From Sphingobacteriales bacterium (lineage in GTDB: Bacteria > Bacteroidota > Bacteroidia > Chitinophagales > Chitinophagaceae), in the NCBI GenBank assembly GCA_004144175.1, contig SEFT01000006.1, positions 62,001 to 126,000 of the forward strand: a stretch of 64,000 nucleotides of DNA, given 5' to 3'. The position numbers were made by a program, and so were the translations under genes. The notes beneath the pieces are model-generated. The model did no database searches. It saw only the letters and a list, made by a program, of their open reading frames with translations, and was not told the DNA's origin. Of this stretch, positions 1 through 64,000 are shown piece by piece. How positions within the stretch are numbered: the stretch's first letter is position 1; each line of letters begins with the position of its first letter.

Positions 1-413
1 GGCCGGAAATTCATAACCTGGACTACGACCTTATGGATCATGACGGAGATGAGTACGTAGATATGTACGAGTTTGAGCCGCAGGTAGGAATTAAGGACTG
101 CGAGTGGGGCAATCCTAATTATAAACCATCGGGTATAGGAGAGGCGAAAAATGCTGCTTCTATATCGGTATATCCTACCCTGGTAACTACCAACGCCGTG
201 AATGTGGATGTGACGCTGGAAGCTGCGGGTGAAGTAACGATGAAGCTGTACAGCATAACAGGTGCATTGATAAGCGAGCAGTTAGTAAGCAAAGGTGCAG
301 GCACCAACAAGCTGACTGTTGACATGAGCGCTGTAACGCCGGGCAGCTACATACTACATGTAGAGCACAGCAACGGCACGCAGACGAGCCGTACTCGTTT
401 GCAGAAGCTCTAG
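1..413 (+). CDS. C-terminal part of a T9SS-secreted protein (5' end outside window)
   Basis: The reading frame is open from the left edge, so this is the tail of a longer gene. The last 80 or so residues form a type A T9SS sorting domain: a SVYPTLV segment (the usual VYPNP-like start), a beta-rich middle with KLYSITGALI, and a final GSYILHV strand. Such domains direct proteins through the type IX system to the cell surface or medium. Just upstream is an acidic loop, DHDGDEYVDMYE, with Asp/Glu at EF-hand positions 1, 3, 5 and 12 but Glu instead of Gly at position 6, so a calcium site is possible. The function of the missing N-terminal part cannot be told. A strong hairpin follows the stop codon. 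Confidence 0.85.
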   Translation, partial: PEIHNLDYDLMDHDGDEYVDMYEFEPQVGIKDCEWGNPNYKPSGIGEAKNAASISVYPTLVTTNAVNVDVTLEAAGEVTMKLYSITGALISEQLVSKGAGTNKLTVDMSAVTPGSYILHVEHSNGTQTSRTRLQKL

Positions 414-744
414 TGTAATACGGAAATAAATAATAGCAGAACTGCCACATGATATCATGTGGCAGTTCTGTTTATAAAGGTAATCAGTTTGGAAATTACC
501 CGTTTTTCAACTGACTCTTAGCGTGATATGATAGCAGGAGTCTGCAATGACGTGTATATCTGGCTATACAGTATTGTATAATTAGCTATTGCAGACAATG
601 ATCGCCTTAGCCTGAACTGCAAAAAAGATTTCGTCTGATGAAGACAGCTATTCGTCGAATCAAAACACGCATTCGGCAGATGTGACAATCTTTCCGGTAA
701 TAGCCAGATTAAATTTATTTAAACATAAACACATACCACGCCTT
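414..744. other. Intergenic region with terminator
   Basis: This 331-base gap holds the perfect palindrome at 437-470 (listed separately) and a short inverted repeat GGTAAT/ATTACC around 479-500. I see no open frame with coding character and no convincing TAnnTTTG -7 box. The promoter of the next gene is presumably in the AT-rich stretch before 745. Confidence 0.5.
437..475. terminator. Perfect 34-bp palindrome, bidirectional terminator candidate
   Basis: Bases 437-453 are exactly complementary to 454-470 (17-bp arms, centre GAT|ATC), followed by TTTAT. It sits 23 bases after the stop codon of the T9SS gene, the expected place for a terminator. With no natural loop, the RNA hairpin must open a few central pairs. 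Confidence 0.7.
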
Positions 745-1482
745 ATGAAAAAGATCCTTTCGTTTTTTGCACTATGCACCTTGGCTGTAAGTGCCAACGC
801 ACAAATAAGCTTTTGCCCGGGCGGCTATTGGAGCACTCCCGGATGCCCTACTACTGTGCCTACCTTGACAGACTCCTGGGTAATGATCGGAAATACGAAC
901 CCCGCCCTGCCTGCATCAGTGCCAGGTTCACCGGTGCCGCAGATGCCCAGCTTAACGATAGAAACGGCTTCGGGCGAAATGGACGTCGCTCCATCGCTGC
1001 TTATAAAAAATGCCAGGAAGCCAAGTGACCAGATAGATGATAATATAGCCCAGGTAATGATGGGTTCAACAGCCATTCCAGGGTATTGGAAGGATGTTTT
1101 CGTGATAGACGGAAATGGAAAAACTCATATCGGAGTGAGCCCATCCTTTCACTCAAAGCCCTTCGGATTTAACTTATATGTGGCACAGGGTATACTGACC
1201 GAGCGAGTAAAGGTAGCAACACTGAAAAGTTCGGAATGGCCTGACTACGTCTTTGCTAAAGACTATGACCTGATGTCTTTACCTGAACTTGAATCTTACC
1301 TGGAAAAAAATAAACATCTTCCTGATGTGCCATCGGCGAAGGAAGTGGAAAGTGATGGTTTAGACCTGGCCGAAATGGACGCTAAGCTTTTGCGTAAGAT
1401 CGAAGAGCTTACACTATATATGATAGATCTGAAAAAAGACAACGATGAACTTCGCAAAAAGATAGCAGAGCTTAGAAAATAG
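745..1482 (+). CDS. Secreted protein with C-terminal coiled-coil, tail-fibre-like domain
   Basis: 245 residues. I chose the ATG at 745 because it begins a clean signal peptide (MKKILSFFALCTLAVSANAQ); an upstream in-frame ATG at 682 would put about 20 polar and charged residues before it. The middle is Pro/Gly/Thr-rich. The C-terminus has the pattern YDLMSLPELESYLEKNKHLP, then DVPSAKEVES and a heptad-rich helix rich in Leu, Glu and Lys. This tail recurs in Bacteroidota surface proteins and resembles trimerising ends of phage tail fibres (established knowledge of the pattern). There is no T9SS sorting domain. Only 29 bases separate it from the S8 protease, so the two may be co-transcribed. The exact role is unknown; a surface or fibre-forming structural protein is the best guess. 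Confidence 0.7.
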   Translation: MKKILSFFALCTLAVSANAQISFCPGGYWSTPGCPTTVPTLTDSWVMIGNTNPALPASVPGSPVPQMPSLTIETASGEMDVAPSLLIKNARKPSDQIDDNIAQVMMGSTAIPGYWKDVFVIDGNGKTHIGVSPSFHSKPFGFNLYVAQGILTERVKVATLKSSEWPDYVFAKDYDLMSLPELESYLEKNKHLPDVPSAKEVESDGLDLAEMDAKLLRKIEELTLYMIDLKKDNDELRKKIAELRK

Positions 1483-1511
1483 ATCATTGATAACTTTTAA
1501 AACAAACCAGT

Positions 1512-4052
1512 ATGTTAAGACTAATGATACTGTTTGTTTTAGTCATATCAATGGTTAAAACAAACGCGCAAACTGTTTATGAGCAGTTTTTGCAGAGAGA
1601 AAGCAAAGATAGAATGCTTTTGAAACTACATCCCGATGCAACTATGGAGGATGTTGATGCAGTGTTGAGAAAAGTAGCTGACGACCGCAACTTTTCTACA
1701 TCGTCACAAGGTGTTGCCGGGTACTTTGTGCTTGACCGTAAACCAGGCAGCAACATCTCTAAAGAAGACGCTCTAAGAGCTTATATGTCCGAGCCATACA
1801 TAGCATACGCGTCTTTCGTCTTTATGGATGACGAAGAAACCTTTACGGGATATGCCAATGATATTTTCGTAAAGGCAAAGCCAGGCGTATCAAGAGATGA
1901 AATCATAGCCTTGGCTAAAAGATATGGCATGACAGGCATACTCGACTACAGGCCACAACGCAACATTTATCAATTATACTTCGATAAAGAGGGCAATACA
2001 TTCGAACGCTCGGATAAATTATTTCAGTCGGGCGCGTTTGTTTTTACAGAGCCTAATTTCTACACCACAGCGATACGCCCGAATGCGGTTATAGGCAGGG
2101 CAACAAACAGTATGGGTGACTGTCCGGTTGTGAATAACACTGTAGATGCAGAGATGACTTCTTTTAATCAATGGGGACTGTTTACAGGAACATATGCTCA
2201 ATGCTCCTCAGCGATGTGCATGGTGCCGATGAATACAGGCGGAGATCCAAGTAAATTCCTGCCTTTTTTATCTGACATCAATGTATGCCATGCCTGGAAT
2301 TTCAATAATGGATCTGCACAGGGTAAAAATGTAGGCGTGCAAGGCAGTGGAATATATGTGGCAGTAATTGATGATGGCGTTGATACACGGCATCCGGACC
2401 TTACAATGCGCAAACAAAGTAATGGCAATGTGTATGGTTACGATCCGGTTAATGCGCCTGGGCCGGTGATAAGTAATTTAATATACAGCCTCACTACTGA
2501 TCCTGGTTGCCCCGACGAGGGCTACCATGCCAGCTGTACTACAGGGGCTGTATACCATGGTACCGGTGTTGCAGGTATCATCAATGCGAGACGGAACAAC
2601 ACGTTCCCCGGCAGTGGTACCAGCGGACGTGGCCTGGCAGGAGTTGCTCCGCTTAGTGAAATAATGCCGGTACATGCCTGGTGGCGAGTTAATGTATGTG
2701 ATGCGAAAGCAGGAGCTACTTCAGGTCAGATATTAGCCAACGGTATCTACTGGGCTACCGACAATAATGCAGATATAATAAATTGCTCCTGGGGATGGAA
2801 CGCGTACAACAGTACAAAAGTAGCGCCAAGAATTATACAAGATGCGATTGAAGATGCCGTAACTAATGGCAGGGGTGGTAAAGGCTGTGTAGTGGTGGCC
2901 GGGGCCGGAAATCAGAATTGGGTTGAGCTTGGCTGGCCTGCCTGTAACCCGAATGTGATAGCCGTTGGTGCATCTACGATGTGTGGCGAACGTAAAACAG
3001 CAGGTCCTTTCCCAAATCATCCATCGACACCCAACCTAACTTTTCCTGATGTTAACGGCCCTTCATGCGATGGATGGGTAAATTGGGGAAGTAACTATGG
3101 CTCTGGCCCAAGTACGCCGTACAAAGACCATAACGGAAATAATCTGGATTGCTCGAATAGTCTTTCCGTTGTTGCGCCTGGTGTTGATATTACTACCACA
3201 ATAGTAAATCGTCCATACACAACGCCGTACGGTGGCGGCTATGACTACCTTTATGGCGGCACATCAGCGGCAGGGCCTTTTGTATCAGGAGTAGCAGCGT
3301 TGATGTTGTCTGTAAACCCTTGCCTCGAATGGCAAGAGGTGAAGCAAATAATAGAGGCAAGCGCATATAATGTTAACCCGTCCCAGTATACATACTCGTC
3401 ATTTACAGGTTGGAGTAATGAGATGGGGTATGGTCTGCTCAATGCAGGAAATGCAGTAACACTGGCGTATGATCTGTATAAGCAATCTACTACAGAGACA
3501 GGTACTAAGGCATACAAATCGGCAAATCACCTGTTTGCTGGCTGGCGAGTTACAGATATAGAGAAAGTGCCTACAAGCGCAAAATATATCGTATCAGGCG
3601 GTGCCCGGATAGATTTCTTCGCACCCAACAATAATGCTGTTCACCTGTTGCCGGGTTTCGAGACCATGTCGGGTGCCAATTTTAACGCGGAAATCACGAC
3701 CGGTGTTTGCGATAACAGCCAATACCATCTCAAACCTGAGACAAGCGACAATGAAGTGCGGGATATTGAATACTTCGCACAAAGAAGGTCAAACGCTGTA
3801 CAGCAGATAACTGTATATCCAAACCCGGTAAAGGATGTTCTCAACATATCGCTGTCGCTTTCTGTAGATGATAAAGTGTCATTTACCATATTGAACACGC
3901 TAGGCCAAAAGATGGGGCAGCCAATATCCATAGATCTTAAAGCCGGAAAGCATAAACAAACAATCAGTGCAACTGAGTTGATTCCGGGAATTTACACCAT
4001 TATCGTTCATACAACGAAAGGAACGGATCAATATAAATTCACAAAAGAATAA
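1512..4052 (+). CDS. S8 (subtilisin-like) serine protease with T9SS sorting domain
   Basis: 846 residues. A signal peptide ends near TNAQ (residue 20). Residues about 25-210 look like the N-terminal prodomains of fervidolysin-type subtilases. The catalytic triad is complete: Asp287 (AVIDDGVD), His349 (YHGTGVAG) and Ser585 (GGTSAAGP), with the oxyanion Asn in VVVAGAGN. The segment between His and Ser is long and has several Cys, which may form disulfides. The last 80 residues are a T9SS type A domain (VYPNPVKDVLNI to GIYTIIVH). It is therefore expected to be an extracellular or cell-surface endopeptidase. It follows the coiled-coil secreted protein by 29 bases and has no promoter-like gap of its own. 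A hairpin overlaps the stop codon, ending the unit. Confidence 0.92.
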   Translation: MLRLMILFVLVISMVKTNAQTVYEQFLQRESKDRMLLKLHPDATMEDVDAVLRKVADDRNFSTSSQGVAGYFVLDRKPGSNISKEDALRAYMSEPYIAYASFVFMDDEETFTGYANDIFVKAKPGVSRDEIIALAKRYGMTGILDYRPQRNIYQLYFDKEGNTFERSDKLFQSGAFVFTEPNFYTTAIRPNAVIGRATNSMGDCPVVNNTVDAEMTSFNQWGLFTGTYAQCSSAMCMVPMNTGGDPSKFLPFLSDINVCHAWNFNNGSAQGKNVGVQGSGIYVAVIDDGVDTRHPDLTMRKQSNGNVYGYDPVNAPGPVISNLIYSLTTDPGCPDEGYHASCTTGAVYHGTGVAGIINARRNNTFPGSGTSGRGLAGVAPLSEIMPVHAWWRVNVCDAKAGATSGQILANGIYWATDNNADIINCSWGWNAYNSTKVAPRIIQDAIEDAVTNGRGGKGCVVVAGAGNQNWVELGWPACNPNVIAVGASTMCGERKTAGPFPNHPSTPNLTFPDVNGPSCDGWVNWGSNYGSGPSTPYKDHNGNNLDCSNSLSVVAPGVDITTTIVNRPYTTPYGGGYDYLYGGTSAAGPFVSGVAALMLSVNPCLEWQEVKQIIEASAYNVNPSQYTYSSFTGWSNEMGYGLLNAGNAVTLAYDLYKQSTTETGTKAYKSANHLFAGWRVTDIEKVPTSAKYIVSGGARIDFFAPNNNAVHLLPGFETMSGANFNAEITTGVCDNSQYHLKPETSDNEVRDIEYFAQRRSNAVQQITVYPNPVKDVLNISLSLSVDDKVSFTILNTLGQKMGQPISIDLKAGKHKQTISATELIPGIYTIIVHTTKGTDQYKFTKE

Positions 4053-4084
4053 GAAAGGGGGAGCTCTACTCCCTTTCTTCCTTT
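4051..4084 (+). terminator. Rho-independent terminator after the S8 protease
   Basis: AAGAAAGGG (4051-4059) pairs with CCCTTTCTT (4071-4079) across an 11-base loop, followed by CCTTTTCC. The hairpin begins at the stop codon. Confidence 0.7.
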
Positions 4085-4433
4085 TCCTGATTATAGAGTC
4101 GATTGTTGCCAACTGACTCTATAATCATTTTTTTTTTGAGCGGCAATCTGAAGCTGCTTAACGCTTGGTGGTAACGGAATGGGTCTTGATACTTAATAGT
4201 AGTGCTGACGCCGAATGGTGCCACCGCCACTACATAGCTGCAACCTGACTAGCTGCATAGACAGTCTTTCGCAAGACACCTCGATCAACCGCCGCATAAC
4301 GACACTGCCAATACCTTTAGTATGTCACCTAACTATATTCTTTTTCTTGCTGGTATATAGTAAAGAATTATTATGGGGATTGAAACAGATATCTAACTTC
4401 GGGTTAGCATTTTAATAAGTGCTTCCAATCTTT
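4053..4433. other. Intergenic region before the alpha-2-macroglobulin gene
   Basis: This 381-base gap holds the terminator above, a run of T at about 4127-4136 and AT-rich DNA. An open frame at 4215-4415 has no coding look (Ser/Thr/Leu-rich, no neighbour in register) and was not accepted. TAACTTCG at 4394-4401 differs by one base from a TAnnTTTG -7 box and lies 33 bases before the ATG of the next gene, so it is the best promoter candidate, without a clear -33 partner. Confidence 0.4.
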
Positions 4434-7400
4434 ATGAAACCTCGATTGTGGCTGCTATGGGCCATCCTCTGCGTCGCTGTGGGCGCGTGCAAGCAAAAAA
4501 ACGGTATTGACATTAAAATGAAAACGGGAGAAGAAGTAGAGGTGCAGCAGAACCTACTCTTCGGCTTCGACAAAGATATCTTCCCCGACAGCCTCCTGAA
4601 CACCTGGGATACGACGGCCTACATCGAATTTACACCAAAAGTACAGGGCTCTTTCCGCTGGAACAGCTCGAATGAGCTGATGTTCTCGCCCGGCGCAGGC
4701 TTTGCCCCCGGTACCGAGTACACAGCGGTGATCACGAAAAGGGTGCTGAACAAAAGCAAAAAGAAGTACCCGATGAACGATGTGAAGTTCAGCTTCCACA
4801 CGGCGCCGCTACGCGTAGCGGGTACACACATCAGCTGGACGCGCGGGCAGAGCATGGGAAATGTGATGGTGCAAGCCGATGTAAGCTTTAACTACGATGT
4901 AAAGGTGAGCGATGCCGCAGCCAAAATAAAATTGAGCAGCAAGGGGCAGGGCATAGTGGCCAATGTCATTAATAGCGGTACCGGCAAGATGGTATCGCTG
5001 CAATTTATGCCGGTGAGCCAGCTCGACGAGGAAACGCCGCTGAAGATAGAGGTGGCCAGGGACATACCCCTGGCTGCAGGCAATAAGATATCGCAAAAAG
5101 ATACAGTGCTGACAGAGGCGATACCATCGCGCTACAACCTGAGTGTAACAGGTGTGACCGCACAGCATACGGGTACTGAGGGCATCATAACCGTGAACAC
5201 CAGCCAGCCGGTGCTGGAAGAGCAGTTGAAGCTAAGCATCGCGCTTGAGCCAGCCGTCGACTTTGATGTGACTGCCAGCGATGCGGGTTTCATTATTACC
5301 AGTGCGGCGCTAAAGTCTACCCAAACCTACCAACTGACCGTAAACAAGCTGGTAGAAGGCGCATTTGGTGGTAAGCTGAAGAGTGACTTTGAAGAGCAGG
5401 TCAGCTTTGGCAAGCTGGCACCGTCGGTCACATTTGTGAACAGCAAAGGAATGTATCTGTCGAGCCAGGGGTATAAGAACCTGTCGCTGAACATAGTGAA
5501 TGTGCCTAAGCTGCGTGTGAGCGTAGTAAAGGTGTACGAGAACAACCTGGAGCAACTGCTGCGGGCGGGCAAAGAGAACCGATACCACTATGACGATGAA
5601 TCGGACGACTATAATGATTATGAGTTTTACCAGACCGAGAACCTGGGTGATACCATTTACCAGCGTACCTACGAAACGGCTAAGCTGCCCAAGCTGAACG
5701 CCGCCAATGTGCTGCACCTCGACTTTAGCGATAAGCTGCGCGACTACGATGGAGTGTATGTAATAACAGTAGCATCGGAAGATCACCAGTGGATACAGCA
5801 GTCGAAGATACTGTCGATATCCGACATCGGCCTGATCGTGAAACAGGATAATAACAGCACCTATGTATTTGCCAATTCTATAAGGAATGCTTCAGCGTTG
5901 AGCAAAGTGAAAGTGAGCTTCATAAGCAATACCAACCAACGCATGTATAGCGCCAATACTGATGCTGAAGGTATAGCTGTATTTAAGCATGCCGATAAGA
6001 AAGTACCCGGTATGAAGGTAGCCATGGTGACGGCGAAGATGGATGATGAATTTAGCTTTGTGTGGCTCGACCAGAGCCGGGTAGAAACCTCACGATTCGA
6101 TGTAGGCGGCCGTATGCCCAATGCTACCAACCTGAATGCCATGATGTATGCAGAGCGTAACCTGTACCGACCGGGCGAGACCATAAATGCAAGCGTAGTA
6201 ATAAGGAATGAAGAGTGGGGCAACCCCGGTGAGATGCCTGTGAAGCTGAAGCTGAATATGCCGAATGGTAAGGAGTTTGCCACACACCGTAAAATATTGA
6301 ATGCAGAAGGCTCGTGTGAGACGTCCTTCAGGCTGCCACCGAGCGCTATGACGGGTACCTATGTGCTGGAGACTTATACAGGTAATGATATATTGCTAAA
6401 CAGCTACGACTTCAGTATAGAAGACTTTATGCCCGATCGCCTGAAGGTGCAGGTAAAGAGTGACCGCACCGAATACACACCGGGCGACAGCGTGCGTGTG
6501 AATATACAGGCCGATAACCTGTTTGGTACACCGGCGGCAGGCAGGCATTATGAATGTATGCTGAACCTGCACAAGGTTGACTTCAGCCATAAGGCTTATG
6601 AAGAATACAACTTCAGGCTGAAGGGGGAAACAAATGTGGAGTTTGATGTGAAGACAGGCAATACTGCCGCAAATGGCTCGGCATCGGAAGGGTTCACCAT
6701 ACCCGCCGATCTGAAGAATACAGGTATGCACCGGGGTAATGTAATGTGTGCCGTGTCTGACGAGACGGGCCGCCCTGTACACAGGTATCAGAACATTACC
6801 GTATATGCACAGCCGGTATTCGTAGGCGTAAAGCAAATGGATGAATACATCAGCACCCGCAGGCCAGTACGCATACCGTTGGTAGCGCTGGATAAGAATG
6901 GTACGCCGCAAAATAATGTAGGCGTATGGATGCACGTTGTGCGGAAGGAATGGCATACGGTAATGCAACAGTCGGGCAGTACGTACAGGTATGTATCGCA
7001 GATGGACGAGAAGGTGATAAAACAGCAGGTGGCGCGCGTAAGCGGTACAAACAGCAATTACCTGTTCACGCCCGATGAAAGCGGTGAATACGAATTGCGC
7101 ATAGGTCTGGAAGGTAGTAACAACTATGTAGTGCAGCAGTTCTATTCCTATGGTGGCTGGGATGCGCAGCAAAGCAGCTTTGAGGTGAACAATGAAGGTA
7201 ATGTGACCATCAAACCTGATAAGGATAAGTACAATGCCAATGATAACATGAACATCCTTTTCACTACGCCATTCGAAGGCCGTATGCTGGTAACGGTAGA
7301 GCGCAACAGCATTATGAAGCACTACTACCTGAGCACAATGAACAGAACGGCCACCCTGTCGCTAACGGCTGATGATGGCTTTGTTCCGAATGTTTATTTG

Positions 7401-9812
7401 ACGGCTACCCTCTTCCGCCCGATGGACGGCAGTGATATGCCGCTGACGGTAGCGCATGGTTTCCGGTCGGTAGAAGTGGAGAATAAAGCCAACCACCTGC
7501 CTGTAGCAGTGAGCATATCCGATAAATCGCGCTCGAAGACGAAGCAAACCATAACGGTGAAAACCACGCCGGGCGCTTATGTGACCATAGCCGCTGTAGA
7601 TGAGGGTATACTGCAGGTGCGCGACTATCAGACGCCCGATGCGTATAAGTATTTCTACCAGCGGGTAGCACTGGCTACCAATAGCTACGATATATATCCA
7701 CTATTGCTGCCCGAGGTAAAGCTGAGGAGATCGAGCACGGGTGGTGACGGCTTTGGCGAGAGCAGCATGCGTGTGAACCCGATGTTTGTTAACAGCGTGA
7801 AGAATGTGAGTTTCTGGAGCGGCATACTGCAAGCCAACAGTAGCGGTGTCGTAAAATATACGGTTGACATACCCCAGTTCTCGGGCGACCTGCGTGTGAT
7901 GGCAATTGCCTATAAAGGCAAAGCATTTGGCGGTGGCGACCAGCATATGAAGGTAGCCGACCCGGTTATCATCAGTACGGCACTACCACGCTTCCTGAGC
8001 CCGAAAGATGAAGCGCTGATGTCGGTAACGATGAGCAATACCACGGCTAAGGAGGCTACCGTATCGGTGCAGGCAAATGTAAGCGGACCGCTGGCTGTTG
8101 TAGGCAGCCCTACGCAGACTGTGCGCTTAGCTGCCAATAGCGAGCAGCGTGTGGTGTACAAAGTAGCAGCAGCAAGCGCTATTGGTGCAGGTAAGGTAAC
8201 GGTAACCGTAAAGGGCATGAACGAGATCTTTACCAATGAGACCGATATAAGCATAAGACCACCGGCATCGCTGCAAAAGCTGTATAGCGCCGGGCAAGCT
8301 GCGGATGGTTCATTGCAATCGATAGACCTGAACAATGACTTTATACCTTCAACGAGAAGGGGCACACTGGTGGTATCTACTATGCCGCTGGTGCAGTTCT
8401 CCAAGCAGTTAAAAGACCTGGTCCAATATCCGTATGGGTGCGTAGAGCAAACCACGTCTACCGCTTTCCCGCAATTATACTATCACGATCTGGTGACGAG
8501 CCTTATGGGTAAAGATCAGGCAACGGGCACACCCGCTTATAATGTACAGCAGGCTATATCCAAGCTGCAATCGATGCAGCTATCGAATGGTGCGCTGAGC
8601 TACTGGCCGGGCGGCGACTATGAAAGCTGGTGGGGTAGTGTATATGCAGCGCACTTCCTGCTGGAGGCTAAGAAGAGCGGCTACGAAGTGAATACCCATA
8701 CCCTCGACCGCCTGTATCAGTATATGAAGGTGCAGCTAAACAAAGGCGGTATGGAAACGCTGTATTATAACACCAATATGCGCCGCGAGATAGTAGCTAA
8801 GGAAATACCTTACTCACTATACGTACTGGCGCTGGCAGGTCAGCCGCAGCAGTCGAGCATGAACTACTACAAAGCCCGTATAGCGCAGCTGGGTATCGAT
8901 AGCCGGTATATGCTGGCGGCAGCCTACGGCCTGTCGGGGCAGCCTGATAAAGCAAGGCAAGTATTGCCTCCATCATTCAGTGGTGAGAAGGCAAGCCAGA
9001 TATCAGGTGGTAGCTTCTACTCCTATATACGCGACCAGGCGATGGCCCTGTATGCTCTTCAGGATATAGATGCAAACAACCCACAGATAGGTACGCTGGC
9101 CAAACAGCTGTCGGACCAGTTGCTGAAAGCACGATACCTGAATACACAGGAAAATGTATTTAGTGTACTGGCATTCGGTAAGCTGGCGCGGAAAGCTGCC
9201 AAGGCCAATGCTACTGCCGACATAATATCGGGTGGTAAAGTGCTGGCTACAATGAAGGGGCAGACAACTACGCTAGACCTGAGGAGTGCGCCCGATAGCA
9301 AAGTGCAAATACGCGTGAAGGGTACTGGCAAGTATTATTACTATTCTGAACAGTCGGGTATATCGGCTACGGGTAAGTATGTGGAGGAAGATAGCTATCT
9401 GAAGATCAGGAGAAGCTTCTATACAAGAGAAGGTAAGCAGGTATCCAATAATGCATTCAGTCAAAATGACCTGATCGTCGTAAAGCTTACGATAGAATCG
9501 CAGAACAGTGTGAGCAATATAGCGATTACCGATATGCTGCCTGCGGGCTTCGAGGTAGAGAATGCAAGGTTGTATGAGCTACCCGACATTAAATGGATAC
9601 AGAACGGAGAAACGCCGGACTATATAGATATGCGCGACGACCGTGTGAATATGTTCACCAACCTGGAAGGGAAACCTAAAACCTTCTATTATATGGTTCG
9701 TGCAGTATCGCCGGGTAGCTTCCAACTTGGCCCGGTGCAGGCCGATGCGATGTACGACGGTTCTATCCATTCTTACCATGGTGCAGGCGTAGTGAAAGTG
9801 AGCGAGCGATAA
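4434..9812 (+). CDS. Alpha-2-macroglobulin family lipoprotein (YfhM-like), thioester type
   Basis: 1792 residues. Start chosen at ATG 4434, which gives a lipoprotein signal with lipobox VGA-Cys19; the frame opens slightly earlier at a GTG. Bacterial alpha-2-macroglobulins are membrane-anchored periplasmic traps that trap attacking proteases covalently through a reactive thioester. Seen here: MG2-type segment AERNLYRPGETI near residue 575, the central A2M segment (NVSFWSG) near 1126, and the thioester motif GCVEQ with Cys1336 and Gln1339. The rest of the C-terminal half is alpha-helical in character, like the thioester domain of the family, then a beta-rich receptor-like end. The stop codon directly abuts the pbpC start, matching the known yfhM-pbpC pairing in which the trap guards the wall while PBP1C repairs it. 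Confidence 0.93.
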   Translation: MKPRLWLLWAILCVAVGACKQKNGIDIKMKTGEEVEVQQNLLFGFDKDIFPDSLLNTWDTTAYIEFTPKVQGSFRWNSSNELMFSPGAGFAPGTEYTAVITKRVLNKSKKKYPMNDVKFSFHTAPLRVAGTHISWTRGQSMGNVMVQADVSFNYDVKVSDAAAKIKLSSKGQGIVANVINSGTGKMVSLQFMPVSQLDEETPLKIEVARDIPLAAGNKISQKDTVLTEAIPSRYNLSVTGVTAQHTGTEGIITVNTSQPVLEEQLKLSIALEPAVDFDVTASDAGFIITSAALKSTQTYQLTVNKLVEGAFGGKLKSDFEEQVSFGKLAPSVTFVNSKGMYLSSQGYKNLSLNIVNVPKLRVSVVKVYENNLEQLLRAGKENRYHYDDESDDYNDYEFYQTENLGDTIYQRTYETAKLPKLNAANVLHLDFSDKLRDYDGVYVITVASEDHQWIQQSKILSISDIGLIVKQDNNSTYVFANSIRNASALSKVKVSFISNTNQRMYSANTDAEGIAVFKHADKKVPGMKVAMVTAKMDDEFSFVWLDQSRVETSRFDVGGRMPNATNLNAMMYAERNLYRPGETINASVVIRNEEWGNPGEMPVKLKLNMPNGKEFATHRKILNAEGSCETSFRLPPSAMTGTYVLETYTGNDILLNSYDFSIEDFMPDRLKVQVKSDRTEYTPGDSVRVNIQADNLFGTPAAGRHYECMLNLHKVDFSHKAYEEYNFRLKGETNVEFDVKTGNTAANGSASEGFTIPADLKNTGMHRGNVMCAVSDETGRPVHRYQNITVYAQPVFVGVKQMDEYISTRRPVRIPLVALDKNGTPQNNVGVWMHVVRKEWHTVMQQSGSTYRYVSQMDEKVIKQQVARVSGTNSNYLFTPDESGEYELRIGLEGSNNYVVQQFYSYGGWDAQQSSFEVNNEGNVTIKPDKDKYNANDNMNILFTTPFEGRMLVTVERNSIMKHYYLSTMNRTATLSLTADDGFVPNVYLTATLFRPMDGSDMPLTVAHGFRSVEVENKANHLPVAVSISDKSRSKTKQTITVKTTPGAYVTIAAVDEGILQVRDYQTPDAYKYFYQRVALATNSYDIYPLLLPEVKLRRSSTGGDGFGESSMRVNPMFVNSVKNVSFWSGILQANSSGVVKYTVDIPQFSGDLRVMAIAYKGKAFGGGDQHMKVADPVIISTALPRFLSPKDEALMSVTMSNTTAKEATVSVQANVSGPLAVVGSPTQTVRLAANSEQRVVYKVAAASAIGAGKVTVTVKGMNEIFTNETDISIRPPASLQKLYSAGQAADGSLQSIDLNNDFIPSTRRGTLVVSTMPLVQFSKQLKDLVQYPYGCVEQTTSTAFPQLYYHDLVTSLMGKDQATGTPAYNVQQAISKLQSMQLSNGALSYWPGGDYESWWGSVYAAHFLLEAKKSGYEVNTHTLDRLYQYMKVQLNKGGMETLYYNTNMRREIVAKEIPYSLYVLALAGQPQQSSMNYYKARIAQLGIDSRYMLAAAYGLSGQPDKARQVLPPSFSGEKASQISGGSFYSYIRDQAMALYALQDIDANNPQIGTLAKQLSDQLLKARYLNTQENVFSVLAFGKLARKAAKANATADIISGGKVLATMKGQTTTLDLRSAPDSKVQIRVKGTGKYYYYSEQSGISATGKYVEEDSYLKIRRSFYTREGKQVSNNAFSQNDLIVVKLTIESQNSVSNIAITDMLPAGFEVENARLYELPDIKWIQNGETPDYIDMRDDRVNMFTNLEGKPKTFYYMVRAVSPGSFQLGPVQADAMYDGSIHSYHGAGVVKVSER

Positions 9813-12131
9813 ATGAAAGTGCAACTGAAAAAACGATCGATCCTTTTTGCAAAGGTGGCAGGTATGTTGGCTATTGCCTTCATACTGGCCGACCTTTTGC
9901 TCCCTGTACGCCCGGGCATAGAGTATGCTCCGGTGGTGCTGGCGCGTGATGGTTCTGTCATACATACATTCCTTACCAAAGATGAGCAATGGCGGTTCGA
10001 TACGAAGCTGGACGAGATAACACCGGAGCTCAAGCAGGCGATCATCTACAAAGAAGATAAATACTTTCGCTACCATCCCGGCATCAACATCTTTGCCATA
10101 GGCCGTGCGGCGGTCAATAATATTTTTTACCTGAAACGCACGTCGGGTGCATCTACCATTACCATGCAGGTGGCGCGCATGCTGCAACCTAAGAAACGCA
10201 CGTATGTGAATAAAGGCGTAGAGATGTTACGTGCGCTGCAGCTTGAGCTGCATTATAGCAAAGACGAGATACTTCAGATGTACCTCAACCTGGTCCCTTA
10301 TGGGTCTAATGTACAAGGCGTAAAGGCAGCATCTATTATCTATTTCAATAAGCTACCCAACCAGTTGTCGCTTGCAGAGATCACGGCACTAAGTATTATC
10401 CCCAACAGGCCTAACTCACTGGTGTTAGGGAGGGATAATGCAGCTATAGTGATACAGCGTAATAAATGGCTTAAGCGTTTTGAATCTGACAAATTGTTTG
10501 CTTCGGCAACCATAGGCGACGCGCTGGATGAACCGTTGAATGCATACCGACACAACGCCCCTGATGTAGCCCCGCAATTTGCCTGGCGTATGCGCAGGCA
10601 GCAGCCGGGCGTTACACAGATAAGAACCACCATCGACCCGATGGTACAGCAAAAAGCCTACGACCTCACTTATGGCTACTCGCAGGCGCTACGGTTGCAT
10701 GGCATTTATAATGCTTCTGTTATTGTTATCGATAACAGGACTATGGAAGTGAAGGCTTATATTGGTTCGTCCGACTTTGGTGATAAGGCGCATCATGGTG
10801 AGGTGGATGGGGTAAAGGCCATACGCTCGCCGGGCAGTACGCTGAAGCCGCTGCTATATGGTATGTGCATGGATATGGGTATCGTAACGCCTAAAACCAC
10901 CATAGCCGATGTGCCTATAAATATTGATGGCTACATACCTGAGAATTACGACCTTCAGTTTCGCGGCAATATTACCACAGAAGAGGCCTTAAAAAACTCC
11001 CTGAATATACCTGCGGTAAAGCTGTTGCATAGCGCGGGCGTAAAGTCATTTACCGCTAAGCTTACCGATGCAGGTTTCCTCTCGATATGGACCAAGCGCA
11101 ATAAGCTGGGGCTTTCGATGATACTGGGCGGCTGCGGTGTGCAGCTCGATGAGCTGAGCGCACTCTATGCCTCTTTCGCTAACGCGGGCATGTATCGTCC
11201 GTTGCGCTTTACTATAGACGACAGTACAGGGGCGAAAAGGCAAAAGGCTACAAAAATACTATCGCCCGAAGCCAGCTACATGATGACGGGTATATTGCGA
11301 GAATTGCATCGCCCCGATCTGCCCAACCTCTACGAGCAGGCTGCAAGCGTACCTAAGATAGCCTGGAAGACAGGTACTTCCTATGGGCGTAAAGATGCCT
11401 GGAGCATTGGTTACAACCAACGATATACGATGGGCGTATGGATAGGTAACTTTGATGGTATAGGTGTGGCTGGGCTTAACGGTGCAGGTACGGCAACACC
11501 GCTGTTGTTCCAATTGTTTAATGCCATAGACCGAAGTGCATCAGTTGAATGGAAGATAAAGACCGAAGACCTGGGCTACAGGCTGGTATGCCGCGAAACA
11601 GGTAAACTGCCCAATGACTACTGCACTTCGCAGGTGATGGACTATTATATACCCGGCACATCGTCTACAGAACGCTGCGCCCACCAGGTGCCGGTATGGT
11701 TGTCGCCTGATGAGGGTATATCCTACTGCACATCGTGCCTGCCTGATGCTGGGTATAAAACAAAGAGTTACCCCAATATACCGGCTGAACTGGCAGCCTG
11801 GTACGATCAAAGCCATACAGCATATGAAAAAATACCGAAGCACAACCCCGAATGCGGCCGTGTATTCGATGGCAGGTCACCTATTATTACTTCGCTTACC
11901 AATAAGTTGAGCTATATCATTGTTGATAAAGAGTCGCAGCAACTGCAACTAAAATGTAATACAGCAAATGATGTGAAGCAGGTGTATTGGTACATCAACG
12001 ATAATTTTTACGCCTCTGCAACACCTGCCGAGAAGAAGTTCTTTATCCCGTCTACTCCGCGCGTAAAGATTTCGTGTACGGATGATAAGGGGCGGAATAC
12101 AGATATAGAGATCAAAGTAAAGTTTTTATGA
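9813..12131 (+). CDS. pbpC: Penicillin-binding protein 1C (glycosyltransferase/transpeptidase)
   Basis: 772 residues. One N-terminal membrane anchor (about residues 11-30) is followed by a GT51 glycosyltransferase domain with Glu81 in KEDKYFRYHPG, GASTITMQVARM and LELHYSKDEILQMYLN. The transpeptidase domain has SxxK at Ser342-Lys345 (SPGSTLKP), SLN (KNSLNIP) and KTG at Lys519 (WKTGTSYGRKD). The last 90 residues fit the PBP1C-type C-terminal beta domain. It polymerises and cross-links peptidoglycan on the outer face of the inner membrane. Its ATG follows the TAA of the alpha-2-macroglobulin gene with no gap, so the genes are certainly one transcript and probably translationally coupled. All catalytic residues are present. 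Confidence 0.95.
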   Translation: MKVQLKKRSILFAKVAGMLAIAFILADLLLPVRPGIEYAPVVLARDGSVIHTFLTKDEQWRFDTKLDEITPELKQAIIYKEDKYFRYHPGINIFAIGRAAVNNIFYLKRTSGASTITMQVARMLQPKKRTYVNKGVEMLRALQLELHYSKDEILQMYLNLVPYGSNVQGVKAASIIYFNKLPNQLSLAEITALSIIPNRPNSLVLGRDNAAIVIQRNKWLKRFESDKLFASATIGDALDEPLNAYRHNAPDVAPQFAWRMRRQQPGVTQIRTTIDPMVQQKAYDLTYGYSQALRLHGIYNASVIVIDNRTMEVKAYIGSSDFGDKAHHGEVDGVKAIRSPGSTLKPLLYGMCMDMGIVTPKTTIADVPINIDGYIPENYDLQFRGNITTEEALKNSLNIPAVKLLHSAGVKSFTAKLTDAGFLSIWTKRNKLGLSMILGGCGVQLDELSALYASFANAGMYRPLRFTIDDSTGAKRQKATKILSPEASYMMTGILRELHRPDLPNLYEQAASVPKIAWKTGTSYGRKDAWSIGYNQRYTMGVWIGNFDGIGVAGLNGAGTATPLLFQLFNAIDRSASVEWKIKTEDLGYRLVCRETGKLPNDYCTSQVMDYYIPGTSSTERCAHQVPVWLSPDEGISYCTSCLPDAGYKTKSYPNIPAELAAWYDQSHTAYEKIPKHNPECGRVFDGRSPIITSLTNKLSYIIVDKESQQLQLKCNTANDVKQVYWYINDNFYASATPAEKKFFIPSTPRVKISCTDDKGRNTDIEIKVKFL

Positions 12132-12155
12132 GGGCCCGTAGCGATATTCGCTAGT

Positions 12156-12226
12156 TATCTTTGTGTCTTCATATTGTCAGAAGACGGCTAAATTGAACCG
12201 ATATTTTCATTTACAGTTTAACTTTG
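12156..12226 (+). promoter_or_regulatory. Candidate promoter boxes for the propeller kinase operon
   Basis: Two exact matches to the Bacteroidota -7 pattern TAnnTTTG lie in the 246-base gap after pbpC: TATCTTTG at 12156-12163 and TAACTTTG at 12219-12226. Neither has a perfectly spaced -33 TTTG; a TTG lies at 12193-12195, 23 bases before the second box. Either would leave a leader of about 150-210 bases. Confidence 0.4.
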
Positions 12227-12377
12227 ATAAATTAGTTGACACCCTTGACAACCATAAGACCGATCATGAATATATCCGTACTGACACCATGCCTCCGAAG
12301 TTGTAGATACGAACATCATATGATAAATAGCTGCCTTGTAGCTGCCTGATTGTCTGCTTAAGATTTTTCTCAAATTC

Positions 12378-15300
12378 ATGGTGCGAAGAGTATACCTCCT
12401 AATATGTATGTTGCTGTACGCGCTCGGATGCTATGCACAGAGCACTGTTACGTATAAGGTCGACCAAAATAATGGTCTGCCATCATCGCGCATTTATGGT
12501 ATGATGACGGACAGGCACGGATATTTGTGGCTATCGACACCAAAAGGCGTCGTAAAGTATAACGGTTACGACTTTAAAGTCTTCGGGCAGGCACAGGGGT
12601 TACCATCGGATGATATTTGGTATACCTGTGAAGATAGCCTTGGGAGGATATGGATATCTACTATCTCCACAGAGATAGGATACATCCGCAATGATAAATA
12701 CACAGCCGCAATACATGCCGAAGAAGGACAGTTGTTTTATCCAAAGTCGATGCGGTCTTTTGGTGACGGAATAGCGTTCGTATCGCCCGTGACGCGTGAT
12801 GGAAGACCTGACTATCGCCTTTTTGCAGTGCAGGGCGATAAAAGTTTTTCTTTTATTCCTAAAGACTTTGGGATAACGCGCAGTTATATCAACGAAAAAA
12901 AGGAATACATAGCCGTAAGGAATGATACTGTCTACAAGATGTTGCCCGGCGTCGATCGTGTCAAAGTTACTCCTATACGCACATTTGACAAAGACGAAAT
13001 AAAGAGAACAATAGAAGCCAGATCGATACTGCTTTTTAAGCATTACTTCATTTCATATGAGTATAAAGGAAGGCGTGTATGGTTTCTGGACATAGAAGGC
13101 AAGGACAGACTCCAATACGTCGACACCTTTTTAGCACCCAATGATATGATCATGTATGCGTATGATATGGGTGACTATTTTTACATCTGCGGTGCGCATA
13201 ATATATATAAGCTGGATGGTACGCTGAAAGTAGTAAAAGTGATAGCAGCCAATAACCTGACTGGTAACCGCGGACTTGATAACAGTGCCCCGTTTTTGCT
13301 GATGGAGAATGATTTTTGGGGCGTGTGCCTGGGTACAGGCTCGGGGCTTTACCTTAATAAGCTTGCTGAAAATAAATTCGTAGCGTGGAACGGAGAGGGT
13401 TTGTATGATAGCAAGCCCGTAGGGTGTATCAATGACAGTGTCTGCTACAGGTGGAGCAACTCTCGAAACCTGCTGATAGAGAAAAAAGGAAACGCCCTGA
13501 AGTATTATAAGCTGGATGATGTAGTAGATGTAAAAAGAATAATACCCTACGATCGTAACCGGTCGCTGCTGGTGGACGAGCACAACGTTTACTGGATAAG
13601 AAACGACGATAAGAAGACGGTCAATTATTTTTCCAGCGAAATCTTTGCCAAGAAGAATTTTTACAGTCAGCGCCTAATCTACCCAATTAACGCAGTAGCC
13701 ATGAGTGATAGCTCGTTGTTCGGCGTATTCCGGGGAGACAAGCGGTTCAATAGATTTGCGGTCGGTGACAGCACCAGCCTTCCTGAGAGCATAATGAGGT
13801 ACAGGTATGATGATCTCGTCTATGATTCATTGAGAAAGGCCTTCTGGGTTTACAACAGATATAAAGTTACCTATTTCGATCCGGCGAAGAATAACATGTA
13901 CTCGGTAAATAAGAACATCCTGAGTATGCTGGGTATTGGGAATGTAGAAAACATAATAGTAGATAATAAGTATGGCAACCTGTTGTTGAAAGCCAATGAT
14001 GACGTATGGCTGGTAGATTTGGCAAACATGAGGTGCAGGAAGCTCTTTGGTGGATACCGGCTAGGTGACGCATACTTATACCTTTATAAAAGTACAGTCA
14101 CTGTCGTGGGCAGGTTTGGCGTATTGTTTAGCAGGGTAGAAGGATCGGGTATCGTGTCAAAACCGGTGCTGTTTGAAAATGTGAAATGTAGCAACTATAC
14201 AAATGTGCTTGATGCCGAGATCAGCGATAACAAAATATGGCTATCTACTGACAAAGGTTTTTACACCACCGACGTTCCTGACAGTGAAGTCTTCACGAAG
14301 GCTTACGGAAGTATTAAAGACCGCTACCGGTTTGTAATATCTTATGGCGACAGTACATATGGTAATCCTAAAGGTAGCCAGGTGCTCATTTCGCAGGACG
14401 ATATGCGTATAGGCCTTGATATCATCCACCCTATGGGGTATGGCAAAATAAAGTACCAGTATAAGATATCAGGTGAAAACACTGGTTGGGTACCGCTTAA
14501 TGGTACAGAATTGCCGCTGCATGGACTGCGCCATAGCCGGGAATATGCTATAAGCATCATCGCATACGATGATATATGGAGGAGCAGGCCCGCTACCATA
14601 AGGGTATATGTACAGCCATATTGGTGGCAGACTCAGGGTATGACCGCATCTTTTATCATATGCGGCACTTTATTGCTTGCTATCATAGGTATCGGCATCT
14701 CGTACGTCACGCAGCATATTGTAACGAAGAGAAATGCGAGAAAGAACTTCTTTATGGAACTAGAGCTGAAGGGAATCTATTCGCAGATCAATCCACATTT
14801 CATTTTCAATACGCTTGGTACATCGCTATATTATATTAAAATAAACAAGACAAAGGAAGCCTATAACCATATTACCAAATTCTCGAGGTTGCTGCGCACG
14901 TACATTAGCTCGTCGAGGAACAAGATGATAACGATTGGCGATGAAGTGCAAAATCTGAAGGACTATATAGAGCTGCAGCAAGACCGTTTTATCAATCGGT
15001 TCGACTACAATATCGAAGTGGAAGAAACCATCGGTGCATCCACCGAGAAAATACCCAGCCTGCTCATACAGCCGTTTGTGGAGAATGCCATTAATCATGG
15101 CCTACTGAATAAGAGCAGTAAAGGCAATCTTCTCATATCATTTACACAGCCGCACTATGGGCAGATAGTATGCAAGGTAGAAGACGATGGCGTGGGGCGA
15201 ATGGCCGCTAACCAGCTACGTGAGTCGAGCAGCATCCGGCACCAATCATTCGGAAATCAATTGATACAGGATCTCATTCATATTTATAATACATATGAGA

Positions 15301-15395
15301 ATGTAAAGATCCGCGTGGAGTACATTGACAAAGACCTGCCAGATACGGGAACGATCGTAAATATCTACATTAATAAACTGACAAAAAATACTTAA
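12378..15395 (+). CDS. Sensor histidine kinase, periplasmic beta-propeller plus LytS-type kinase
   Basis: 1005 residues. A signal peptide ends near CYAQ (residue 21). Residues about 25-660 contain two-component-regulator propeller repeats (for example DRHGYLWLSTPKGVVKYNGYDF and DSLGRIWIST). A Y_Y_Y-type beta-sandwich (YQYKISGENTGW) follows, then one membrane segment (about 755-780). The cytoplasmic kinase is the LytS/PF06580 type, with phospho-acceptor His807 in QINPHFIFNTL, an N-box (PFVENAINHG) and a G-box (DDGVGRM). It senses a periplasmic ligand and should phosphorylate the LytTR regulator that starts 5 bases after its stop. It lies downstream of the A2M/pbpC pair with its own likely promoter, so a link to wall stress is only suggested by position. 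Confidence 0.92.
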   Translation: MVRRVYLLICMLLYALGCYAQSTVTYKVDQNNGLPSSRIYGMMTDRHGYLWLSTPKGVVKYNGYDFKVFGQAQGLPSDDIWYTCEDSLGRIWISTISTEIGYIRNDKYTAAIHAEEGQLFYPKSMRSFGDGIAFVSPVTRDGRPDYRLFAVQGDKSFSFIPKDFGITRSYINEKKEYIAVRNDTVYKMLPGVDRVKVTPIRTFDKDEIKRTIEARSILLFKHYFISYEYKGRRVWFLDIEGKDRLQYVDTFLAPNDMIMYAYDMGDYFYICGAHNIYKLDGTLKVVKVIAANNLTGNRGLDNSAPFLLMENDFWGVCLGTGSGLYLNKLAENKFVAWNGEGLYDSKPVGCINDSVCYRWSNSRNLLIEKKGNALKYYKLDDVVDVKRIIPYDRNRSLLVDEHNVYWIRNDDKKTVNYFSSEIFAKKNFYSQRLIYPINAVAMSDSSLFGVFRGDKRFNRFAVGDSTSLPESIMRYRYDDLVYDSLRKAFWVYNRYKVTYFDPAKNNMYSVNKNILSMLGIGNVENIIVDNKYGNLLLKANDDVWLVDLANMRCRKLFGGYRLGDAYLYLYKSTVTVVGRFGVLFSRVEGSGIVSKPVLFENVKCSNYTNVLDAEISDNKIWLSTDKGFYTTDVPDSEVFTKAYGSIKDRYRFVISYGDSTYGNPKGSQVLISQDDMRIGLDIIHPMGYGKIKYQYKISGENTGWVPLNGTELPLHGLRHSREYAISIIAYDDIWRSRPATIRVYVQPYWWQTQGMTASFIICGTLLLAIIGIGISYVTQHIVTKRNARKNFFMELELKGIYSQINPHFIFNTLGTSLYYIKINKTKEAYNHITKFSRLLRTYISSSRNKMITIGDEVQNLKDYIELQQDRFINRFDYNIEVEETIGASTEKIPSLLIQPFVENAINHGLLNKSSKGNLLISFTQPHYGQIVCKVEDDGVGRMAANQLRESSSIRHQSFGNQLIQDLIHIYNTYENVKIRVEYIDKDLPDTGTIVNIYINKLTKNT

Positions 15396-15400
15396 AGACC

Positions 15401-16171
15401 ATGAAAGAAACCTACACCTGTATTTTAATAGATGACGAACCCAATGCGATCGGCCTTCTGGATGCTTCTCTGAAAGAACTGTTTAGCGAAATAGAAGTGA
15501 AGGCTACTTGCACCGATTGGGCATCGGCCATGAAGACATTGCGCAGCACGCCATTCGACATTGTGTTTCTGGATATATCGATGCCCGGTAAGAACGGGAT
15601 CGACCTGCTGAAACTAATGCCCACGCTGGAAAGCGAGGTGATATTTGTAACTGCTCACCATGAGTATGCGATTGAGGCATTTAAATTGTCAGCTTGCGGA
15701 TACATACTGAAGCCGATAGAAGATGCGGAGCTAGTGCAGGCAGTAAATAAAGCAATAGAACATGTAAATAATAAACGCCTCGCACAGCAACTTAAAAATG
15801 GAGCCGCCGCCGCATCACCTTCTATCATTGGCATACCCAATAATAAAGGCGTAGACTATGTAAAGGCAGAAGATATTTTCTATTTCGAGGCCGTAAATAA
15901 GTGTACTAAGGTGGTTTCCAGGCATGCAGAAATACTTAGTTCATACAATATCGGCAGGTTTAAAGAAGCGGTGGAAGGTTTGGGCTTTTTCCAGGTGCAT
16001 CGATCATTTATAGTCAATATGCACCATATAAGGCGATACGTATCATCTGGCGATATTGTGATGGATAATAGTAAAGAAATACCCGTATCGCGCTACGCGA
16101 AAGATGAATTCCTGAAACAATTTTCGATAGTGAGTAATGTGAGAATAAATATAGACGATATGAAGCGATAA
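15401..16171 (+). CDS. LytTR-family response regulator
   Basis: 256 residues. The REC domain (1-120) has the acidic pair in LIDDEP, phospho-acceptor Asp58 (VFLDISMPG) and the conserved Lys in YILKP. The LytTR DNA-binding domain (about 150-250) has the typical DIFYFEAVNKCTKV and FFQVHRSFIVN segments. It starts 5 bases after the propeller LytS-like kinase and is its expected partner. LytTR regulators bind pairs of 9-base direct repeats spaced by two helical turns. I found no convincing pair in front of this operon, so its targets are not visible here. It ends convergently with the ABC permease gene, only 33 bases away. Confidence 0.93.
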   Translation: MKETYTCILIDDEPNAIGLLDASLKELFSEIEVKATCTDWASAMKTLRSTPFDIVFLDISMPGKNGIDLLKLMPTLESEVIFVTAHHEYAIEAFKLSACGYILKPIEDAELVQAVNKAIEHVNNKRLAQQLKNGAAAASPSIIGIPNNKGVDYVKAEDIFYFEAVNKCTKVVSRHAEILSSYNIGRFKEAVEGLGFFQVHRSFIVNMHHIRRYVSSGDIVMDNSKEIPVSRYAKDEFLKQFSIVSNVRINIDDMKR

Positions 16172-16204
16172 GCTATATCTCATATTGCCGAAGGATGCCC
16201 GCAA

Positions 16205-18601
16205 CTATTCGTGCCGCAATACAGCCGCCGGACGTTTATAGTATGCAAATATCAGTTGAACGTATACTGTAACAGTCACCATTGCTATCATGGTAAAAGC
16301 AGATATCGCAAAGACGATCCAGCTAATGGAAATATGGTAAGCAAAGTTGCTGAGCCAGATTTTCATGATGAAGTAGGCTAGTGGCATAGCAAAGAGAAGA
16401 GAAATAAATACCAGTCTAATGAAGTCGCGCGAAAGCAGCAGAAGTATATCCATAAGCGTAGCGCCCGATATCTTGCGTATACTGATCTCTTTGGCACGCT
16501 GCCGCATAAAGAACGCTGTAAGCCCGATGAGCCCTAACACAGAGATGAATATACTAAGTCCAGTGAGCCAATTAAATAATACGCGTTGCTTTTCTTCTTT
16601 CTCGTATTGTTTATTGAAGGCCTCATCGAGCAGAGTATACTTGAATGGGCTACCCTGTCCCCATGCCTGGTAGGCATTTCCTACGTAGGCAATGGTCTGT
16701 TGTAATTTGCCAGCTTTTACTTTTATCGACAGGAAATTGGTGCGCCCCTCAGGACGACCCACAGTACCTAATGAAAGGAAGATCGGCTTGATGGTGTCGT
16801 GCAGAGAGGCCGCATGAAAGTTTTTTACCACACCTATAATATGACCGCGGCGCATACCATAGTAGTAGCCTGTTTCTACCTTTTTACCCACTACATTGCC
16901 ACCCAGCATACGGGCCGCCGATTCATTGGCTATAAGATAAGCCGAAGTGTCGAGCGTTGCGATCATTGAAGAATCAAAATCCCGGCCTTCTTTTAACGTA
17001 AGCCCCATTACGTCTACATAGTCGTAGTCTACAAATAGCGAATTAGTAAGGATGGGCACAAATCCTGTATCTGCTTCTATATTGATGTAGGTGTGATTGA
17101 GTTCACTCCCCGGTACATTATACGCCGCGGATACGCGGAGTATGTCGGGGTTCTTGCGCAGGCTGTCTTTAAACGCCTCCTTCTGCGCATTTACACGTTG
17201 GTCATTCAGGTCTACGAGCAACATTCGGTCTTTGTCAAAACCTAAATCGCGGTGCTTTACGAAGTTCAACTGCTGGGCTATCACAATGGTAGCAATCAGC
17301 ATGACGATAGAGATAGAGAATTGAGCGACCACCAGCACTTTGCGCAAAACAGGATTGCCTGAACCGATAGTAAGGCTGCCTTGTAACGACCTTGCCGGCT
17401 GAAAGGAGATAATGGAAAATGCAGGATACAAACCGCTGATGATACCAACTGCAACAGCCATAGCTAACACGCCTGCAATAAATGCAAGGCTGGCAAACGG
17501 TAGTATAATGATTTTGCCTGATAGCTTATTAAAGTAGGGTAGCGTCATTTCGGCCAACGAAAGCGCAAGTATCAGTGCAATGAGGCAAAGCACCACCGAC
17601 TCGGTAAGGAACTGAAGTATGAGCTGACGCCGTGTAGCTCCAAGTACTTTTCTGACCCCTACTTCGCGTGCGCGGCTGAATGAACGGGCCGTTGCGAGAT
17701 TGATGTAGTTGATACAGGCTACGACCAAAAGTATGATGGCAATGGCTGAAAAAATGTATAAGAGATTAATGTCTCCATTCTGTTCCAGCTCCTCCCACTT
17801 ATTGCCGCTGAGGTGTATGTTGGTAATAGGCTGCAGTCGGTCAAAATACAGATCCTGATCATCAGGCTGGTATTTCTGTCGAAAGAAACCATCGTACATT
17901 TTTTGCCATACTTCCGTGCGGAATCTAGCGGTATCATAGCCTTCATTCAGCAGGACATATGTCGGCTCCAGCACCTCTATACGGCGGTATTTTGCAATGA
18001 TAATGGCGGGATGAAAATGGGACGGTCTGTCGTCTGTTGCAAGAACGCCTGTTACCGTAAATGCCAACGGGCTGTCTTTTGTTTGCGTGTTATTGATGAA
18101 AACTTTTTTTCCGAGTGCAGATTGTTTGCCAAATATTTTACCGGCAATTTGCTCGGTTATCACCACCGACCTATCGTTGAGTAAAGCCTTTTGTGGTTTA
18201 CCTTCCGCAAAGCGGTAGGAGAATACGGAGAAGAAACCAGAGTCGGCATAGTAGGTGTCGCTTTCATAGGCGGATAGCTTACCTGCCGATAGTAGGCTGG
18301 GTATCTTATAGAAGCAAGTGGACGGGCCAATGTCCGGGAAGTCGCGCCGTAGCATACCGGGTATGCGCGAGTCTGCGGCAGCTGCCGGTTCGGCTACCCC
18401 ATGTGTAACCAGCGAATTTTCTACACGGTATATTCTGTCGGCATTCTTGAAGTGCGCATCGTAGTTCAATTCATCCTTTACCCAGAGTGCAATAAGTATA
18501 AATCCTGCCAGGCCAATAGCCAGCCCGATGATATTTAGCGCAGCATAAAAACGCTGATGCACGATATTGCGGAATGCTATGAGCAGGTAATTTTTAAACA
18601 T
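16205..18601 (-). CDS. ABC transporter permease, MacB/FtsX type with two FtsX units
   Basis: 798 residues from the ATG at 18601; a start at 18619 is also open but would overlap the ATPase gene more. The architecture is that of the 800-residue Bacteroidota permeases: an N-terminal membrane helix (FYAALNIIGLAIGL), a periplasmic MacB-like domain, three helices of the first FtsX unit (around residues 280-420), a second helix plus periplasmic domain, and three C-terminal helices. Coupling motifs REVGVRKVLGA and KEISIRKISGA occur in the two FtsX units. Its start overlaps the ATPase stop by 8 bases (ATGTTTAA), indicating coupled translation. The family drives mechanotransmission or export of peptides, lipoproteins or toxic compounds; the substrate is unknown. 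No membrane-fusion protein or TolC gene accompanies it in this window. Confidence 0.9.
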   Translation of the reverse strand: MFKNYLLIAFRNIVHQRFYAALNIIGLAIGLAGFILIALWVKDELNYDAHFKNADRIYRVENSLVTHGVAEPAAAADSRIPGMLRRDFPDIGPSTCFYKIPSLLSAGKLSAYESDTYYADSGFFSVFSYRFAEGKPQKALLNDRSVVITEQIAGKIFGKQSALGKKVFINNTQTKDSPLAFTVTGVLATDDRPSHFHPAIIIAKYRRIEVLEPTYVLLNEGYDTARFRTEVWQKMYDGFFRQKYQPDDQDLYFDRLQPITNIHLSGNKWEELEQNGDINLLYIFSAIAIILLVVACINYINLATARSFSRAREVGVRKVLGATRRQLILQFLTESVVLCLIALILALSLAEMTLPYFNKLSGKIIILPFASLAFIAGVLAMAVAVGIISGLYPAFSIISFQPARSLQGSLTIGSGNPVLRKVLVVAQFSISIVMLIATIVIAQQLNFVKHRDLGFDKDRMLLVDLNDQRVNAQKEAFKDSLRKNPDILRVSAAYNVPGSELNHTYINIEADTGFVPILTNSLFVDYDYVDVMGLTLKEGRDFDSSMIATLDTSAYLIANESAARMLGGNVVGKKVETGYYYGMRRGHIIGVVKNFHAASLHDTIKPIFLSLGTVGRPEGRTNFLSIKVKAGKLQQTIAYVGNAYQAWGQGSPFKYTLLDEAFNKQYEKEEKQRVLFNWLTGLSIFISVLGLIGLTAFFMRQRAKEISIRKISGATLMDILLLLSRDFIRLVFISLLFAMPLAYFIMKIWLSNFAYHISISWIVFAISAFTMIAMVTVTVYVQLIFAYYKRPAAVLRHE

Positions 18602-19283
18602 ATAGTAGCGGGGTAGCATGCTCGGTAAATACCTGGCCGTCCAGCATGCTTATGGTACGGCGACAGTATTGCGCATAGTGCATAGAGTGTGTTACCATCA
18701 CTACGGTGGTGCCTTGCTCGTTTAGCTGTAGCAGTTGGGCTATTACCTCGTCGCCACTTCGTGTATCCAGATTGCCTGTAGGTTCATCGGCCAGTATTAG
18801 CTTGGGACTATTGCTGATAGCCCGCGCCACTGCTATACGCTGCTGTTGACCACCGGATAGCTGCTGCGGATAATGATTCTTCCGGTGCGACATCTTCATC
18901 TGGTCGAGCAGGTGCAATACACGGTCTTTGCGTTCCGATTGCTTCATTTTGATGTAAAGAAGCGGCAGCTCTACATTCTCATAAATGGTCAGCTCATTTA
19001 TCAGGTTGAAGCTTTGAAATATGAACCCGATGTGCTGTTTGCGTAGCGCCGCACGCCGGCTCTCGCTAAAGTTGGCAGTGGCGATACCTTCGAAATAATA
19101 CTCACCGCCATCCAGCTTGTCGATAAGTCCAAGTATATTTAACAGTGAAGACTTGCCGCAGCCCGATGGCCCGGTAATGGCTACGAACTCACCAGCCTTG
19201 ATATCGATGCTTACCTCCGCCAGTGCGACGGTCTCGATGCCTTCGGCTTTGTAGGTCTTTCGCAGCTGTGTTGTTTTGATCAT
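18594..19283 (-). CDS. ABC transporter ATP-binding protein (MacB/LolD type)
   Basis: 229 residues from ATG 19283 (MIKTTQLRKTY), the usual beginning of this family. The frame also has an ATG at 19301, but the inferred sigma-54 start site at about 19307 would leave only a 6-base leader for it. Walker A is GPSGCGKSS (residues 38-46), the signature is LSGGQQQRIAVARA, and Walker B is LILADEPTGNLD, followed by the H-loop His in MVTHS. All residues for ATP hydrolysis are present. It energises the permease encoded immediately downstream. The pair is divergent from the sigma-54 activator at 19490 and probably controlled by it through the palindrome at 19410-19425. Confidence 0.93.
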   Translation of the reverse strand: MIKTTQLRKTYKAEGIETVALAEVSIDIKAGEFVAITGPSGCGKSSLLNILGLIDKLDGGEYYFEGIATANFSESRRAALRKQHIGFIFQSFNLINELTIYENVELPLLYIKMKQSERKDRVLHLLDQMKMSHRKNHYPQQLSGGQQQRIAVARAISNSPKLILADEPTGNLDTRSGDEVIAQLLQLNEQGTTVVMVTHSMHYAQYCRRTISMLDGQVFTEHATPLLYV

Positions 19284-19318
19284 GTTGTTATCGTTGGCCA
19301 TGCGGCAAAGTCCTTGTA

Positions 19319-19333
19319 GCGAATAATGTGCCA
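19319..19333 (-). promoter_or_regulatory. Sigma-54 (-24/-12) promoter of the ABC operon
   Basis: On the minus strand the sequence reads TGGCACATTATTCGC, with GG and GC separated by the exact 10 bases of the sigma-54 consensus TGGCACr-N4-TTGC (one mismatch in TTGC). The predicted start site is about 19307, 24 bases before the preferred ATG. An NtrC-family activator gene lies next door. Confidence 0.65.
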
Positions 19334-19409
19334 GTTAAGGCGCAGTGTTGCCCTGTCAAGTTATTAATTATTCCCGTCTTCCTATACTGTACGCATACGG
19401 ACAAGAAAC

Positions 19410-19425
19410 TGTCCGATAACGGACA
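19410..19425. promoter_or_regulatory. Activator-binding palindrome TGTCCG-N4-CGGACA
   Basis: TGTCCG (19410-19415), ATAA, CGGACA (19420-19425), extended to 12-bp perfect arms at 19404-19415 and 19420-19431. It lies between the divergent ABC and sigma-54 activator genes, centred about 110 bases upstream of the inferred ABC start site. It is followed on the plus strand by a T run, so it could also fold as a terminator, but there is no upstream plus-strand gene to terminate. Near-identical palindromes lie in front of 22344. Confidence 0.65.
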
Positions 19426-19461
19426 GTTTCTGTGGTTTTTTTAATTGCGTTTACAAGCATA

Positions 19462-19469
19462 TATCTTTG
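19462..19469 (+). promoter_or_regulatory. -7 box of the sigma-54 activator gene
   Basis: TATCTTTG is an exact TAnnTTTG match, with 20 bases between it and the ATG at 19490. The -33 region is a T-rich run without a clear TTTG. The palindrome at 19410-19425 lies just upstream, so autoregulation is possible. Confidence 0.45.
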
Positions 19470-19489
19470 GCATATACAGGCGCTTTTGC

Positions 19490-20863
19490 ATGAAGCATAC
19501 AGAGGGAAATATATTGATAGTGGACGATAATGTCGACGTGCTCTTCTCGGCCAAGATGCTGTTGAAAGACCATTTCAAAACTATTCATACCCTCAACGAC
19601 CCCGAACGGATACCTGAGTTTCTGGATACAAAAAGCTGCGATGTAGTGATGCTGGACATGAACTACTCCGGCAGTGATACATCGGGTAAAGAAGGGCTTT
19701 ACTGGCTGCGAAAGCTCATGTCTTACGACCATCCGCCGCAGGTGGTTATGATAACTGCCTTTGCCACTATCGAAAATGCGATACAGGCGCTAAAGCAAGG
19801 CGCAACAGACTTTGTAATAAAACCATGGGAAAATGAAAAGCTGGTAGCAACAATGCTGTCAGCATACCAGCTCAGTAAGTCGCGGCAGGAGGTAAGGCAG
19901 CTGCGCATCACGCAAGACCACTTGCAAAAGGACATCGATAAACAGTTTGGCGAATTCGTGGGCCAGTCAAAGGCTATGAAGGAGCTGTACGGCATCATAT
20001 CGAAAGTAGCCAAGACCGATGCCAATGTCATTATACTGGGAGAGAATGGTACGGGCAAAGAGCTGGTAGCAAGATCCATTCACCGGCTGTCGCTACGTGC
20101 GCATAAGCCCATGATAAGCGTAGACCTTGGATCGATCAGCGAAACGCTTTTTGAAAGTGAGCTTTTCGGGCATGTGAAGGGCGCCTTTACCGACGCACGT
20201 GAAGACCGCGCAGGCAGGTTTGAGATAGCTTCGGGCAGTACGTTATTTTTCGATGAGATAGGCAATGTGCCACTCACGCTACAGGCTAAACTGCTCACTG
20301 CTCTGCAGAATAGAGTGGTAACACGCCTTGGCTCTAACAAGCAGGTGCCGGTGGATATAAGGCTCATCTGCGCCACCAATGTATCGATATACGATAAGGT
20401 AATGGAAGGTGCTTTCCGCGAAGACCTGCTATACCGCATCAAAACCATAGAGCTGCATCTACCACCATTGCGCGAGCGCGAAGGTGATGTCGAATTGCTA
20501 ACCTGCCACTTCCTGGAAATGTACGGGCGAAAGTACCGCAAGCAGGTAATGAAGCTGGGAGCGGATACGCTGCGAAAGCTGGAACGCTATAGCTGGCCGG
20601 GCAATGTGCGTGAACTACAGCATGCAGTAGAGCGCGCGGTAATACTAAGTGACCACCGCATACTGAAGCCGGAAGATTTTTACCTGCACGAACCTGTAAA
20701 AAAGCACTCTGTAAAAGATGCGCTTACCCTGGATGAGCTGGAAGAAGCCACTATAAAAAAAGCACTGGATAAGAATACCTATAACATCAGCAAGACAGCT
20801 GCCGAACTGGGGCTAAGCAGGGCAGCCTTATACCGGAAAATACAGAAGTATGATATTAAGTAG
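19490..20863 (+). CDS. NtrC-family sigma-54-dependent response regulator
   Basis: 457 residues. ATG 19490 was chosen; the frame opens at a TTG (19445) that lies upstream of the -7 box. REC domain 1-125 has the acidic pair in IVDDN and phospho-acceptor Asp56 (VVMLDMNYSG). The AAA+ domain has Walker A GENGTGKE (about 184-191), Walker B LFFDEIGN and a sigma-54 contact loop reading GAFTDA (231-236) rather than the classical GAFTGA. The C-terminal Fis-type helix-turn-helix is NISKTAAELGLSRAALYRKI. It should activate sigma-54 promoters when phosphorylated. The kinase gene overlaps its end by 14 bases. Likely targets are the divergent ABC operon and the operon starting at 22344, which share its presumed binding palindrome. 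Confidence 0.94.
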   Translation: MKHTEGNILIVDDNVDVLFSAKMLLKDHFKTIHTLNDPERIPEFLDTKSCDVVMLDMNYSGSDTSGKEGLYWLRKLMSYDHPPQVVMITAFATIENAIQALKQGATDFVIKPWENEKLVATMLSAYQLSKSRQEVRQLRITQDHLQKDIDKQFGEFVGQSKAMKELYGIISKVAKTDANVIILGENGTGKELVARSIHRLSLRAHKPMISVDLGSISETLFESELFGHVKGAFTDAREDRAGRFEIASGSTLFFDEIGNVPLTLQAKLLTALQNRVVTRLGSNKQVPVDIRLICATNVSIYDKVMEGAFREDLLYRIKTIELHLPPLREREGDVELLTCHFLEMYGRKYRKQVMKLGADTLRKLERYSWPGNVRELQHAVERAVILSDHRILKPEDFYLHEPVKKHSVKDALTLDELEEATIKKALDKNTYNISKTAAELGLSRAALYRKIQKYDIK

Positions 20864-22181
20864 CTTCCGTATACAGGTACTGTTGCGCATTGCCCTGCTG
20901 CTGGTACTCATCGGCATGCTGGCTGCCGTTCTGTTTCGTACCGGTTGGGTAATGACGCCCGTTATACTGGGAGTGGCACTTGTTATATGCGTTGCTGAGC
21001 TGATACATTATGTAGAAAAGACTAACCGGGATTTTTCTGATTTTCTGTTGTCAATAAAAGGTTCTGATTTCTCTAAATTTAGTGAGGAAGATAGCCGGGG
21101 CAGTTCCTTTTCGCGTTTCCGGGCGGCATCCAATACCATCATAGATGCTTTTCATGATGTGCGTATCGATAAGGAAGCGCATTACACTTTCCTGAAAGCT
21201 GTAGTGGAGCAAGTGGGTACCGCCATCATTGCCTTTAAAGATGATGGCACGATAACGCTGATGAATGATGCAGCGAAAAAAATGATCGGCATCTCTCTAC
21301 TAGGTAGCATAAAGCAACTGCAATATGCCGACCCGGCTCTATACCGATATCTTACTGCCGGCAAGCACGAAGTACTGGAGCTAAATGTGCAGGGACAACA
21401 GTTGAAGATACTGGCAAGGTCTACAGTATTCACCATCAACGGCGTTGCCAATACACTTATACTGATACAGAACGTGACAACCGAAATAGAGCGTACGGAA
21501 ACAGAAGCCTGGGAGCAGCTATTACATGTACTGACGCATGAGATCATGAACTCTATCACACCTATATCATCGTTGTCAGCTACAATTAAAAGCAAGGTGG
21601 ATGAATGGCAGCTGCATAAACAAATAGACGACGAAACGATCGAAGATATGTCATACGGGCTGCAGGTAATTGGCAATCGCAGTACCGGACTAATGAACTT
21701 TGTGCATCACTATAAGAGCCTTATTAATCTGCCTGCTCCCTTTCTAGCGCCGGTATTGATCGCTAGCCTGTTTGAGCGTCTGCAGGTGTTGACGGAACAT
21801 CGTATGCGCGAACAGGGAATAGCCTTGCATGTTCATTGTCCTGCTGACGCAGTGAAGCAAATGGATGAGAACCTCGTAGAGCAGGTGCTGATTAATCTAT
21901 TGAATAATGCCTGTGACGCATTGGCTGGCCAACAGGATGCCATTATAGAACTTGTAGCAGAACAGCAGGGTGATATACTGGTTACGCGGGTAGGCGACAA
22001 CGGCCCGGGTATTGAGCGAGATCTGTTAAGCAAAATTTTCATTCCCTTTTATACCACTAAGAAACTGGGAACAGGCATCGGCCTTAGTCTCTCGCGTCAG
22101 ATCATGGTACTACATCATGGCACTATCAATGTGCAAAGTGCGCCTGGTAAAGGCACTGTCTTTACATTGATCTTCCCTTAA
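20850..22181 (+). CDS. NtrB-like sensor histidine kinase
   Basis: 443 residues. Two membrane helices near the N-terminus (about 8-28 and 33-50) with almost no periplasmic loop are followed by a short linker, a PAS domain (about 110-205: GTAIIAFKDDGTITLMNDAA) and the kinase core. The phospho-acceptor is His230 in VLTHEIMNSI, the N-box is NLLNNACDAL, and DNGPGI and GTGIGLSL form the ATP lid. With so little outside the membrane it probably senses through the membrane, the PAS domain or the ABC proteins. The gene overlaps the activator gene by 14 bases, so the two form one two-component pair. A nearby MacB-like ABC transporter is a common partner for such systems in Bacteroidota. Confidence 0.92.
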   Translation: MILSSFRIQVLLRIALLLVLIGMLAAVLFRTGWVMTPVILGVALVICVAELIHYVEKTNRDFSDFLLSIKGSDFSKFSEEDSRGSSFSRFRAASNTIIDAFHDVRIDKEAHYTFLKAVVEQVGTAIIAFKDDGTITLMNDAAKKMIGISLLGSIKQLQYADPALYRYLTAGKHEVLELNVQGQQLKILARSTVFTINGVANTLILIQNVTTEIERTETEAWEQLLHVLTHEIMNSITPISSLSATIKSKVDEWQLHKQIDDETIEDMSYGLQVIGNRSTGLMNFVHHYKSLINLPAPFLAPVLIASLFERLQVLTEHRMREQGIALHVHCPADAVKQMDENLVEQVLINLLNNACDALAGQQDAIIELVAEQQGDILVTRVGDNGPGIERDLLSKIFIPFYTTKKLGTGIGLSLSRQIMVLHHGTINVQSAPGKGTVFTLIFP

Positions 22182-22214
22182 TTCAAATGCGTTTCCATCT
22201 CAATAGACATCGCA

Positions 22215-22250
22215 TGTTCGGATGCGAACATTTTTGTTCGTAAGCGGACA
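22215..22250. promoter_or_regulatory. Two tandem activator-binding palindromes
   Basis: TGTTCG-GATG-CGAACA (22215-22230) and TGTTCG-TAAG-CGGACA (22235-22250) share the TGTyCG-N4-CGrACA pattern of the site at 19410-19425. Their centres are 20 bases apart, so both face one side of the helix. They lie about 110 and 90 bases upstream of the inferred sigma-54 start site near 22332, a usual position for NtrC-type enhancer sites. Confidence 0.65.
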
Positions 22251-22305
22251 ATTGGCCTATGCGAAAATTTAATCCAACACATTGATAATCACTGTTTTAT
22301 AAGAT

Positions 22306-22320
22306 TGGCACGCCAATAGA
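22306..22320 (+). promoter_or_regulatory. Sigma-54 promoter candidate of the 22344 operon
   Basis: TGGCACG (22306-22312) matches the -24 element perfectly; after 4 bases the -12 element reads TAGA, with GA where GC is usual. Predicted start about 22332, 12 bases before the ATG. The -12 mismatch lowers confidence, but the upstream palindromes support it. Confidence 0.55.
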
Positions 22321-22343
22321 TATACCGAAGGCAAACTAACATT

Positions 22344-22646
22344 ATGAAATGCCTGAGATATATGCTAAGCACTACTGCATTGCTGATGACATCCGCTGCT
22401 GCCGCACAAGATAATGTGCACAAGACACTTGACAAATGGCGATACCCCGAGCCTGCCAATCAGTGTACCATCAAATACAGTGAAGAAGACTATTATCTGT
22501 TCATCGCCGATTCGGTGAAACCCAGGCTTGACTCCTATAAACCAGTCAAAAGAGACCAGAGCACATTAGGCAACCGGCATGAACCTCCCGAGGAGCAACA
22601 CTCATCAGACAAGGCTGCCACGTCTTTTTACCTAAAAGAATACTGA
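22344..22646 (+). CDS. Small secreted protein of unknown function
   Basis: 100 residues. A signal peptide (MKCLRYMLSTTALLMTSAAAAQ) is followed by about 78 hydrophilic residues rich in Lys, Glu, Pro and Ser, with two short aromatic patches (EEDYYLFIAD, SFYLKEY). I do not recognise a family. It is the first gene after the sigma-54 promoter candidate and the paired palindromes, and lies 31 bases before the outer-membrane barrel gene, so it is probably co-expressed with the barrel. There is no lipobox Cys after the signal, so it should be free in the periplasm or exported. Its short length and disordered look fit a ligand, chaperone or barrel-associated periplasmic factor (inference). Confidence 0.65.
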   Translation: MKCLRYMLSTTALLMTSAAAAQDNVHKTLDKWRYPEPANQCTIKYSEEDYYLFIADSVKPRLDSYKPVKRDQSTLGNRHEPPEEQHSSDKAATSFYLKEY

Positions 22647-22677
22647 TAACAATAACATACTTAATTGACCAACTGAA

Positions 22678-25065
22678 ATGAAACCGACACTATTACTCAC
22701 GATCCTGCTGGCGATCGTTACACACAGGGCCCTTGCGCAAAATCAATACATCATACAGGGCAAGATAAATGGTGCAGATAATGCAGCCATAGCAAACGCA
22801 TTAGTAAGCCTTATACAACAGGAAGACAGCGCCACCGTAACATCAGTGGTAGCTGATAAAGATGGGGGCTATAAAATATCTGCTGCTGCCATTGCGGATA
22901 TGCTGTTAAAAATAGATGCGACAGGTTATACCGTGTGGTATTCCAGCCTTAATAGTAATGCACAACAACAGGTAAATGCTGTGCTGCAAAAGAACAAGAT
23001 GTTATCGGAGGTTGCTATCGTGGCCCGCAAGCCCGTGTATGAGCAAAAGCCGGATAGGACGGTATTTAATGTAGAGAATAGCGTGACTGCTACCGGCAGC
23101 GATGCCTGGAACGCGCTGCGTAAGACACCCGGTATACTTATCATGGGCAACTCGGTAACTATATCGGGTAAGGGTGCTGTTGGGGTGATGATAAACGGGC
23201 GTATGCAGCAGGTAGCAGGCGAGGATCTGGCGCAACTGCTCCGCTCTATACCATCTGACAACTTATCGAAGATAGAAGTGATAACTACCCCGCCTGCCAG
23301 GTATGACGCCGAAGGGAATATGGGACTCATCAACATTGTGACTAAGAAGAACCTGAAGCAGGGCTTTAAGGGTAGCGTGACCGCAAGCTATAAGCGCAAC
23401 GCGCTTAGCAGCCCCTCGCTGAGTACCACAATGAGCTATGGCAGTGAAAAGCTTAACGTAACTGTAAACGCTGCCACCAGCCAGTTTTGCTATCAATATG
23501 TGAACCGCACTAATACCTACTTCCCCGGTCAGGTATGGGAGCAGGAACTGATATCGGGCTATACGAATAGAAGCGCAAGATTCCAGTTGGCTGCAGACTA
23601 CAAGCTGACTAAGAACATGACCATCGGCATTGTAGCAGGTGAGGCTATGAATACGTTGGATTTTCCGGATTCTTCCCGCATCAACATTTATGATGAACAG
23701 CGTAACCTGGATTCTACTATACGTATAAAGGGGTGGTCGCTCGATAAGTTCAAGGGCAAGCATAGCCTGAACCTGAACTACGAATGGCGCTTTGACGACA
23801 AGGGAAAGAAGCTGAATATAGATGCAGACTATTATGGCCATAAGGGAACCCGCCTGCGCGAGTTTGATATGATCAGCTATCAGAGTGGCGGAGACGTAAT
23901 TGCAGGCGTATCGAACCGCATGAGCGGCAGCCCTTCGGTAGATATACGCTCTATAAAGGCCGACCTGGAATTGCCTTTCAAATTTGCAAAGCTTACTACA
24001 GGTATAAAAGCATCGGAAGTAAACAATGTGGCCGATAATATACACGAGCTGCGCATCAACGAAGTATACACCCGCGACCTTACCCGTACCAATACTTTTG
24101 AATACAATGAGCAGATACAGGCAGCATATATAACAGCGCAGCGCAAGATAGGCAAGGTAGATATACAGGCAGGTGTGCGCGCCGAGCATACCCATACAGA
24201 GGGTTACTCGCCAACGCTCAGCCGGACTGATATTAACGACTATACGCAGTTCTTTCCATCGGGGTATGTACAATATAGCCTGAGCGATAACCATAGCTTC
24301 AATGCGAACTACTCACGCCGCATCAACAGGCCCGCATACAGCTTTCTTAATCCATTCCGGTTGTACTATTCGGCTAACTCTTATGCAGAGGGCAATCCGT
24401 ACCTGCGTCCATCTTACCGTAATGGCGTAGAGCTGGGGTATGTGTACAAGAGCAAGTACTTCTTCAAAGCATTTGCCAGTCAGACCAACAACTACTGGGA
24501 CCGTATCATAGAGACCGATGCGGCGAGCGGCACCACCCGGTACACACGTGCCAATGTGGGCAGGGGACAATGGTCGGGGCTGGGTGCCAGCACCATGCTC
24601 AATCCTTACAAATGGTGGGAATTCCGTGTGGGTATCAACCTGGAGCATAATGACTTTAAGCTAAGTCACTTTGGCCGCACCGACCGTTTGAACAGCACCT
24701 TTCCCTGGGCCGATATGAACCATTCCTTTGTGCTGGATAAGAAAAAAACACTGACAGCCGAAGTATATGCTTACTACTACGCCCAGCGGCAAAAGGACTA
24801 TAAGATATGGGGCGAAATGTCGACCGTGAACATCGGCATACGCAAGACCTTCATGAATAACAATATGATACTGGCGCTAAGGTTTGATGACATTTTCGCA
24901 AAAGCCTACTGGTTCCAGACCAATATTGTGAACGGCACTACCGAGTACTCCTACGATAACGAACAGGGCGTGGGCCTCTCGCTCACCTGGAAGTTTGGAA
25001 ACAAGAATATAAAAGGCAAACGTGATAAAGCTGTAGTGGAAGAGATACAACGCGCCAGCCAATAA
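22678..25065 (+). CDS. Outer-membrane beta-barrel protein, TonB-receptor-like (OMP_b-brl_3 type)
   Basis: 795 residues. A signal peptide ends near ALAQ. Residues about 24-100 are a carboxypeptidase-regulatory-like beta domain (QGKINGADNAAIANALVSL). A plug-like domain follows (LSEVAIVARKPVYEQKPDRT, TGSDAWNALRKTPGI, SKIEVITTPPARYDAEGNMG), then a long barrel of alternating strands with repeated Tyr/Asn/Arg patterns. This matches the OMP_b-brl_3 family of Bacteroidota. Whether it needs TonB is unclear, because no clear TonB box is visible. It likely moves or binds a small ligand, or works as a signalling barrel. The upstream gene is 31 bases away and the downstream kinase gene begins 16 bases after the stop, so the three may form one operon under the sigma-54 system. 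Confidence 0.9.
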   Translation: MKPTLLLTILLAIVTHRALAQNQYIIQGKINGADNAAIANALVSLIQQEDSATVTSVVADKDGGYKISAAAIADMLLKIDATGYTVWYSSLNSNAQQQVNAVLQKNKMLSEVAIVARKPVYEQKPDRTVFNVENSVTATGSDAWNALRKTPGILIMGNSVTISGKGAVGVMINGRMQQVAGEDLAQLLRSIPSDNLSKIEVITTPPARYDAEGNMGLINIVTKKNLKQGFKGSVTASYKRNALSSPSLSTTMSYGSEKLNVTVNAATSQFCYQYVNRTNTYFPGQVWEQELISGYTNRSARFQLAADYKLTKNMTIGIVAGEAMNTLDFPDSSRINIYDEQRNLDSTIRIKGWSLDKFKGKHSLNLNYEWRFDDKGKKLNIDADYYGHKGTRLREFDMISYQSGGDVIAGVSNRMSGSPSVDIRSIKADLELPFKFAKLTTGIKASEVNNVADNIHELRINEVYTRDLTRTNTFEYNEQIQAAYITAQRKIGKVDIQAGVRAEHTHTEGYSPTLSRTDINDYTQFFPSGYVQYSLSDNHSFNANYSRRINRPAYSFLNPFRLYYSANSYAEGNPYLRPSYRNGVELGYVYKSKYFFKAFASQTNNYWDRIIETDAASGTTRYTRANVGRGQWSGLGASTMLNPYKWWEFRVGINLEHNDFKLSHFGRTDRLNSTFPWADMNHSFVLDKKKTLTAEVYAYYYAQRQKDYKIWGEMSTVNIGIRKTFMNNNMILALRFDDIFAKAYWFQTNIVNGTTEYSYDNEQGVGLSLTWKFGNKNIKGKRDKAVVEEIQRASQ

Positions 25066-25081
25066 GGAAGACCTGCCTATC

Positions 25082-28000
25082 ATGAATTGGGTATTTATAT
25101 GTTCATTTACTTTTCGCGCTGCATCTTTCGGGGCGGCGCTTTTATTTGGTGGGATGGCGCCATTCGCCATATATTTCAGAGTATGGCCTGCAATTTTGTA
25201 CTTTCGTTCAAATAGTCGTAAGATCCACTTGTCGTTAAAGAAGCTGAATAGACCCAAGGGCTGGCCTTTACTGGTATGCTTCCTGTTGCTGCATATCTGC
25301 CTGCAATCTTATGGTCGCTCTGCTTCTTACAATATTACATACCGGCTGCTTTCGCGCGAAAACGGACTTGCTAATCGCGTAGCCTCATCAGGCTTGCAGG
25401 ATAGCCGGGGATTTATATGGGTAGGTACCAGGGATGGCCTCAACCGCTACGATGGCTATTCTTTTGAATTGCTTACCCGCGAGAAGAATGGACTACAGTC
25501 GAATAATGTGGCCGACCTCTGCGAAGACCAGGATAAGAAGTTATGGATACTCTATGGCGTCAGCAACACCAATATATTGTCGGGTGGCAAGATCGATATA
25601 CTTGACCTTTATACCCATAAGGTAGTACCCTTCGAAACTTACTTCGGTAAGTCTGCGCTCTTTTCACCAAAGCAGGTCATCGCTATTTCAAACAATGCAC
25701 AGCGCGACCTTTTTATCCATACTAGTGACAGCTTTGTATATGCATATAATGGCAAGACGTTCACGAAGCTCAATGCGCGCGAACAGGTCGATGAAAAGGT
25801 CCCCGAGTACTTTTTTGTGAACACAGCCACTTCAAAGGGACTGTGGATACGATATGATTATTTTGTAAGTAAGGATAGCCGTCATAAGAAAGTGCCTGAG
25901 CATAGAGATGGATACAGGCCTATGTATTTTAAAGGGGAGGATAGCCTTATTGTAATGTACCTCAACAAAGGTAAGGTGACGGAATATGGACAGCAGCAGA
26001 CATATAGCGTGTCGCCGGGCGGTATTTATCCCTATACGCCGCCGTTCGATGAGGCGGAAAAGAAACTCTTCTTCGATATCTGCAAAAAGGACTATTACTT
26101 TCTCATAGGTGACGACCCTACGGGTTATACTTTGATACAAAAGGATGGTACGGATCTGTACCTGATGCGCAATGAGCAAATGATACATTTGCTGAACATC
26201 GCGGACCTGAAGGGTATTGCCGCATTGCAGATAACCGATGTATTCAGCGATAACGGAGGAAAGATATGGGCATGTACCAATGCCGGCCTTTTGATATTTG
26301 ACGTTGCAGAGAACCGCTTCACGCATTATCTCAACTCCAGGGAATATAAGCTGGATGGCAATTACACCAACTACCAGGTGCGCGGCATCAGCACCGATAG
26401 GCAGGGGAATATATATGCAAGCACCATTACAGGAGCATATAAGATTACCGATCATGATACGGATGATATTGCGCTAAAAACACTCACCAGGGAATCGTAC
26501 AATACACCTATGGTGCGTGATGGGGATAAGTTCTATTATGGCCAAACACAGCTGTACGAGTATAATAGCACGACCGATGAGATCCGCCATGTATTAGGTA
26601 AGGATACCCATTATGTATGGAGTATACACAAGCTTGGCGAAGACAAATGGTGGGTGAGTGAGCATGACTGTGTGTACCTGGTAAAAGGTAAACAGTATCA
26701 TAATATATATAATGAAGATGGCAGGAGAATAGAGCATGGGTTTTGGATACACCAGTTCTTTACTGACAATGAGGGTAATAAGTGGATGGCTGGCGCGCAA
26801 GGCCTTTATCGAATGAAGAATGACAGTGTAGTAGCCGAGCACTGGAGCGCTACAACCATGAATAAAGCTAGAAAGCTACCTTCTGAGGATATACATTATG
26901 TGCATGTAGATGCGGAAGGCGATTTCTGGATGGCTACGAACGGCGACGGCCTTTACCGCTGGCTGCGAAAGACAAACAGCTTTCAGCACAAGACCATAGC
27001 CGATGGGCTTAGCAGCAATACGCTGTATGGAATATTGCAAGATGAGCAAGGCTACCTGTGGATGAGCAGCGACCACGGCTTGATGCGTATGAATCCGCGT
27101 GATTTTTCGGTGAAGACTTATACCGTAAAGGATGGCCTCACCGATAACGAGTTTAACCGGCTGAGCTACCACCGTGCCGATGATGGGCGAATGATGTTTG
27201 GAACGATTGATGGTATTAATGCGTTCTATCCTTCCGCCTTTTATGAGGACGGTACCAAACGTTTTGACGCGCCTTTACAAATAACATCTTTCCTGCAGTT
27301 CCTGGCTTCGTCCGGCAGATTGGAAGACCTCACCGCCGCACTGGCTATAAATAATGAGATCGTACTGCATCCGGGAGATAACTTCTTTACACTGGAGTTT
27401 GCCCTGCTCGACTATGATGAAGGCAAGCATAAGTATGCCTACATGGTAGAGGGTATGGACGACAGCTGGCACTACCTGGATGTAAATACGCTTAGCCTGA
27501 GCCGCCTGCCTTATGGTAACTATACACTAAGGATAAAGGGGCAGAACAGCGCCGGCGAATGGTCAACCCGGGAGATAAAACTGCCGTTATTGGTGCAAAT
27601 GCCTTTTTACAGGCAGGCATGGTTTGTAGTCGCCTGCATCTTGCTGGCGTTGCTGGGTATGGCGATATTTGTACGCATCAGGATATGGCAGTATCGCAAC
27701 CGTAATGAGCAGCTCGAAGAAGTAGTGGCCTTGCGTACCGTAGAGCTAAAGGCATCGCTGGTGCAAAAGGAAGTACTCTTGAAAGAGATACACCACCGGG
27801 TAAAGAACAACCTGCAGGTGATCAGTAGCCTGCTGCACCTGCAAAGCCGCAGCCTGGGCGATAGCGAAGCCCGCGCTGCACTACAGGAGAGCCAGAACCG
27901 GGTATTGAGCATTGCGCTGGTACACCAAAAACTGTATCAAAATGAAGGGCTGGATGCAATTGAGTTCTCTTCGTTCGCCAATGAATTGTTCATACAGATA

Positions 28001-28396
28001 GATGCCGTGTTTGCAAAACAGGAAAAGCGTGTCAACTTTATTAATCTTTTACCGATAACCAGCGTAGTAGTAGATACGGCCGTGCCGCTGGGCCTTGTAT
28101 TGAATGAGTTGATCACCAATTCTTTTAAGTATGCTTTCCACGATACTGCCAATCCGCAAATAGTACTGAGCCTGCAAAAGACCGATGCAGGCTATGAATT
28201 TGAGTATAAAGATAACGGGCCCGGATTGCCACCTAATATAGACATAGCCAAAGCAAAGTCGCTGGGCCTCCGCCTCATTACACGGCTTACGAAACAGCTG
28301 AATGGTACAGTCCGCTATCAGTACGACGATGGCGGCGTTTTCACTATTGTCGTTCCTTCTTATATGATGAAGCATCAAGCGGAGGTTAATAACTAG
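25082..28396 (+). CDS. Sensor histidine kinase, propeller plus HisKA_2 kinase
   Basis: 1104 residues from ATG 25082. The real start may be a TTG at 25229, because the first 50 residues look unlike a signal while WPLLVCFLLLHICLQSYG soon after does. Propeller repeats follow (DSRGFIWVGTRDGLNRYDGY, DAEGDFWMATNGDGLYRW, DEQGYLWMSS), then a Y_Y_Y-type domain (KYAYMVEGMDDSWHYLD), one membrane helix (about 840-862) and a HisKA_2 kinase with the HHR motif (His904-His905) in EIHHRVKNNLQV. The N-box is NELITNSFKYAF and the lid contains DNGPGLP. It should sense a periplasmic ligand and phosphorylate the LytTR regulator 73 bases downstream. It lies 16 bases after the barrel gene, suggesting that barrel and kinase respond to one signal. 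Confidence 0.9.
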   Translation: MNWVFICSFTFRAASFGAALLFGGMAPFAIYFRVWPAILYFRSNSRKIHLSLKKLNRPKGWPLLVCFLLLHICLQSYGRSASYNITYRLLSRENGLANRVASSGLQDSRGFIWVGTRDGLNRYDGYSFELLTREKNGLQSNNVADLCEDQDKKLWILYGVSNTNILSGGKIDILDLYTHKVVPFETYFGKSALFSPKQVIAISNNAQRDLFIHTSDSFVYAYNGKTFTKLNAREQVDEKVPEYFFVNTATSKGLWIRYDYFVSKDSRHKKVPEHRDGYRPMYFKGEDSLIVMYLNKGKVTEYGQQQTYSVSPGGIYPYTPPFDEAEKKLFFDICKKDYYFLIGDDPTGYTLIQKDGTDLYLMRNEQMIHLLNIADLKGIAALQITDVFSDNGGKIWACTNAGLLIFDVAENRFTHYLNSREYKLDGNYTNYQVRGISTDRQGNIYASTITGAYKITDHDTDDIALKTLTRESYNTPMVRDGDKFYYGQTQLYEYNSTTDEIRHVLGKDTHYVWSIHKLGEDKWWVSEHDCVYLVKGKQYHNIYNEDGRRIEHGFWIHQFFTDNEGNKWMAGAQGLYRMKNDSVVAEHWSATTMNKARKLPSEDIHYVHVDAEGDFWMATNGDGLYRWLRKTNSFQHKTIADGLSSNTLYGILQDEQGYLWMSSDHGLMRMNPRDFSVKTYTVKDGLTDNEFNRLSYHRADDGRMMFGTIDGINAFYPSAFYEDGTKRFDAPLQITSFLQFLASSGRLEDLTAALAINNEIVLHPGDNFFTLEFALLDYDEGKHKYAYMVEGMDDSWHYLDVNTLSLSRLPYGNYTLRIKGQNSAGEWSTREIKLPLLVQMPFYRQAWFVVACILLALLGMAIFVRIRIWQYRNRNEQLEEVVALRTVELKASLVQKEVLLKEIHHRVKNNLQVISSLLHLQSRSLGDSEARAALQESQNRVLSIALVHQKLYQNEGLDAIEFSSFANELFIQIDAVFAKQEKRVNFINLLPITSVVVDTAVPLGLVLNELITNSFKYAFHDTANPQIVLSLQKTDAGYEFEYKDNGPGLPPNIDIAKAKSLGLRLITRLTKQLNGTVRYQYDDGGVFTIVVPSYMMKHQAEVNN

Positions 28397-28469
28397 TTAA
28401 GTACTAATCGTTTGTGCCTGTTTAAGCTGGTTTTTATGTTACTTTATATTCCGACCCATTACAATACGG

Positions 28470-29201
28470 ATGAGCGCTATTAAAGTAGGAGTTGTAGAAG
28501 ACGAGGTTATTATAGCTGATAATATTATATCTGTTCTTTCAGATCTGGGCTACATTACATGCGAGCCGGCAGGTAATTATGGTGAGGCACTATCGATGCT
28601 CGGAAGTGAGCAGCCCGACATTGTATTGCTTGACATCAACCTGGCGCGAAGCAAGGACGGTATAGAGGTAGCGAAACACATCCGCAGCAGCCGAAACATC
28701 CCGGTCATCTTTCTTACTGCTAATAGCGATAGGGCCACAGTTGAACGCGCCAAGCAGGTAAATCCCAATGCATTCCTGGTAAAGCCGTTTCACGAGTCGG
28801 AGCTGTACTCTGCTATAGAAGTAGCGATCCATAATTTTTCGCAGCAACAGGCTGTGGCTGCCGCTCAGTCATCGGCAGCTAATAAGAGCTACAAGGAGTT
28901 TACCTTTATTAAAGAAGGCCAGTACTTCAATAAGGTAAATTTCTCCGACATCCTGTATCTCAGTAGCGATCATGTGTACGTTACCGTACATACTACTACT
29001 AAAAAATACCTGGTGCGTACTACAATGCAGGAGTACATAGAACGCCTTGACCCTACTAAGTTCATCCGCGCCCACCGCAGCTATGTCATAAACATGGATA
29101 GGGTAGAGAAGATCAACTCGGCATACGTCCTTATCAACGGCGAGCAGGTGCCCATGTCGAAGAACTACCGTGAAGAGATCATGCAAATGCTGAACCTCTA
29201 G
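28470..29201 (+). CDS. LytTR-family response regulator
   Basis: 243 residues. The REC domain has the acidic pair in VVEDE, phospho-acceptor Asp55 (IVLLDINLARSKDG) and Lys in LVKPF. The LytTR DNA-binding domain covers about 140-243 (DILYLSSDHVYVTV, FIRAHRSYVINMDRV). Its expected kinase is the HisKA_2 propeller protein just upstream. A direct-repeat pair that fits the LytTR consensus lies 37 bases after its stop codon, in front of the secreted-protein and giant-adhesin genes. This makes them its most likely targets. The REC part is closer in style to the HisKA_2 partner regulators (NLARSKDG) than to the other LytTR regulator at 15401. Confidence 0.93.
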   Translation: MSAIKVGVVEDEVIIADNIISVLSDLGYITCEPAGNYGEALSMLGSEQPDIVLLDINLARSKDGIEVAKHIRSSRNIPVIFLTANSDRATVERAKQVNPNAFLVKPFHESELYSAIEVAIHNFSQQQAVAAAQSSAANKSYKEFTFIKEGQYFNKVNFSDILYLSSDHVYVTVHTTTKKYLVRTTMQEYIERLDPTKFIRAHRSYVINMDRVEKINSAYVLINGEQVPMSKNYREEIMQMLNL

Positions 29202-29237
29202 CCTCGTACATATCTCCCTTTTTTATTTTTTTATTCT

Positions 29238-29267
29238 TCCGTTCAGAACATAATTCCCATCGTTCAG
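29238..29267 (+). promoter_or_regulatory. LytTR-type direct-repeat operator
   Basis: TCCGTTCAG (29238-29246) and ATCGTTCAG (29259-29267) are separated by exactly 12 bases, a 21-base period. The published LytTR half-site pattern is [TA][AC][CA]GTTN[AG][TG]; the first repeat matches 9 of 9 positions and the second 8 of 9. The identity extends to 11 bases (CGTTCAGAACA). It lies immediately upstream of the promoter candidate for 29395. Confidence 0.7.
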
Positions 29268-29276
29268 AACAATTAA

Positions 29277-29307
29277 TTGCATTCCGCATCAAAAATTAAT
29301 CCCTTTG
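29277..29307 (+). promoter_or_regulatory. Promoter candidate of the secreted-protein/adhesin unit
   Basis: A TTG at 29277-29279 (-33) and TCCCTTTG at 29300-29307 (one mismatch to TAnnTTTG) are 20 bases apart, the expected Bacteroidota spacing. The LytTR direct repeats end 9 bases upstream of the -33 box, the usual activator position. Confidence 0.5.
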
Positions 29308-29394
29308 TGTTTCGGCGCTAGCTGTGCCGTGTCTATAAGGGAATTTTTTAAGAGAGCACGTTTGGGGAAAGGAGAGAAAAACCAAACGATTGCT

Positions 29395-30360
29395 ATGCAT
29401 CACACAACATCGATTACCGGAAAAACGGCCACATTCCTGCGCAAGGGGATGGCTGCATCTTTACTTAGTTTCCTCACAGTCCTCATATCAGGCTCTTCGG
29501 CAGTACATGCCGAAGAGCTATTAAGCAGCCAAAACCCAACGGCAACGCTCCGCGGTGCAGAGCTGTACCTGGAGAGCAAGGGTGAAGGCAAGATCGTAGT
29601 ATACCTAAAGAAGTATTACGACTACAACAGCGGCAACATTTCTGAGACCGAAACGATATCGGTACAGGAAACAGGCACCATGCTGAATCGCACAGCAGTG
29701 CTAAGCAGGCAGTCGATGGAGCGCCAGGAAGATAAATCTGTTCAAACACCATCAAAGCCCAATGCAGGTATCGTATCGATAGTTGTATATAGCAAAGAGA
29801 TAGACCTGGGCCGGGAGCACAATAGCTACGACCTCACATGGGGATACGTATTTCCACTCACTGGCTTTGCCAATACCGATAATGCGGTGAACCAGGGCTT
29901 CAGCCTCACAACGCATTTCGATAACGATGGCAGCAGAGGGCAAAACAGCATGCCCAGCTTCTCATCATTGCCGCCTGTATCATTGTCGCCTATGGCCAGC
30001 TTCGTAACGTCTTTGAAGCTAACAGACCCCGAGCAAGACAAGGTAGTAGTTGAATTGGATGCGCCGCAGTCGTTGACAAGTACACACCCGGGCGCATCGC
30101 AAGCGCAGAATACACCCGCCCAAGTACTGGAAGGAACGGTTGTAACAGACAAGGCACCCTTCCGCAAGCTGGAGCTCAAGATAGACTATACAGCGGCAAA
30201 TCCGCTTAAGGCAAAAAGCATCTCCATTGCAGCTAATAATGACTTCAGGTGCACTGCGGGCGAAATGGGTAAATACCTGATGGCTCTAAGTGTAAAAGAG
30301 TATAATGCTGAAAAGCTGGCCAGCACGCACCAGTTGGTATTCATCGTAGATGTCAAATAA
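29395..30360 (+). CDS. Secreted protein of unknown function upstream of giant adhesin
   Basis: 321 residues from ATG 29395; the frame is open further up from a TTG at 29305, but that lies inside the promoter. A long signal region has its hydrophobic core at ASLLSFLTVLISGSSAV and a likely cleavage after VHA. The mature part is beta-rich, with GAELYLESKGEGKIVVYLKK at its start and EYNAEKLASTHQLVFIVDVK at its end, no T9SS domain and no lipobox. I do not recognise a family. It stands 39 bases before the 3958-residue adhesin, behind the LytTR operator, so it is probably a co-expressed surface or periplasmic partner, such as a subunit that helps export, anchor or cap the adhesin (inference). Confidence 0.65.
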   Translation: MHHTTSITGKTATFLRKGMAASLLSFLTVLISGSSAVHAEELLSSQNPTATLRGAELYLESKGEGKIVVYLKKYYDYNSGNISETETISVQETGTMLNRTAVLSRQSMERQEDKSVQTPSKPNAGIVSIVVYSKEIDLGREHNSYDLTWGYVFPLTGFANTDNAVNQGFSLTTHFDNDGSRGQNSMPSFSSLPPVSLSPMASFVTSLKLTDPEQDKVVVELDAPQSLTSTHPGASQAQNTPAQVLEGTVVTDKAPFRKLELKIDYTAANPLKAKSISIAANNDFRCTAGEMGKYLMALSVKEYNAEKLASTHQLVFIVDVK

Positions 30361-30399
30361 GTTATCTCACAAAATCCATAAAGTATCAAGTACTCACAA

Positions 30400-33300
30400 A
30401 TGAAAAGTTTCGCTCCATTACTGCGCTGGACCTTAAGTCTGGCCATTGTATGTCTGGGTAGCGTCGCGAACGCAGCAGACTACTATTGGAAGGGAGGGAC
30501 AGGTCAATGGACTGACCTGACCCACTGGGCGACCACCTCCGGTGGCTCGGTCAGCCCGACCATTGTTCCCACGCCTTTGGACAACGTTATCTTCGATGGT
30601 AACTCATTCCCATCCAACGGCGGTACCGTAACGATCAGTTTCCAGTCTTTCTGTAACAACTTTACAGTAACATCCGGCGTAGGCTCGGGGGTGACTTTCA
30701 ACTTCAACAACGGACTACTCATCAGTGGCGCGTTATCGTCGGCTCCTACGGGCACGCTTACGTGGAACCAAACAACATTACTGCAGGTAGCCAATGGTAT
30801 TTCACTGTCAAAGGTGAACTATAACATGGCTGCCAGCAATAGCAATGTAACGGTTGCTGCCGGCAACCTTACCCTAAGCAATGGTGCGCATTGGAATTAT
30901 ACCTCTAATGCAACCGTAGCACTTTCAGGCGCAGGCGCTACCATCGTAATGGATGGAACGGCCAGGTACACGCAGAACAATGGTACCCTGAATATTGGTG
31001 GCTCAATGACCGTTCCGTCGGGAGCAACCTTCAATAGCCAATGTAGCAAAAACTTTGTCGGCAACTTCGTGATGCAGGCAGGCGCTCTGGGAACTATTGG
31101 TGGAACCTGGAATATACAAAATGGTAGCTTTAAGCTAGACCCCGCAGCAAATATCACTATAGGTGGCATGGCTGTATATCTGAATACGACAGCCGCAAAC
31201 AACTATGAAATAGAAACAGGCGGCAGAGACGTAAAACGTATTGAATTAAACGGAACGAATTTTAATGCTGAGTATAAACTCGTAGATAACTTTAACGCGA
31301 CAGGAGATGGCCTTTTTATTTACGCAAATAAGTTTAAGTCGAACGGAAAAGATATAAGATGTGCACGCTTCTATAGCTGGACAAGCGGAGTGCTATCTAT
31401 CGACCTTACCGGTACCGATACGGTTTTTGCTGATTACGAATTCCGTATTTATCCATCGACAAATACAACCTTTATTGGTAGCCCTGTTATCAAGATGACG
31501 TCGGCAAATCATATGACGTTCATCCCGGGTAGCAAAATTATGGGCGATGTGATCATTAATAATACCAACACCGGTGATGCGCAGATACATCTGCAATACA
31601 TGGCTACGGTACGCGATATGATCATCAACGGTAACGGAAGGCAGTACCTGAGAATGTACGACAACGGTACATATCGCAATTTCATTTTCAATCATACCAA
31701 TACCGCGGTTAACAGCACCGGCGCCCAAACAATGGACGTGTATGGTAATAATACCATTACCGGTTCTTTTATATATAATGCAGCCAGTGCTAACATGAAG
31801 CCAACCTGGAACTTCCAGGGAAGCAATACTATTAATGTGCTGAACTGGAATAACGATATCTCTTACTGGCGGTTAGGCGGCAACACTACGCAAACCATTA
31901 CCGATCTGAAACCAATGACCGGTACTTGCGCCAGGCCTATTTTCATACAGTCGATGAATACAGGTATCCAAGGTAGAATTTCGCAGGCCACGGGTTCGGT
32001 AGTTGCTGACTGGGTGCTCCTGCAAGATTCGCGCGCCATGGGCGGAGCAGCTTTCACCGCTACTAATGCGATCGATCTTGGTAACAATACGGGTTGGACG
32101 ATCACGCCAATTTCAGCTCAAACATTTTACTGGATAGGCGGAACGGGTAACTGGAACGATCCGGCACACTGGTCGCTTAGCTCTGGCGGAGCAGCGGGTT
32201 GCGCTGTACCTACACGTATCGATAGCGTTGTTTTTGACACGGCATCGTTTACAGCTACCAATCAGTTCTGTACCATCAATCAGAACGCAGAGTGTAAAAA
32301 CATGATCTGGCGCAACATCAAAACCGGCGCCGGTATCAACGGTAGCTCTCAGATCGATATCTATGGCTCATTAGAACTCTCTGCAACGATGAACTATAAC
32401 CACGGCGGTTATATACTCTTCCAGTCGACAACGGCTGGTAACACAATTCGTACAAACGGTAAAACGGTTACGTCATATTTCCAGTTCCAGTGTCTTAACT
32501 CAAACAATGGTGAGTACACGCTATTGGATAAACTGACCTCTACAAACTGGGTTTTGATCAATTACGGTAAGTTCTACTCCGGCGGAAACGATATCGATGT
32601 TCACTCGTTTTATGCTAATGACTACTTTAACAGGGTCGACTTCACAGGTACATCACTTATACGCGTAAACAACTACTTCCGTATGTGGACCAATACCACA
32701 CTGGTATTGCCAATAACGACGGAGATCAGGTTTGATGGTGTTAACCACTTCTATTTCCAGTCGAACGCTTCTTCATACGCCACGCGTAAAACCTATGGCC
32801 TGGTTACGATGACCAACCCGAATACAGCCGGGTATGAATTGCTGATGCAGGGTAACTTTAATAGTGTACATAAGCTCAGGATAAACTATCATGGCAACAA
32901 CCGTATCCATTTTGAGCAAAACTATTCTACGTACGATTCTATTATTGCCAACTACACGCATCCTAACTATAATACCGACCTGCATTTCAATATCTACGGT
33001 CAGTACGATACCGTGAATGCAGTAGTGGTTAGGTCGACAGGTAGTGCACGCCCGAGGGTGTTCATACCATATTGGATGAAGATTAATAACCTCTATATAC
33101 AGAATGCATCTGAATGGACGGTATGGCCAAACACCAATCAGGTATCAACATACGGCAACATCACCCTGCTGGGTACATGTAGCCCTAAGATGCTGGTGAG
33201 GAATACTACCGCGGGTAGTAACCAGGCCATCATCAACTGTACAGGCACTGCAACAGCGGACAATTGCCTGATGAAAGACATCAAGATACAGGGTGGTGGC

Positions 33301-36300
33301 ACTTATACATCCAACAACTCGGTAAACGCAGGTAACGTTACCGGCTGGACTGTTGGCAATGGTACCAACTACTACTGGATCGGCGGCACAGGTAACTGGA
33401 ACGACGGTAACAAGTGGGCACTAAACAGTGGTGGCACAGCATCAGGCTGTATACCAACACAGGCCGACAACGTGTTCTTTGATGTGAACTCATTCACTGC
33501 TCAAAACCAAACGGTAAATGTGAACGTAGCGGCTCAGTTCAAAAACATGGTGTGGAACAATGTGAACAAACCAATCTTAGGAGGTGGAAGCACCCTGGAA
33601 TGTTTTGGATCATTGACACTGGCGCCAAACGTAGCCTGGAACAACAGCAACTGGCTTTATTTCCAGTCGCGCAGTACGGGCAATACAGTGAAGGCAAGCG
33701 GTGTTACGCTTGGGAACGTTATATTCAACGGTGAAGGCACATATACAGGTGGCTGGTCACTGCAGGATAGTATTAAAGTAACCAACGACCTGGTATTCAG
33801 AACGGGTAGCTTCAGCTCGAATGGTTATAACCTTGCCGGCAGAAGCATCTATAATGATAATAACAGCGCCTTAAACAATATTGACTTTACAGGTACTACC
33901 AACATCAACGTAAACAGCCAGTTCCGTATGGAGCCTTCAACGGTGTTTAACATCGGCGATGCTGCTATCAGGTACACGTTCTCTAACTCCAACTTTGTAT
34001 TCAATGGTGGAAACCGTACTTATAAAGATGTGTATTTCAATACAGGCACAGGTACGCCTATCATTGACATGAACGGTAACAATACGGTTAACAACGTTTA
34101 TATCACGGCATCTACATGGCCTACGATAAACCTGAACAACAATGCTACCTATAACGATATCAGCATGGTATTTACAAATGCCACTACTAATATCCCACAG
34201 GTAAAACTGGCAGGTACGAACAATATCAATACGCTGAGCATTACCTCTACAGGTAACGGCGGCCCGTACATCACGCTCCAGGAGAACAATACGTTCAATA
34301 GCCTTGTGGCTTCAGGTCTGGGTACACGTCTGTATCTTGGCTCGGCACGTACACAAACGGTTAATAACGTACTGGCGCTGGGTAACGGTAGCTTCCCGGT
34401 AATGGTGCAGGCTACTACTGCCGGTACGCAGGCTACTATTTACAAGCCGTCAGGCCTTGTTTGTCTTGACTATGTATTGATGAAAGACATTAAAGGAAAT
34501 GGTTTGTCAAATGGTGCAGGTGGTATACAGACACAATACTTTGCAGGTGCAAGCAGTGTGAACCTGGGTAATAATACCAACTGGACATTCTCTTCTTGTA
34601 ACGCGTACTACTGGGTAGGTGATGGTGGTAACTGGAGCGACGTAGGGCACTGGGCTACATCTTCGGGTGGCACTACACTACACAGCGCACCTCCTTCGGC
34701 CAGCGACAATGTATTCTTCGATGCCAACTCATTTACACAAAGCGGGCAGACTGTAACAATAAATGTGGCAAACGCAGCTTGTAAGAATATGAAATGGGCT
34801 TCGGCTTCATTTAACCCAACACTGGCAGGTAACACCAACATCGACATCTATGGCGACCTGGATCTGATCACTGCAATGAACCAGAGCTTTACCGGTAACT
34901 GGAACTTTGAAGCAGATGATGACGACAACACGCTGAACAGCGCAGGTAAGTCAATGACCAACGTGAACTTCATAGGTGGCAACTCAGGCCAGGGTAAATG
35001 GACGCTGCAGAACCCACTGGTAGTAAGTAACGATCTGAACTTAGATAATGGTACGCTGGCGTCTAACAACAAAAACATCACAACCAAAAACTTCAATAGT
35101 ACTACATCAAATACCCGTTCGCTGCAATTAGGTAGCTCTACGGTAACGATCAATAACGGTAGCTGGAATCCATCTACACTGAACAACGCTACCTTGGTAG
35201 AAGGTACTTCTACGATTGTAGTTACAGGTAACACGTCTGCATCGTTCCTTGGTAACGGACTGACTTATAATAATGTGACCTTTACTGCTAATCCTGCACT
35301 GAGCGCAAGCATCACAGGTAGCAATACTGTTTCTAACACGCTGACTATATCTGCGGGTATGGACCTTTCAGTTGCATCTTCATCGGTGCAAACGATGGGC
35401 AACCTGGTGGCTAACGCAAGCTGCGGTAGCCCGATCAGCCTTCACGCTTCTACCGGTGGTACATTTGCTACCTTCAGCAAAAGCAGTGGTGTAGTAAACG
35501 TGAAATTCCTGAACATACAGGATATGAAGGCTCAGGGCGGCGCTACGTATAACGCCAACTTCAGCTCTAACCTTGGCGGCAATACTGGATGGAACTTTAC
35601 ATCTGCACCAAATATTGATGCAACTGTATCGTCTACATTCGTAAACTGTAGCTCTAACAACAATGGTACAGCGACTGTTGATACAGTACTGGGTGGTATC
35701 ACTCCATATACTTACCTGTGGTCTACTTCAGAAACTTCACGTTCTATCAGCAGCCTGATACCGGGTACGTACACGGTAAAAGTTACCGACTCGTCGGGTT
35801 GTAGCGTTACAAAGAACATCAATGTGGTGAACAACCCGGCTACTATTACAGCGGTTCCGTTCTCTACTTCTGCTTCTAACGTATGCCAGGGTACAGCGAT
35901 CAGCTTTACCGCAGGTACGCCTGCACAGGCTGTAAGCGGCTACTCCTGGAACTTCGGTGACTTTAGCGCTTCTACTGCACAGAACTTTACAAAAACCTAT
36001 GGCGCAGCAGGTACATACAATGTATCACTGTCATACATCGACGCAAACGGATGTCCTGCAATAGCAACATCGGTTGTTCGTGTTTCAAGCGTTTCTCGTA
36101 CTATCAACAGCACTAACATCTCTTGTAACGGTGCCGCTAACGGTACTATCACAGTAAATGCCACAGGCGGTATCCCTCCTTATCAGTATTCTATCGATAA
36201 CGGCGCTAGTTATGTATCGTCGGGCAGCTTCACAAGCCTTACCCCGGGTACATATACAGTACGCGTTAAAGATTCGATCAACTGTAGCGCAGCTGCACAG

Positions 36301-39300
36301 AATGTTACTATCTCGCAGCCTGCTCAACAGCTTAGCTTCAGTGCATCTGTTACAGGTGTTACCTGCGCAGGTACTGCCAACGGCGGCATCCTGGTAAGCG
36401 CGGCAGGTGGTACAGTCCCTTATAACTATTCTATCAATAACGGTATCCTTTACCTGACATCTAACAATTTCCAGAACCTGACTACCGGCAACTATAATGT
36501 GATCGTTCGTGATGCGAATGGTTGTGTGGCTGCTACACAGGCTAAGACGATCAGCGTGTCGGATAATGTGAAACCAACTATTACTTGCCCTGGCAATATC
36601 AGCACCGGCAGCACAGGATGCACACAGTTCGTAACGGTACCTGCTCCTGCTACCGGCGACAACTGCGGTGTAGCCTCGGTAACAAATAGCTACAATAACA
36701 CGGCTAACGCCAGCGATGAGTATCCTGTCGGTATTACACAAGTGATATGGACGGTGGTAGACGTGAACAACAACGTAGAAAGGTGTACGATGACTGTGAC
36801 TATAACTGGTCCGGAAATCAACATCACAGGTAATAACAATACAATCGTAGATGGTGATAATACCCCTGCTACATCAGACAATACAGATTTCGGATCGGTA
36901 ACTACAGGTGGTACAGTGACTAAGAGCTTCGTGATCAAGAATGCAGGTACTACTAATCTGGTGATCAACAGTGTTGGTATCACAGGTGTAAATGCATCGT
37001 CATTTGCTATCCCTTCTGCTACTTATCCTGTAACGATCACTCCGGGTAACGTATATACGGTAAATGCGAGCTTTATGCCGGTTACTCTCGGTTCTTATAG
37101 CGCAGTACTGAATGTAAACAATACAGATTGCGATGAATCAGCTTACGAATTTGCAATAGCGGGTACAGGTATCTGTCCTCAGCTTACTGCAAGTGTAACA
37201 GGTACAACGGCAGTATGCCCCGGCGCTAATGCTGCCATCAACTTCGGCGGACAAGCTAATAACGTAGTGACATATGCTGTAAACGGCGGCGCAAACCAGA
37301 CCATTACATTGAATGGTGCCGGTAGTGCATCACTTACAGTAACTCCTGCTGCAACATCTACATATGCTATCGTTAGCGTATCGGATGGTACTTGCAGCAA
37401 CGGCATCTCTGGTCAAAGTGCAACGGTTATTATCAATCAACTGCCTGTTGCTTATACGGTAACTGGCGGCGGCAGCTACTGCAACGGCGGCACAGGTGTT
37501 GCTATTGGCCTGAGCAATTCTCAATCAGGCGTTAGCTATCAGCTGGTAAATGGTACTACTAATGTAGGTAGCCCTGTATCTGGTAATGGTTTAGCTATTA
37601 GCTTCGGTAACCAAATGGCAGCCGGTACATACTCGGTAGTGGCTACGAATAACAGCACATCTTGTGTAAACAATATGTCGAATACAACAGCTGTTTCTAT
37701 CAACAACCTGCCTGCTGTTTACAATGTAAGCGGTGGCGGTAGCTACTGCTCTGGCGGCACAGGTGTTGCCATAGGCCTTAGCGGTTCGGAAACTGGTGTT
37801 AACTATCAACTGAAAAACGGCAATACCAATGTGGGCAGTGCAGTTGCAGGTACAGGTTCGGCTATCAGCTTCGGATCTATGACCACAGCGGGTGCTTACA
37901 CGGTAGTGGCTACAAATGCAATAACAAGCTGCGTAAGCAACATGGGCGGAAACGCTGCGGTAGTAATAAATCCACTGCCAACTGTGCTTACTTCAGCTAC
38001 AAACCCGGTTAATGCAGGCTTTACACTGACGTTGACGGCTTCAGGCGCATCAACTTATGCATGGAGCGGACCCGGTGGCTTTACGGCTACGGGTAGCCCG
38101 GCTACACGCACATCTATGCAACTGGCAGATGCAGGCGTATATACTGTAACAGGTACAGACGCAAATGGCTGCTCCAACACGGCAAGCGTTAGCGTAACGG
38201 TGAATCCTCCGGCTACAGCGCTCAGCTTCGGTAACGGAAATGATTATATCGTTTCTGCCAACAACATCGACATTACAGGTAACCAACCAAGGACCATCGA
38301 ATATTGGGGCCGACTAAATGGCGGTTACCAGCACCAGGTAAACTGGGGTACTACAGGCCAGGACAACCGCGCCTTCGGTACGTTCACGGTAGACAACGTA
38401 CTGCTGTTCTACGGCTGGAGCTCAGGTGACTTCGTGGTATCGAACTTTACTCCGGACAATAACCTGCACCATATCGCAGTGTCTTACGATGGTACAGATG
38501 TGCGTTTCTATGTAGATGGCGTGCTGAAGAACCAGGTGGCACGTAGCCTGAACACAGGTAACGGTAAAGTGTACATCGGTGTGCGTGAGGACGTGGCTAA
38601 TAACGTAGCCAACTATTCCGGTTCGCTGGATGAGGTACGTATCTGGAACCGCGTACTTTGCACGGAAGAGATACAGCTGCACAAAAACTGCGAGCTTAAT
38701 GGTAATGAAAATGGCCTGGTACTACATTACAAACTGAACCATGGCTTCGTAAATGCGAATAACGCAGGTGTTATCACAGCGGTAGATAATTCTCCGTCGG
38801 GTAACAACGGTACACTGGTGAACTTCTCGTTGACCGGTACATCGTCTAACTGGATAGCGAACGGCGGTGCAAGCGGAAGCTGCGCTCCATACACAGTAGC
38901 CGACATCAACCTGAAAGGAAACGGCAATACGATCCTGAATAATACAACTGCACTGTCTACTGCCAACAATACAGATATGGGCACAACGGCTGTTGGCACT
39001 CCTGTTACGAAGCAGTTTACAGTGGAGAACACAGGATCTGCTCCTCTGGTAGTTAGCGGCATCAGCTTCACAGGTACCGGCGCTGCTATGTTCAGCACAT
39101 CGGGCATCAGCTTCCCTGCTACTGTTGCAGCCGGCGGCAAAGCTACCTTCAATGTTGTGTTCAATGGTACAGGTGTTGCTACTTATAATGCAACCGTAAA
39201 CATTGCCAGCAATGATTGCGATGAGAATCCTTACAAATATGCAGTAAAAGGTGTTACAACCTGCTCTATGCCTGCGTTCACATCTTGCCCAAGCAATCAA

Positions 39301-42276
39301 ACGGCTATTGCACCATTCGATGCTTGTGGTAATATCGTTAACTACAGCACATCGGTAAGCGGCGTTCCTACACCGGCTCTGTCGTACACCTTCACAGGTG
39401 CTACTACGGGCAGCGGTTCAGGAAACGGTAGCGGTGCGATGTTCAATAAAGGCGTGACTAATGTTACTGTTACTGCTTCGAATGCTTGCGGTAACAAAAC
39501 ATGCACATTCACAGTGACTGTATCAGATGTTACGGCTCCATCAATGGTAACTCCGGCTGCTGCAACAGTTAGCTGTCAGGATGCCACTACAACAGCGGCG
39601 CTGGGTACAGCTACGGCAACGGACAACTGTAGCGGAACAGTAGCTATTGGCTATAGCGATGCAAGCACACAGAATGCAGATGTGAACAATGCAGCTCATT
39701 ACAACTATACAATCACGCGTACATGGACTGCAACGGATGCATCTAACAACACGACTACGACCACACAAACGATAACAGTACAAGACGTGACTGATCCGGT
39801 TCTGTCGGTACCTGCTGCTACTACAGTTAGCTGCCATGCATCTACTGCTACCAGCGCCACAGGTACAGCTACTGCTACCGACAATTGCAGCCCTGTAACG
39901 GTGACTTATGCAGATGCAAGCACGCAAAATGCGAATGCTGCAAATGCGGGTCATTATAACTATACCATTACCCGCACATGGACGGCAACGGACGTGACTG
40001 GTAATACGGTAAGCGGCACACAACTGATAACTGTTGAAGATGTAACAGACCCAACTATCGCTGCTCCTGCAAGTGTAACGGTAAGCTGCGATGCTTCTAC
40101 GGCTACGTCGGCTACCGGCACAGCAACAGGCAACGATAATTGTAGCCCTGTAAATGTGACCTATACTGATGCCAGTACCCAAGATGCAGATGCGAACAAC
40201 GCGGCACATTACAACTACAGCATAACACGTACATGGACTGTGACGGACGCATCGGGCAACGATGTATCTGCTACACAGGTGATCACGGTACAAGATGTGG
40301 CTGATCCATCTATCTCTACCCCGGCCGGCGTAACGGTAAGCTGCAGCGGTTCTACTGCTACTACTGCCACAGGCGTAGCTACGGGTAACGATAATTGCAG
40401 CCCGGTTGCTGTTACTTACGGCGATGTAAGCACACAGAACACTGATGCAAACAATGCAGGTCACTACAACTACACCATCACACGTACATGGACGGTTACC
40501 GATGTTTCAGGAAATGACGTATCCGGTACACAGATCATCACAGTAGAAGACGTGACTGATCCTTCAATAGCTGCACCTGCAAATGTTACAGTTAACTGCC
40601 AGGATGCTACTACGGTAGCCGCAGTGGGTACTGCAACAGGTGCAGACAATTGCAGCCCTGTAGCGATTACCTACAGTGATGCAAGCACACAAAATGCCAG
40701 CTCAACCAGCAGCGCTCATTACAACTATACGATCACACGTACATGGACGGCAACAGATGTGTCAGGCAATGATGTATCGGCTGTACAAACGATAACCGTA
40801 CAAGACGTAACAGCGCCGGCTATCAGCTGCCCTGCCAATGCTACCGTAAGCTGCGATGCTTCTACGGCAACATCGGCTACCGGTACAGCAACAGGTAACG
40901 ACAATTGCAGCGCAGTGGCTATCAGTTATACAGATGTAAGCACACAGAACGCGAATACGAACAACGCAGGATATTACAACTATACCATTACCCGCACATG
41001 GAAAGCAGAAGATGCAAGCGGCAACTTCTCTACATGCAACCAGGTAATAACGGTACAGGATGTAGCCAATCCTACTATCTCTTGCCCTGCGAGTGTAACG
41101 GTAAACTGCCAGGATGCCAAGACGCCAACAGCGCTGGGTACCGCAACAGGCAGCGACAACTGCAGCCCTGTATCGATCACGTACAGCGATGTAAGCACAC
41201 AAAATGCAAGCAATGCAACTGCGGGTCATTATAACTACACCATTACACGTACGTGGAAGGCTATGGATGTAACAGGCAACTTTACTACCTGCAACCAGGT
41301 AATAACAGTACAGGATGTGACTGCACCCGTGGTTACATGCCCTGCTAACATCACGACAAGCTGTAAGACGGCAACCAGCTTCACTGGTTCTGCAACGGCT
41401 TCTGATAATTGCAGCCCGGTAACGATTACCTATACCGACGCAAGTACACAGAGCAGCAATACAGCAAGTGCGGCTTACTACAGCTATGCCATTACACGTA
41501 CATGGAAAGCACAGGATGTAAGCGGCAACTTCAGCACATGCAACCAGGTAATAACAGTGAAAGCGTTCAACAATGCAGCGATCGCAGTAACGCCTGTTAA
41601 TACCATCAATGCTAACCATGCTAACTATACCATCTACCGCGGCTACGGACCTCAAACGGTAACCCTGGCAGCTACAGTATCGGGCGGTGTAGGTACGCTG
41701 AGCTACAGCTGGACACCAAGTGCAACGGTAGCAAATCCGGCAAGCGCAACTACCAGCGTTAGCCCGACTACGACTACCACTTACACAGTTACCATTACAG
41801 ATGCTACAGGTTGCACCATTACGAAGAGCATGACTATCTACGTAATAGATGTACGTTGTGACAAGAAAGTGAAGATCTGCCACATACCTCCGGGTAACAC
41901 AGGTAATCCTCAGCAACTGTGCCTGCCTGAGTCTGCAATTGCAGCCCACCTGGCACACGGATGCCGCCTGGGAGATTGTTCGCAGTCGAAGGAAGAGCCG
42001 GTAGCTGAAGACGGAGACGTTCCAATGAATCCTCCGGTGATGAATGAAGTGAAGGTTTATCCTAACCCGAATACAGGCGTATTTGTAATAGATATGCCGG
42101 TAGGTACTAAGAATGCCAGTGTCCTCATTATGGATATGGCCGGAAAAGTGATAGAGCGCAGAGTGACCGCAAATACCGAAAGGATGCAGTTCGACCTGAG
42201 TAACATTGCCAAAGGCTGTTACATGATACAGGTATCAGGCGACAGAACTTACAGAAGTAAAATTGTGATACAATAA
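30400..42276 (+). CDS. Giant modular surface protein (adhesin) with T9SS sorting domain
   Basis: 3958 residues. A signal peptide ends near ANAA. Modules in order by base position: four large beta-strand-rich units, each opening with a YYWxGGTGxW-like motif (30481, 32125, 33370, 34606); a SprB repeat with PKD-like WNFGDF segment (35637-36090); two further SprB repeats (36090-36560); a HYR domain (36570-36810); a choice-of-anchor-D domain (36813-37175); two GGGSYC repeats (37445-37970); a LamG/concanavalin-like domain (38220-38700); a second anchor-D domain (38900-39250); HYR-like units including eight near-identical 85-residue copies (39526-41562); a Cys/His segment (ICHIPPGN, 41872); and a T9SS type A tail (KVYPNPNTG to the end). 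It likely acts in adhesion, gliding or biofilm formation outside the outer membrane (inference). A strong terminator follows. Confidence 0.93.
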   Translation: MKSFAPLLRWTLSLAIVCLGSVANAADYYWKGGTGQWTDLTHWATTSGGSVSPTIVPTPLDNVIFDGNSFPSNGGTVTISFQSFCNNFTVTSGVGSGVTFNFNNGLLISGALSSAPTGTLTWNQTTLLQVANGISLSKVNYNMAASNSNVTVAAGNLTLSNGAHWNYTSNATVALSGAGATIVMDGTARYTQNNGTLNIGGSMTVPSGATFNSQCSKNFVGNFVMQAGALGTIGGTWNIQNGSFKLDPAANITIGGMAVYLNTTAANNYEIETGGRDVKRIELNGTNFNAEYKLVDNFNATGDGLFIYANKFKSNGKDIRCARFYSWTSGVLSIDLTGTDTVFADYEFRIYPSTNTTFIGSPVIKMTSANHMTFIPGSKIMGDVIINNTNTGDAQIHLQYMATVRDMIINGNGRQYLRMYDNGTYRNFIFNHTNTAVNSTGAQTMDVYGNNTITGSFIYNAASANMKPTWNFQGSNTINVLNWNNDISYWRLGGNTTQTITDLKPMTGTCARPIFIQSMNTGIQGRISQATGSVVADWVLLQDSRAMGGAAFTATNAIDLGNNTGWTITPISAQTFYWIGGTGNWNDPAHWSLSSGGAAGCAVPTRIDSVVFDTASFTATNQFCTINQNAECKNMIWRNIKTGAGINGSSQIDIYGSLELSATMNYNHGGYILFQSTTAGNTIRTNGKTVTSYFQFQCLNSNNGEYTLLDKLTSTNWVLINYGKFYSGGNDIDVHSFYANDYFNRVDFTGTSLIRVNNYFRMWTNTTLVLPITTEIRFDGVNHFYFQSNASSYATRKTYGLVTMTNPNTAGYELLMQGNFNSVHKLRINYHGNNRIHFEQNYSTYDSIIANYTHPNYNTDLHFNIYGQYDTVNAVVVRSTGSARPRVFIPYWMKINNLYIQNASEWTVWPNTNQVSTYGNITLLGTCSPKMLVRNTTAGSNQAIINCTGTATADNCLMKDIKIQGGGTYTSNNSVNAGNVTGWTVGNGTNYYWIGGTGNWNDGNKWALNSGGTASGCIPTQADNVFFDVNSFTAQNQTVNVNVAAQFKNMVWNNVNKPILGGGSTLECFGSLTLAPNVAWNNSNWLYFQSRSTGNTVKASGVTLGNVIFNGEGTYTGGWSLQDSIKVTNDLVFRTGSFSSNGYNLAGRSIYNDNNSALNNIDFTGTTNINVNSQFRMEPSTVFNIGDAAIRYTFSNSNFVFNGGNRTYKDVYFNTGTGTPIIDMNGNNTVNNVYITASTWPTINLNNNATYNDISMVFTNATTNIPQVKLAGTNNINTLSITSTGNGGPYITLQENNTFNSLVASGLGTRLYLGSARTQTVNNVLALGNGSFPVMVQATTAGTQATIYKPSGLVCLDYVLMKDIKGNGLSNGAGGIQTQYFAGASSVNLGNNTNWTFSSCNAYYWVGDGGNWSDVGHWATSSGGTTLHSAPPSASDNVFFDANSFTQSGQTVTINVANAACKNMKWASASFNPTLAGNTNIDIYGDLDLITAMNQSFTGNWNFEADDDDNTLNSAGKSMTNVNFIGGNSGQGKWTLQNPLVVSNDLNLDNGTLASNNKNITTKNFNSTTSNTRSLQLGSSTVTINNGSWNPSTLNNATLVEGTSTIVVTGNTSASFLGNGLTYNNVTFTANPALSASITGSNTVSNTLTISAGMDLSVASSSVQTMGNLVANASCGSPISLHASTGGTFATFSKSSGVVNVKFLNIQDMKAQGGATYNANFSSNLGGNTGWNFTSAPNIDATVSSTFVNCSSNNNGTATVDTVLGGITPYTYLWSTSETSRSISSLIPGTYTVKVTDSSGCSVTKNINVVNNPATITAVPFSTSASNVCQGTAISFTAGTPAQAVSGYSWNFGDFSASTAQNFTKTYGAAGTYNVSLSYIDANGCPAIATSVVRVSSVSRTINSTNISCNGAANGTITVNATGGIPPYQYSIDNGASYVSSGSFTSLTPGTYTVRVKDSINCSAAAQNVTISQPAQQLSFSASVTGVTCAGTANGGILVSAAGGTVPYNYSINNGILYLTSNNFQNLTTGNYNVIVRDANGCVAATQAKTISVSDNVKPTITCPGNISTGSTGCTQFVTVPAPATGDNCGVASVTNSYNNTANASDEYPVGITQVIWTVVDVNNNVERCTMTVTITGPEINITGNNNTIVDGDNTPATSDNTDFGSVTTGGTVTKSFVIKNAGTTNLVINSVGITGVNASSFAIPSATYPVTITPGNVYTVNASFMPVTLGSYSAVLNVNNTDCDESAYEFAIAGTGICPQLTASVTGTTAVCPGANAAINFGGQANNVVTYAVNGGANQTITLNGAGSASLTVTPAATSTYAIVSVSDGTCSNGISGQSATVIINQLPVAYTVTGGGSYCNGGTGVAIGLSNSQSGVSYQLVNGTTNVGSPVSGNGLAISFGNQMAAGTYSVVATNNSTSCVNNMSNTTAVSINNLPAVYNVSGGGSYCSGGTGVAIGLSGSETGVNYQLKNGNTNVGSAVAGTGSAISFGSMTTAGAYTVVATNAITSCVSNMGGNAAVVINPLPTVLTSATNPVNAGFTLTLTASGASTYAWSGPGGFTATGSPATRTSMQLADAGVYTVTGTDANGCSNTASVSVTVNPPATALSFGNGNDYIVSANNIDITGNQPRTIEYWGRLNGGYQHQVNWGTTGQDNRAFGTFTVDNVLLFYGWSSGDFVVSNFTPDNNLHHIAVSYDGTDVRFYVDGVLKNQVARSLNTGNGKVYIGVREDVANNVANYSGSLDEVRIWNRVLCTEEIQLHKNCELNGNENGLVLHYKLNHGFVNANNAGVITAVDNSPSGNNGTLVNFSLTGTSSNWIANGGASGSCAPYTVADINLKGNGNTILNNTTALSTANNTDMGTTAVGTPVTKQFTVENTGSAPLVVSGISFTGTGAAMFSTSGISFPATVAAGGKATFNVVFNGTGVATYNATVNIASNDCDENPYKYAVKGVTTCSMPAFTSCPSNQTAIAPFDACGNIVNYSTSVSGVPTPALSYTFTGATTGSGSGNGSGAMFNKGVTNVTVTASNACGNKTCTFTVTVSDVTAPSMVTPAAATVSCQDATTTAALGTATATDNCSGTVAIGYSDASTQNADVNNAAHYNYTITRTWTATDASNNTTTTTQTITVQDVTDPVLSVPAATTVSCHASTATSATGTATATDNCSPVTVTYADASTQNANAANAGHYNYTITRTWTATDVTGNTVSGTQLITVEDVTDPTIAAPASVTVSCDASTATSATGTATGNDNCSPVNVTYTDASTQDADANNAAHYNYSITRTWTVTDASGNDVSATQVITVQDVADPSISTPAGVTVSCSGSTATTATGVATGNDNCSPVAVTYGDVSTQNTDANNAGHYNYTITRTWTVTDVSGNDVSGTQIITVEDVTDPSIAAPANVTVNCQDATTVAAVGTATGADNCSPVAITYSDASTQNASSTSSAHYNYTITRTWTATDVSGNDVSAVQTITVQDVTAPAISCPANATVSCDASTATSATGTATGNDNCSAVAISYTDVSTQNANTNNAGYYNYTITRTWKAEDASGNFSTCNQVITVQDVANPTISCPASVTVNCQDAKTPTALGTATGSDNCSPVSITYSDVSTQNASNATAGHYNYTITRTWKAMDVTGNFTTCNQVITVQDVTAPVVTCPANITTSCKTATSFTGSATASDNCSPVTITYTDASTQSSNTASAAYYSYAITRTWKAQDVSGNFSTCNQVITVKAFNNAAIAVTPVNTINANHANYTIYRGYGPQTVTLAATVSGGVGTLSYSWTPSATVANPASATTSVSPTTTTTYTVTITDATGCTITKSMTIYVIDVRCDKKVKICHIPPGNTGNPQQLCLPESAIAAHLAHGCRLGDCSQSKEEPVAEDGDVPMNPPVMNEVKVYPNPNTGVFVIDMPVGTKNASVLIMDMAGKVIERRVTANTERMQFDLSNIAKGCYMIQVSGDRTYRSKIVIQ
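30481..35610 (+). repeat. Four large internal repeats in the giant adhesin
   Basis: Units begin at 30481, 32125, 33370 and 34606 with YYWKGGTGQW, FYWIGGTGNW, YYWIGGTGNW and YYWVGDGGNW, each followed within 40 residues by a D(N/S)VxFDxxSF motif. The units are about 548, 415, 412 and 335 residues long. They are rich in Asn, Thr and Gly with regular short strands, like beta-helix or autotransporter-type passenger domains. Confidence 0.75.
39526..41562 (+). repeat. Eight tandem 255-bp repeats (HYR-like) in the giant adhesin
   Basis: Copies start at 39526, 39784, 40039, 40294, 40549, 40804, 41059 and 41314: spacing is 258 once and then 255 six times; the last copy is two codons short. Each begins D-V-(T/A)-x-P and contains TATxxDNCSPV, STQ, YNY(T/S)ITRTW and a closing ITV(Q/E). 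Cys pairs are conserved, so each copy is probably one disulfide-bonded immunoglobulin-like domain. Confidence 0.9.
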
Positions 42277-42298
42277 GGCTTGGGTGCTGTAAGTATAC

Positions 42299-42332
42299 AA
42301 AGGGTATCACCGAGAGGTGGTACCCTTTTTTC
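42299..42332 (+). terminator. Strong rho-independent terminator after the giant adhesin
   Basis: AAAGGGTATCACC (42299-42311) pairs with GGTGGTACCCTTT (42316-42328) with one G-T pair, closing a GAGA tetraloop, followed by a T run. It lies 22 bases after the stop codon. Confidence 0.9.
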
Positions 42333-42426
42333 ATTCTTGGTCGGAGGAGTATGCAGTGCAAATCGCTCATTATAAAACACTTGTCAGAGTGCTTGATTTT
42401 TCCGATCGTTGATGCTTCTGAATCCC

Positions 42427-42434
42427 TATCTTAG
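42427..42434 (+). promoter_or_regulatory. -7 box candidate for the 25-residue-repeat protein
   Basis: TATCTTAG differs from TAnnTTTG by one base and lies 15 bases before the ATG at 42450. No well-spaced -33 element is visible. Confidence 0.35.
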
Positions 42435-42449
42435 TACAAATAATTACCT

Positions 42450-42977
42450 ATGAAGCTGGGCCTTACACTCATTGCCTTTTTGACAATCACCGCTGCGCAG
42501 GCACAGGATGTTTCGCGCGATAATCTCGGTAACAAGAATACCGTGGTCAGGGATGTAAACGGCAATATCAGCGGGCGCACCAAATCCGACCGTAGCTCCA
42601 ATGGCGATATCACTACCACCTTTTATGATGATCGCGGTCGAATCACAGGTAAGAGTATCTCCACCACGCGTATGTCGGGCGATATAGAGACTACCTACTA
42701 TGACGACATGAACCGGGTGATAAAAAAGACCACTACTACCACCTACGGCAGCGGCGACCAGAAGACTACCGGCACCGACCAGAATGGACGAAGCACAGGC
42801 ACCAGCTATAGCACCCAGTACGGCGACGACCGAACTAAGACAACAAACTACGACAACCGGGGAAGTTATACTGGCAGCAGCGAATCAACGACCGGCGAGC
42901 ATGGACGCCGCGATACCCGTTATTATGACAAAAATGGGCGGAAAACCGGCAGCAGCGAGGGCAATACAGGACGCTAG
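42450..42977 (+). CDS. Secreted protein of 25-residue YD-like repeats, unknown function
   Basis: 175 residues. A signal peptide (MKLGLTLIAFLTITAAQAQ) is followed from residue 34 by five complete 25-residue repeats and a sixth of 17 residues. The repeat pattern is roughly (Y/T/R)-D-x-x-G-R-x-T-G-x-S-x-S-T-T-x-x-x-G-D-x-x-T-T-x. The (Y)D..GR..G pattern recalls the YD repeats of RHS proteins, but the whole protein is tiny and has no other domain. It is highly polar, rich in Thr, Ser, Gly, Asp and Arg, with no sorting domain. It stands alone between the adhesin terminator and the kinase cluster. A short extracellular beta-solenoid or fibre is possible (inference). Function unknown. Confidence 0.75.
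   Translation: MKLGLTLIAFLTITAAQAQDVSRDNLGNKNTVVRDVNGNISGRTKSDRSSNGDITTTFYDDRGRITGKSISTTRMSGDIETTYYDDMNRVIKKTTTTTYGSGDQKTTGTDQNGRSTGTSYSTQYGDDRTKTTNYDNRGSYTGSSESTTGEHGRRDTRYYDKNGRKTGSSEGNTGR
42549..42974 (+). repeat. 75-bp tandem repeats coding 25-residue units
   Basis: Five full 75-base units and one partial unit, in exact register with no insertions or deletions. The conserved protein core is YDxxGRxTGxS. DNA identity is modest, so the repeat is old or selected at protein level. Confidence 0.8.
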
Positions 42978-43112
42978 TCATAGTTTTTTCATATTCAGGG
43001 ATATTAGCGTACTCATGGCACCCTTTTTTTGTGTTTTATTCTGATACTTATTTGTGTATCAACGCGGAAGATTTTCCATTAAATAAAATTCAATATACCA
43101 TCCCGTTTTTTC

Positions 43113-43120
43113 TATTTTTG
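43113..43120 (+). promoter_or_regulatory. -7 box directly in front of the REC-PAS kinase gene
   Basis: TATTTTTG is an exact TAnnTTTG match ending 5 bases before the ATG at 43126, so transcription would start at or next to the start codon. The gene cannot start later, because MILIVDD is the first strand of its REC domain. Confidence 0.45.
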
Positions 43121-43125
43121 ATTGT

Positions 43126-44733
43126 ATGATCCTGATAGTTGATGACAGACAAGAGAATATATTTTCTCTTAAAAGGATCCTTGAGCTGAACGGATTTGAA
43201 GTAGATACTGCGGACTCTGGTGAAGAAGCCCTGAAGAAAACCTTGAAAAAACAGTATGCACTCATCATACTGGATGTCCAGATGCCTGGCATGGATGGCT
43301 TTGAAGTTGCGGAAGCGCTTTCGGGCTTCCGCAAGGCAAAAGACACACCCATCATCTTTCTTTCCGCCGTCAATACGGATAAGAAGTTTATTACAAAAGG
43401 ATTCAATTCCGGTGGAATTGACTACATAACCAAGCCTGTTGATCCCGACATCCTCATACTGAAGGTGCGGACCTTCTATCGCCTGTACGAACAGACCAAA
43501 GCGCTGTATGATGCCCAACTGGCGCTGCAAGAAGAAATAGACGTACGTAAACGCGCCGAAGAGGCCCTGAAGCTGAAAGTAGAGGAACAACATACCATAC
43601 TGGAAACTTTGCCGCAGATAGCCTTTATGGCCGATGCTTCCGGAAGGATAGAGTATGTGAACGAACATTGGTATACCTATGCCGACACCATCGACAAGTT
43701 TCCGGAGCCCGATATGGGCGAAAAATGCCTGAAACAAAAGATACAGGATGCCATAGCTGCTGGTAAGCCACTGGTAACAGAAGTAAGGCTGAAGCAGCTA
43801 AGAAAAGACGTATACAGGCACTACCTGCTAAAGATGATGCCCGTGATGCTGGATGGCGCAGCCGTCAACTGGGTGGGCACCTTTACCGATATACATGAAC
43901 AAAAGACGGTAAATGAAATGCTGGAACAGCACGTAGCCGAGCGCACGCAGGAGCTGGTAGAGTCCAACCGTCAATTGGAGGCTACGAACTTTGATCTGCA
44001 GCAGTTTGCCTCCGTAGCTTCGCACGACCTGAAAGAGCCTTTGCGGAAGATACAGGTCTTTAGCTCTATTATAAAAGACAAATACAACGATGAATGTGAT
44101 AGCGCAATAGCCAGCTATATAGAGCGTATCATAGAGTCTTCGCAACGTATGAGCGGGCTTATTACCGATTTGCTCAGCTATTCCCGTTTGTCGGCCAGCG
44201 AGCTGTTTAAACCCGTTGATCTCAATAGCATCATTTCTATTATCCTCGAAGACTTGGAGATAACGGTAAAAGAGAAAGGGGCGATCCTCCATATTGCCAA
44301 CCTGCCAATAATAGAGGCCATACCGGGGCAGATAAAACAGGTGTTTCAAAATATCATCAGTAATGCTATTAAATTCTCTCAGGAAGGTGTAGCGCCGGAA
44401 ATATCCATATCTGCTGAGCGGGTAATGGACAAGGATTTTCTAAGCCCGCTGGACGATGAAGGTGAATATTACCGCATTTCGGTAAGTGATAACGGTATAG
44501 GATTCGATGAAAAATACCTGCACAAGATATTTACCATATTCCAGCGACTTAATGCCCGCCAATCGTACGAAGGCACTGGTATAGGCCTGGCAATAGCCAA
44601 GCGTATCATCGAGAACCATAATGGTCTTATTACCGCACGCAGTCAGGTCGACCAGGGCGCTACGTTCGTTATTGTGCTTCCTTTAAAACGAGCCATAGGC
44701 GCATCAGGCAATATGGCTGCTGCACAATTATAA
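43126..44733 (+). CDS. REC-PAS hybrid histidine kinase
   Basis: 535 residues. The N-terminal REC domain has the acidic pair in LIVDDRQ, phospho-acceptor Asp50 (IILDVQMPGMDG) and Lys in YITKPVD. A coiled coil (about 125-165) leads into a PAS domain (about 160-270: TLPQIAFMADASGRIEYVNEHW). A second coiled coil precedes the HisKA domain with His300 in VASHDLKEPLRKIQ. The HATPase domain has an N-box (NIISNAIKFS) and GTGIGLAIAKR. There is no membrane segment, so this is a soluble kinase controlled by phosphorylation of its own REC, a relay intermediate. It leads a cluster of five co-directional signalling genes; the next gene begins 26 bases after its stop. Confidence 0.92.
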   Translation: MILIVDDRQENIFSLKRILELNGFEVDTADSGEEALKKTLKKQYALIILDVQMPGMDGFEVAEALSGFRKAKDTPIIFLSAVNTDKKFITKGFNSGGIDYITKPVDPDILILKVRTFYRLYEQTKALYDAQLALQEEIDVRKRAEEALKLKVEEQHTILETLPQIAFMADASGRIEYVNEHWYTYADTIDKFPEPDMGEKCLKQKIQDAIAAGKPLVTEVRLKQLRKDVYRHYLLKMMPVMLDGAAVNWVGTFTDIHEQKTVNEMLEQHVAERTQELVESNRQLEATNFDLQQFASVASHDLKEPLRKIQVFSSIIKDKYNDECDSAIASYIERIIESSQRMSGLITDLLSYSRLSASELFKPVDLNSIISIILEDLEITVKEKGAILHIANLPIIEAIPGQIKQVFQNIISNAIKFSQEGVAPEISISAERVMDKDFLSPLDDEGEYYRISVSDNGIGFDEKYLHKIFTIFQRLNARQSYEGTGIGLAIAKRIIENHNGLITARSQVDQGATFVIVLPLKRAIGASGNMAAAQL

Positions 44734-44759
44734 TAACACCCACATAACACAACACTGAA

Positions 44760-47700
44760 ATGAACAGGCTGCTAAATAATCTTACATTGCCGGTAAAGCT
44801 GGCGCTTATCGGGCTTATTCCATTGGTGTTCCTGGTATACCTGGCCATACAGGCGCACGATGCGAAAATTGAACGGCTGGTAATTTTAGATAAGTTTAAG
44901 TCAAGCGTTGCCAGCTCTGCCAGGATCGTTACACTCATCGACGAATTGCAGACCGAGCGTAGGCTAAGTTTTAAGTATGCGATAAGTAAGAGTGAAAATG
45001 CAGAAATGAAGATGCAGCGCGAGAAGACGGATGCTGCATTGGCATCGCTGCCGGAGGAAACAGACGTTAGGTTTCAAAATTTCAGGGTATATACTTTCCT
45101 GGACCAGCTTTCGGCTATGCGCAGCCGGATAGACGAGAGTAACATGGCCGCCCTGGAGGTGATGAATTATTACACGAACGTCATATTCCGCCTCAATAGT
45201 CTCTCGGCCGTATACACTGAGAACGTGCCCTACCTGGAGCCTGTGGCCAAAGACCTGCGTGCTATGCGGCTGCTCAATGAAATGATCAGTTATCTGGGTA
45301 TCACGCGTGGTTCGCTTTATTACGCGCTTTATACATCTCAAGACCCTCGCCTTACCGCTACGCAGATAAAGGGTATACAGGATATTTACCGTAGCTACGA
45401 AACAGAATTCTACGTTAAGTCTTCAGATTCTGCTATATATAACTATAAAGAAAAGCGTAACGCTGGCGTACTAAAGACAACACTTACCTTGCTGGATACG
45501 CTCGCGGCAACCGGTACATTGGATACATCTTATGATGCCGAAGAATGGTGGGTGTTGTCAGCCAGCGCAGTGGACCAGCTAAAGGCCATGCAGCGTATGC
45601 AGGTAAAGCGTATTGTTGAAAAAGTAGATGATATATACGGACATGAGAATGCTGAAAAGGATCGCAATCTGGTCATACTTATCTTGCTGATAGCGCTTAC
45701 CATTGCCCTGGTGTTCTATACCATCAAAAACATCAGTGAGAACCTGACGACCCTGCGTATAGCCGCCCAAAAGCTGGCAGTTGGAGAAACGGGCATCAAT
45801 CTGAAAGTAAAAACGAAGGATGTAATAGGTAGCCTTGCCGCCTCGGTGCTGGAGGTGGACAGAAGCAATAAAGAGCTGGCCGCTGCTGCCGACGCTATTG
45901 GCAGGGGCGACTTTGATGTGCCGGTTTCCCAGCGCAGCAAAGGCGATGTGCTGGGCACAGCACTGGTACGGATGAAGGAAGACCTCGCACGCTTCACCGC
46001 TGAGAATGAAGAGAAAATGTGGATGCAGGAAGGCCTTACTGCCATAAACAATGCAACAAGAGGCGAGAACAATGTTGACATCGTTGCTAAGAATGCACTT
46101 GAAGCGTTAGCTACCTATATGAAAGCTGAGGTGGGCATCCTATATATAGCGCATGGCGATACACTGGCCTTTGCTGCAGGCCATGCATTGTCCGACAGGA
46201 AGAAGGCACCGATACATGTGCCATTTGGTGAAACGCTACTTGGGCAAGCCGCACTAAAAAAAGAGGTCATTCAACTCAGCAACGTACCCGATGATTTTGT
46301 CCGGATATCTTCTGCTACATCAGAGGCGCAGCCTAATAATGTGATTATAGTGCCGCTGGTTCATAACGATGTTACGGAAGGTGTGGTGGAACTGGCAACG
46401 CTCTTTAGCTTTAACCCCGCAGCAGAAAAGTTATTGACGCAGGCAGGCAATAGCATAGCTATTGCCATACAAGGCGCTAAGAGCAGAACGAGGTTGCAGG
46501 AATTCCTGGAAGAGACGCAAAGCCAGGCGGAGGAGCTACAGGCGCAGCACAACGAGCTGGAAAACATAAATGCCGAACTGGAAGCTCAGGCGCAAAAGCT
46601 GCAAACATCGGAAGAGGAGCTGAAGGTGCAGCAGGAAGAGTTGATGCACGCCAACCAGGAGCTGGAAGAAAATACCCGTGCACTCGAAGAGCGCAACCAG
46701 CTAATTGTAGAACGAAACTATGAAATACAGCGCAAAGCCGAAGACCTGGCGCTGGCTACCAAATACAAATCGGAGTTCCTCGCCAACATGTCGCATGAGC
46801 TGCGTACGCCGCTTAACTCTATATTGCTGCTATCGCGCCTGCTGTCGGAGAACAACGAGCAGAACCTGAATGAAGAGCAGGTAGAATACGCCCAGGTAAT
46901 ACAAACAAGTGGTAATGGCCTGCTCAACCTGATAGATGAGATACTGGACCTGTCGAAGATAGAATCGGGTAAAATGCAGCTGGAGTATGGTACAGTGCTG
47001 CTGAAAGAAGTGGTAGGTGATATGCGCGCGCTATTTATGCCGATCGCCAACGAAAAGCGGATAGAACTGCGCCTGAATATTTCGCAGGATGTGCCGAGCA
47101 CCATCGATACCGATAAGATGCGCGTAGAGCAGATCATTAAAAACCTGATGTCGAACGCGCTGAAATTTACATCGCAGGGTTATGTAAGCCTTGATGTAAG
47201 CGCAGAGGGTAAGGACTATGTAGTATTCAAAGTAAAAGATACGGGAGTAGGTATACCCGAAGACAAGCAGCAGCTGGTATTTGAAGCCTTCCAGCAAGCT
47301 GATGGTTCTACGCGTCGCAAGTTTGGTGGAACGGGTTTGGGCCTCTCGATAAGCCGCGAACTGGCAAGACTGCTGGGGGGTGAAATATTCCTGCAGAGCA
47401 AGGTAGGCGAGGGCAGTGAATTCTCGGTGAAGATACCGGTATCAAAAGCTGCTGCTAAGATGCTGATAGTTGATGCACCCGAGGTAGTTACAGAGATACC
47501 TGCTGCCGACCCTGAGGAAGAGCCGGTAGAAAAGGCAGAGCGCCCCAGGTTTATCTCATCGACCATACCTGCCAGCCTGCCAGATGACCGTGAATCTATA
47601 AAGCCCGGTGATCAATGTATACTGATCATAGAGGATGATACGCCGTTTGCCAAGGCGCTGATGGATTACACGCGCAAGCAGGGTTACAAAGCCCTGTCGG

Positions 47701-48791
47701 CAGTGCGTGGTGATGAGGGTATAGAGCTGGCAAGGCAGTTTGCCCCGGTGGGTATACTGCTGGACATCCAGCTGCCCGTAAAAGACGGATGGGAAGTGCT
47801 GGAAGAGTTGAAGCAAGACAGGCTGACCAGGCACATCCCCGTACACACCATGTCTTCCAACGAGTTCAAGAAGGAGAGCCTTACAAAGGGCGCTGTTAAC
47901 TTCATCAACAAACCAGTGGCCCTGGAGCAGATGCGCCTGATCTTCGACAAGCTGGAGCATGTATTGAACCGCGAACACAAGAAGGTGCTGATCGTTGAAG
48001 AGAACCCGCAACACGCTAAGGCACTTGCCTACTTCCTCGAGAACTTTAACGTAGCTGCCGAAGTAAGGCACGATATACATGCCGGTGTAGAGGCGCTGAG
48101 AACCGACGACGTGGACTGCGTGATACTGGATATGGGAATGCCCACGCAAAAGGCATACGAAATGCTGGAAGAAGTGAAGAAAAACACAGGCCTCGAGCAT
48201 TTGCCGGTTATTGTGTTCACAGGTAAGAGCCTTTCGAAGAACGAGGAATCAAAGATCCGCCAGTATGCCGACTCTATTGTGGTGAAAACGGCGCATTCTT
48301 ACAAACGCATTCTCGATGAGGTATCGCTGTTCTTGCACCTGGTAGAGGAAGGTAATAAGCCGCAAACACCGGTAAGAAACAAAAGGCTGGGTGCGCTGGA
48401 AGAGGTATTGAAAGATAAAACGGTGCTGATTGCCGATGATGATGTGCGCAATATCTTCTCTCTATCCAAAGCGCTGGAGCAAAAGAATATGAAAGTGATA
48501 ACGGCGATAGATGGTAAAGAGGCATTGAACCAACTGGAGCAAAATCCGGCTATCGACATCGTGCTGATGGATATGATGATGCCGGAAATGGATGGCTATG
48601 AAAGTACTACACGCATCAGGCAGAACAGCAAATTCCGCAACCTGCCCATCATTGCAGTAACGGCCAAAGCGATGGCCGGCGACCGTGAGAAGTGCATAGC
48701 AGCAGGCGCATCAGACTACATCAGCAAACCGGTAGATATAGACCAGATGTTATCCTTATTAAGAGTATGGCTGTACGACAGAAGCATTTAA
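44760..48791 (+). CDS. Hybrid histidine kinase: NIT-HAMP-GAF-HisKA-HATPase-REC x3
   Basis: 1343 residues. A first membrane helix (about 10-30) is followed by a periplasmic helical sensor resembling the nitrate/nitrite-sensing NIT domain (LIDELQTERRLS), a second helix (about 303-322), HAMP and a second HAMP-like segment, a GAF domain (about 430-575) and a long coiled coil (about 580-665). HisKA has His679 (NMSHELRTPLNS) and the HATPase has GTGLGLSISREL. Three REC domains follow with acceptors Asp1002, Asp1124 and Asp1271. The middle REC has EE instead of the usual acidic pair and lacks the K-P pair, so it may be degenerate. Beside it lie a single REC gene, CheR and CheB. The coiled coil carries S588-x-x-E591-E592-x-x-A595, resembling a chemoreceptor methylation site. 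Confidence 0.93.
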   Translation: MNRLLNNLTLPVKLALIGLIPLVFLVYLAIQAHDAKIERLVILDKFKSSVASSARIVTLIDELQTERRLSFKYAISKSENAEMKMQREKTDAALASLPEETDVRFQNFRVYTFLDQLSAMRSRIDESNMAALEVMNYYTNVIFRLNSLSAVYTENVPYLEPVAKDLRAMRLLNEMISYLGITRGSLYYALYTSQDPRLTATQIKGIQDIYRSYETEFYVKSSDSAIYNYKEKRNAGVLKTTLTLLDTLAATGTLDTSYDAEEWWVLSASAVDQLKAMQRMQVKRIVEKVDDIYGHENAEKDRNLVILILLIALTIALVFYTIKNISENLTTLRIAAQKLAVGETGINLKVKTKDVIGSLAASVLEVDRSNKELAAAADAIGRGDFDVPVSQRSKGDVLGTALVRMKEDLARFTAENEEKMWMQEGLTAINNATRGENNVDIVAKNALEALATYMKAEVGILYIAHGDTLAFAAGHALSDRKKAPIHVPFGETLLGQAALKKEVIQLSNVPDDFVRISSATSEAQPNNVIIVPLVHNDVTEGVVELATLFSFNPAAEKLLTQAGNSIAIAIQGAKSRTRLQEFLEETQSQAEELQAQHNELENINAELEAQAQKLQTSEEELKVQQEELMHANQELEENTRALEERNQLIVERNYEIQRKAEDLALATKYKSEFLANMSHELRTPLNSILLLSRLLSENNEQNLNEEQVEYAQVIQTSGNGLLNLIDEILDLSKIESGKMQLEYGTVLLKEVVGDMRALFMPIANEKRIELRLNISQDVPSTIDTDKMRVEQIIKNLMSNALKFTSQGYVSLDVSAEGKDYVVFKVKDTGVGIPEDKQQLVFEAFQQADGSTRRKFGGTGLGLSISRELARLLGGEIFLQSKVGEGSEFSVKIPVSKAAAKMLIVDAPEVVTEIPAADPEEEPVEKAERPRFISSTIPASLPDDRESIKPGDQCILIIEDDTPFAKALMDYTRKQGYKALSAVRGDEGIELARQFAPVGILLDIQLPVKDGWEVLEELKQDRLTRHIPVHTMSSNEFKKESLTKGAVNFINKPVALEQMRLIFDKLEHVLNREHKKVLIVEENPQHAKALAYFLENFNVAAEVRHDIHAGVEALRTDDVDCVILDMGMPTQKAYEMLEEVKKNTGLEHLPVIVFTGKSLSKNEESKIRQYADSIVVKTAHSYKRILDEVSLFLHLVEEGNKPQTPVRNKRLGALEEVLKDKTVLIADDDVRNIFSLSKALEQKNMKVITAIDGKEALNQLEQNPAIDIVLMDMMMPEMDGYESTTRIRQNSKFRNLPIIAVTAKAMAGDREKCIAAGASDYISKPVDIDQMLSLLRVWLYDRSI

Positions 48792-48822
48792 ACCTTATTC
48801 ACCATCTATAGAAAAAATAAAA

Positions 48823-49188
48823 TTGAAACAGATACTCATAATAGACGACGACAATCGCAACATTTTTGCACTGAAAGCTGTTTTAAAGAGCAAGGGATAT
48901 ACCTGCCTGTCGGCTTTAGAGGCAAAAGACGGTATAAACATGCTGCGCAGTAACCCTGAAATTGGCATTGTTCTTTTAGATATGATGATGCCCGAAATGG
49001 ATGGTTATGAGGCATTACCGATCATAAAGCAGATAGCGGATATACCGGTAATAGCCGTAACTGCCCAGGCCATGGTAGGGGATAGAGAGAAGTGCCTGCA
49101 AGCCGGTGCCAGCGACTATGTGTCGAAGCCGGTAAATGTAGATCTGCTGCTCCCTATACTTGAAAAGCATCTTAACAACAGGAACTAG
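48823..49188 (+). CDS. Single-domain response regulator (REC only)
   Basis: 121 residues. The only usable start is TTG at 48823, because the first strand (KQILIIDDD) follows at once and no ATG or GTG precedes it in frame. The acidic residues are in LIIDDDN, the phospho-acceptor is Asp53 (VLLDMMMPEMDG), and the switch Thr (AVTAQAM) and Lys (VSKPV) are present. There is no output domain, so it acts as a relay or competes for phosphate. It is strikingly like the third REC of the preceding kinase (shared DMMMPEMDGYE, GDREKC and AGASDY), pointing to duplication. It starts 31 bases after that kinase gene and is followed by CheR with a 1-base gap. Confidence 0.92.
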   Translation: MKQILIIDDDNRNIFALKAVLKSKGYTCLSALEAKDGINMLRSNPEIGIVLLDMMMPEMDGYEALPIIKQIADIPVIAVTAQAMVGDREKCLQAGASDYVSKPVNVDLLLPILEKHLNNRN

Positions 49189-49189
49189 C

Positions 49190-50011
49190 GTGTATCAGAA
49201 TATCATTAAGGACGAGGAAGTAGAGCTGCTGTTGAATGATATGCTGGAGCTGCATGGATACGACTTTACAGACTACTCGCGCGCTTCGCTGAAACGCAGG
49301 CTGAATCGTATACTGGTGATAGATAAGCTGCCCTCATTTGCAGAGCTACGCTACCGTTTGCGGAATGATAAGAGCTTCTTGCAGCATGTTGTTGAAGAGA
49401 TAACGGTAAACGTGACAGAAATGTTCCGCGATCCTGGTTTCTACAAATCTTTGCGGAGCGATATACTGCCCAAACTGGCTACCTACCCGCTGATACGGAT
49501 ATGGCATGCGGGCTGCTCTACGGGCGAGGAGGTTTACTCCATGGCCATTATGCTGGAAGAGGCCGGCCTGCTGCACAAGTCGCTGCTATACGCTACAGAC
49601 CTGAACCCTACGGTACTGGAAAAAGCTAATAAGGCCATATACCCGCTGGCCAATATGAAGCTATACTCTGAAAACTATATACAAAGCGGGGGTACTAAAG
49701 AATTTTCCTCCTACTACACAGCCCAGTACGACCGTGTAATGTTCGATCAACGGCTGAAGTCGAAGGTGATATTTTCTACGCACAACCTGGTGTCCGACCG
49801 TTCCTTTAATGAATTCCAGCTGATACTCTGCCGCAATGTGCTTATCTATTTCGATAAGGTACTTCAGGAGAAAGTATTTAGCTTATTTGATGAGAGCCTC
49901 GAATCGCTGGGTTACCTGGCGCTCGGCTCAAAGGAAACGCTCCGGTTCTCGAACATTACCAAAAACTACAAACAGCACGGCAAGGAGAAGATATGGCGGA
50001 AACAGGGATAA
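49190..50011 (+). CDS. cheR: CheR-type protein-glutamate O-methyltransferase
   Basis: 273 residues from GTG 49190, directly after the TAG of the REC gene; the frame opens at a TTG 30 bases earlier, inside the REC gene. The N-terminal helical CheR domain (YDFTDYSRASLKRRLNRIL) and the catalytic domain with AdoMet-binding motif HAGCSTGEEVYS, ATDLN, and CRNVLIYFD are complete. CheR transfers methyl groups from AdoMet to glutamates of chemoreceptors. There is no chemoreceptor, CheA or CheW in this window, so the substrate may be a sensor kinase; the coiled coil of the adjacent hybrid kinase is the obvious candidate. The gene overlaps the cheB-like gene by 19 bases. Confidence 0.92.
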   Translation: MYQNIIKDEEVELLLNDMLELHGYDFTDYSRASLKRRLNRILVIDKLPSFAELRYRLRNDKSFLQHVVEEITVNVTEMFRDPGFYKSLRSDILPKLATYPLIRIWHAGCSTGEEVYSMAIMLEEAGLLHKSLLYATDLNPTVLEKANKAIYPLANMKLYSENYIQSGGTKEFSSYYTAQYDRVMFDQRLKSKVIFSTHNLVSDRSFNEFQLILCRNVLIYFDKVLQEKVFSLFDESLESLGYLALGSKETLRFSNITKNYKQHGKEKIWRKQG

Positions 50012-50571
50012 AATACGATTGCGACCTGGTAGTAATCGGCGGTTCGGCAGGTGCGTTCGATGTGATATTACAAGCGCTCGGTAAGTTGCAAGAAGGTTTG
50101 CGTTTTCCCATCATCATCGTCTTGCATCGTAAGAGCAGCTTTGATTCTATGCTCAGCGATCTGTTCTCTGTTAAGACTCGAATTCCGGTGAAAGAAGCCG
50201 AAGATAAAGACCTGCTGGAGCCAGGCCATATATACCTGGCCCCGCCCGACTACCATATGCTGATAGAGAGCGACCATACAGTTGGCCTCGACGCGTCGGA
50301 AAAAGTACAGTACAGCCGCCCAAGCATCGATGTTACTTTTCAGTCGGCCGCAGATGTATTTGGCGCTAAGCTGGTGTGTATACTACTATCGGGCGCCAAT
50401 GCCGATGGCGTGGACGGCCTGCTGGCTACTAAGAATGCAGGAGGCCTGGTTGTAGTGCAGGATCCCAATAATGCGGGTGTCTCCTACATGCCTGCCCAGG
50501 CTATGCAAAGCATGGAAGTAGACCATGTGATAAAAGGCGAGGAGATCGCTGAATTTATTAACGCGTTATAG
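49993..50571 (+). CDS. CheB-type protein-glutamate methylesterase, catalytic domain only
   Basis: 192 residues. It holds only the methylesterase domain and lacks the N-terminal REC of classical CheB. The catalytic triad is visible: Ser18 (IGGSAG), His45 (IVLHRK) and Asp138 (SGANADG). It removes methyl groups from, or deamidates, receptor glutamates and glutamines. Without its own REC, regulation would have to come from another protein, possibly the single-domain REC encoded two genes upstream. It overlaps cheR by 19 bases and is the last gene of the cluster. This cheR-cheB pair joined to hybrid kinases recurs in Bacteroidota as an alternative methylation-linked signalling unit (from general knowledge; not checked here). 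Confidence 0.92.
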   Translation: MAETGIKYDCDLVVIGGSAGAFDVILQALGKLQEGLRFPIIIVLHRKSSFDSMLSDLFSVKTRIPVKEAEDKDLLEPGHIYLAPPDYHMLIESDHTVGLDASEKVQYSRPSIDVTFQSAADVFGAKLVCILLSGANADGVDGLLATKNAGGLVVVQDPNNAGVSYMPAQAMQSMEVDHVIKGEEIAEFINAL

Positions 50572-50629
50572 TATATACGAGTTGCAATTGCAGGTTCACC
50601 ACAAGTTTCTACTACCGATCTTACCAAAA

Positions 50630-50665
50630 TTAAAAGGGCTTCGCCCTATCGGGTAAAGCCCTTCT
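50630..50665. terminator. Bidirectional terminator between convergent genes
   Basis: AAGGGCTT (50634-50641) pairs with AAGCCCTT (50656-50663), with an inner CCC/GGG pairing around a TATC loop. On the minus strand it is followed by a T-rich tract, so it mainly ends the minus-strand gene at 50683; it also lies after the cheB-like gene. Confidence 0.75.
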
Positions 50666-50682
50666 GCCTGTTGTTTGCGTTG

Positions 50683-53600
50683 CTATTTCACAACCACCCG
50701 CTGCATGTTTTCGTTTCCATACTCTTCAGGGTAATACATCATAGATGCACTGGCAGGATTTACATTAAAGCTGCCTTTGTAGCGTGCCTGTAGGGGTACA
50801 TCAAACGTGTAAGTGCCTTTAGGCATTTTGCTGCAATAGATCACCGTGCGGTCTTTAAATCGCTCACGGCTCGATTCTATGCCCCACCTGACAGAAGGCT
50901 TCTCATCTCCATGGAAGCAGCCCGCCGGTATCGGTATATCGATCATTACATACTCAGCGTCTTTCTTACATGTTACCGTCGTTCTCAGTACGATCTTATC
51001 ACCTTGCCTCAGAACAGATTGCATAGGAAGGCCGTCTTTCAGGTAGGTAGTCTTTACCTCAAAAGTTGCCAACCGTTCTTTAGGCTGCATATTGAAGTAC
51101 TCGTAATTGACGGACACAAAAGCCGGGGAGAACCCTTGTTTACGGACATTGATAACCGGGTTTTTGTCTTTTAGCTGCACCGTTGTGGGAAAGCTGCTGA
51201 TTGTATCGGTGATGGAGCCTGATAGGTATACCTCAGTTCTTTTTCCTGGTTTTGCATTATTGTTCCTAAGTAGCTGCGGCAGTAGTGTGGTCAGCACCAT
51301 TCCGCTTTCGGCGGTATTGCCGTAGCTGCCTTTCGTCCTTTTGAACAGCAGGTACCGTTCAATCGCATCTCTTTTGCTGCCGTATATGCTGTCATCGTAT
51401 ATAGTACGATACATCAGCAGCGTAGTTGCCAGGTCGTCGCGGTACCAGTCGTAACTATGCCCGTTCCAGTATAGTTCGTTTATTCCTTCATTTGCCTTGC
51501 TCATCACTGTATCCAGTTCCCTGCGGTAAGGGAGCTGTTGCTGCTTCTTTATCCTGACGATCGCAGCCTGGTTGTAGAGGGTTTGCTTGTCAAATTTAAT
51601 CGTATGGAGATGCGACCGGTAGTCGCTGGCATAACCGGCTTCGGATAGGGTTGACAAGGAAGCAATCAGGTTCTGACTGTCCATGTTCAGCAAGTTGTTG
51701 CTAAGGTGCGTCAGTGCGCGGCGAATGATGAAGTCAAGCCAGCCATCCTTATTCACTTTCATCATGGTACTCACTACATAGTTGGTAACCCTTATGTCGG
51801 TATTGTTGTTGTAGAACCAGCCGAACGATCCATCGTGGTTTTGTGCTCGTACCAGTTTCTCCAGTATCTCTTTCTTCTCTTTTGTATTGTTGAAGTCTTT
51901 TTTGCCAAGCAAGCGTTTTATCTCTTCTTCGTAATAGATTGCCAGCAGCTTGGTGGTAAGCTGTTCGGTGCATCCGTGAGGGTACACCTTCAGCTGCTCT
52001 ATCTCGCGCAGCATTACTTCCAGCATACTGCCATCTACATGTATAGTGGTCTTGCCGGTAAAGTACCCTGCACTATCCGATGGCCGGCTTTGCACTATGG
52101 TATCCCTGTTCATCAGGAAAAAGTCACCTTTATTCTCTATAAGGCCGACGGGATATACTGGTATCTTACGCTCTTCGCCATCGGTATAGCCATTGTCGGT
52201 TTGCAGCATATAGGTATTTACCAGCTCTACGGTATCCGCACTGTTCTTCGCAGGTGCCGTCAGTTTCAGTTGTGCTACACGGGCATTGGTTATGTTGGCG
52301 GTGTTCGTGGTAACCATATTTCCCTGGCTTAAGAAACTCGTCTTTACATTGAACGGGTTACCTGTATAGTTCATCACCTTGCCTACCAACTCAACACTAT
52401 CGCCATACCGCAGGAAGCGGGGCACAGATAGTTCTGCCGCCAGCGGCTTAAATGCCCTTGTAAGGCGCATGACCTTACCCCAAAATCCTTTTTCATTCAT
52501 AGCCAGTACATAAGTCTTCCACGATGTCATGTCGTCGGGGTACTTTACGCTGAAGCTTGTATTGCCTTCTTTGTTGGTCCACAGGTTTGGCTCCCATATG
52601 GCCCAGTCGCGAAACTGTTGGCGCATGCCCGATGCAGCCTGCATATTGTTGAGGAAGTCGGCCATAAATTTTTTAGCTGCGTCCGGCTTCAGGCCTTTGC
52701 GCCCGGTGGGCGGTGTTTTGTCCGGCTCCACGAAGCCACCGCCCACCAGTATTTGTATCTGGTCGACAGTACCCTGCGTGAGTGCATTAGCGCCGCCGCG
52801 CACCTGTACACCGTCAATATAATACAGCGTACCTTCCGATCGCGACCCCGATAAACTTAACCCATCTGCATTGCTATACACGCCTGCAGTTGAGTATGCA
52901 ACGCTCTCAGTCGATCGCACCGGCATTTTTTCTATCTCTTCTGCTGTACGTATTGTAGTAGTGCCGGCGCTATACCTGTCAATCAATGGAACTCTATAGC
53001 TTGTAACGGTGATCTCTTCAAGTGCAGTGCCCGCTACGTTCATTCTTGCCACAAAGTGCGTTGTCTTTTTATAAGACACGATAACATGTGTCACAAGTAT
53101 CTGCCGGAAACCTACGTAGTTCACCTTTACGTCGTAGCTGCCGGGCTGTAGCGACCGGATCATGAAATTGCCTTCTTCGTCAGTTGATGTGCCGGCTATT
53201 GTTTGCCCGCCGCTCATTACTTCTACCTTAGCACCTATCAATGGCTCGTTTACATCATCATACACACTTCCTGCGACACTTCCCTTGTCCTGTTCCTGTG
53301 TATAGTCGTATGTATTGAAGGTAACGTCGACAGGCGCATTATTATAAATTACCGCCGCGCCCTTTCTCAGCCATTTCGGCGCTGTAGTAGCATCAAACGG
53401 TTCTTGTTTATCCGGTATGGCGATATATGTAATGCCACCGCTCCTGAGTTGCAGCTTACTGATCTTACTTTGCAATGTATCATTCCATATCGCAATAACT
53501 TCATAGTCGCCTGAAGGCACGTTGTACTGATTGCCGGAGTAAGTATTGTTACTGAATACATATACACCCTTATTGTTGAGGGAATGGAATACCAGGTAGT

Positions 53601-56556
53601 TGGGCCGGGACGCAGTAAAATGCATTTGCAGGCGCGCAAGGTCAGTCGATTTTGGGACGGGGTCGCCTTGTATGGATAGGGATGTTTGTAGCTTGTTCTG
53701 CGGTTGCGTGTTGCGGACAGGCAGGTTCACGAGCAAGCTGTCAAAGGGCGTCCACGCAGGTGCAGTGAAGTTCATCTGGGGGATGAAGGTGTTGTTTTGC
53801 AATCTCATATTCAAAATATCATACGTACTTTGCTTTTCAAGCCGCATCATGCCGGGTCTTATCGTGTAGATAAAATGCAACTCGGGCATGAACCTCGTTT
53901 TTATATTCAGTGGCTCGAAAAAGCCTATGCTGTCGTTCATGTTCAGCGGGCCTATAGCAGTATAGGGCAGCCCTCTGGTGCTACCGTAGCCATTGTAAAC
54001 GTTGCCATTGGTAAACGCATCGTAAGTATTGATGCCCTGCACTATGCGGAAGTTTTGGCCATACTCGCTGCGATACATGAGCATGCGCCTGGCCCATATA
54101 TCCCGTTCTCCGGGCGTAAGGCTGTCGGACATCGTGTCTTTGTATATAAACCGGTAATTGCTGTAGCTGTAGTTTTTCGATAGTAAGCTGTCCAGGTTGA
54201 TGAACAGATTTGTCTTCATGCCTTTGCAGGCCACTACGCTGGTAATGGTGTATCGTGCATTGTGCGTGCGGATAGTTACCTGGTGCTCCCCCTCGGTGGT
54301 GAGCAGTGCGTGGGGATTATTGGTAAGCCTGAGCATACGAAGGTATACAGGGTTGCCGTCTATGTATATCGCATCGGGACTGGTGTAGGTACCGTTCTTG
54401 CAAAGGTATATGGCCATCTGGGATAGTTTGCTGTCGGGGATGCCATAGAGGTACCATGCGGTATGTGTGGGATTGAAGTAGATATGCTTATAGAAGAATA
54501 CCGTATCGGCGCCTGCTATGCTTGCGTTCTGCGGCGTAATGGGTATAGAAGACCGGCTGTTATTATATGATTTGAGGGTAATGCTCCGGTCAAATATCGG
54601 ATCGTCATCAAGGCCGGGCGCAAGGTAGCCTGCGTATTGCATAGCCGGTATAAACTCTTCTTTAAACTTAGCTGTATATGCAAATACCGTTACATTCGTA
54701 CGGGCAATGCCTTTGCCATTTACATCTTTTAGTGCTATACTGATGCTATCCTGCTGGCCGGGGAACACGATGTCTTTCTTTTTCATTTCTATCAGCATGC
54801 GCTTATGATACTTAGGTGCCACATAGGTACGATGTACTGCCTGGTCCTTTTGGCGGAATTGCGCTATCATCGTTACTGTGCGGTTCCTGCGGGAGTGTAT
54901 GGATAGGAGTGTGTCTTTGAGGATAGCTCCACTACCTGTGAGTTTATCGCCATCGTACAGCGCATAACGAAGATTGATTTTTTTAGGATTCAGGATGGTG
55001 AAATAGGCTGTGTCGCCGCGGTAGTCATCATATACCTCCAGGCTGTCGTTACCTGGTTCATAATATTGAAAAGAAGTGATACCTCCTGTATCGTTCGTTA
55101 TTTCGAACAGATATTGCCGTGTTGTTTCATCCATAAGTACTTCATAGGGGTAGCTGATCGCTTTTTTCTTTCCGTTTATCGTCATATTTCCATTTGCAGG
55201 TACGCTCTTCTTGTTCAGCATGGCCATAGCTATGATCTTATTGCCCGTCTCCTTTATCTGCAAATATTTTCCCGTAGCTGTATACTGGATAAAGAAGCTG
55301 GTATCTTTCCGTTCGAAGTTGCTGTTGACGAGGGTTATATCACAACGTAACTGTGCGCCCACTATTGCCGGCAGTACATCGGTCGAAAAGCCGACATACG
55401 TTTGTCCGTCGGGCGATACCGGCGTAGACTTCCTGAATATCGTATCCGGCACGAAAACCGGCTTTTGCGAGATGCCCTGGTAGTAGGGTAGTGTGACTGT
55501 GGTGTATATAGTGCCATCCAGCACAGGTAGGCCATTGGTATTGTAAGCATATGCAAATAGCATTACACTATCGCGCGGCTGGTATACCGGCACGTTGTCG
55601 CGTGTCACTCTTATGCGGGTCTCCTCCAGTTGATAATCTTCTACCTTCAGGTACTGCATTATCGTATTGTTAGATCCTTTCCCGGTGATGATCAGCTGGT
55701 ATCGCCTGTCCGTTTTTATAGAGTCGCCCAGTACAAATTCGCTGAAGTACACACCTTCTCCTTCTGCTTTCAGCTCATGTATCTGGTATCGTTTTCCATA
55801 CACTTCCTGTAGCTCCACTTTCACTCGTTCGCGTACGGCACCGTTTTCTTCCGGGTGCAAGAGGTATGCTTTATACTTTACTGTATCGCCGGGCCGGTAT
55901 ATAGGTTGGTTGGTTACCAGGTAGCCATTGTAAGTAGTATTCCTTGGCTTCGATTCGTTCCATGGATTGTAGCTGTTGTATTCTCTTTCGCGGCGGCTTT
56001 TCGCTCCGTTGTAGTAGAGCGCATACTCGCCGCGGCGTATCTCGATCAGCTCATTTTTTACCGGTTTCAGCATGTATCCTCTCATTTCCGGGTCGTAGGG
56101 TATCTTCTTCTTTCGCTGCACTACAGTGGCATCACTCATTGGCTTTCCGTCGTTGCTCCTTACCTCTAAGAGCTGCAAATCGCGCAGGTCGGCTATGCTG
56201 GTCGTAAAGCCCTTCTTTTCCCGTATATGCAGGTATATCCGGTCTTGCACAGCTTTGGCTACCACATAGTACGCAGGTACAATATCGGTAGCCAGTAGCG
56301 AATCTACCTTTGCCGCCGGTACCGCATAGGCAGGCTGTTGCATCCATGCAGCTGTTGTGGATATAGGTTTGTATTCGTAAACGACCTTATAAACCGAATC
56401 GACTGGTATCCGGTAGAGCAGCGCCATGCTTCCTTCCCAGGGCATTTCTTGTTTTTCCTTGTATTCAAACCAATTTGTCTGTGCATTTGTCTGAAGAGAA
56501 TAGACTGTCAGCAGGGCAGTTAATCCGGTCAGCAGGTTTAGTATCATCTTTTTCAT
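50683..56556 (-). CDS. Giant alpha-2-macroglobulin with carboxypeptidase-regulatory/TonB-plug insert
   Basis: 1957 residues from ATG 56556, chosen because it opens the signal peptide (MKKMILNLLTGLTALLTVYS); an ATG at 56610 would add 18 unrelated residues. There is no lipobox, so unlike the first alpha-2-macroglobulin it is not a lipoprotein. An MG2-like segment (NQPIYRPGDTVKYKAYLL) lies near residue 220. Residues about 1090-1170 are a CarboxypepD_reg domain (GSVYDDVNEPLIGAKVEV), followed to about 1260 by a TonB-plug-like segment (LEEITVTSYRV, SLSGSRSEGTLYYIDGVQVRGG). The A2M segment (WAIWEPNLWTNKEG) follows near 1320 and the thioester GCTEQ at Cys1529-Gln1532. The insert suggests an outer-membrane partner. 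It probably traps proteases at the envelope. Confidence 0.88.
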   Translation of the reverse strand: MKKMILNLLTGLTALLTVYSLQTNAQTNWFEYKEKQEMPWEGSMALLYRIPVDSVYKVVYEYKPISTTAAWMQQPAYAVPAAKVDSLLATDIVPAYYVVAKAVQDRIYLHIREKKGFTTSIADLRDLQLLEVRSNDGKPMSDATVVQRKKKIPYDPEMRGYMLKPVKNELIEIRRGEYALYYNGAKSRREREYNSYNPWNESKPRNTTYNGYLVTNQPIYRPGDTVKYKAYLLHPEENGAVRERVKVELQEVYGKRYQIHELKAEGEGVYFSEFVLGDSIKTDRRYQLIITGKGSNNTIMQYLKVEDYQLEETRIRVTRDNVPVYQPRDSVMLFAYAYNTNGLPVLDGTIYTTVTLPYYQGISQKPVFVPDTIFRKSTPVSPDGQTYVGFSTDVLPAIVGAQLRCDITLVNSNFERKDTSFFIQYTATGKYLQIKETGNKIIAMAMLNKKSVPANGNMTINGKKKAISYPYEVLMDETTRQYLFEITNDTGGITSFQYYEPGNDSLEVYDDYRGDTAYFTILNPKKINLRYALYDGDKLTGSGAILKDTLLSIHSRRNRTVTMIAQFRQKDQAVHRTYVAPKYHKRMLIEMKKKDIVFPGQQDSISIALKDVNGKGIARTNVTVFAYTAKFKEEFIPAMQYAGYLAPGLDDDPIFDRSITLKSYNNSRSSIPITPQNASIAGADTVFFYKHIYFNPTHTAWYLYGIPDSKLSQMAIYLCKNGTYTSPDAIYIDGNPVYLRMLRLTNNPHALLTTEGEHQVTIRTHNARYTITSVVACKGMKTNLFINLDSLLSKNYSYSNYRFIYKDTMSDSLTPGERDIWARRMLMYRSEYGQNFRIVQGINTYDAFTNGNVYNGYGSTRGLPYTAIGPLNMNDSIGFFEPLNIKTRFMPELHFIYTIRPGMMRLEKQSTYDILNMRLQNNTFIPQMNFTAPAWTPFDSLLVNLPVRNTQPQNKLQTSLSIQGDPVPKSTDLARLQMHFTASRPNYLVFHSLNNKGVYVFSNNTYSGNQYNVPSGDYEVIAIWNDTLQSKISKLQLRSGGITYIAIPDKQEPFDATTAPKWLRKGAAVIYNNAPVDVTFNTYDYTQEQDKGSVAGSVYDDVNEPLIGAKVEVMSGGQTIAGTSTDEEGNFMIRSLQPGSYDVKVNYVGFRQILVTHVIVSYKKTTHFVARMNVAGTALEEITVTSYRVPLIDRYSAGTTTIRTAEEIEKMPVRSTESVAYSTAGVYSNADGLSLSGSRSEGTLYYIDGVQVRGGANALTQGTVDQIQILVGGGFVEPDKTPPTGRKGLKPDAAKKFMADFLNNMQAASGMRQQFRDWAIWEPNLWTNKEGNTSFSVKYPDDMTSWKTYVLAMNEKGFWGKVMRLTRAFKPLAAELSVPRFLRYGDSVELVGKVMNYTGNPFNVKTSFLSQGNMVTTNTANITNARVAQLKLTAPAKNSADTVELVNTYMLQTDNGYTDGEERKIPVYPVGLIENKGDFFLMNRDTIVQSRPSDSAGYFTGKTTIHVDGSMLEVMLREIEQLKVYPHGCTEQLTTKLLAIYYEEEIKRLLGKKDFNNTKEKKEILEKLVRAQNHDGSFGWFYNNNTDIRVTNYVVSTMMKVNKDGWLDFIIRRALTHLSNNLLNMDSQNLIASLSTLSEAGYASDYRSHLHTIKFDKQTLYNQAAIVRIKKQQQLPYRRELDTVMSKANEGINELYWNGHSYDWYRDDLATTLLMYRTIYDDSIYGSKRDAIERYLLFKRTKGSYGNTAESGMVLTTLLPQLLRNNNAKPGKRTEVYLSGSITDTISSFPTTVQLKDKNPVINVRKQGFSPAFVSVNYEYFNMQPKERLATFEVKTTYLKDGLPMQSVLRQGDKIVLRTTVTCKKDAEYVMIDIPIPAGCFHGDEKPSVRWGIESSRERFKDRTVIYCSKMPKGTYTFDVPLQARYKGSFNVNPASASMMYYPEEYGNENMQRVVVK

Positions 56557-56880
56557 AACCGCGGATTTTAAAGAAGTGAACGTAGATAGGTGTTGTGGGC
56601 TTACTAACATAAAGTTAGTCTTGCGATACAGTTTGTCATCAGTTGTAAAGACATTTTACAATGCGGTGTATCTGTAGTGAGAATAGCATGACTTATCATC
56701 CTGTTGCAGCAATGTAGACCGTTGGTAATGGGGAGTTTAACCGATTTTTATCGTTGAGTATTGCCTGCTGATGCCGTGTGCTTTTCAATTCTCCCCTAAA
56801 TTTTAGTGGTTTGTCACAATAAAAAACAGCCTATACAGGTACGATATATTTTAGCATAACAATTCAAAACACACAGGTTA
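56557..56880. other. Intergenic region between divergent genes
   Basis: This gap separates the minus-strand alpha-2-macroglobulin from the small ORF at 56881. It holds the inverted repeat ACTAAC-N5-GTTAGT (56603-56619). On the minus strand its centre reads TAACTTTA (56610-56617), one base off a TAnnTTTG -7 box and about 55 bases before the ATG, so repeat and promoter may overlap. I see nothing else coding. Confidence 0.4.
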
Positions 56881-56976
56881 TGACAATACTTATCAGTGCC
56901 ATCGCTATAGTTGCAGTCCTTGCTTTTGTTATTTCAATGGAGCCTGATAACCAAGTGCTGAACGGCAGACGCTAAA
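56881..56976 (+). CDS. Very small single-span membrane protein candidate
   Basis: 31 residues: MTILISAIAIVAVLAFVISM forms one ideal membrane helix, followed by a polar tail (EPDNQVLNGRR) and a TAA stop. It lies alone in a 600-base gap between larger genes. The ATG follows an AT-rich leader with CACAGG 6 bases before it. Evidence is only its clean helix-plus-tail form, so it may be chance. Small membrane proteins of this kind often modulate transporters or kinases (general knowledge). Confidence 0.45.
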
Positions 56977-57162
56977 TTGTGTTCATTGTCTGAATCGTCT
57001 CTTGCAGGCCATTTCAGATGGCTGGTGAGATATGTGTAAATCAAACAAGAATATCTTGACTGGAGGATATAGATACTACATGCCGGCTATTTTTAGTTGG
57101 CTTTTTTATTTGTTGCTGATACGTGTTTAAAGATCGTTACTTTCAAAAAAGGGTAAGTAATA

Positions 57163-59435
57163 GTGCTGAAGATTTTTCCTGTTTTACTGCAATACTTTTT
57201 ATCCGGTCATCGGTACGGAAGGGTGTCAGCTTGCTTTGTATTTGCAGTGCTGGTTTTTAGTGCTGGCTATGCGCAGCAAACAATTGATCTAATCAGGAAT
57301 AACCGGTCCGATTACAGTATTATTCTATCCGAGGAACCAACTAAAGAAGAACGTCGCGCTGCTGATATACTACAAGAGCATATACTGAAAGCCACTAAGG
57401 TGAAATTGCCAATCGTAACTGAATCGCAAGAAACGAAACATGGCATTTACCTGGGCAATACCGAACGATATACTGTATCAGAATATGTTCGTGATGAAGG
57501 ATGTATTTTAAAAACAGATGGAGATGATATTATCATCAGTGGACGTAATGGGGCTGGTGTCATATATGGCGTTACGACATTCCTTGAGCGCTATGCTGGC
57601 TGTTATAAGCCGGATGTGGGAGCGGTGGAAACAAGAGAGCAGCGTAATATCTCTATACCTGCCGATCTGAATGTTACTTCCGAACCATCCTTCCTGTACC
57701 GCGAAGCACACTATCCATATTCCGAAGATGATAATTACATGCAATGGCACGCATTGAACCGGCTGGAAGATATGTGGGGCGTATGGGGGCATAGCTTCGA
57801 GCGATTGATGCCTGCCGATACTCACTTTGGTAAGCATCCTGAATATTTTGCGCTGGTAAATGGTAAGCGACAACCATCGCAGCTATGTCTCAGCAATGAA
57901 AAAGTATTCGACCTGATAGTGAAGGAACTGAAAGCCAGGATGGCGAAACACCGCGATGCCATGTACTGGTCCATAGCGCCGAATGACAATACGGGTTATT
58001 GCCGCTGCGATCGATGTAAGAAGGTAGATATAGAAGAGGATAGTCCCAGTGGCTCACTCATACGTTTTATGAATCGTGTTGCAGGTGTATTCCCTGATAA
58101 GCGGTTTACAACACTGGCCTATACGTACACCATCAAGCCGCCACGCAAGGCCAAGCCTGTATCAAATGTGTACATCTTCCTGAGCAATATCGAAGTGTAC
58201 CGTGACCTGCCGCTAGCAACAGAACCGTCTGCTGCCACTTTTTTACAGCACCTGAAGCAATGGGCTGCCGTCACTGATAACATCTTTATCTGGGACTATG
58301 CCACGCAGTTTACCAACTATCTGGCACCTTTCCCGAACCTGCACACACTACAAGACAACTTTAGGTTATATAAAGACCATCATGTAAAAGGCGTATTTGT
58401 TCAAGGCAGCGGCAGCACCTATAGCGACTTTGCTGAGCTAAGAAGCCATGTCTATGCAAAGTTGCTGTGGAATGTGAATACAGACGTAGAGCGCGAAGTG
58501 GCAGCATTCATATCCCGTTACTACGGCCCGCGGCTGCGCAGGTGTCAAAGTATTTGAACACACTCACAGGCGAGCTTTTGAAGAGCAAGCGTAAGCTCGA
58601 CATCTATGGCAATCCCGTGAACGAATGGGATGCTTACCTGAGCCCCGGCAAACTAAAAATATATTCAGCACTGCTGGCCGAAGCGTCGGGGAAAGCCACG
58701 GCTGGATCCGTTTATGCCGACCGCGTGAAGCGGCTGCAACTGTCGCTTGAGTATACAGCATTGCAGCAAGCCAGGTTCTTTGGTGCAGAGCAAGGTGGCA
58801 TGTATACGGTGCAGGGCGATGGATACGTCGTAAAAATGGGCTTAAGGGATCGCATTGCTGCTTTCGCAAAAGGCGCGGATAAAGCAAGGGTCACTGAGTT
58901 ATCAGAAGGTGGCCTGTCGCCGGCTGCCTATTCAAAAGAGTGGAACGATATATTGCGTGAGCCTCCTGTAAAGAATAAGATGTTGCATGCTGTTGCTATG
59001 TTTCAATATCCCTTTTCAGAGTTCTACCCTGCCAAAGGTGAACGTACACTAACGGATGGTGTTACAGGCTATGCAGACTACAGTTATAATTGGCTGCTGT
59101 TCGTAGGCATGCCTATGATAGCAAATGTACGAGCATCCGCTATGGTAGAATGTTCGGAAATAAACATCAGTTTTTTGCACGATGAACCGCATTTTATACA
59201 TGCACCCGACAACCTGCAAATAGAGATCTCTGAAGACGGTAAGAACTACAAAAAGTGTAAATACGAGATACAGAAAAGTGCATCGACCAAGAGCATAAGC
59301 AAGCATACTTTCTCTGTACGTAATGAAGGCATGCAGGTTCGGTATATTAAAGCACATGCATCTCTCGCCCAGTACACCATGCAAGGCTCATCAAGAAAGT
59401 TGTCTATTGCCTGCGATGAAATACTTGTAAAGTAA
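57163..59435 (+). pseudogene. DUF4838-type secreted protein broken by a single frameshift
   Basis: Two overlapping frames form one gene of about 757 residues. The first frame (57163-58557, GTG start) has a signal region (SACFVFAVLVFSAGYAQ), an N-terminal alpha/beta domain (SEEPTKEERRAADILQEHIL) and a catalytic-barrel-like middle (YWSIAPNDNTGYCRCDRC). It ends just after SRYYGP. The second frame runs on at GCG 58530 with AAAQVSKYLNTLTGELLKSK and a C-terminal discoidin-like end. One base is missing near 58527-58530, in GGCCCGCGG. DUF4838 proteins resemble family 67 glycoside hydrolases and often sit in polysaccharide loci. Either a real recent mutation or a sequencing or assembly error in a GC-rich spot explains it; both halves otherwise show normal codon use and no other lesions. 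Confidence 0.85.
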
Positions 59436-59806
59436 TTGGCCAGGTTGCGCCCATTCGCGCGTACGATAATATAAGGTTTTTACACAGATTAAAATTTTTA
59501 TTCTTTTTTTGATCGGTTCGGCAGGTGTTCGTCCCGCGTATTAATATTCAGTTATTACAATGGAAACAAGTTACTTATACTGATTTTTGTAGTGGATAAC
59601 TTGTTAGGTTTACGCATCATTGTATATCGCACAAAATATATTTTGATGACAAGTGCTTGACAATATTAAAAATTGTCCTAACCTTTGTTTCGCAGCCTTA
59701 GCCATATATATCACCATCAGTCACGGACGTTTTCTTCTCTTAGCTTTCTTTCAGGCGCTGCGCATTGTTCTTTCTAAGCCTGACATTTCTTTGTTCACCA
59801 TCAAAT
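59436..59806. other. Intergenic region with promoter of the giant PKD protein
   Basis: This 371-base gap holds the promoter candidate described at 59657-59687. An open frame from 59653 to 59928 crosses the next gene start in another frame; it was rejected because it lacks a signal and overlaps a clear one. No hairpin terminator is obvious after the DUF4838 gene. Confidence 0.4.
59657..59687 (+). promoter_or_regulatory. Promoter candidate with embedded inverted repeat
   Basis: TTGACA at 59657-59662 stands 19 bases before TAACCTTTG (59679-59687), a TAnnTTTG-like box with one extra base. The spacer contains GACAAT-N7-ATTGTC (59659-59664 and 59672-59677), a possible operator that would block polymerase. 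The leader to the ATG at 59807 would be about 115 bases. Confidence 0.4.
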
Positions 59807-62800
59807 ATGAAAACCATGAGAAGAACACACATGTCCTCCCTGCTGGGGGTCATCTTCGTGCTTTGCTTCAGCCTGTTGGCCAGGGGGCAAACACCCATCC
59901 CTATCTTCGGCGACAACACCGTCTGTAAAGGAGACACGGCTACCTATTCCGTTACTCCCACTCCAGGTCTTACTTATTCCTGGTCTACCACTTTCCAGGG
60001 CAATGTGAGTGCCCTCGGCTCTTCCAACGCTACTGTTACCTGGATAGGTACCGGTAGCGGTACTGTTTACGCATATGGTATCGATTCACTAGGCGACACT
60101 ATTCAGGCAGGCAATCTTGTAGTGGCTATCTCGCCGCTGCCGGTGCCTTACATCACCAGCAATGCGCAGGTGGGCTGTCAGCAGCTTGCAGGCGATAGCA
60201 CTAAGAAAGGCGAGCAGGGAAGGCAGTTGCCTCCCGAGATACTCGACGATGCAAACGGATGCCCCAAGGTATGCGAGTATAGTACAGTAACGTACTATGC
60301 GCACGACCAGCCGGGTACTACCTATACATGGGATGTTGCCGGCGAAGTATCCTTTGCCGATATGGGCGACTCCTGCATCGTCACATGGGGGCCGGCCGGC
60401 CCTGGTACTGTTACCGTAATAGCTACAAATGCCCAGGGCTGCGTAGCTAGTAAGGATATCTGTATCGAGATCATACACCGTCCACGGGCCATATTCTATA
60501 CCAAGCCCGATAGCACTTACAATGACAACACTACGGCCAATCTGTTGAACGTATGTCTTGGCGACAACATCATCTTCCACAACATCTCTACAGGTACTAC
60601 AGGTTCGCCTATAATGACCTGCTACTGGGATTTCGGAGATGGTACTGTGCTGCCAACTGGTGGCCCGCCATCGTCTGTTACACACAGCTACTCGTCGCCA
60701 GGCACCTACACTGTGATGCTGGTGGTAACGAATGCATGTAACTGCCGCGATACGGCGCGTATGCAGATAGACGTACAGCCAATACCGGGTGTAAAGATCA
60801 CGTGCCCTTCTGTAGTATGCGAAGGCGATACTGCAGGATACAAAGTGCATGTACCATGCGGTATGTACCTGTGGAGCGTTGAGGGAGGTACCATTCTGAA
60901 CACACCAGCCTACACAGACAGCATAGATGTAGTATGGAATAATGTAGACACCACAGGTTTTGGTTATGTGATATTTGACGGCGCACCATGCGGTGGCGTA
61001 TGTCCTGGCAAAACCATCATCAAAGTGCCTGTCATCAAACAAAACGGTCATATCTCCGGGCCGCTCATCGTATGCCCTAACAAGCAGTACATATACCGCT
61101 TGCCGCAATGGCCCACTACCGATTTTGTATGGTCTGTCACCACAAGCACAGGCGCAACGCTGCTGCCTACCGACCAGCGTAATGAGATCGTAGTGAATAC
61201 GGCTAATCCCGGTACCATCGTGTTGAAGTGCAACTACACTAACACGATGCTGGGTTGCGGCGGTACAGCAACTGTTATTATACAGGTGCAGCCTGCTGTG
61301 AGCATCATAGGGCCCGATAAGATGTGCCATAAAGACACCGGCAACTGGACATTATCAACTGGTGTTGGCAACTGGACATTGACACTGCCTGGTGGCGGAA
61401 CGTATAATGTTCCATCGAGCAGCAGCTTCAGTTATGTATTCAATACGCTGGGTACCTACTCGCTGTCGGTATCAGGTGCGTTCTGCGCTCCTGATGCAAT
61501 CGGCTTTACCGTATTGCCACTGCCTGCGCCACCTGATAGCCTTACAGGGCCAAACGTGGCTTGCTCGGGTATACCAACGCAGTACTTTGCCAAGAACCCG
61601 ATACCCGGTACTACGTTCAAGTGGTCGGCAGTTACGGGTACGGTCAACAATGCAACGGGTCCTTCTACCTATGCTAATTTTACAGGTACGGGCCCATGGG
61701 TGATTTCGGTGCAACGCCAGGAAACAGGTGGAGCGCATTGCTTATCGGCCCCTATCTCTAAGACTGTGGCATCACCGGTACCAAACTTCAATATCACTGG
61801 GCTTGATTCTCCTTGCCAAAGTACGTCTCACTCGTATAGCATAGGCTATACCGATGGCGATACTTACGAATGGAGTATTGTTCCGTCCACACTGGGTAGT
61901 GTTACCTCGGGCATTACTACACCATCAGCTACTGTACTGTGGAACAACGTGACCTCTCCGGGACAAACAGCTAAGCTCATCGTGAAAGTAAGGAAGTGTA
62001 CCAGCTTCTACTACGATACACTGGATGTGTTCGTAATGGCGGCACCGATCATTACTGTCGCTGTCGACTCTGACTCTGTATGTAGCGGCACGCCTGTTAA
62101 CTTCACCGTAAGTAGCACACCCGGCCTTACCGGCTGGACCAGCATAACCTGGGATTACGGTGATGGACCTCCTTTACCTGGTGGTCTTTCGCAGGGACAT
62201 ACGTATACTACCACCGGCGCTACTACCAATATTGCATTTACTGCAACGGTTACCATTGTTGATGCTAATGGTTGTGCTACCGTATCTGCAGCGGCTTCTC
62301 CAGTATGGGTGAAACCAGCGCCTGTAGCGCACGTATCGCCAGATGGGCCTTTCGTATTCTGTAATCCGCCTGTAAATATCAATCTTGTAGCAACCGTAAC
62401 GAGCGGTATTGGTGCAACTACCAACTATGCCTGGTCGCCCGGTCCTTCGGGCCCATTTGCCAACTCGATGACGGCTACCACATTCGGTAGTTACAGCTGC
62501 ACGGTAACCAATTCGAACGGATGTTCCGCTACGTCAAACGTAGTAAGCATCATTCAGGCTTGCGATACACCTTGCGGCCCTGGTACTCCTCCGGTATTGA
62601 CGGTAACACCAACGCTTACCTCTTGCGGTCATGTAGCTATCACTGCCAGCAGTACAGGTGGTTTCTCACCACAATGGGTATATCCACCAAATTCAATCAG
62701 CCCTGTGGTTACCGCTACCAGCTTCGATGCTGACTATGATGTGGCCGGTAATTACCAGTTCAGGTATATTGTATTTTACGTGAATAATACGGGTGATACT

Positions 62801-64000
62801 TGCTATACCGATACAACAGTGAGCATCATAGTTCCGTTCATTGCTGGTCTTAAGCATACCATCAATTGCGTGAGTGGTAGCGGCTATACAGTGAACCTGC
62901 TGGATAATTCTAACTTCTATCCGGGTGTTCCGTTGACGCATTCCTACTACCTGAACGGCGGTTTGCTTACCAACAATCCGGGTAACATGAGTGCTACGGC
63001 AACAGGCCTAGGTGCAGGTACTTATACGCTGACACAGATCGTAACATCAAGCGGCTATCCGGCTTGTACGGTATCGTACAACATTACGCTAGATACGCTG
63101 CCGGTTGCATCGTTCAATGTAACGACACCGCTGCCTGCCTGCGAAGACTGGGTAGATATTAATTTCGTCAACACCAGTACACCATCTTCATCCACGCCGC
63201 CGCTAACGGTACTCTGGAACTTTGGCGATGGTAGTACCAACAGCCAATGGAATGTACAGCGCAACTATGCTGCTGCCGGTAGCTACAATGTAACACTATC
63301 GGTAAGCAACGTATATGGTTGCAACAGTTTTGCCAACGTAACCGTACAGGTAGACTCTGACAAGCTGGATGGTCTGTTAACTTCCGCGCCTTCGGCACCT
63401 TGCCAGGGCGACCCGGTTACGGTAAGCTATGTACCTGGGGTCGGAACAGTATACCCAACCAGCTATACCTGGAACGAGACCGATAATGTGCTGTATTCCA
63501 ACATTCCTAGTTCATCCATTACAGTGTTTGAACCTGGTGGATACTGGGCAAATGGTACCAACAGCATCGGTTGTATCGTAAACACACCGATACATGTGGT
63601 AGACATCACGCAGGTACCGCCTGCCGTTATCACAGGCGACTCCAGCCAATGTGTGGATGGCGAATTCACGTTGAATGGCTGGGCAGGTGACAACATCACT
63701 AACTACGTATGGATCATCGATGGTGTGGCAGGCCCAATGGGCAATACGCCTACGCTCGACCAGGTGTTCAGCACACCGGGCGCCCATACCTACAGGGTGG
63801 TGATATTTGTACCAAAACCGGGTGGTGGCTATTGCACCGATACCAGCGATGTATTCATCGTTGTTATCAACCCGCTGCCGCCTGCGCCATGGCCTACGTT
63901 CAGCATCCTGAACTGCAACACATACCAGATACAGCTGAGCGCTACCAACACGCAGCCAGGTACGTTTACCTGGAGCAATGGGGCATCGGGCACTCCGGTA
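59807..64000 (+). CDS. Giant PKD-rich secreted protein (3' end outside window)
   Basis: At least 1398 residues with no stop before the right edge. Starts ATG 59807 or 59816 both precede a signal peptide (SSLLGVIFVLCFSLLARGQ). The visible part is a string of about 80-100-residue immunoglobulin-like domains. PKD motifs are WDFGDGT (near 60628), WDYGDGPP (62150) and WNFGDGS (63220), and many units open with a Cys-containing strand such as CPSVVCEGD, VCSGTP or CQGDP. This is the usual build of Bacteroidota T9SS adhesins that end in a sorting domain; that end lies beyond the window. It shares no near-identical repeats with the adhesin at 30400. Function: probably surface attachment or gliding (inference). 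Confidence 0.9.
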   Translation, partial: MKTMRRTHMSSLLGVIFVLCFSLLARGQTPIPIFGDNTVCKGDTATYSVTPTPGLTYSWSTTFQGNVSALGSSNATVTWIGTGSGTVYAYGIDSLGDTIQAGNLVVAISPLPVPYITSNAQVGCQQLAGDSTKKGEQGRQLPPEILDDANGCPKVCEYSTVTYYAHDQPGTTYTWDVAGEVSFADMGDSCIVTWGPAGPGTVTVIATNAQGCVASKDICIEIIHRPRAIFYTKPDSTYNDNTTANLLNVCLGDNIIFHNISTGTTGSPIMTCYWDFGDGTVLPTGGPPSSVTHSYSSPGTYTVMLVVTNACNCRDTARMQIDVQPIPGVKITCPSVVCEGDTAGYKVHVPCGMYLWSVEGGTILNTPAYTDSIDVVWNNVDTTGFGYVIFDGAPCGGVCPGKTIIKVPVIKQNGHISGPLIVCPNKQYIYRLPQWPTTDFVWSVTTSTGATLLPTDQRNEIVVNTANPGTIVLKCNYTNTMLGCGGTATVIIQVQPAVSIIGPDKMCHKDTGNWTLSTGVGNWTLTLPGGGTYNVPSSSSFSYVFNTLGTYSLSVSGAFCAPDAIGFTVLPLPAPPDSLTGPNVACSGIPTQYFAKNPIPGTTFKWSAVTGTVNNATGPSTYANFTGTGPWVISVQRQETGGAHCLSAPISKTVASPVPNFNITGLDSPCQSTSHSYSIGYTDGDTYEWSIVPSTLGSVTSGITTPSATVLWNNVTSPGQTAKLIVKVRKCTSFYYDTLDVFVMAAPIITVAVDSDSVCSGTPVNFTVSSTPGLTGWTSITWDYGDGPPLPGGLSQGHTYTTTGATTNIAFTATVTIVDANGCATVSAAASPVWVKPAPVAHVSPDGPFVFCNPPVNINLVATVTSGIGATTNYAWSPGPSGPFANSMTATTFGSYSCTVTNSNGCSATSNVVSIIQACDTPCGPGTPPVLTVTPTLTSCGHVAITASSTGGFSPQWVYPPNSISPVVTATSFDADYDVAGNYQFRYIVFYVNNTGDTCYTDTTVSIIVPFIAGLKHTINCVSGSGYTVNLLDNSNFYPGVPLTHSYYLNGGLLTNNPGNMSATATGLGAGTYTLTQIVTSSGYPACTVSYNITLDTLPVASFNVTTPLPACEDWVDINFVNTSTPSSSTPPLTVLWNFGDGSTNSQWNVQRNYAAAGSYNVTLSVSNVYGCNSFANVTVQVDSDKLDGLLTSAPSAPCQGDPVTVSYVPGVGTVYPTSYTWNETDNVLYSNIPSSSITVFEPGGYWANGTNSIGCIVNTPIHVVDITQVPPAVITGDSSQCVDGEFTLNGWAGDNITNYVWIIDGVAGPMGNTPTLDQVFSTPGAHTYRVVIFVPKPGGGYCTDTSDVFIVVINPLPPAPWPTFSILNCNTYQIQLSATNTQPGTFTWSNGASGTPV

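Follow-up and report, generated by a model that had tools for sequence, protein, structure and literature searches.

Tandem palindromic operators at near-fixed distances from sigma-54 promoters predict an NtrC-type exporter regulon in a Sphingobacteriales bacterium and its relatives

Palindromic sites on either side of an NtrC-type response regulator gene in a Sphingobacteriales bacterium are, with high probability, tandem enhancer sites through which the encoded protein activates the two sigma-54 promoters between which its gene is placed. We analysed the locus within a 64,000-nucleotide stretch of DNA (the window) and across other genomes of the phylum. The sites, their rigid distance from the promoter, an IHF-like element, their co-occurrence with the regulator and the class of genes that they precede are established by computation.

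The regulator gene (19490..20863, plus strand), whose product is the presumed operator binder, encodes the domain set of the NtrC type: a receiver (Response_reg, E = 2e-17), a sigma-54 AAA+ domain carrying GAFTDA (Sigma54_activat, 1.7e-63) and a Fis-type helix-turn-helix (HTH_8, 7e-12). It is followed by a histidine kinase gene (20850..22181, plus) whose product has a hydrophobic N-terminus, PAS and HATPase domains. By hydropathy only, this N-terminus is a hydrophobic stretch of about 50 residues in 16 of 17 rows, the other row (locus L126) being a wrong short frame; it reads as two transmembrane helices with a very short loop, many rows showing no separation of its parts at the threshold. On the minus strand, domain matches identify a MacB/LolD-like ABC exporter ATPase (18594..19301, with the start codon probably at 19283, MIKTT...) and a duplicated MacB_PCD/FtsX permease of 804 residues (16205..18619). 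Downstream of the kinase, on the plus strand, the sequence encodes a 100-residue protein with a signal-peptide-like N-terminus (22344..22646) and an outer-membrane beta-barrel protein (22678..25065; OMP_b-brl_3 with a CarboxypepD_reg domain).

A first-pass annotation had reported three exact copies of TGTYCG-N4-CGRACA, and all three were found where it had placed them. Read without strand, they are TGTCCGataaCGGACA at 19410..19425 before the exporter, and TGTTCGgatgCGAACA at 22215..22230 and TGTTCGtaagCGGACA at 22235..22250 before the peptide and barrel genes. With transcription predicted to start near 19307 (exporter) and 22332 (peptide/barrel), we recomputed the centres of the outer sites as -110.5 and -109.5, in agreement with that annotation, and that of the inner peptide/barrel site as about -89.5. 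The same source had described a single site on the exporter side and a tandem pair, 20 bases apart, before 22344. The pair and its centre-to-centre spacing of 20 bp hold, but the exporter side is tandem as well, because a copy with one mismatch, overlooked earlier, lies at 19388..19403 (TGTACGcataCGGACA, strandless, centre about -88.5, 22 bp from its neighbour and 62 bp from the minus-strand TGG). The 19410-19425 operator sits within an inverted repeat (19404-19431) with arms of 12 bp, and a 16-mer identical to TGTTCGgatgCGAACA occurs in the exporter promoter of two relatives' loci, L089 and L129.

The sigma-54 promoter consensus is TGGCAC-N5-TTGC. The -24/-12 element of the exporter operon, TGGCACATTATTCGC (19319..19333, minus strand, read 19333-19319), agrees with it fairly well and keeps its position in relatives; at the peptide/barrel operon, TGGCACGCCAATAGA (22306..22320, plus) combines a -24 element with a weak -12 half that agrees poorly. 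Between operators and promoter lie IHF-like sites: TAATAACTTGACA (19354..19366, minus) has 8 of the 9 specified bases of the IHF-type consensus YAANNNNTTGATW, and CAACACATTGATA (22275..22287, plus) has all 9. Two sigma-54 genes (Sigma54_DBD) are present in the genome.

The exact palindrome occurs in three places in the whole 4,344,298-base (4.34-Mb) genome, all of them in this locus, and the reversed control pattern in one; the sites are thus unique to the locus rather than scattered at random genome-wide frequency. The looser pattern TGTNCG-N4-CGNACA has 10 places, 6 of them inside the window. The extra window places at 28975 and 63065 lie inside open frames with no TGGCA at 50-134 bp, and around the four places outside it no TGGCAY occurs at 20-150 bp; we set these aside as probably due to chance. 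Three further places of a variant pattern likewise have no TGGCAY at 20-150 bp. Site 41169 has a TGGCAT at 57.5 bp but was rejected as a promoter operator, as it lies inside an open frame of 3958 residues; apart from it, the geometry is absent from all other places of the searched patterns in this genome. The four other MacB_PCD loci have no site within their 1.5-kb flanks.

A search of 118 other genomes found orthologous regulators (47-53% identity) in 27; the 14 searched genomes of the same genus contain no close orthologue. Among the 26 of these 27 loci that were fetched, the operator lies between regulator and exporter in 21, with the exporter-side TGGCAY at 59.5-62.5 or 80.5-84.5 bp; the site is thus conserved upstream of orthologous operons, with its distance from the -24 element unchanged. 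In relatives it often takes an asymmetric form, TGTATCR-N4-CGNACA. The annotated TGTYCG-N4-CGRACA is real in its exact form but represents one variant of a broader site. In L126 the operator pair is degenerate, with two mismatches each at 83/62; at L125, L141 and L142 the regulator has no adjoining exporter, L130 is cut by a contig end, and in L005, whose regulator belongs to the same clade, no such operator site was found. The loop reads GAFTDA in 27 of 29 regulators (window included), GSFTDA in one and GSFTGA in one; since FlgR, a validated activator, reportedly has an Asp in its GAFTGA-type loop (PMC3162934), we accept GAFTDA as a functional variant. In a regulator tree with long branches and 14 open forks, which includes one usable row from this genome's three other sigma-54 activators, only two clades are relied upon: that of the 29 orthologue rows (support 100/99) and a four-row clade containing the window regulator (95/85). 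The symmetric operator form is no clear-cut mark of the window's regulator subclade; exact symmetric sites precede permeases in many other genomes.

Site numbers follow the presence of the regulator. The variant site outnumbered its reversed pattern by 118 to 21 in the 27 regulator-bearing genomes, whereas 44 same-family genomes without a close orthologue gave 25 versus 35, that is, background. One family genome with a best match of 42% identity (G053) was excluded from both sets, and another (G044), represented by a 3-kb contig, from the regulator-bearing set. For the exact palindrome there is only a slight excess, 42 versus 32, when G020 is left aside and the 24 other regulator-bearing genomes of the same family are counted; its enrichment in relatives is thus not convincing by counts alone, whereas its association with particular genes is.

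The distance between site and promoter is rigid. Around 166 site-orientations in relatives and the window, TGGCAY occurs 74 times within 10-250 bp, and in 54 cases the distance is 55-65 or 80-85 bp. Counted over distinct sites (window included), 62 of 132 have a TGGCAY in the distance windows of the two peaks, against 2, 2, 1, 2, 2 and 9 when these are slid by -35, 40, 60, 100, 120 and 140; a slide of 20 gave 28 because the slid window overlaps the second peak. Further tests used 56 promoters, that is, 57 minus site 41169. A partner operator within two mismatches accompanies 45 of them, against none at 112 control positions. An IHF-like match of at least 8/9 lies between enhancer and -24 element, near -50, in 28 of the 56 (0-3 at six slid positions), and a match of at least 7/9 in 42 (0-4 at five slides, 15 at slide +35). 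The TTG follows at N4 in 20 of the 56 and at N5 in 2, mostly one base closer to the -24 element than in the consensus.

What the sites precede is equally consistent. In 57 of 67 site-directions with the geometry, two of them the window's own, the first homologue downstream is an adaptor, permease, ATPase or regulator gene; two more lead to the window's peptide gene, and eight have no such gene. Thirty of the 132 sites lack the geometry and also have no exporter or regulator gene in their vicinity. Exact-form palindromes precede exporter-type or regulator genes in 25 of 40 places examined in regulator-bearing relatives, versus none of 8 in genus-mates. (The 27 regulator-bearing genomes hold 49 exact-form places: these 40, the window's 3, 4 in loci examined with the site-directions, and 2 in G023 outside the examined set.) A composite-pattern scan of 395 genomes of the phylum gave 42 places; 27 of the 30 fetched adjoin exporter or regulator genes, as do 19 of the 22 that remain after removing 8 from genomes already examined. 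In the 44 family genomes without the regulator, none of the 25 motif matches lies near such genes. A scan of related genomes for motif plus -24 element, the check proposed with the first-pass annotation, thus found the sites before exporter genes: scattered MacB/FtsX-type permeases, ATPases and HlyD-like adaptors, and one TolC-like gene. The regulon that it had called small and local is so in this genome but larger and dispersed in relatives. Sites in relatives also stand before genes for DUF4097 proteins, a lumazine-binding-like protein and a penicillinase-repressor-like protein, some perhaps by chance. The window's second promoter looks different: because its 100-residue protein had no homologue in 118 other genomes and no barrel homologue was seen in the fetched orthologous regulator loci, its targets appear peculiar to this genome.

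Could the inverted repeats instead be RNA hairpins, acting as intrinsic terminators or attenuators? The repeat at 19404-19431 would form a stem of 12 bp, with GTGG and a T run after it, and that at 22214-22231, directly after the kinase gene, a stem of 7 bp with four T after it; both score as terminator-like, and the 3.15-kb stretch examined contains 7 such structures against a shuffle mean of 3.3 (sd 1.9). However, no gene on the plus strand ends shortly before 19404, and the sites precede genes on either strand. Moreover, the asymmetric halves of the relatives' site, as read from their sequence, pair less well, yet the distance to TGGCAY is kept. We set the hairpin explanation aside as highly improbable because in relatives position is conserved without symmetry. 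The 22214 hairpin may possibly serve, in a secondary role, as terminator of the kinase operon.

It is also very unlikely that a different DNA-binding protein (a repressor or second activator) uses the sites as its operators while the NtrC-type regulator acts elsewhere. The link between regulator and operator is a predicted one, and the genome encodes four strong Sigma54_activat proteins, three besides the regulator of this locus. Against this, the sites track the presence of the regulator across genomes, flank its gene, and form tandem pairs at a distance from -24 elements that suits enhancers. As for a purely two-promoter arrangement peculiar to this genome and of no wider meaning, it would agree with the lack of any other geometry-bearing place except 41169 and with the bare flanks of the other four MacB_PCD loci, but it is contradicted for relatives, whose regulons are dispersed yet agree in site, geometry and target class, and we give it next to no credence.

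The best reading of the sequences is thus a dedicated sigma-54 exporter/envelope regulon, which in this genome would have shrunk to two promoters. We infer that the regulator binds the sites, that it activates rather than represses, that it is phosphorylated, and that IHF or HU binds the intervening element. The partner kinase, apparently embedded in the membrane with almost no periplasmic loop, would phosphorylate the regulator, whose dimers would occupy the sites near -110 and -88, two helical turns apart, and then oligomerise. A bend at the IHF/HU-like site near -50 would bring the regulator to RNA polymerase, allowing it to open the sigma-54 promoters. Its targets would be the divergent MacB/FtsX-type ABC exporter operon and, in this genome, the operon of the small secreted protein and outer-membrane barrel. 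Members of this regulator family in relatives would control dispersed MacB-type permeases, ATPases and HlyD-like adaptors, one TolC-like gene and perhaps some secreted envelope proteins. As to the signal, we guess at stress on the envelope or from antimicrobial peptides, or at the activity of the exporter.

Such a system resembles NtrC-type regulons (NtrBC, ZraSR, AtoSC) in its receiver-AAA+-Fis regulator with partner kinase and in its paired dyad sites upstream of -24/-12 promoters, and nif-type promoters in the IHF-type site between enhancer and promoter. It differs from NtrC-type regulons in its own operator sequence, in GAFTDA in place of GAFTGA, in its MacB/FtsX-type exporter targets and in a kinase with seemingly hardly any periplasmic loop. 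Whereas NtrC enhancers are position-tolerant, those described here are nearly fixed over several families. Bce-type modules, treated for instance in PMC10314905, are known from Gram-positives. They place a short-loop kinase with two transmembrane helices beside an FtsX-superfamily ABC exporter under its regulator, an arrangement that the present locus may share. We do not class the present system among them because its regulator is NtrC-type, working with sigma-54, and not OmpR-type; its permeases are moreover of the MacB type, in relatives usually with a HlyD-like adaptor.

A survey based on -24/-12 matrices found predicted sigma-54 promoters enriched before ABC-type antimicrobial-peptide permeases (COG0577), Bacteroidia included, a link that its authors call first evidence (PMC12316311, 2025). 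The available text of that survey does not say which regulator, operator or enhancer geometry serves the permeases; candidates for all three are given here. In the same phylum, the sigma-54 (SM4) promoters of Flavobacterium psychrophilum have mapped starts and envelope-stress and exported-protein targets, and distinct activators are suggested to act at them (PMC9723704). Those listed there stand mainly before genes for chaperones, proteases and exported or outer-membrane proteins, and the portions of that report at hand describe no exporter-regulator operator. We found no description of the operator or regulator in the literature searched (mainly open-access journal articles).

With a candidate activator clade, operator, promoter layout and targets now named, the regulon becomes readable from sequence. 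The enhancers here hold near-invariant positions, which is unusual given that textbooks portray enhancers as movable. More tentatively, and with the odds somewhat against so broad a view, these loci may belong to an undescribed envelope-defence regulon of several families, in which one sigma-54 activator clade and an intramembrane-type kinase would command expanded, scattered MacB-type permeases via a rigid three-part promoter (operators at -110/-88, an IHF-like bend at -50 and the -24 element). It would then be a Gram-negative, sigma-54 counterpart of the Bce detoxification modules, with the exporters themselves possibly reporting stress.

The locus centres on a sigma-54 response regulator (window 19490-20863) and its partner histidine kinase (20850-22181), both on the plus strand. 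Upstream lies the minus-strand operon (16205-19301) of a duplicated, 804-residue MacB/FtsX permease and its ATPase; downstream, on the plus strand, the gene of a 100-residue secreted-type protein (22344-22646) precedes that of an outer-membrane barrel (22678-25065). The small protein gene comes first in the predicted sigma-54 operon that it shares with the barrel gene, and it is an orphan for which no homologue was found in the 118 other genomes searched. The locus is flanked by two more signalling pairs. At 12378-16171 a propeller-type histidine kinase is paired with a LytTR-type regulator; at 25082-29201 a large kinase-like frame precedes one that weakly matches that regulator by tblastn. 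Farther away, a very large open frame (59765-64000, extending past the window end) contains repeated PKD-like stretches, as judged by eye, and perhaps encodes a secreted adhesin.

All three exact TGTYCG-N4-CGRACA palindromes reported in the first-pass annotation were found, at 19410, 22215 and 22235. They are the only ones in the whole genome, where the reversed control pattern occurs once. A further copy with one mismatch lies at 19388, so that both promoters carry operators in tandem, spaced by 22 and 20 bp. The distances from the TGG of the -24 element to the site centres are 84 and 62 bp at the exporter promoter and 83 and 63 bp at the peptide/barrel promoter.

Of the 118 other genomes, 27 hold an orthologue of the regulator (47-53% identical), 26 from the same family and one from another family of the order. 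We fetched the surrounding regions for 26 of them, omitting G044, whose contig is merely 3 kb. At 21 of these 26 loci the stretch that separates the regulator from a divergent exporter operon contains a site, each time with a TGGCAY on the exporter-side strand at 59.5-62.5 or 80.5-84.5 bp; the proposed conservation upstream of orthologous operons holds at most of these loci. At locus L126 (genome G020) a tandem pair with two mismatches per copy is positioned at 83 and 62 bp. In L125, L141 and L142 no exporter homologue was found within the fetched stretch, and L130 is truncated by a contig end. Shiella aurantiaca (L004) shares the window's layout, with a distance of 81 bp, and no such site was found at the locus of a Bacteroidales MAG (L005), whose regulator forms the deepest branch of the regulator clade. 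Most relatives carry an asymmetric site, TGTATCR-N4-CGNACA; the exact symmetric form recurs at the regulator locus in L129, L139 and L144, and before permeases elsewhere. In the divergent regions of L148 (G041) and L129 (G018), both strands carry a TGGCAY at about 60 and 81-82 bp from one tandem pair, an arrangement suggesting that the pair may serve both exporter and regulator and hence autoregulation. Fourteen same-genus genomes yielded more distant paralogues but no close orthologue of the regulator, whose tree neighbours belong to other genera and families; this pattern hints at transfer or loss.

The small local regulon originally proposed stands for the window's genome, where exact sites are confined to this locus, but not for the relatives, which show dispersed sites before exporter genes. 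The asymmetric pattern TGTNCG-N4-YGATACA gave 118 matches, versus 21 for the reversed control, across 27 genomes that carry the regulator, among them that of the window. We fetched the DNA around all 118 (one lies within the window) and, adding the symmetric sites of the same loci, L004 and the window, obtained 132 distinct sites. The 166 site-orientations from relatives and window yielded 74 TGGCAY 10-250 bp downstream, 54 of these at 55-65 or 80-85 bp. A TGGCAY fell within these two distance windows at 62 of the 132 sites, versus 2, 2, 1, 2, 2 and 9 when the windows were slid by -35, 40, 60, 100, 120 and 140 bp; a slide of 20 gave 28, because the slid window overlaps the second distance peak. 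Of the 67 site-directions with this geometry, 28 have an adaptor as first downstream homologue, 17 a permease, 8 an ATPase (the window's own account for two) and 4 the regulator; two more precede the window's small protein, and eight precede none of these genes. One of these eight, L150, has a TolC-like gene downstream, and others have DUF4097 or other secreted-type proteins. Of the 70 sites lacking a positioned TGGCAY, 40 are close to the start of an adaptor, permease, ATPase or regulator gene, and the remaining 30 are not. One operator without the geometry, L200 (G041:C3), precedes a penicillinase-repressor-like gene (Penicillinase_R, 2e-27) by about 107 bp, possibly a link to cell-wall stress and possibly chance.

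For the exact palindrome, 40 sites examined in regulator-bearing relatives include 25 with an exporter or regulator gene downstream, 20 with promoter geometry and 30 with either; in genus-mates, none of eight sites precedes such a gene. The 44 family genomes that lack a close orthologue contain the asymmetric pattern 25 times, versus 35 for its reversed control, and never near exporter or regulator genes.

A tandem partner with at most two mismatches is present at 45 of 56 promoters from relatives and window, versus 0 of 112 control positions. A third element, YAANNNNTTGATW, occupies a set position between operators and -24 element, in most cases beginning 31 bp ahead of the TGG, and fits the IHF consensus. 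At least eight of its nine bases match at 28 of the 56 promoters, versus 0-3 at six slid positions, and at least seven at 42, versus 0-4 at five slid positions and 15 at a slide of +35; in the window, the peptide/barrel promoter matches at 9/9 and the exporter promoter at 8/9. The -12 part reads TGGCAY-N4-TTG in 20 of the 56 promoters and has N5 in two. The N4 form is commoner here than the sigma-54 consensus TGGCAC-N5-TTGC, possibly a feature of sigma-54 in the phylum Bacteroidota.

Across 395 genomes of the phylum, a composite pattern (operator plus TGGCAY 50-77 bp beyond) matched at 42 places in 21 genomes and its reversed form once. Exporter or regulator homologues adjoin 27 of the 30 places fetched, the three misses falling in families f38 and f44. 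Genomes already examined account for eight of the 30; outside those, 19 of 22 are positive, among them places in f23, f25 and f29, three additional families of the class. Therefore, the system extends beyond the window's family, which, as a guess, is probably Chitinophagaceae; the closest relatives with a name are Bacteroidota.

The window's genome encodes two sigma-54 factors, with profile matches at G000:C66:164423-164896 and G000:C47:13910-14380 (the pair L341/L342), and four strong sigma-54 activators; about 0.6 kb separates one factor's match from that of another activator (C47:12850-13350). The regulator's sigma-54 loop reads GAFTDA, a sequence found in 27 of the 29 regulators in the comparison, which counts the window's own; PMC3162934 lists Asp at the corresponding position of the validated activator FlgR. 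The kinase, like 15 of 16 relatives examined (the sixteenth was in the wrong frame), begins with a hydrophobic stretch of about 50 residues, which from hydropathy alone looks like a pair of helices joined by a very short loop. Kinases of this kind occur in Bce modules, but the regulator here is NtrC-type, and we therefore do not class the locus as a Bce module.

Sigma-54 promoters have been mapped in a flavobacterium, with envelope-related targets (PMC9723704, available text), and are reported to be enriched before COG0577 permeases, Bacteroidia included, a link for which the available text of PMC12316311 claims the first evidence and names no enhancer or activator. Our literature search turned up neither this operator nor this regulator in the text available. 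The computation shows the sites and their spacing, the third element at its set position, the joint occurrence of sites and regulator, and the target class. Mechanistically, the response regulator would be phosphorylated by its partner kinase, regulator dimers on the two operator sites would build an AAA+ ring, and a DNA bend near -50 would bring this ring to the sigma-54 polymerase, turning on the exporter operon and, in the window's genome, the peptide/barrel operon too. To guess from the target class, the signal may be envelope or antimicrobial stress.
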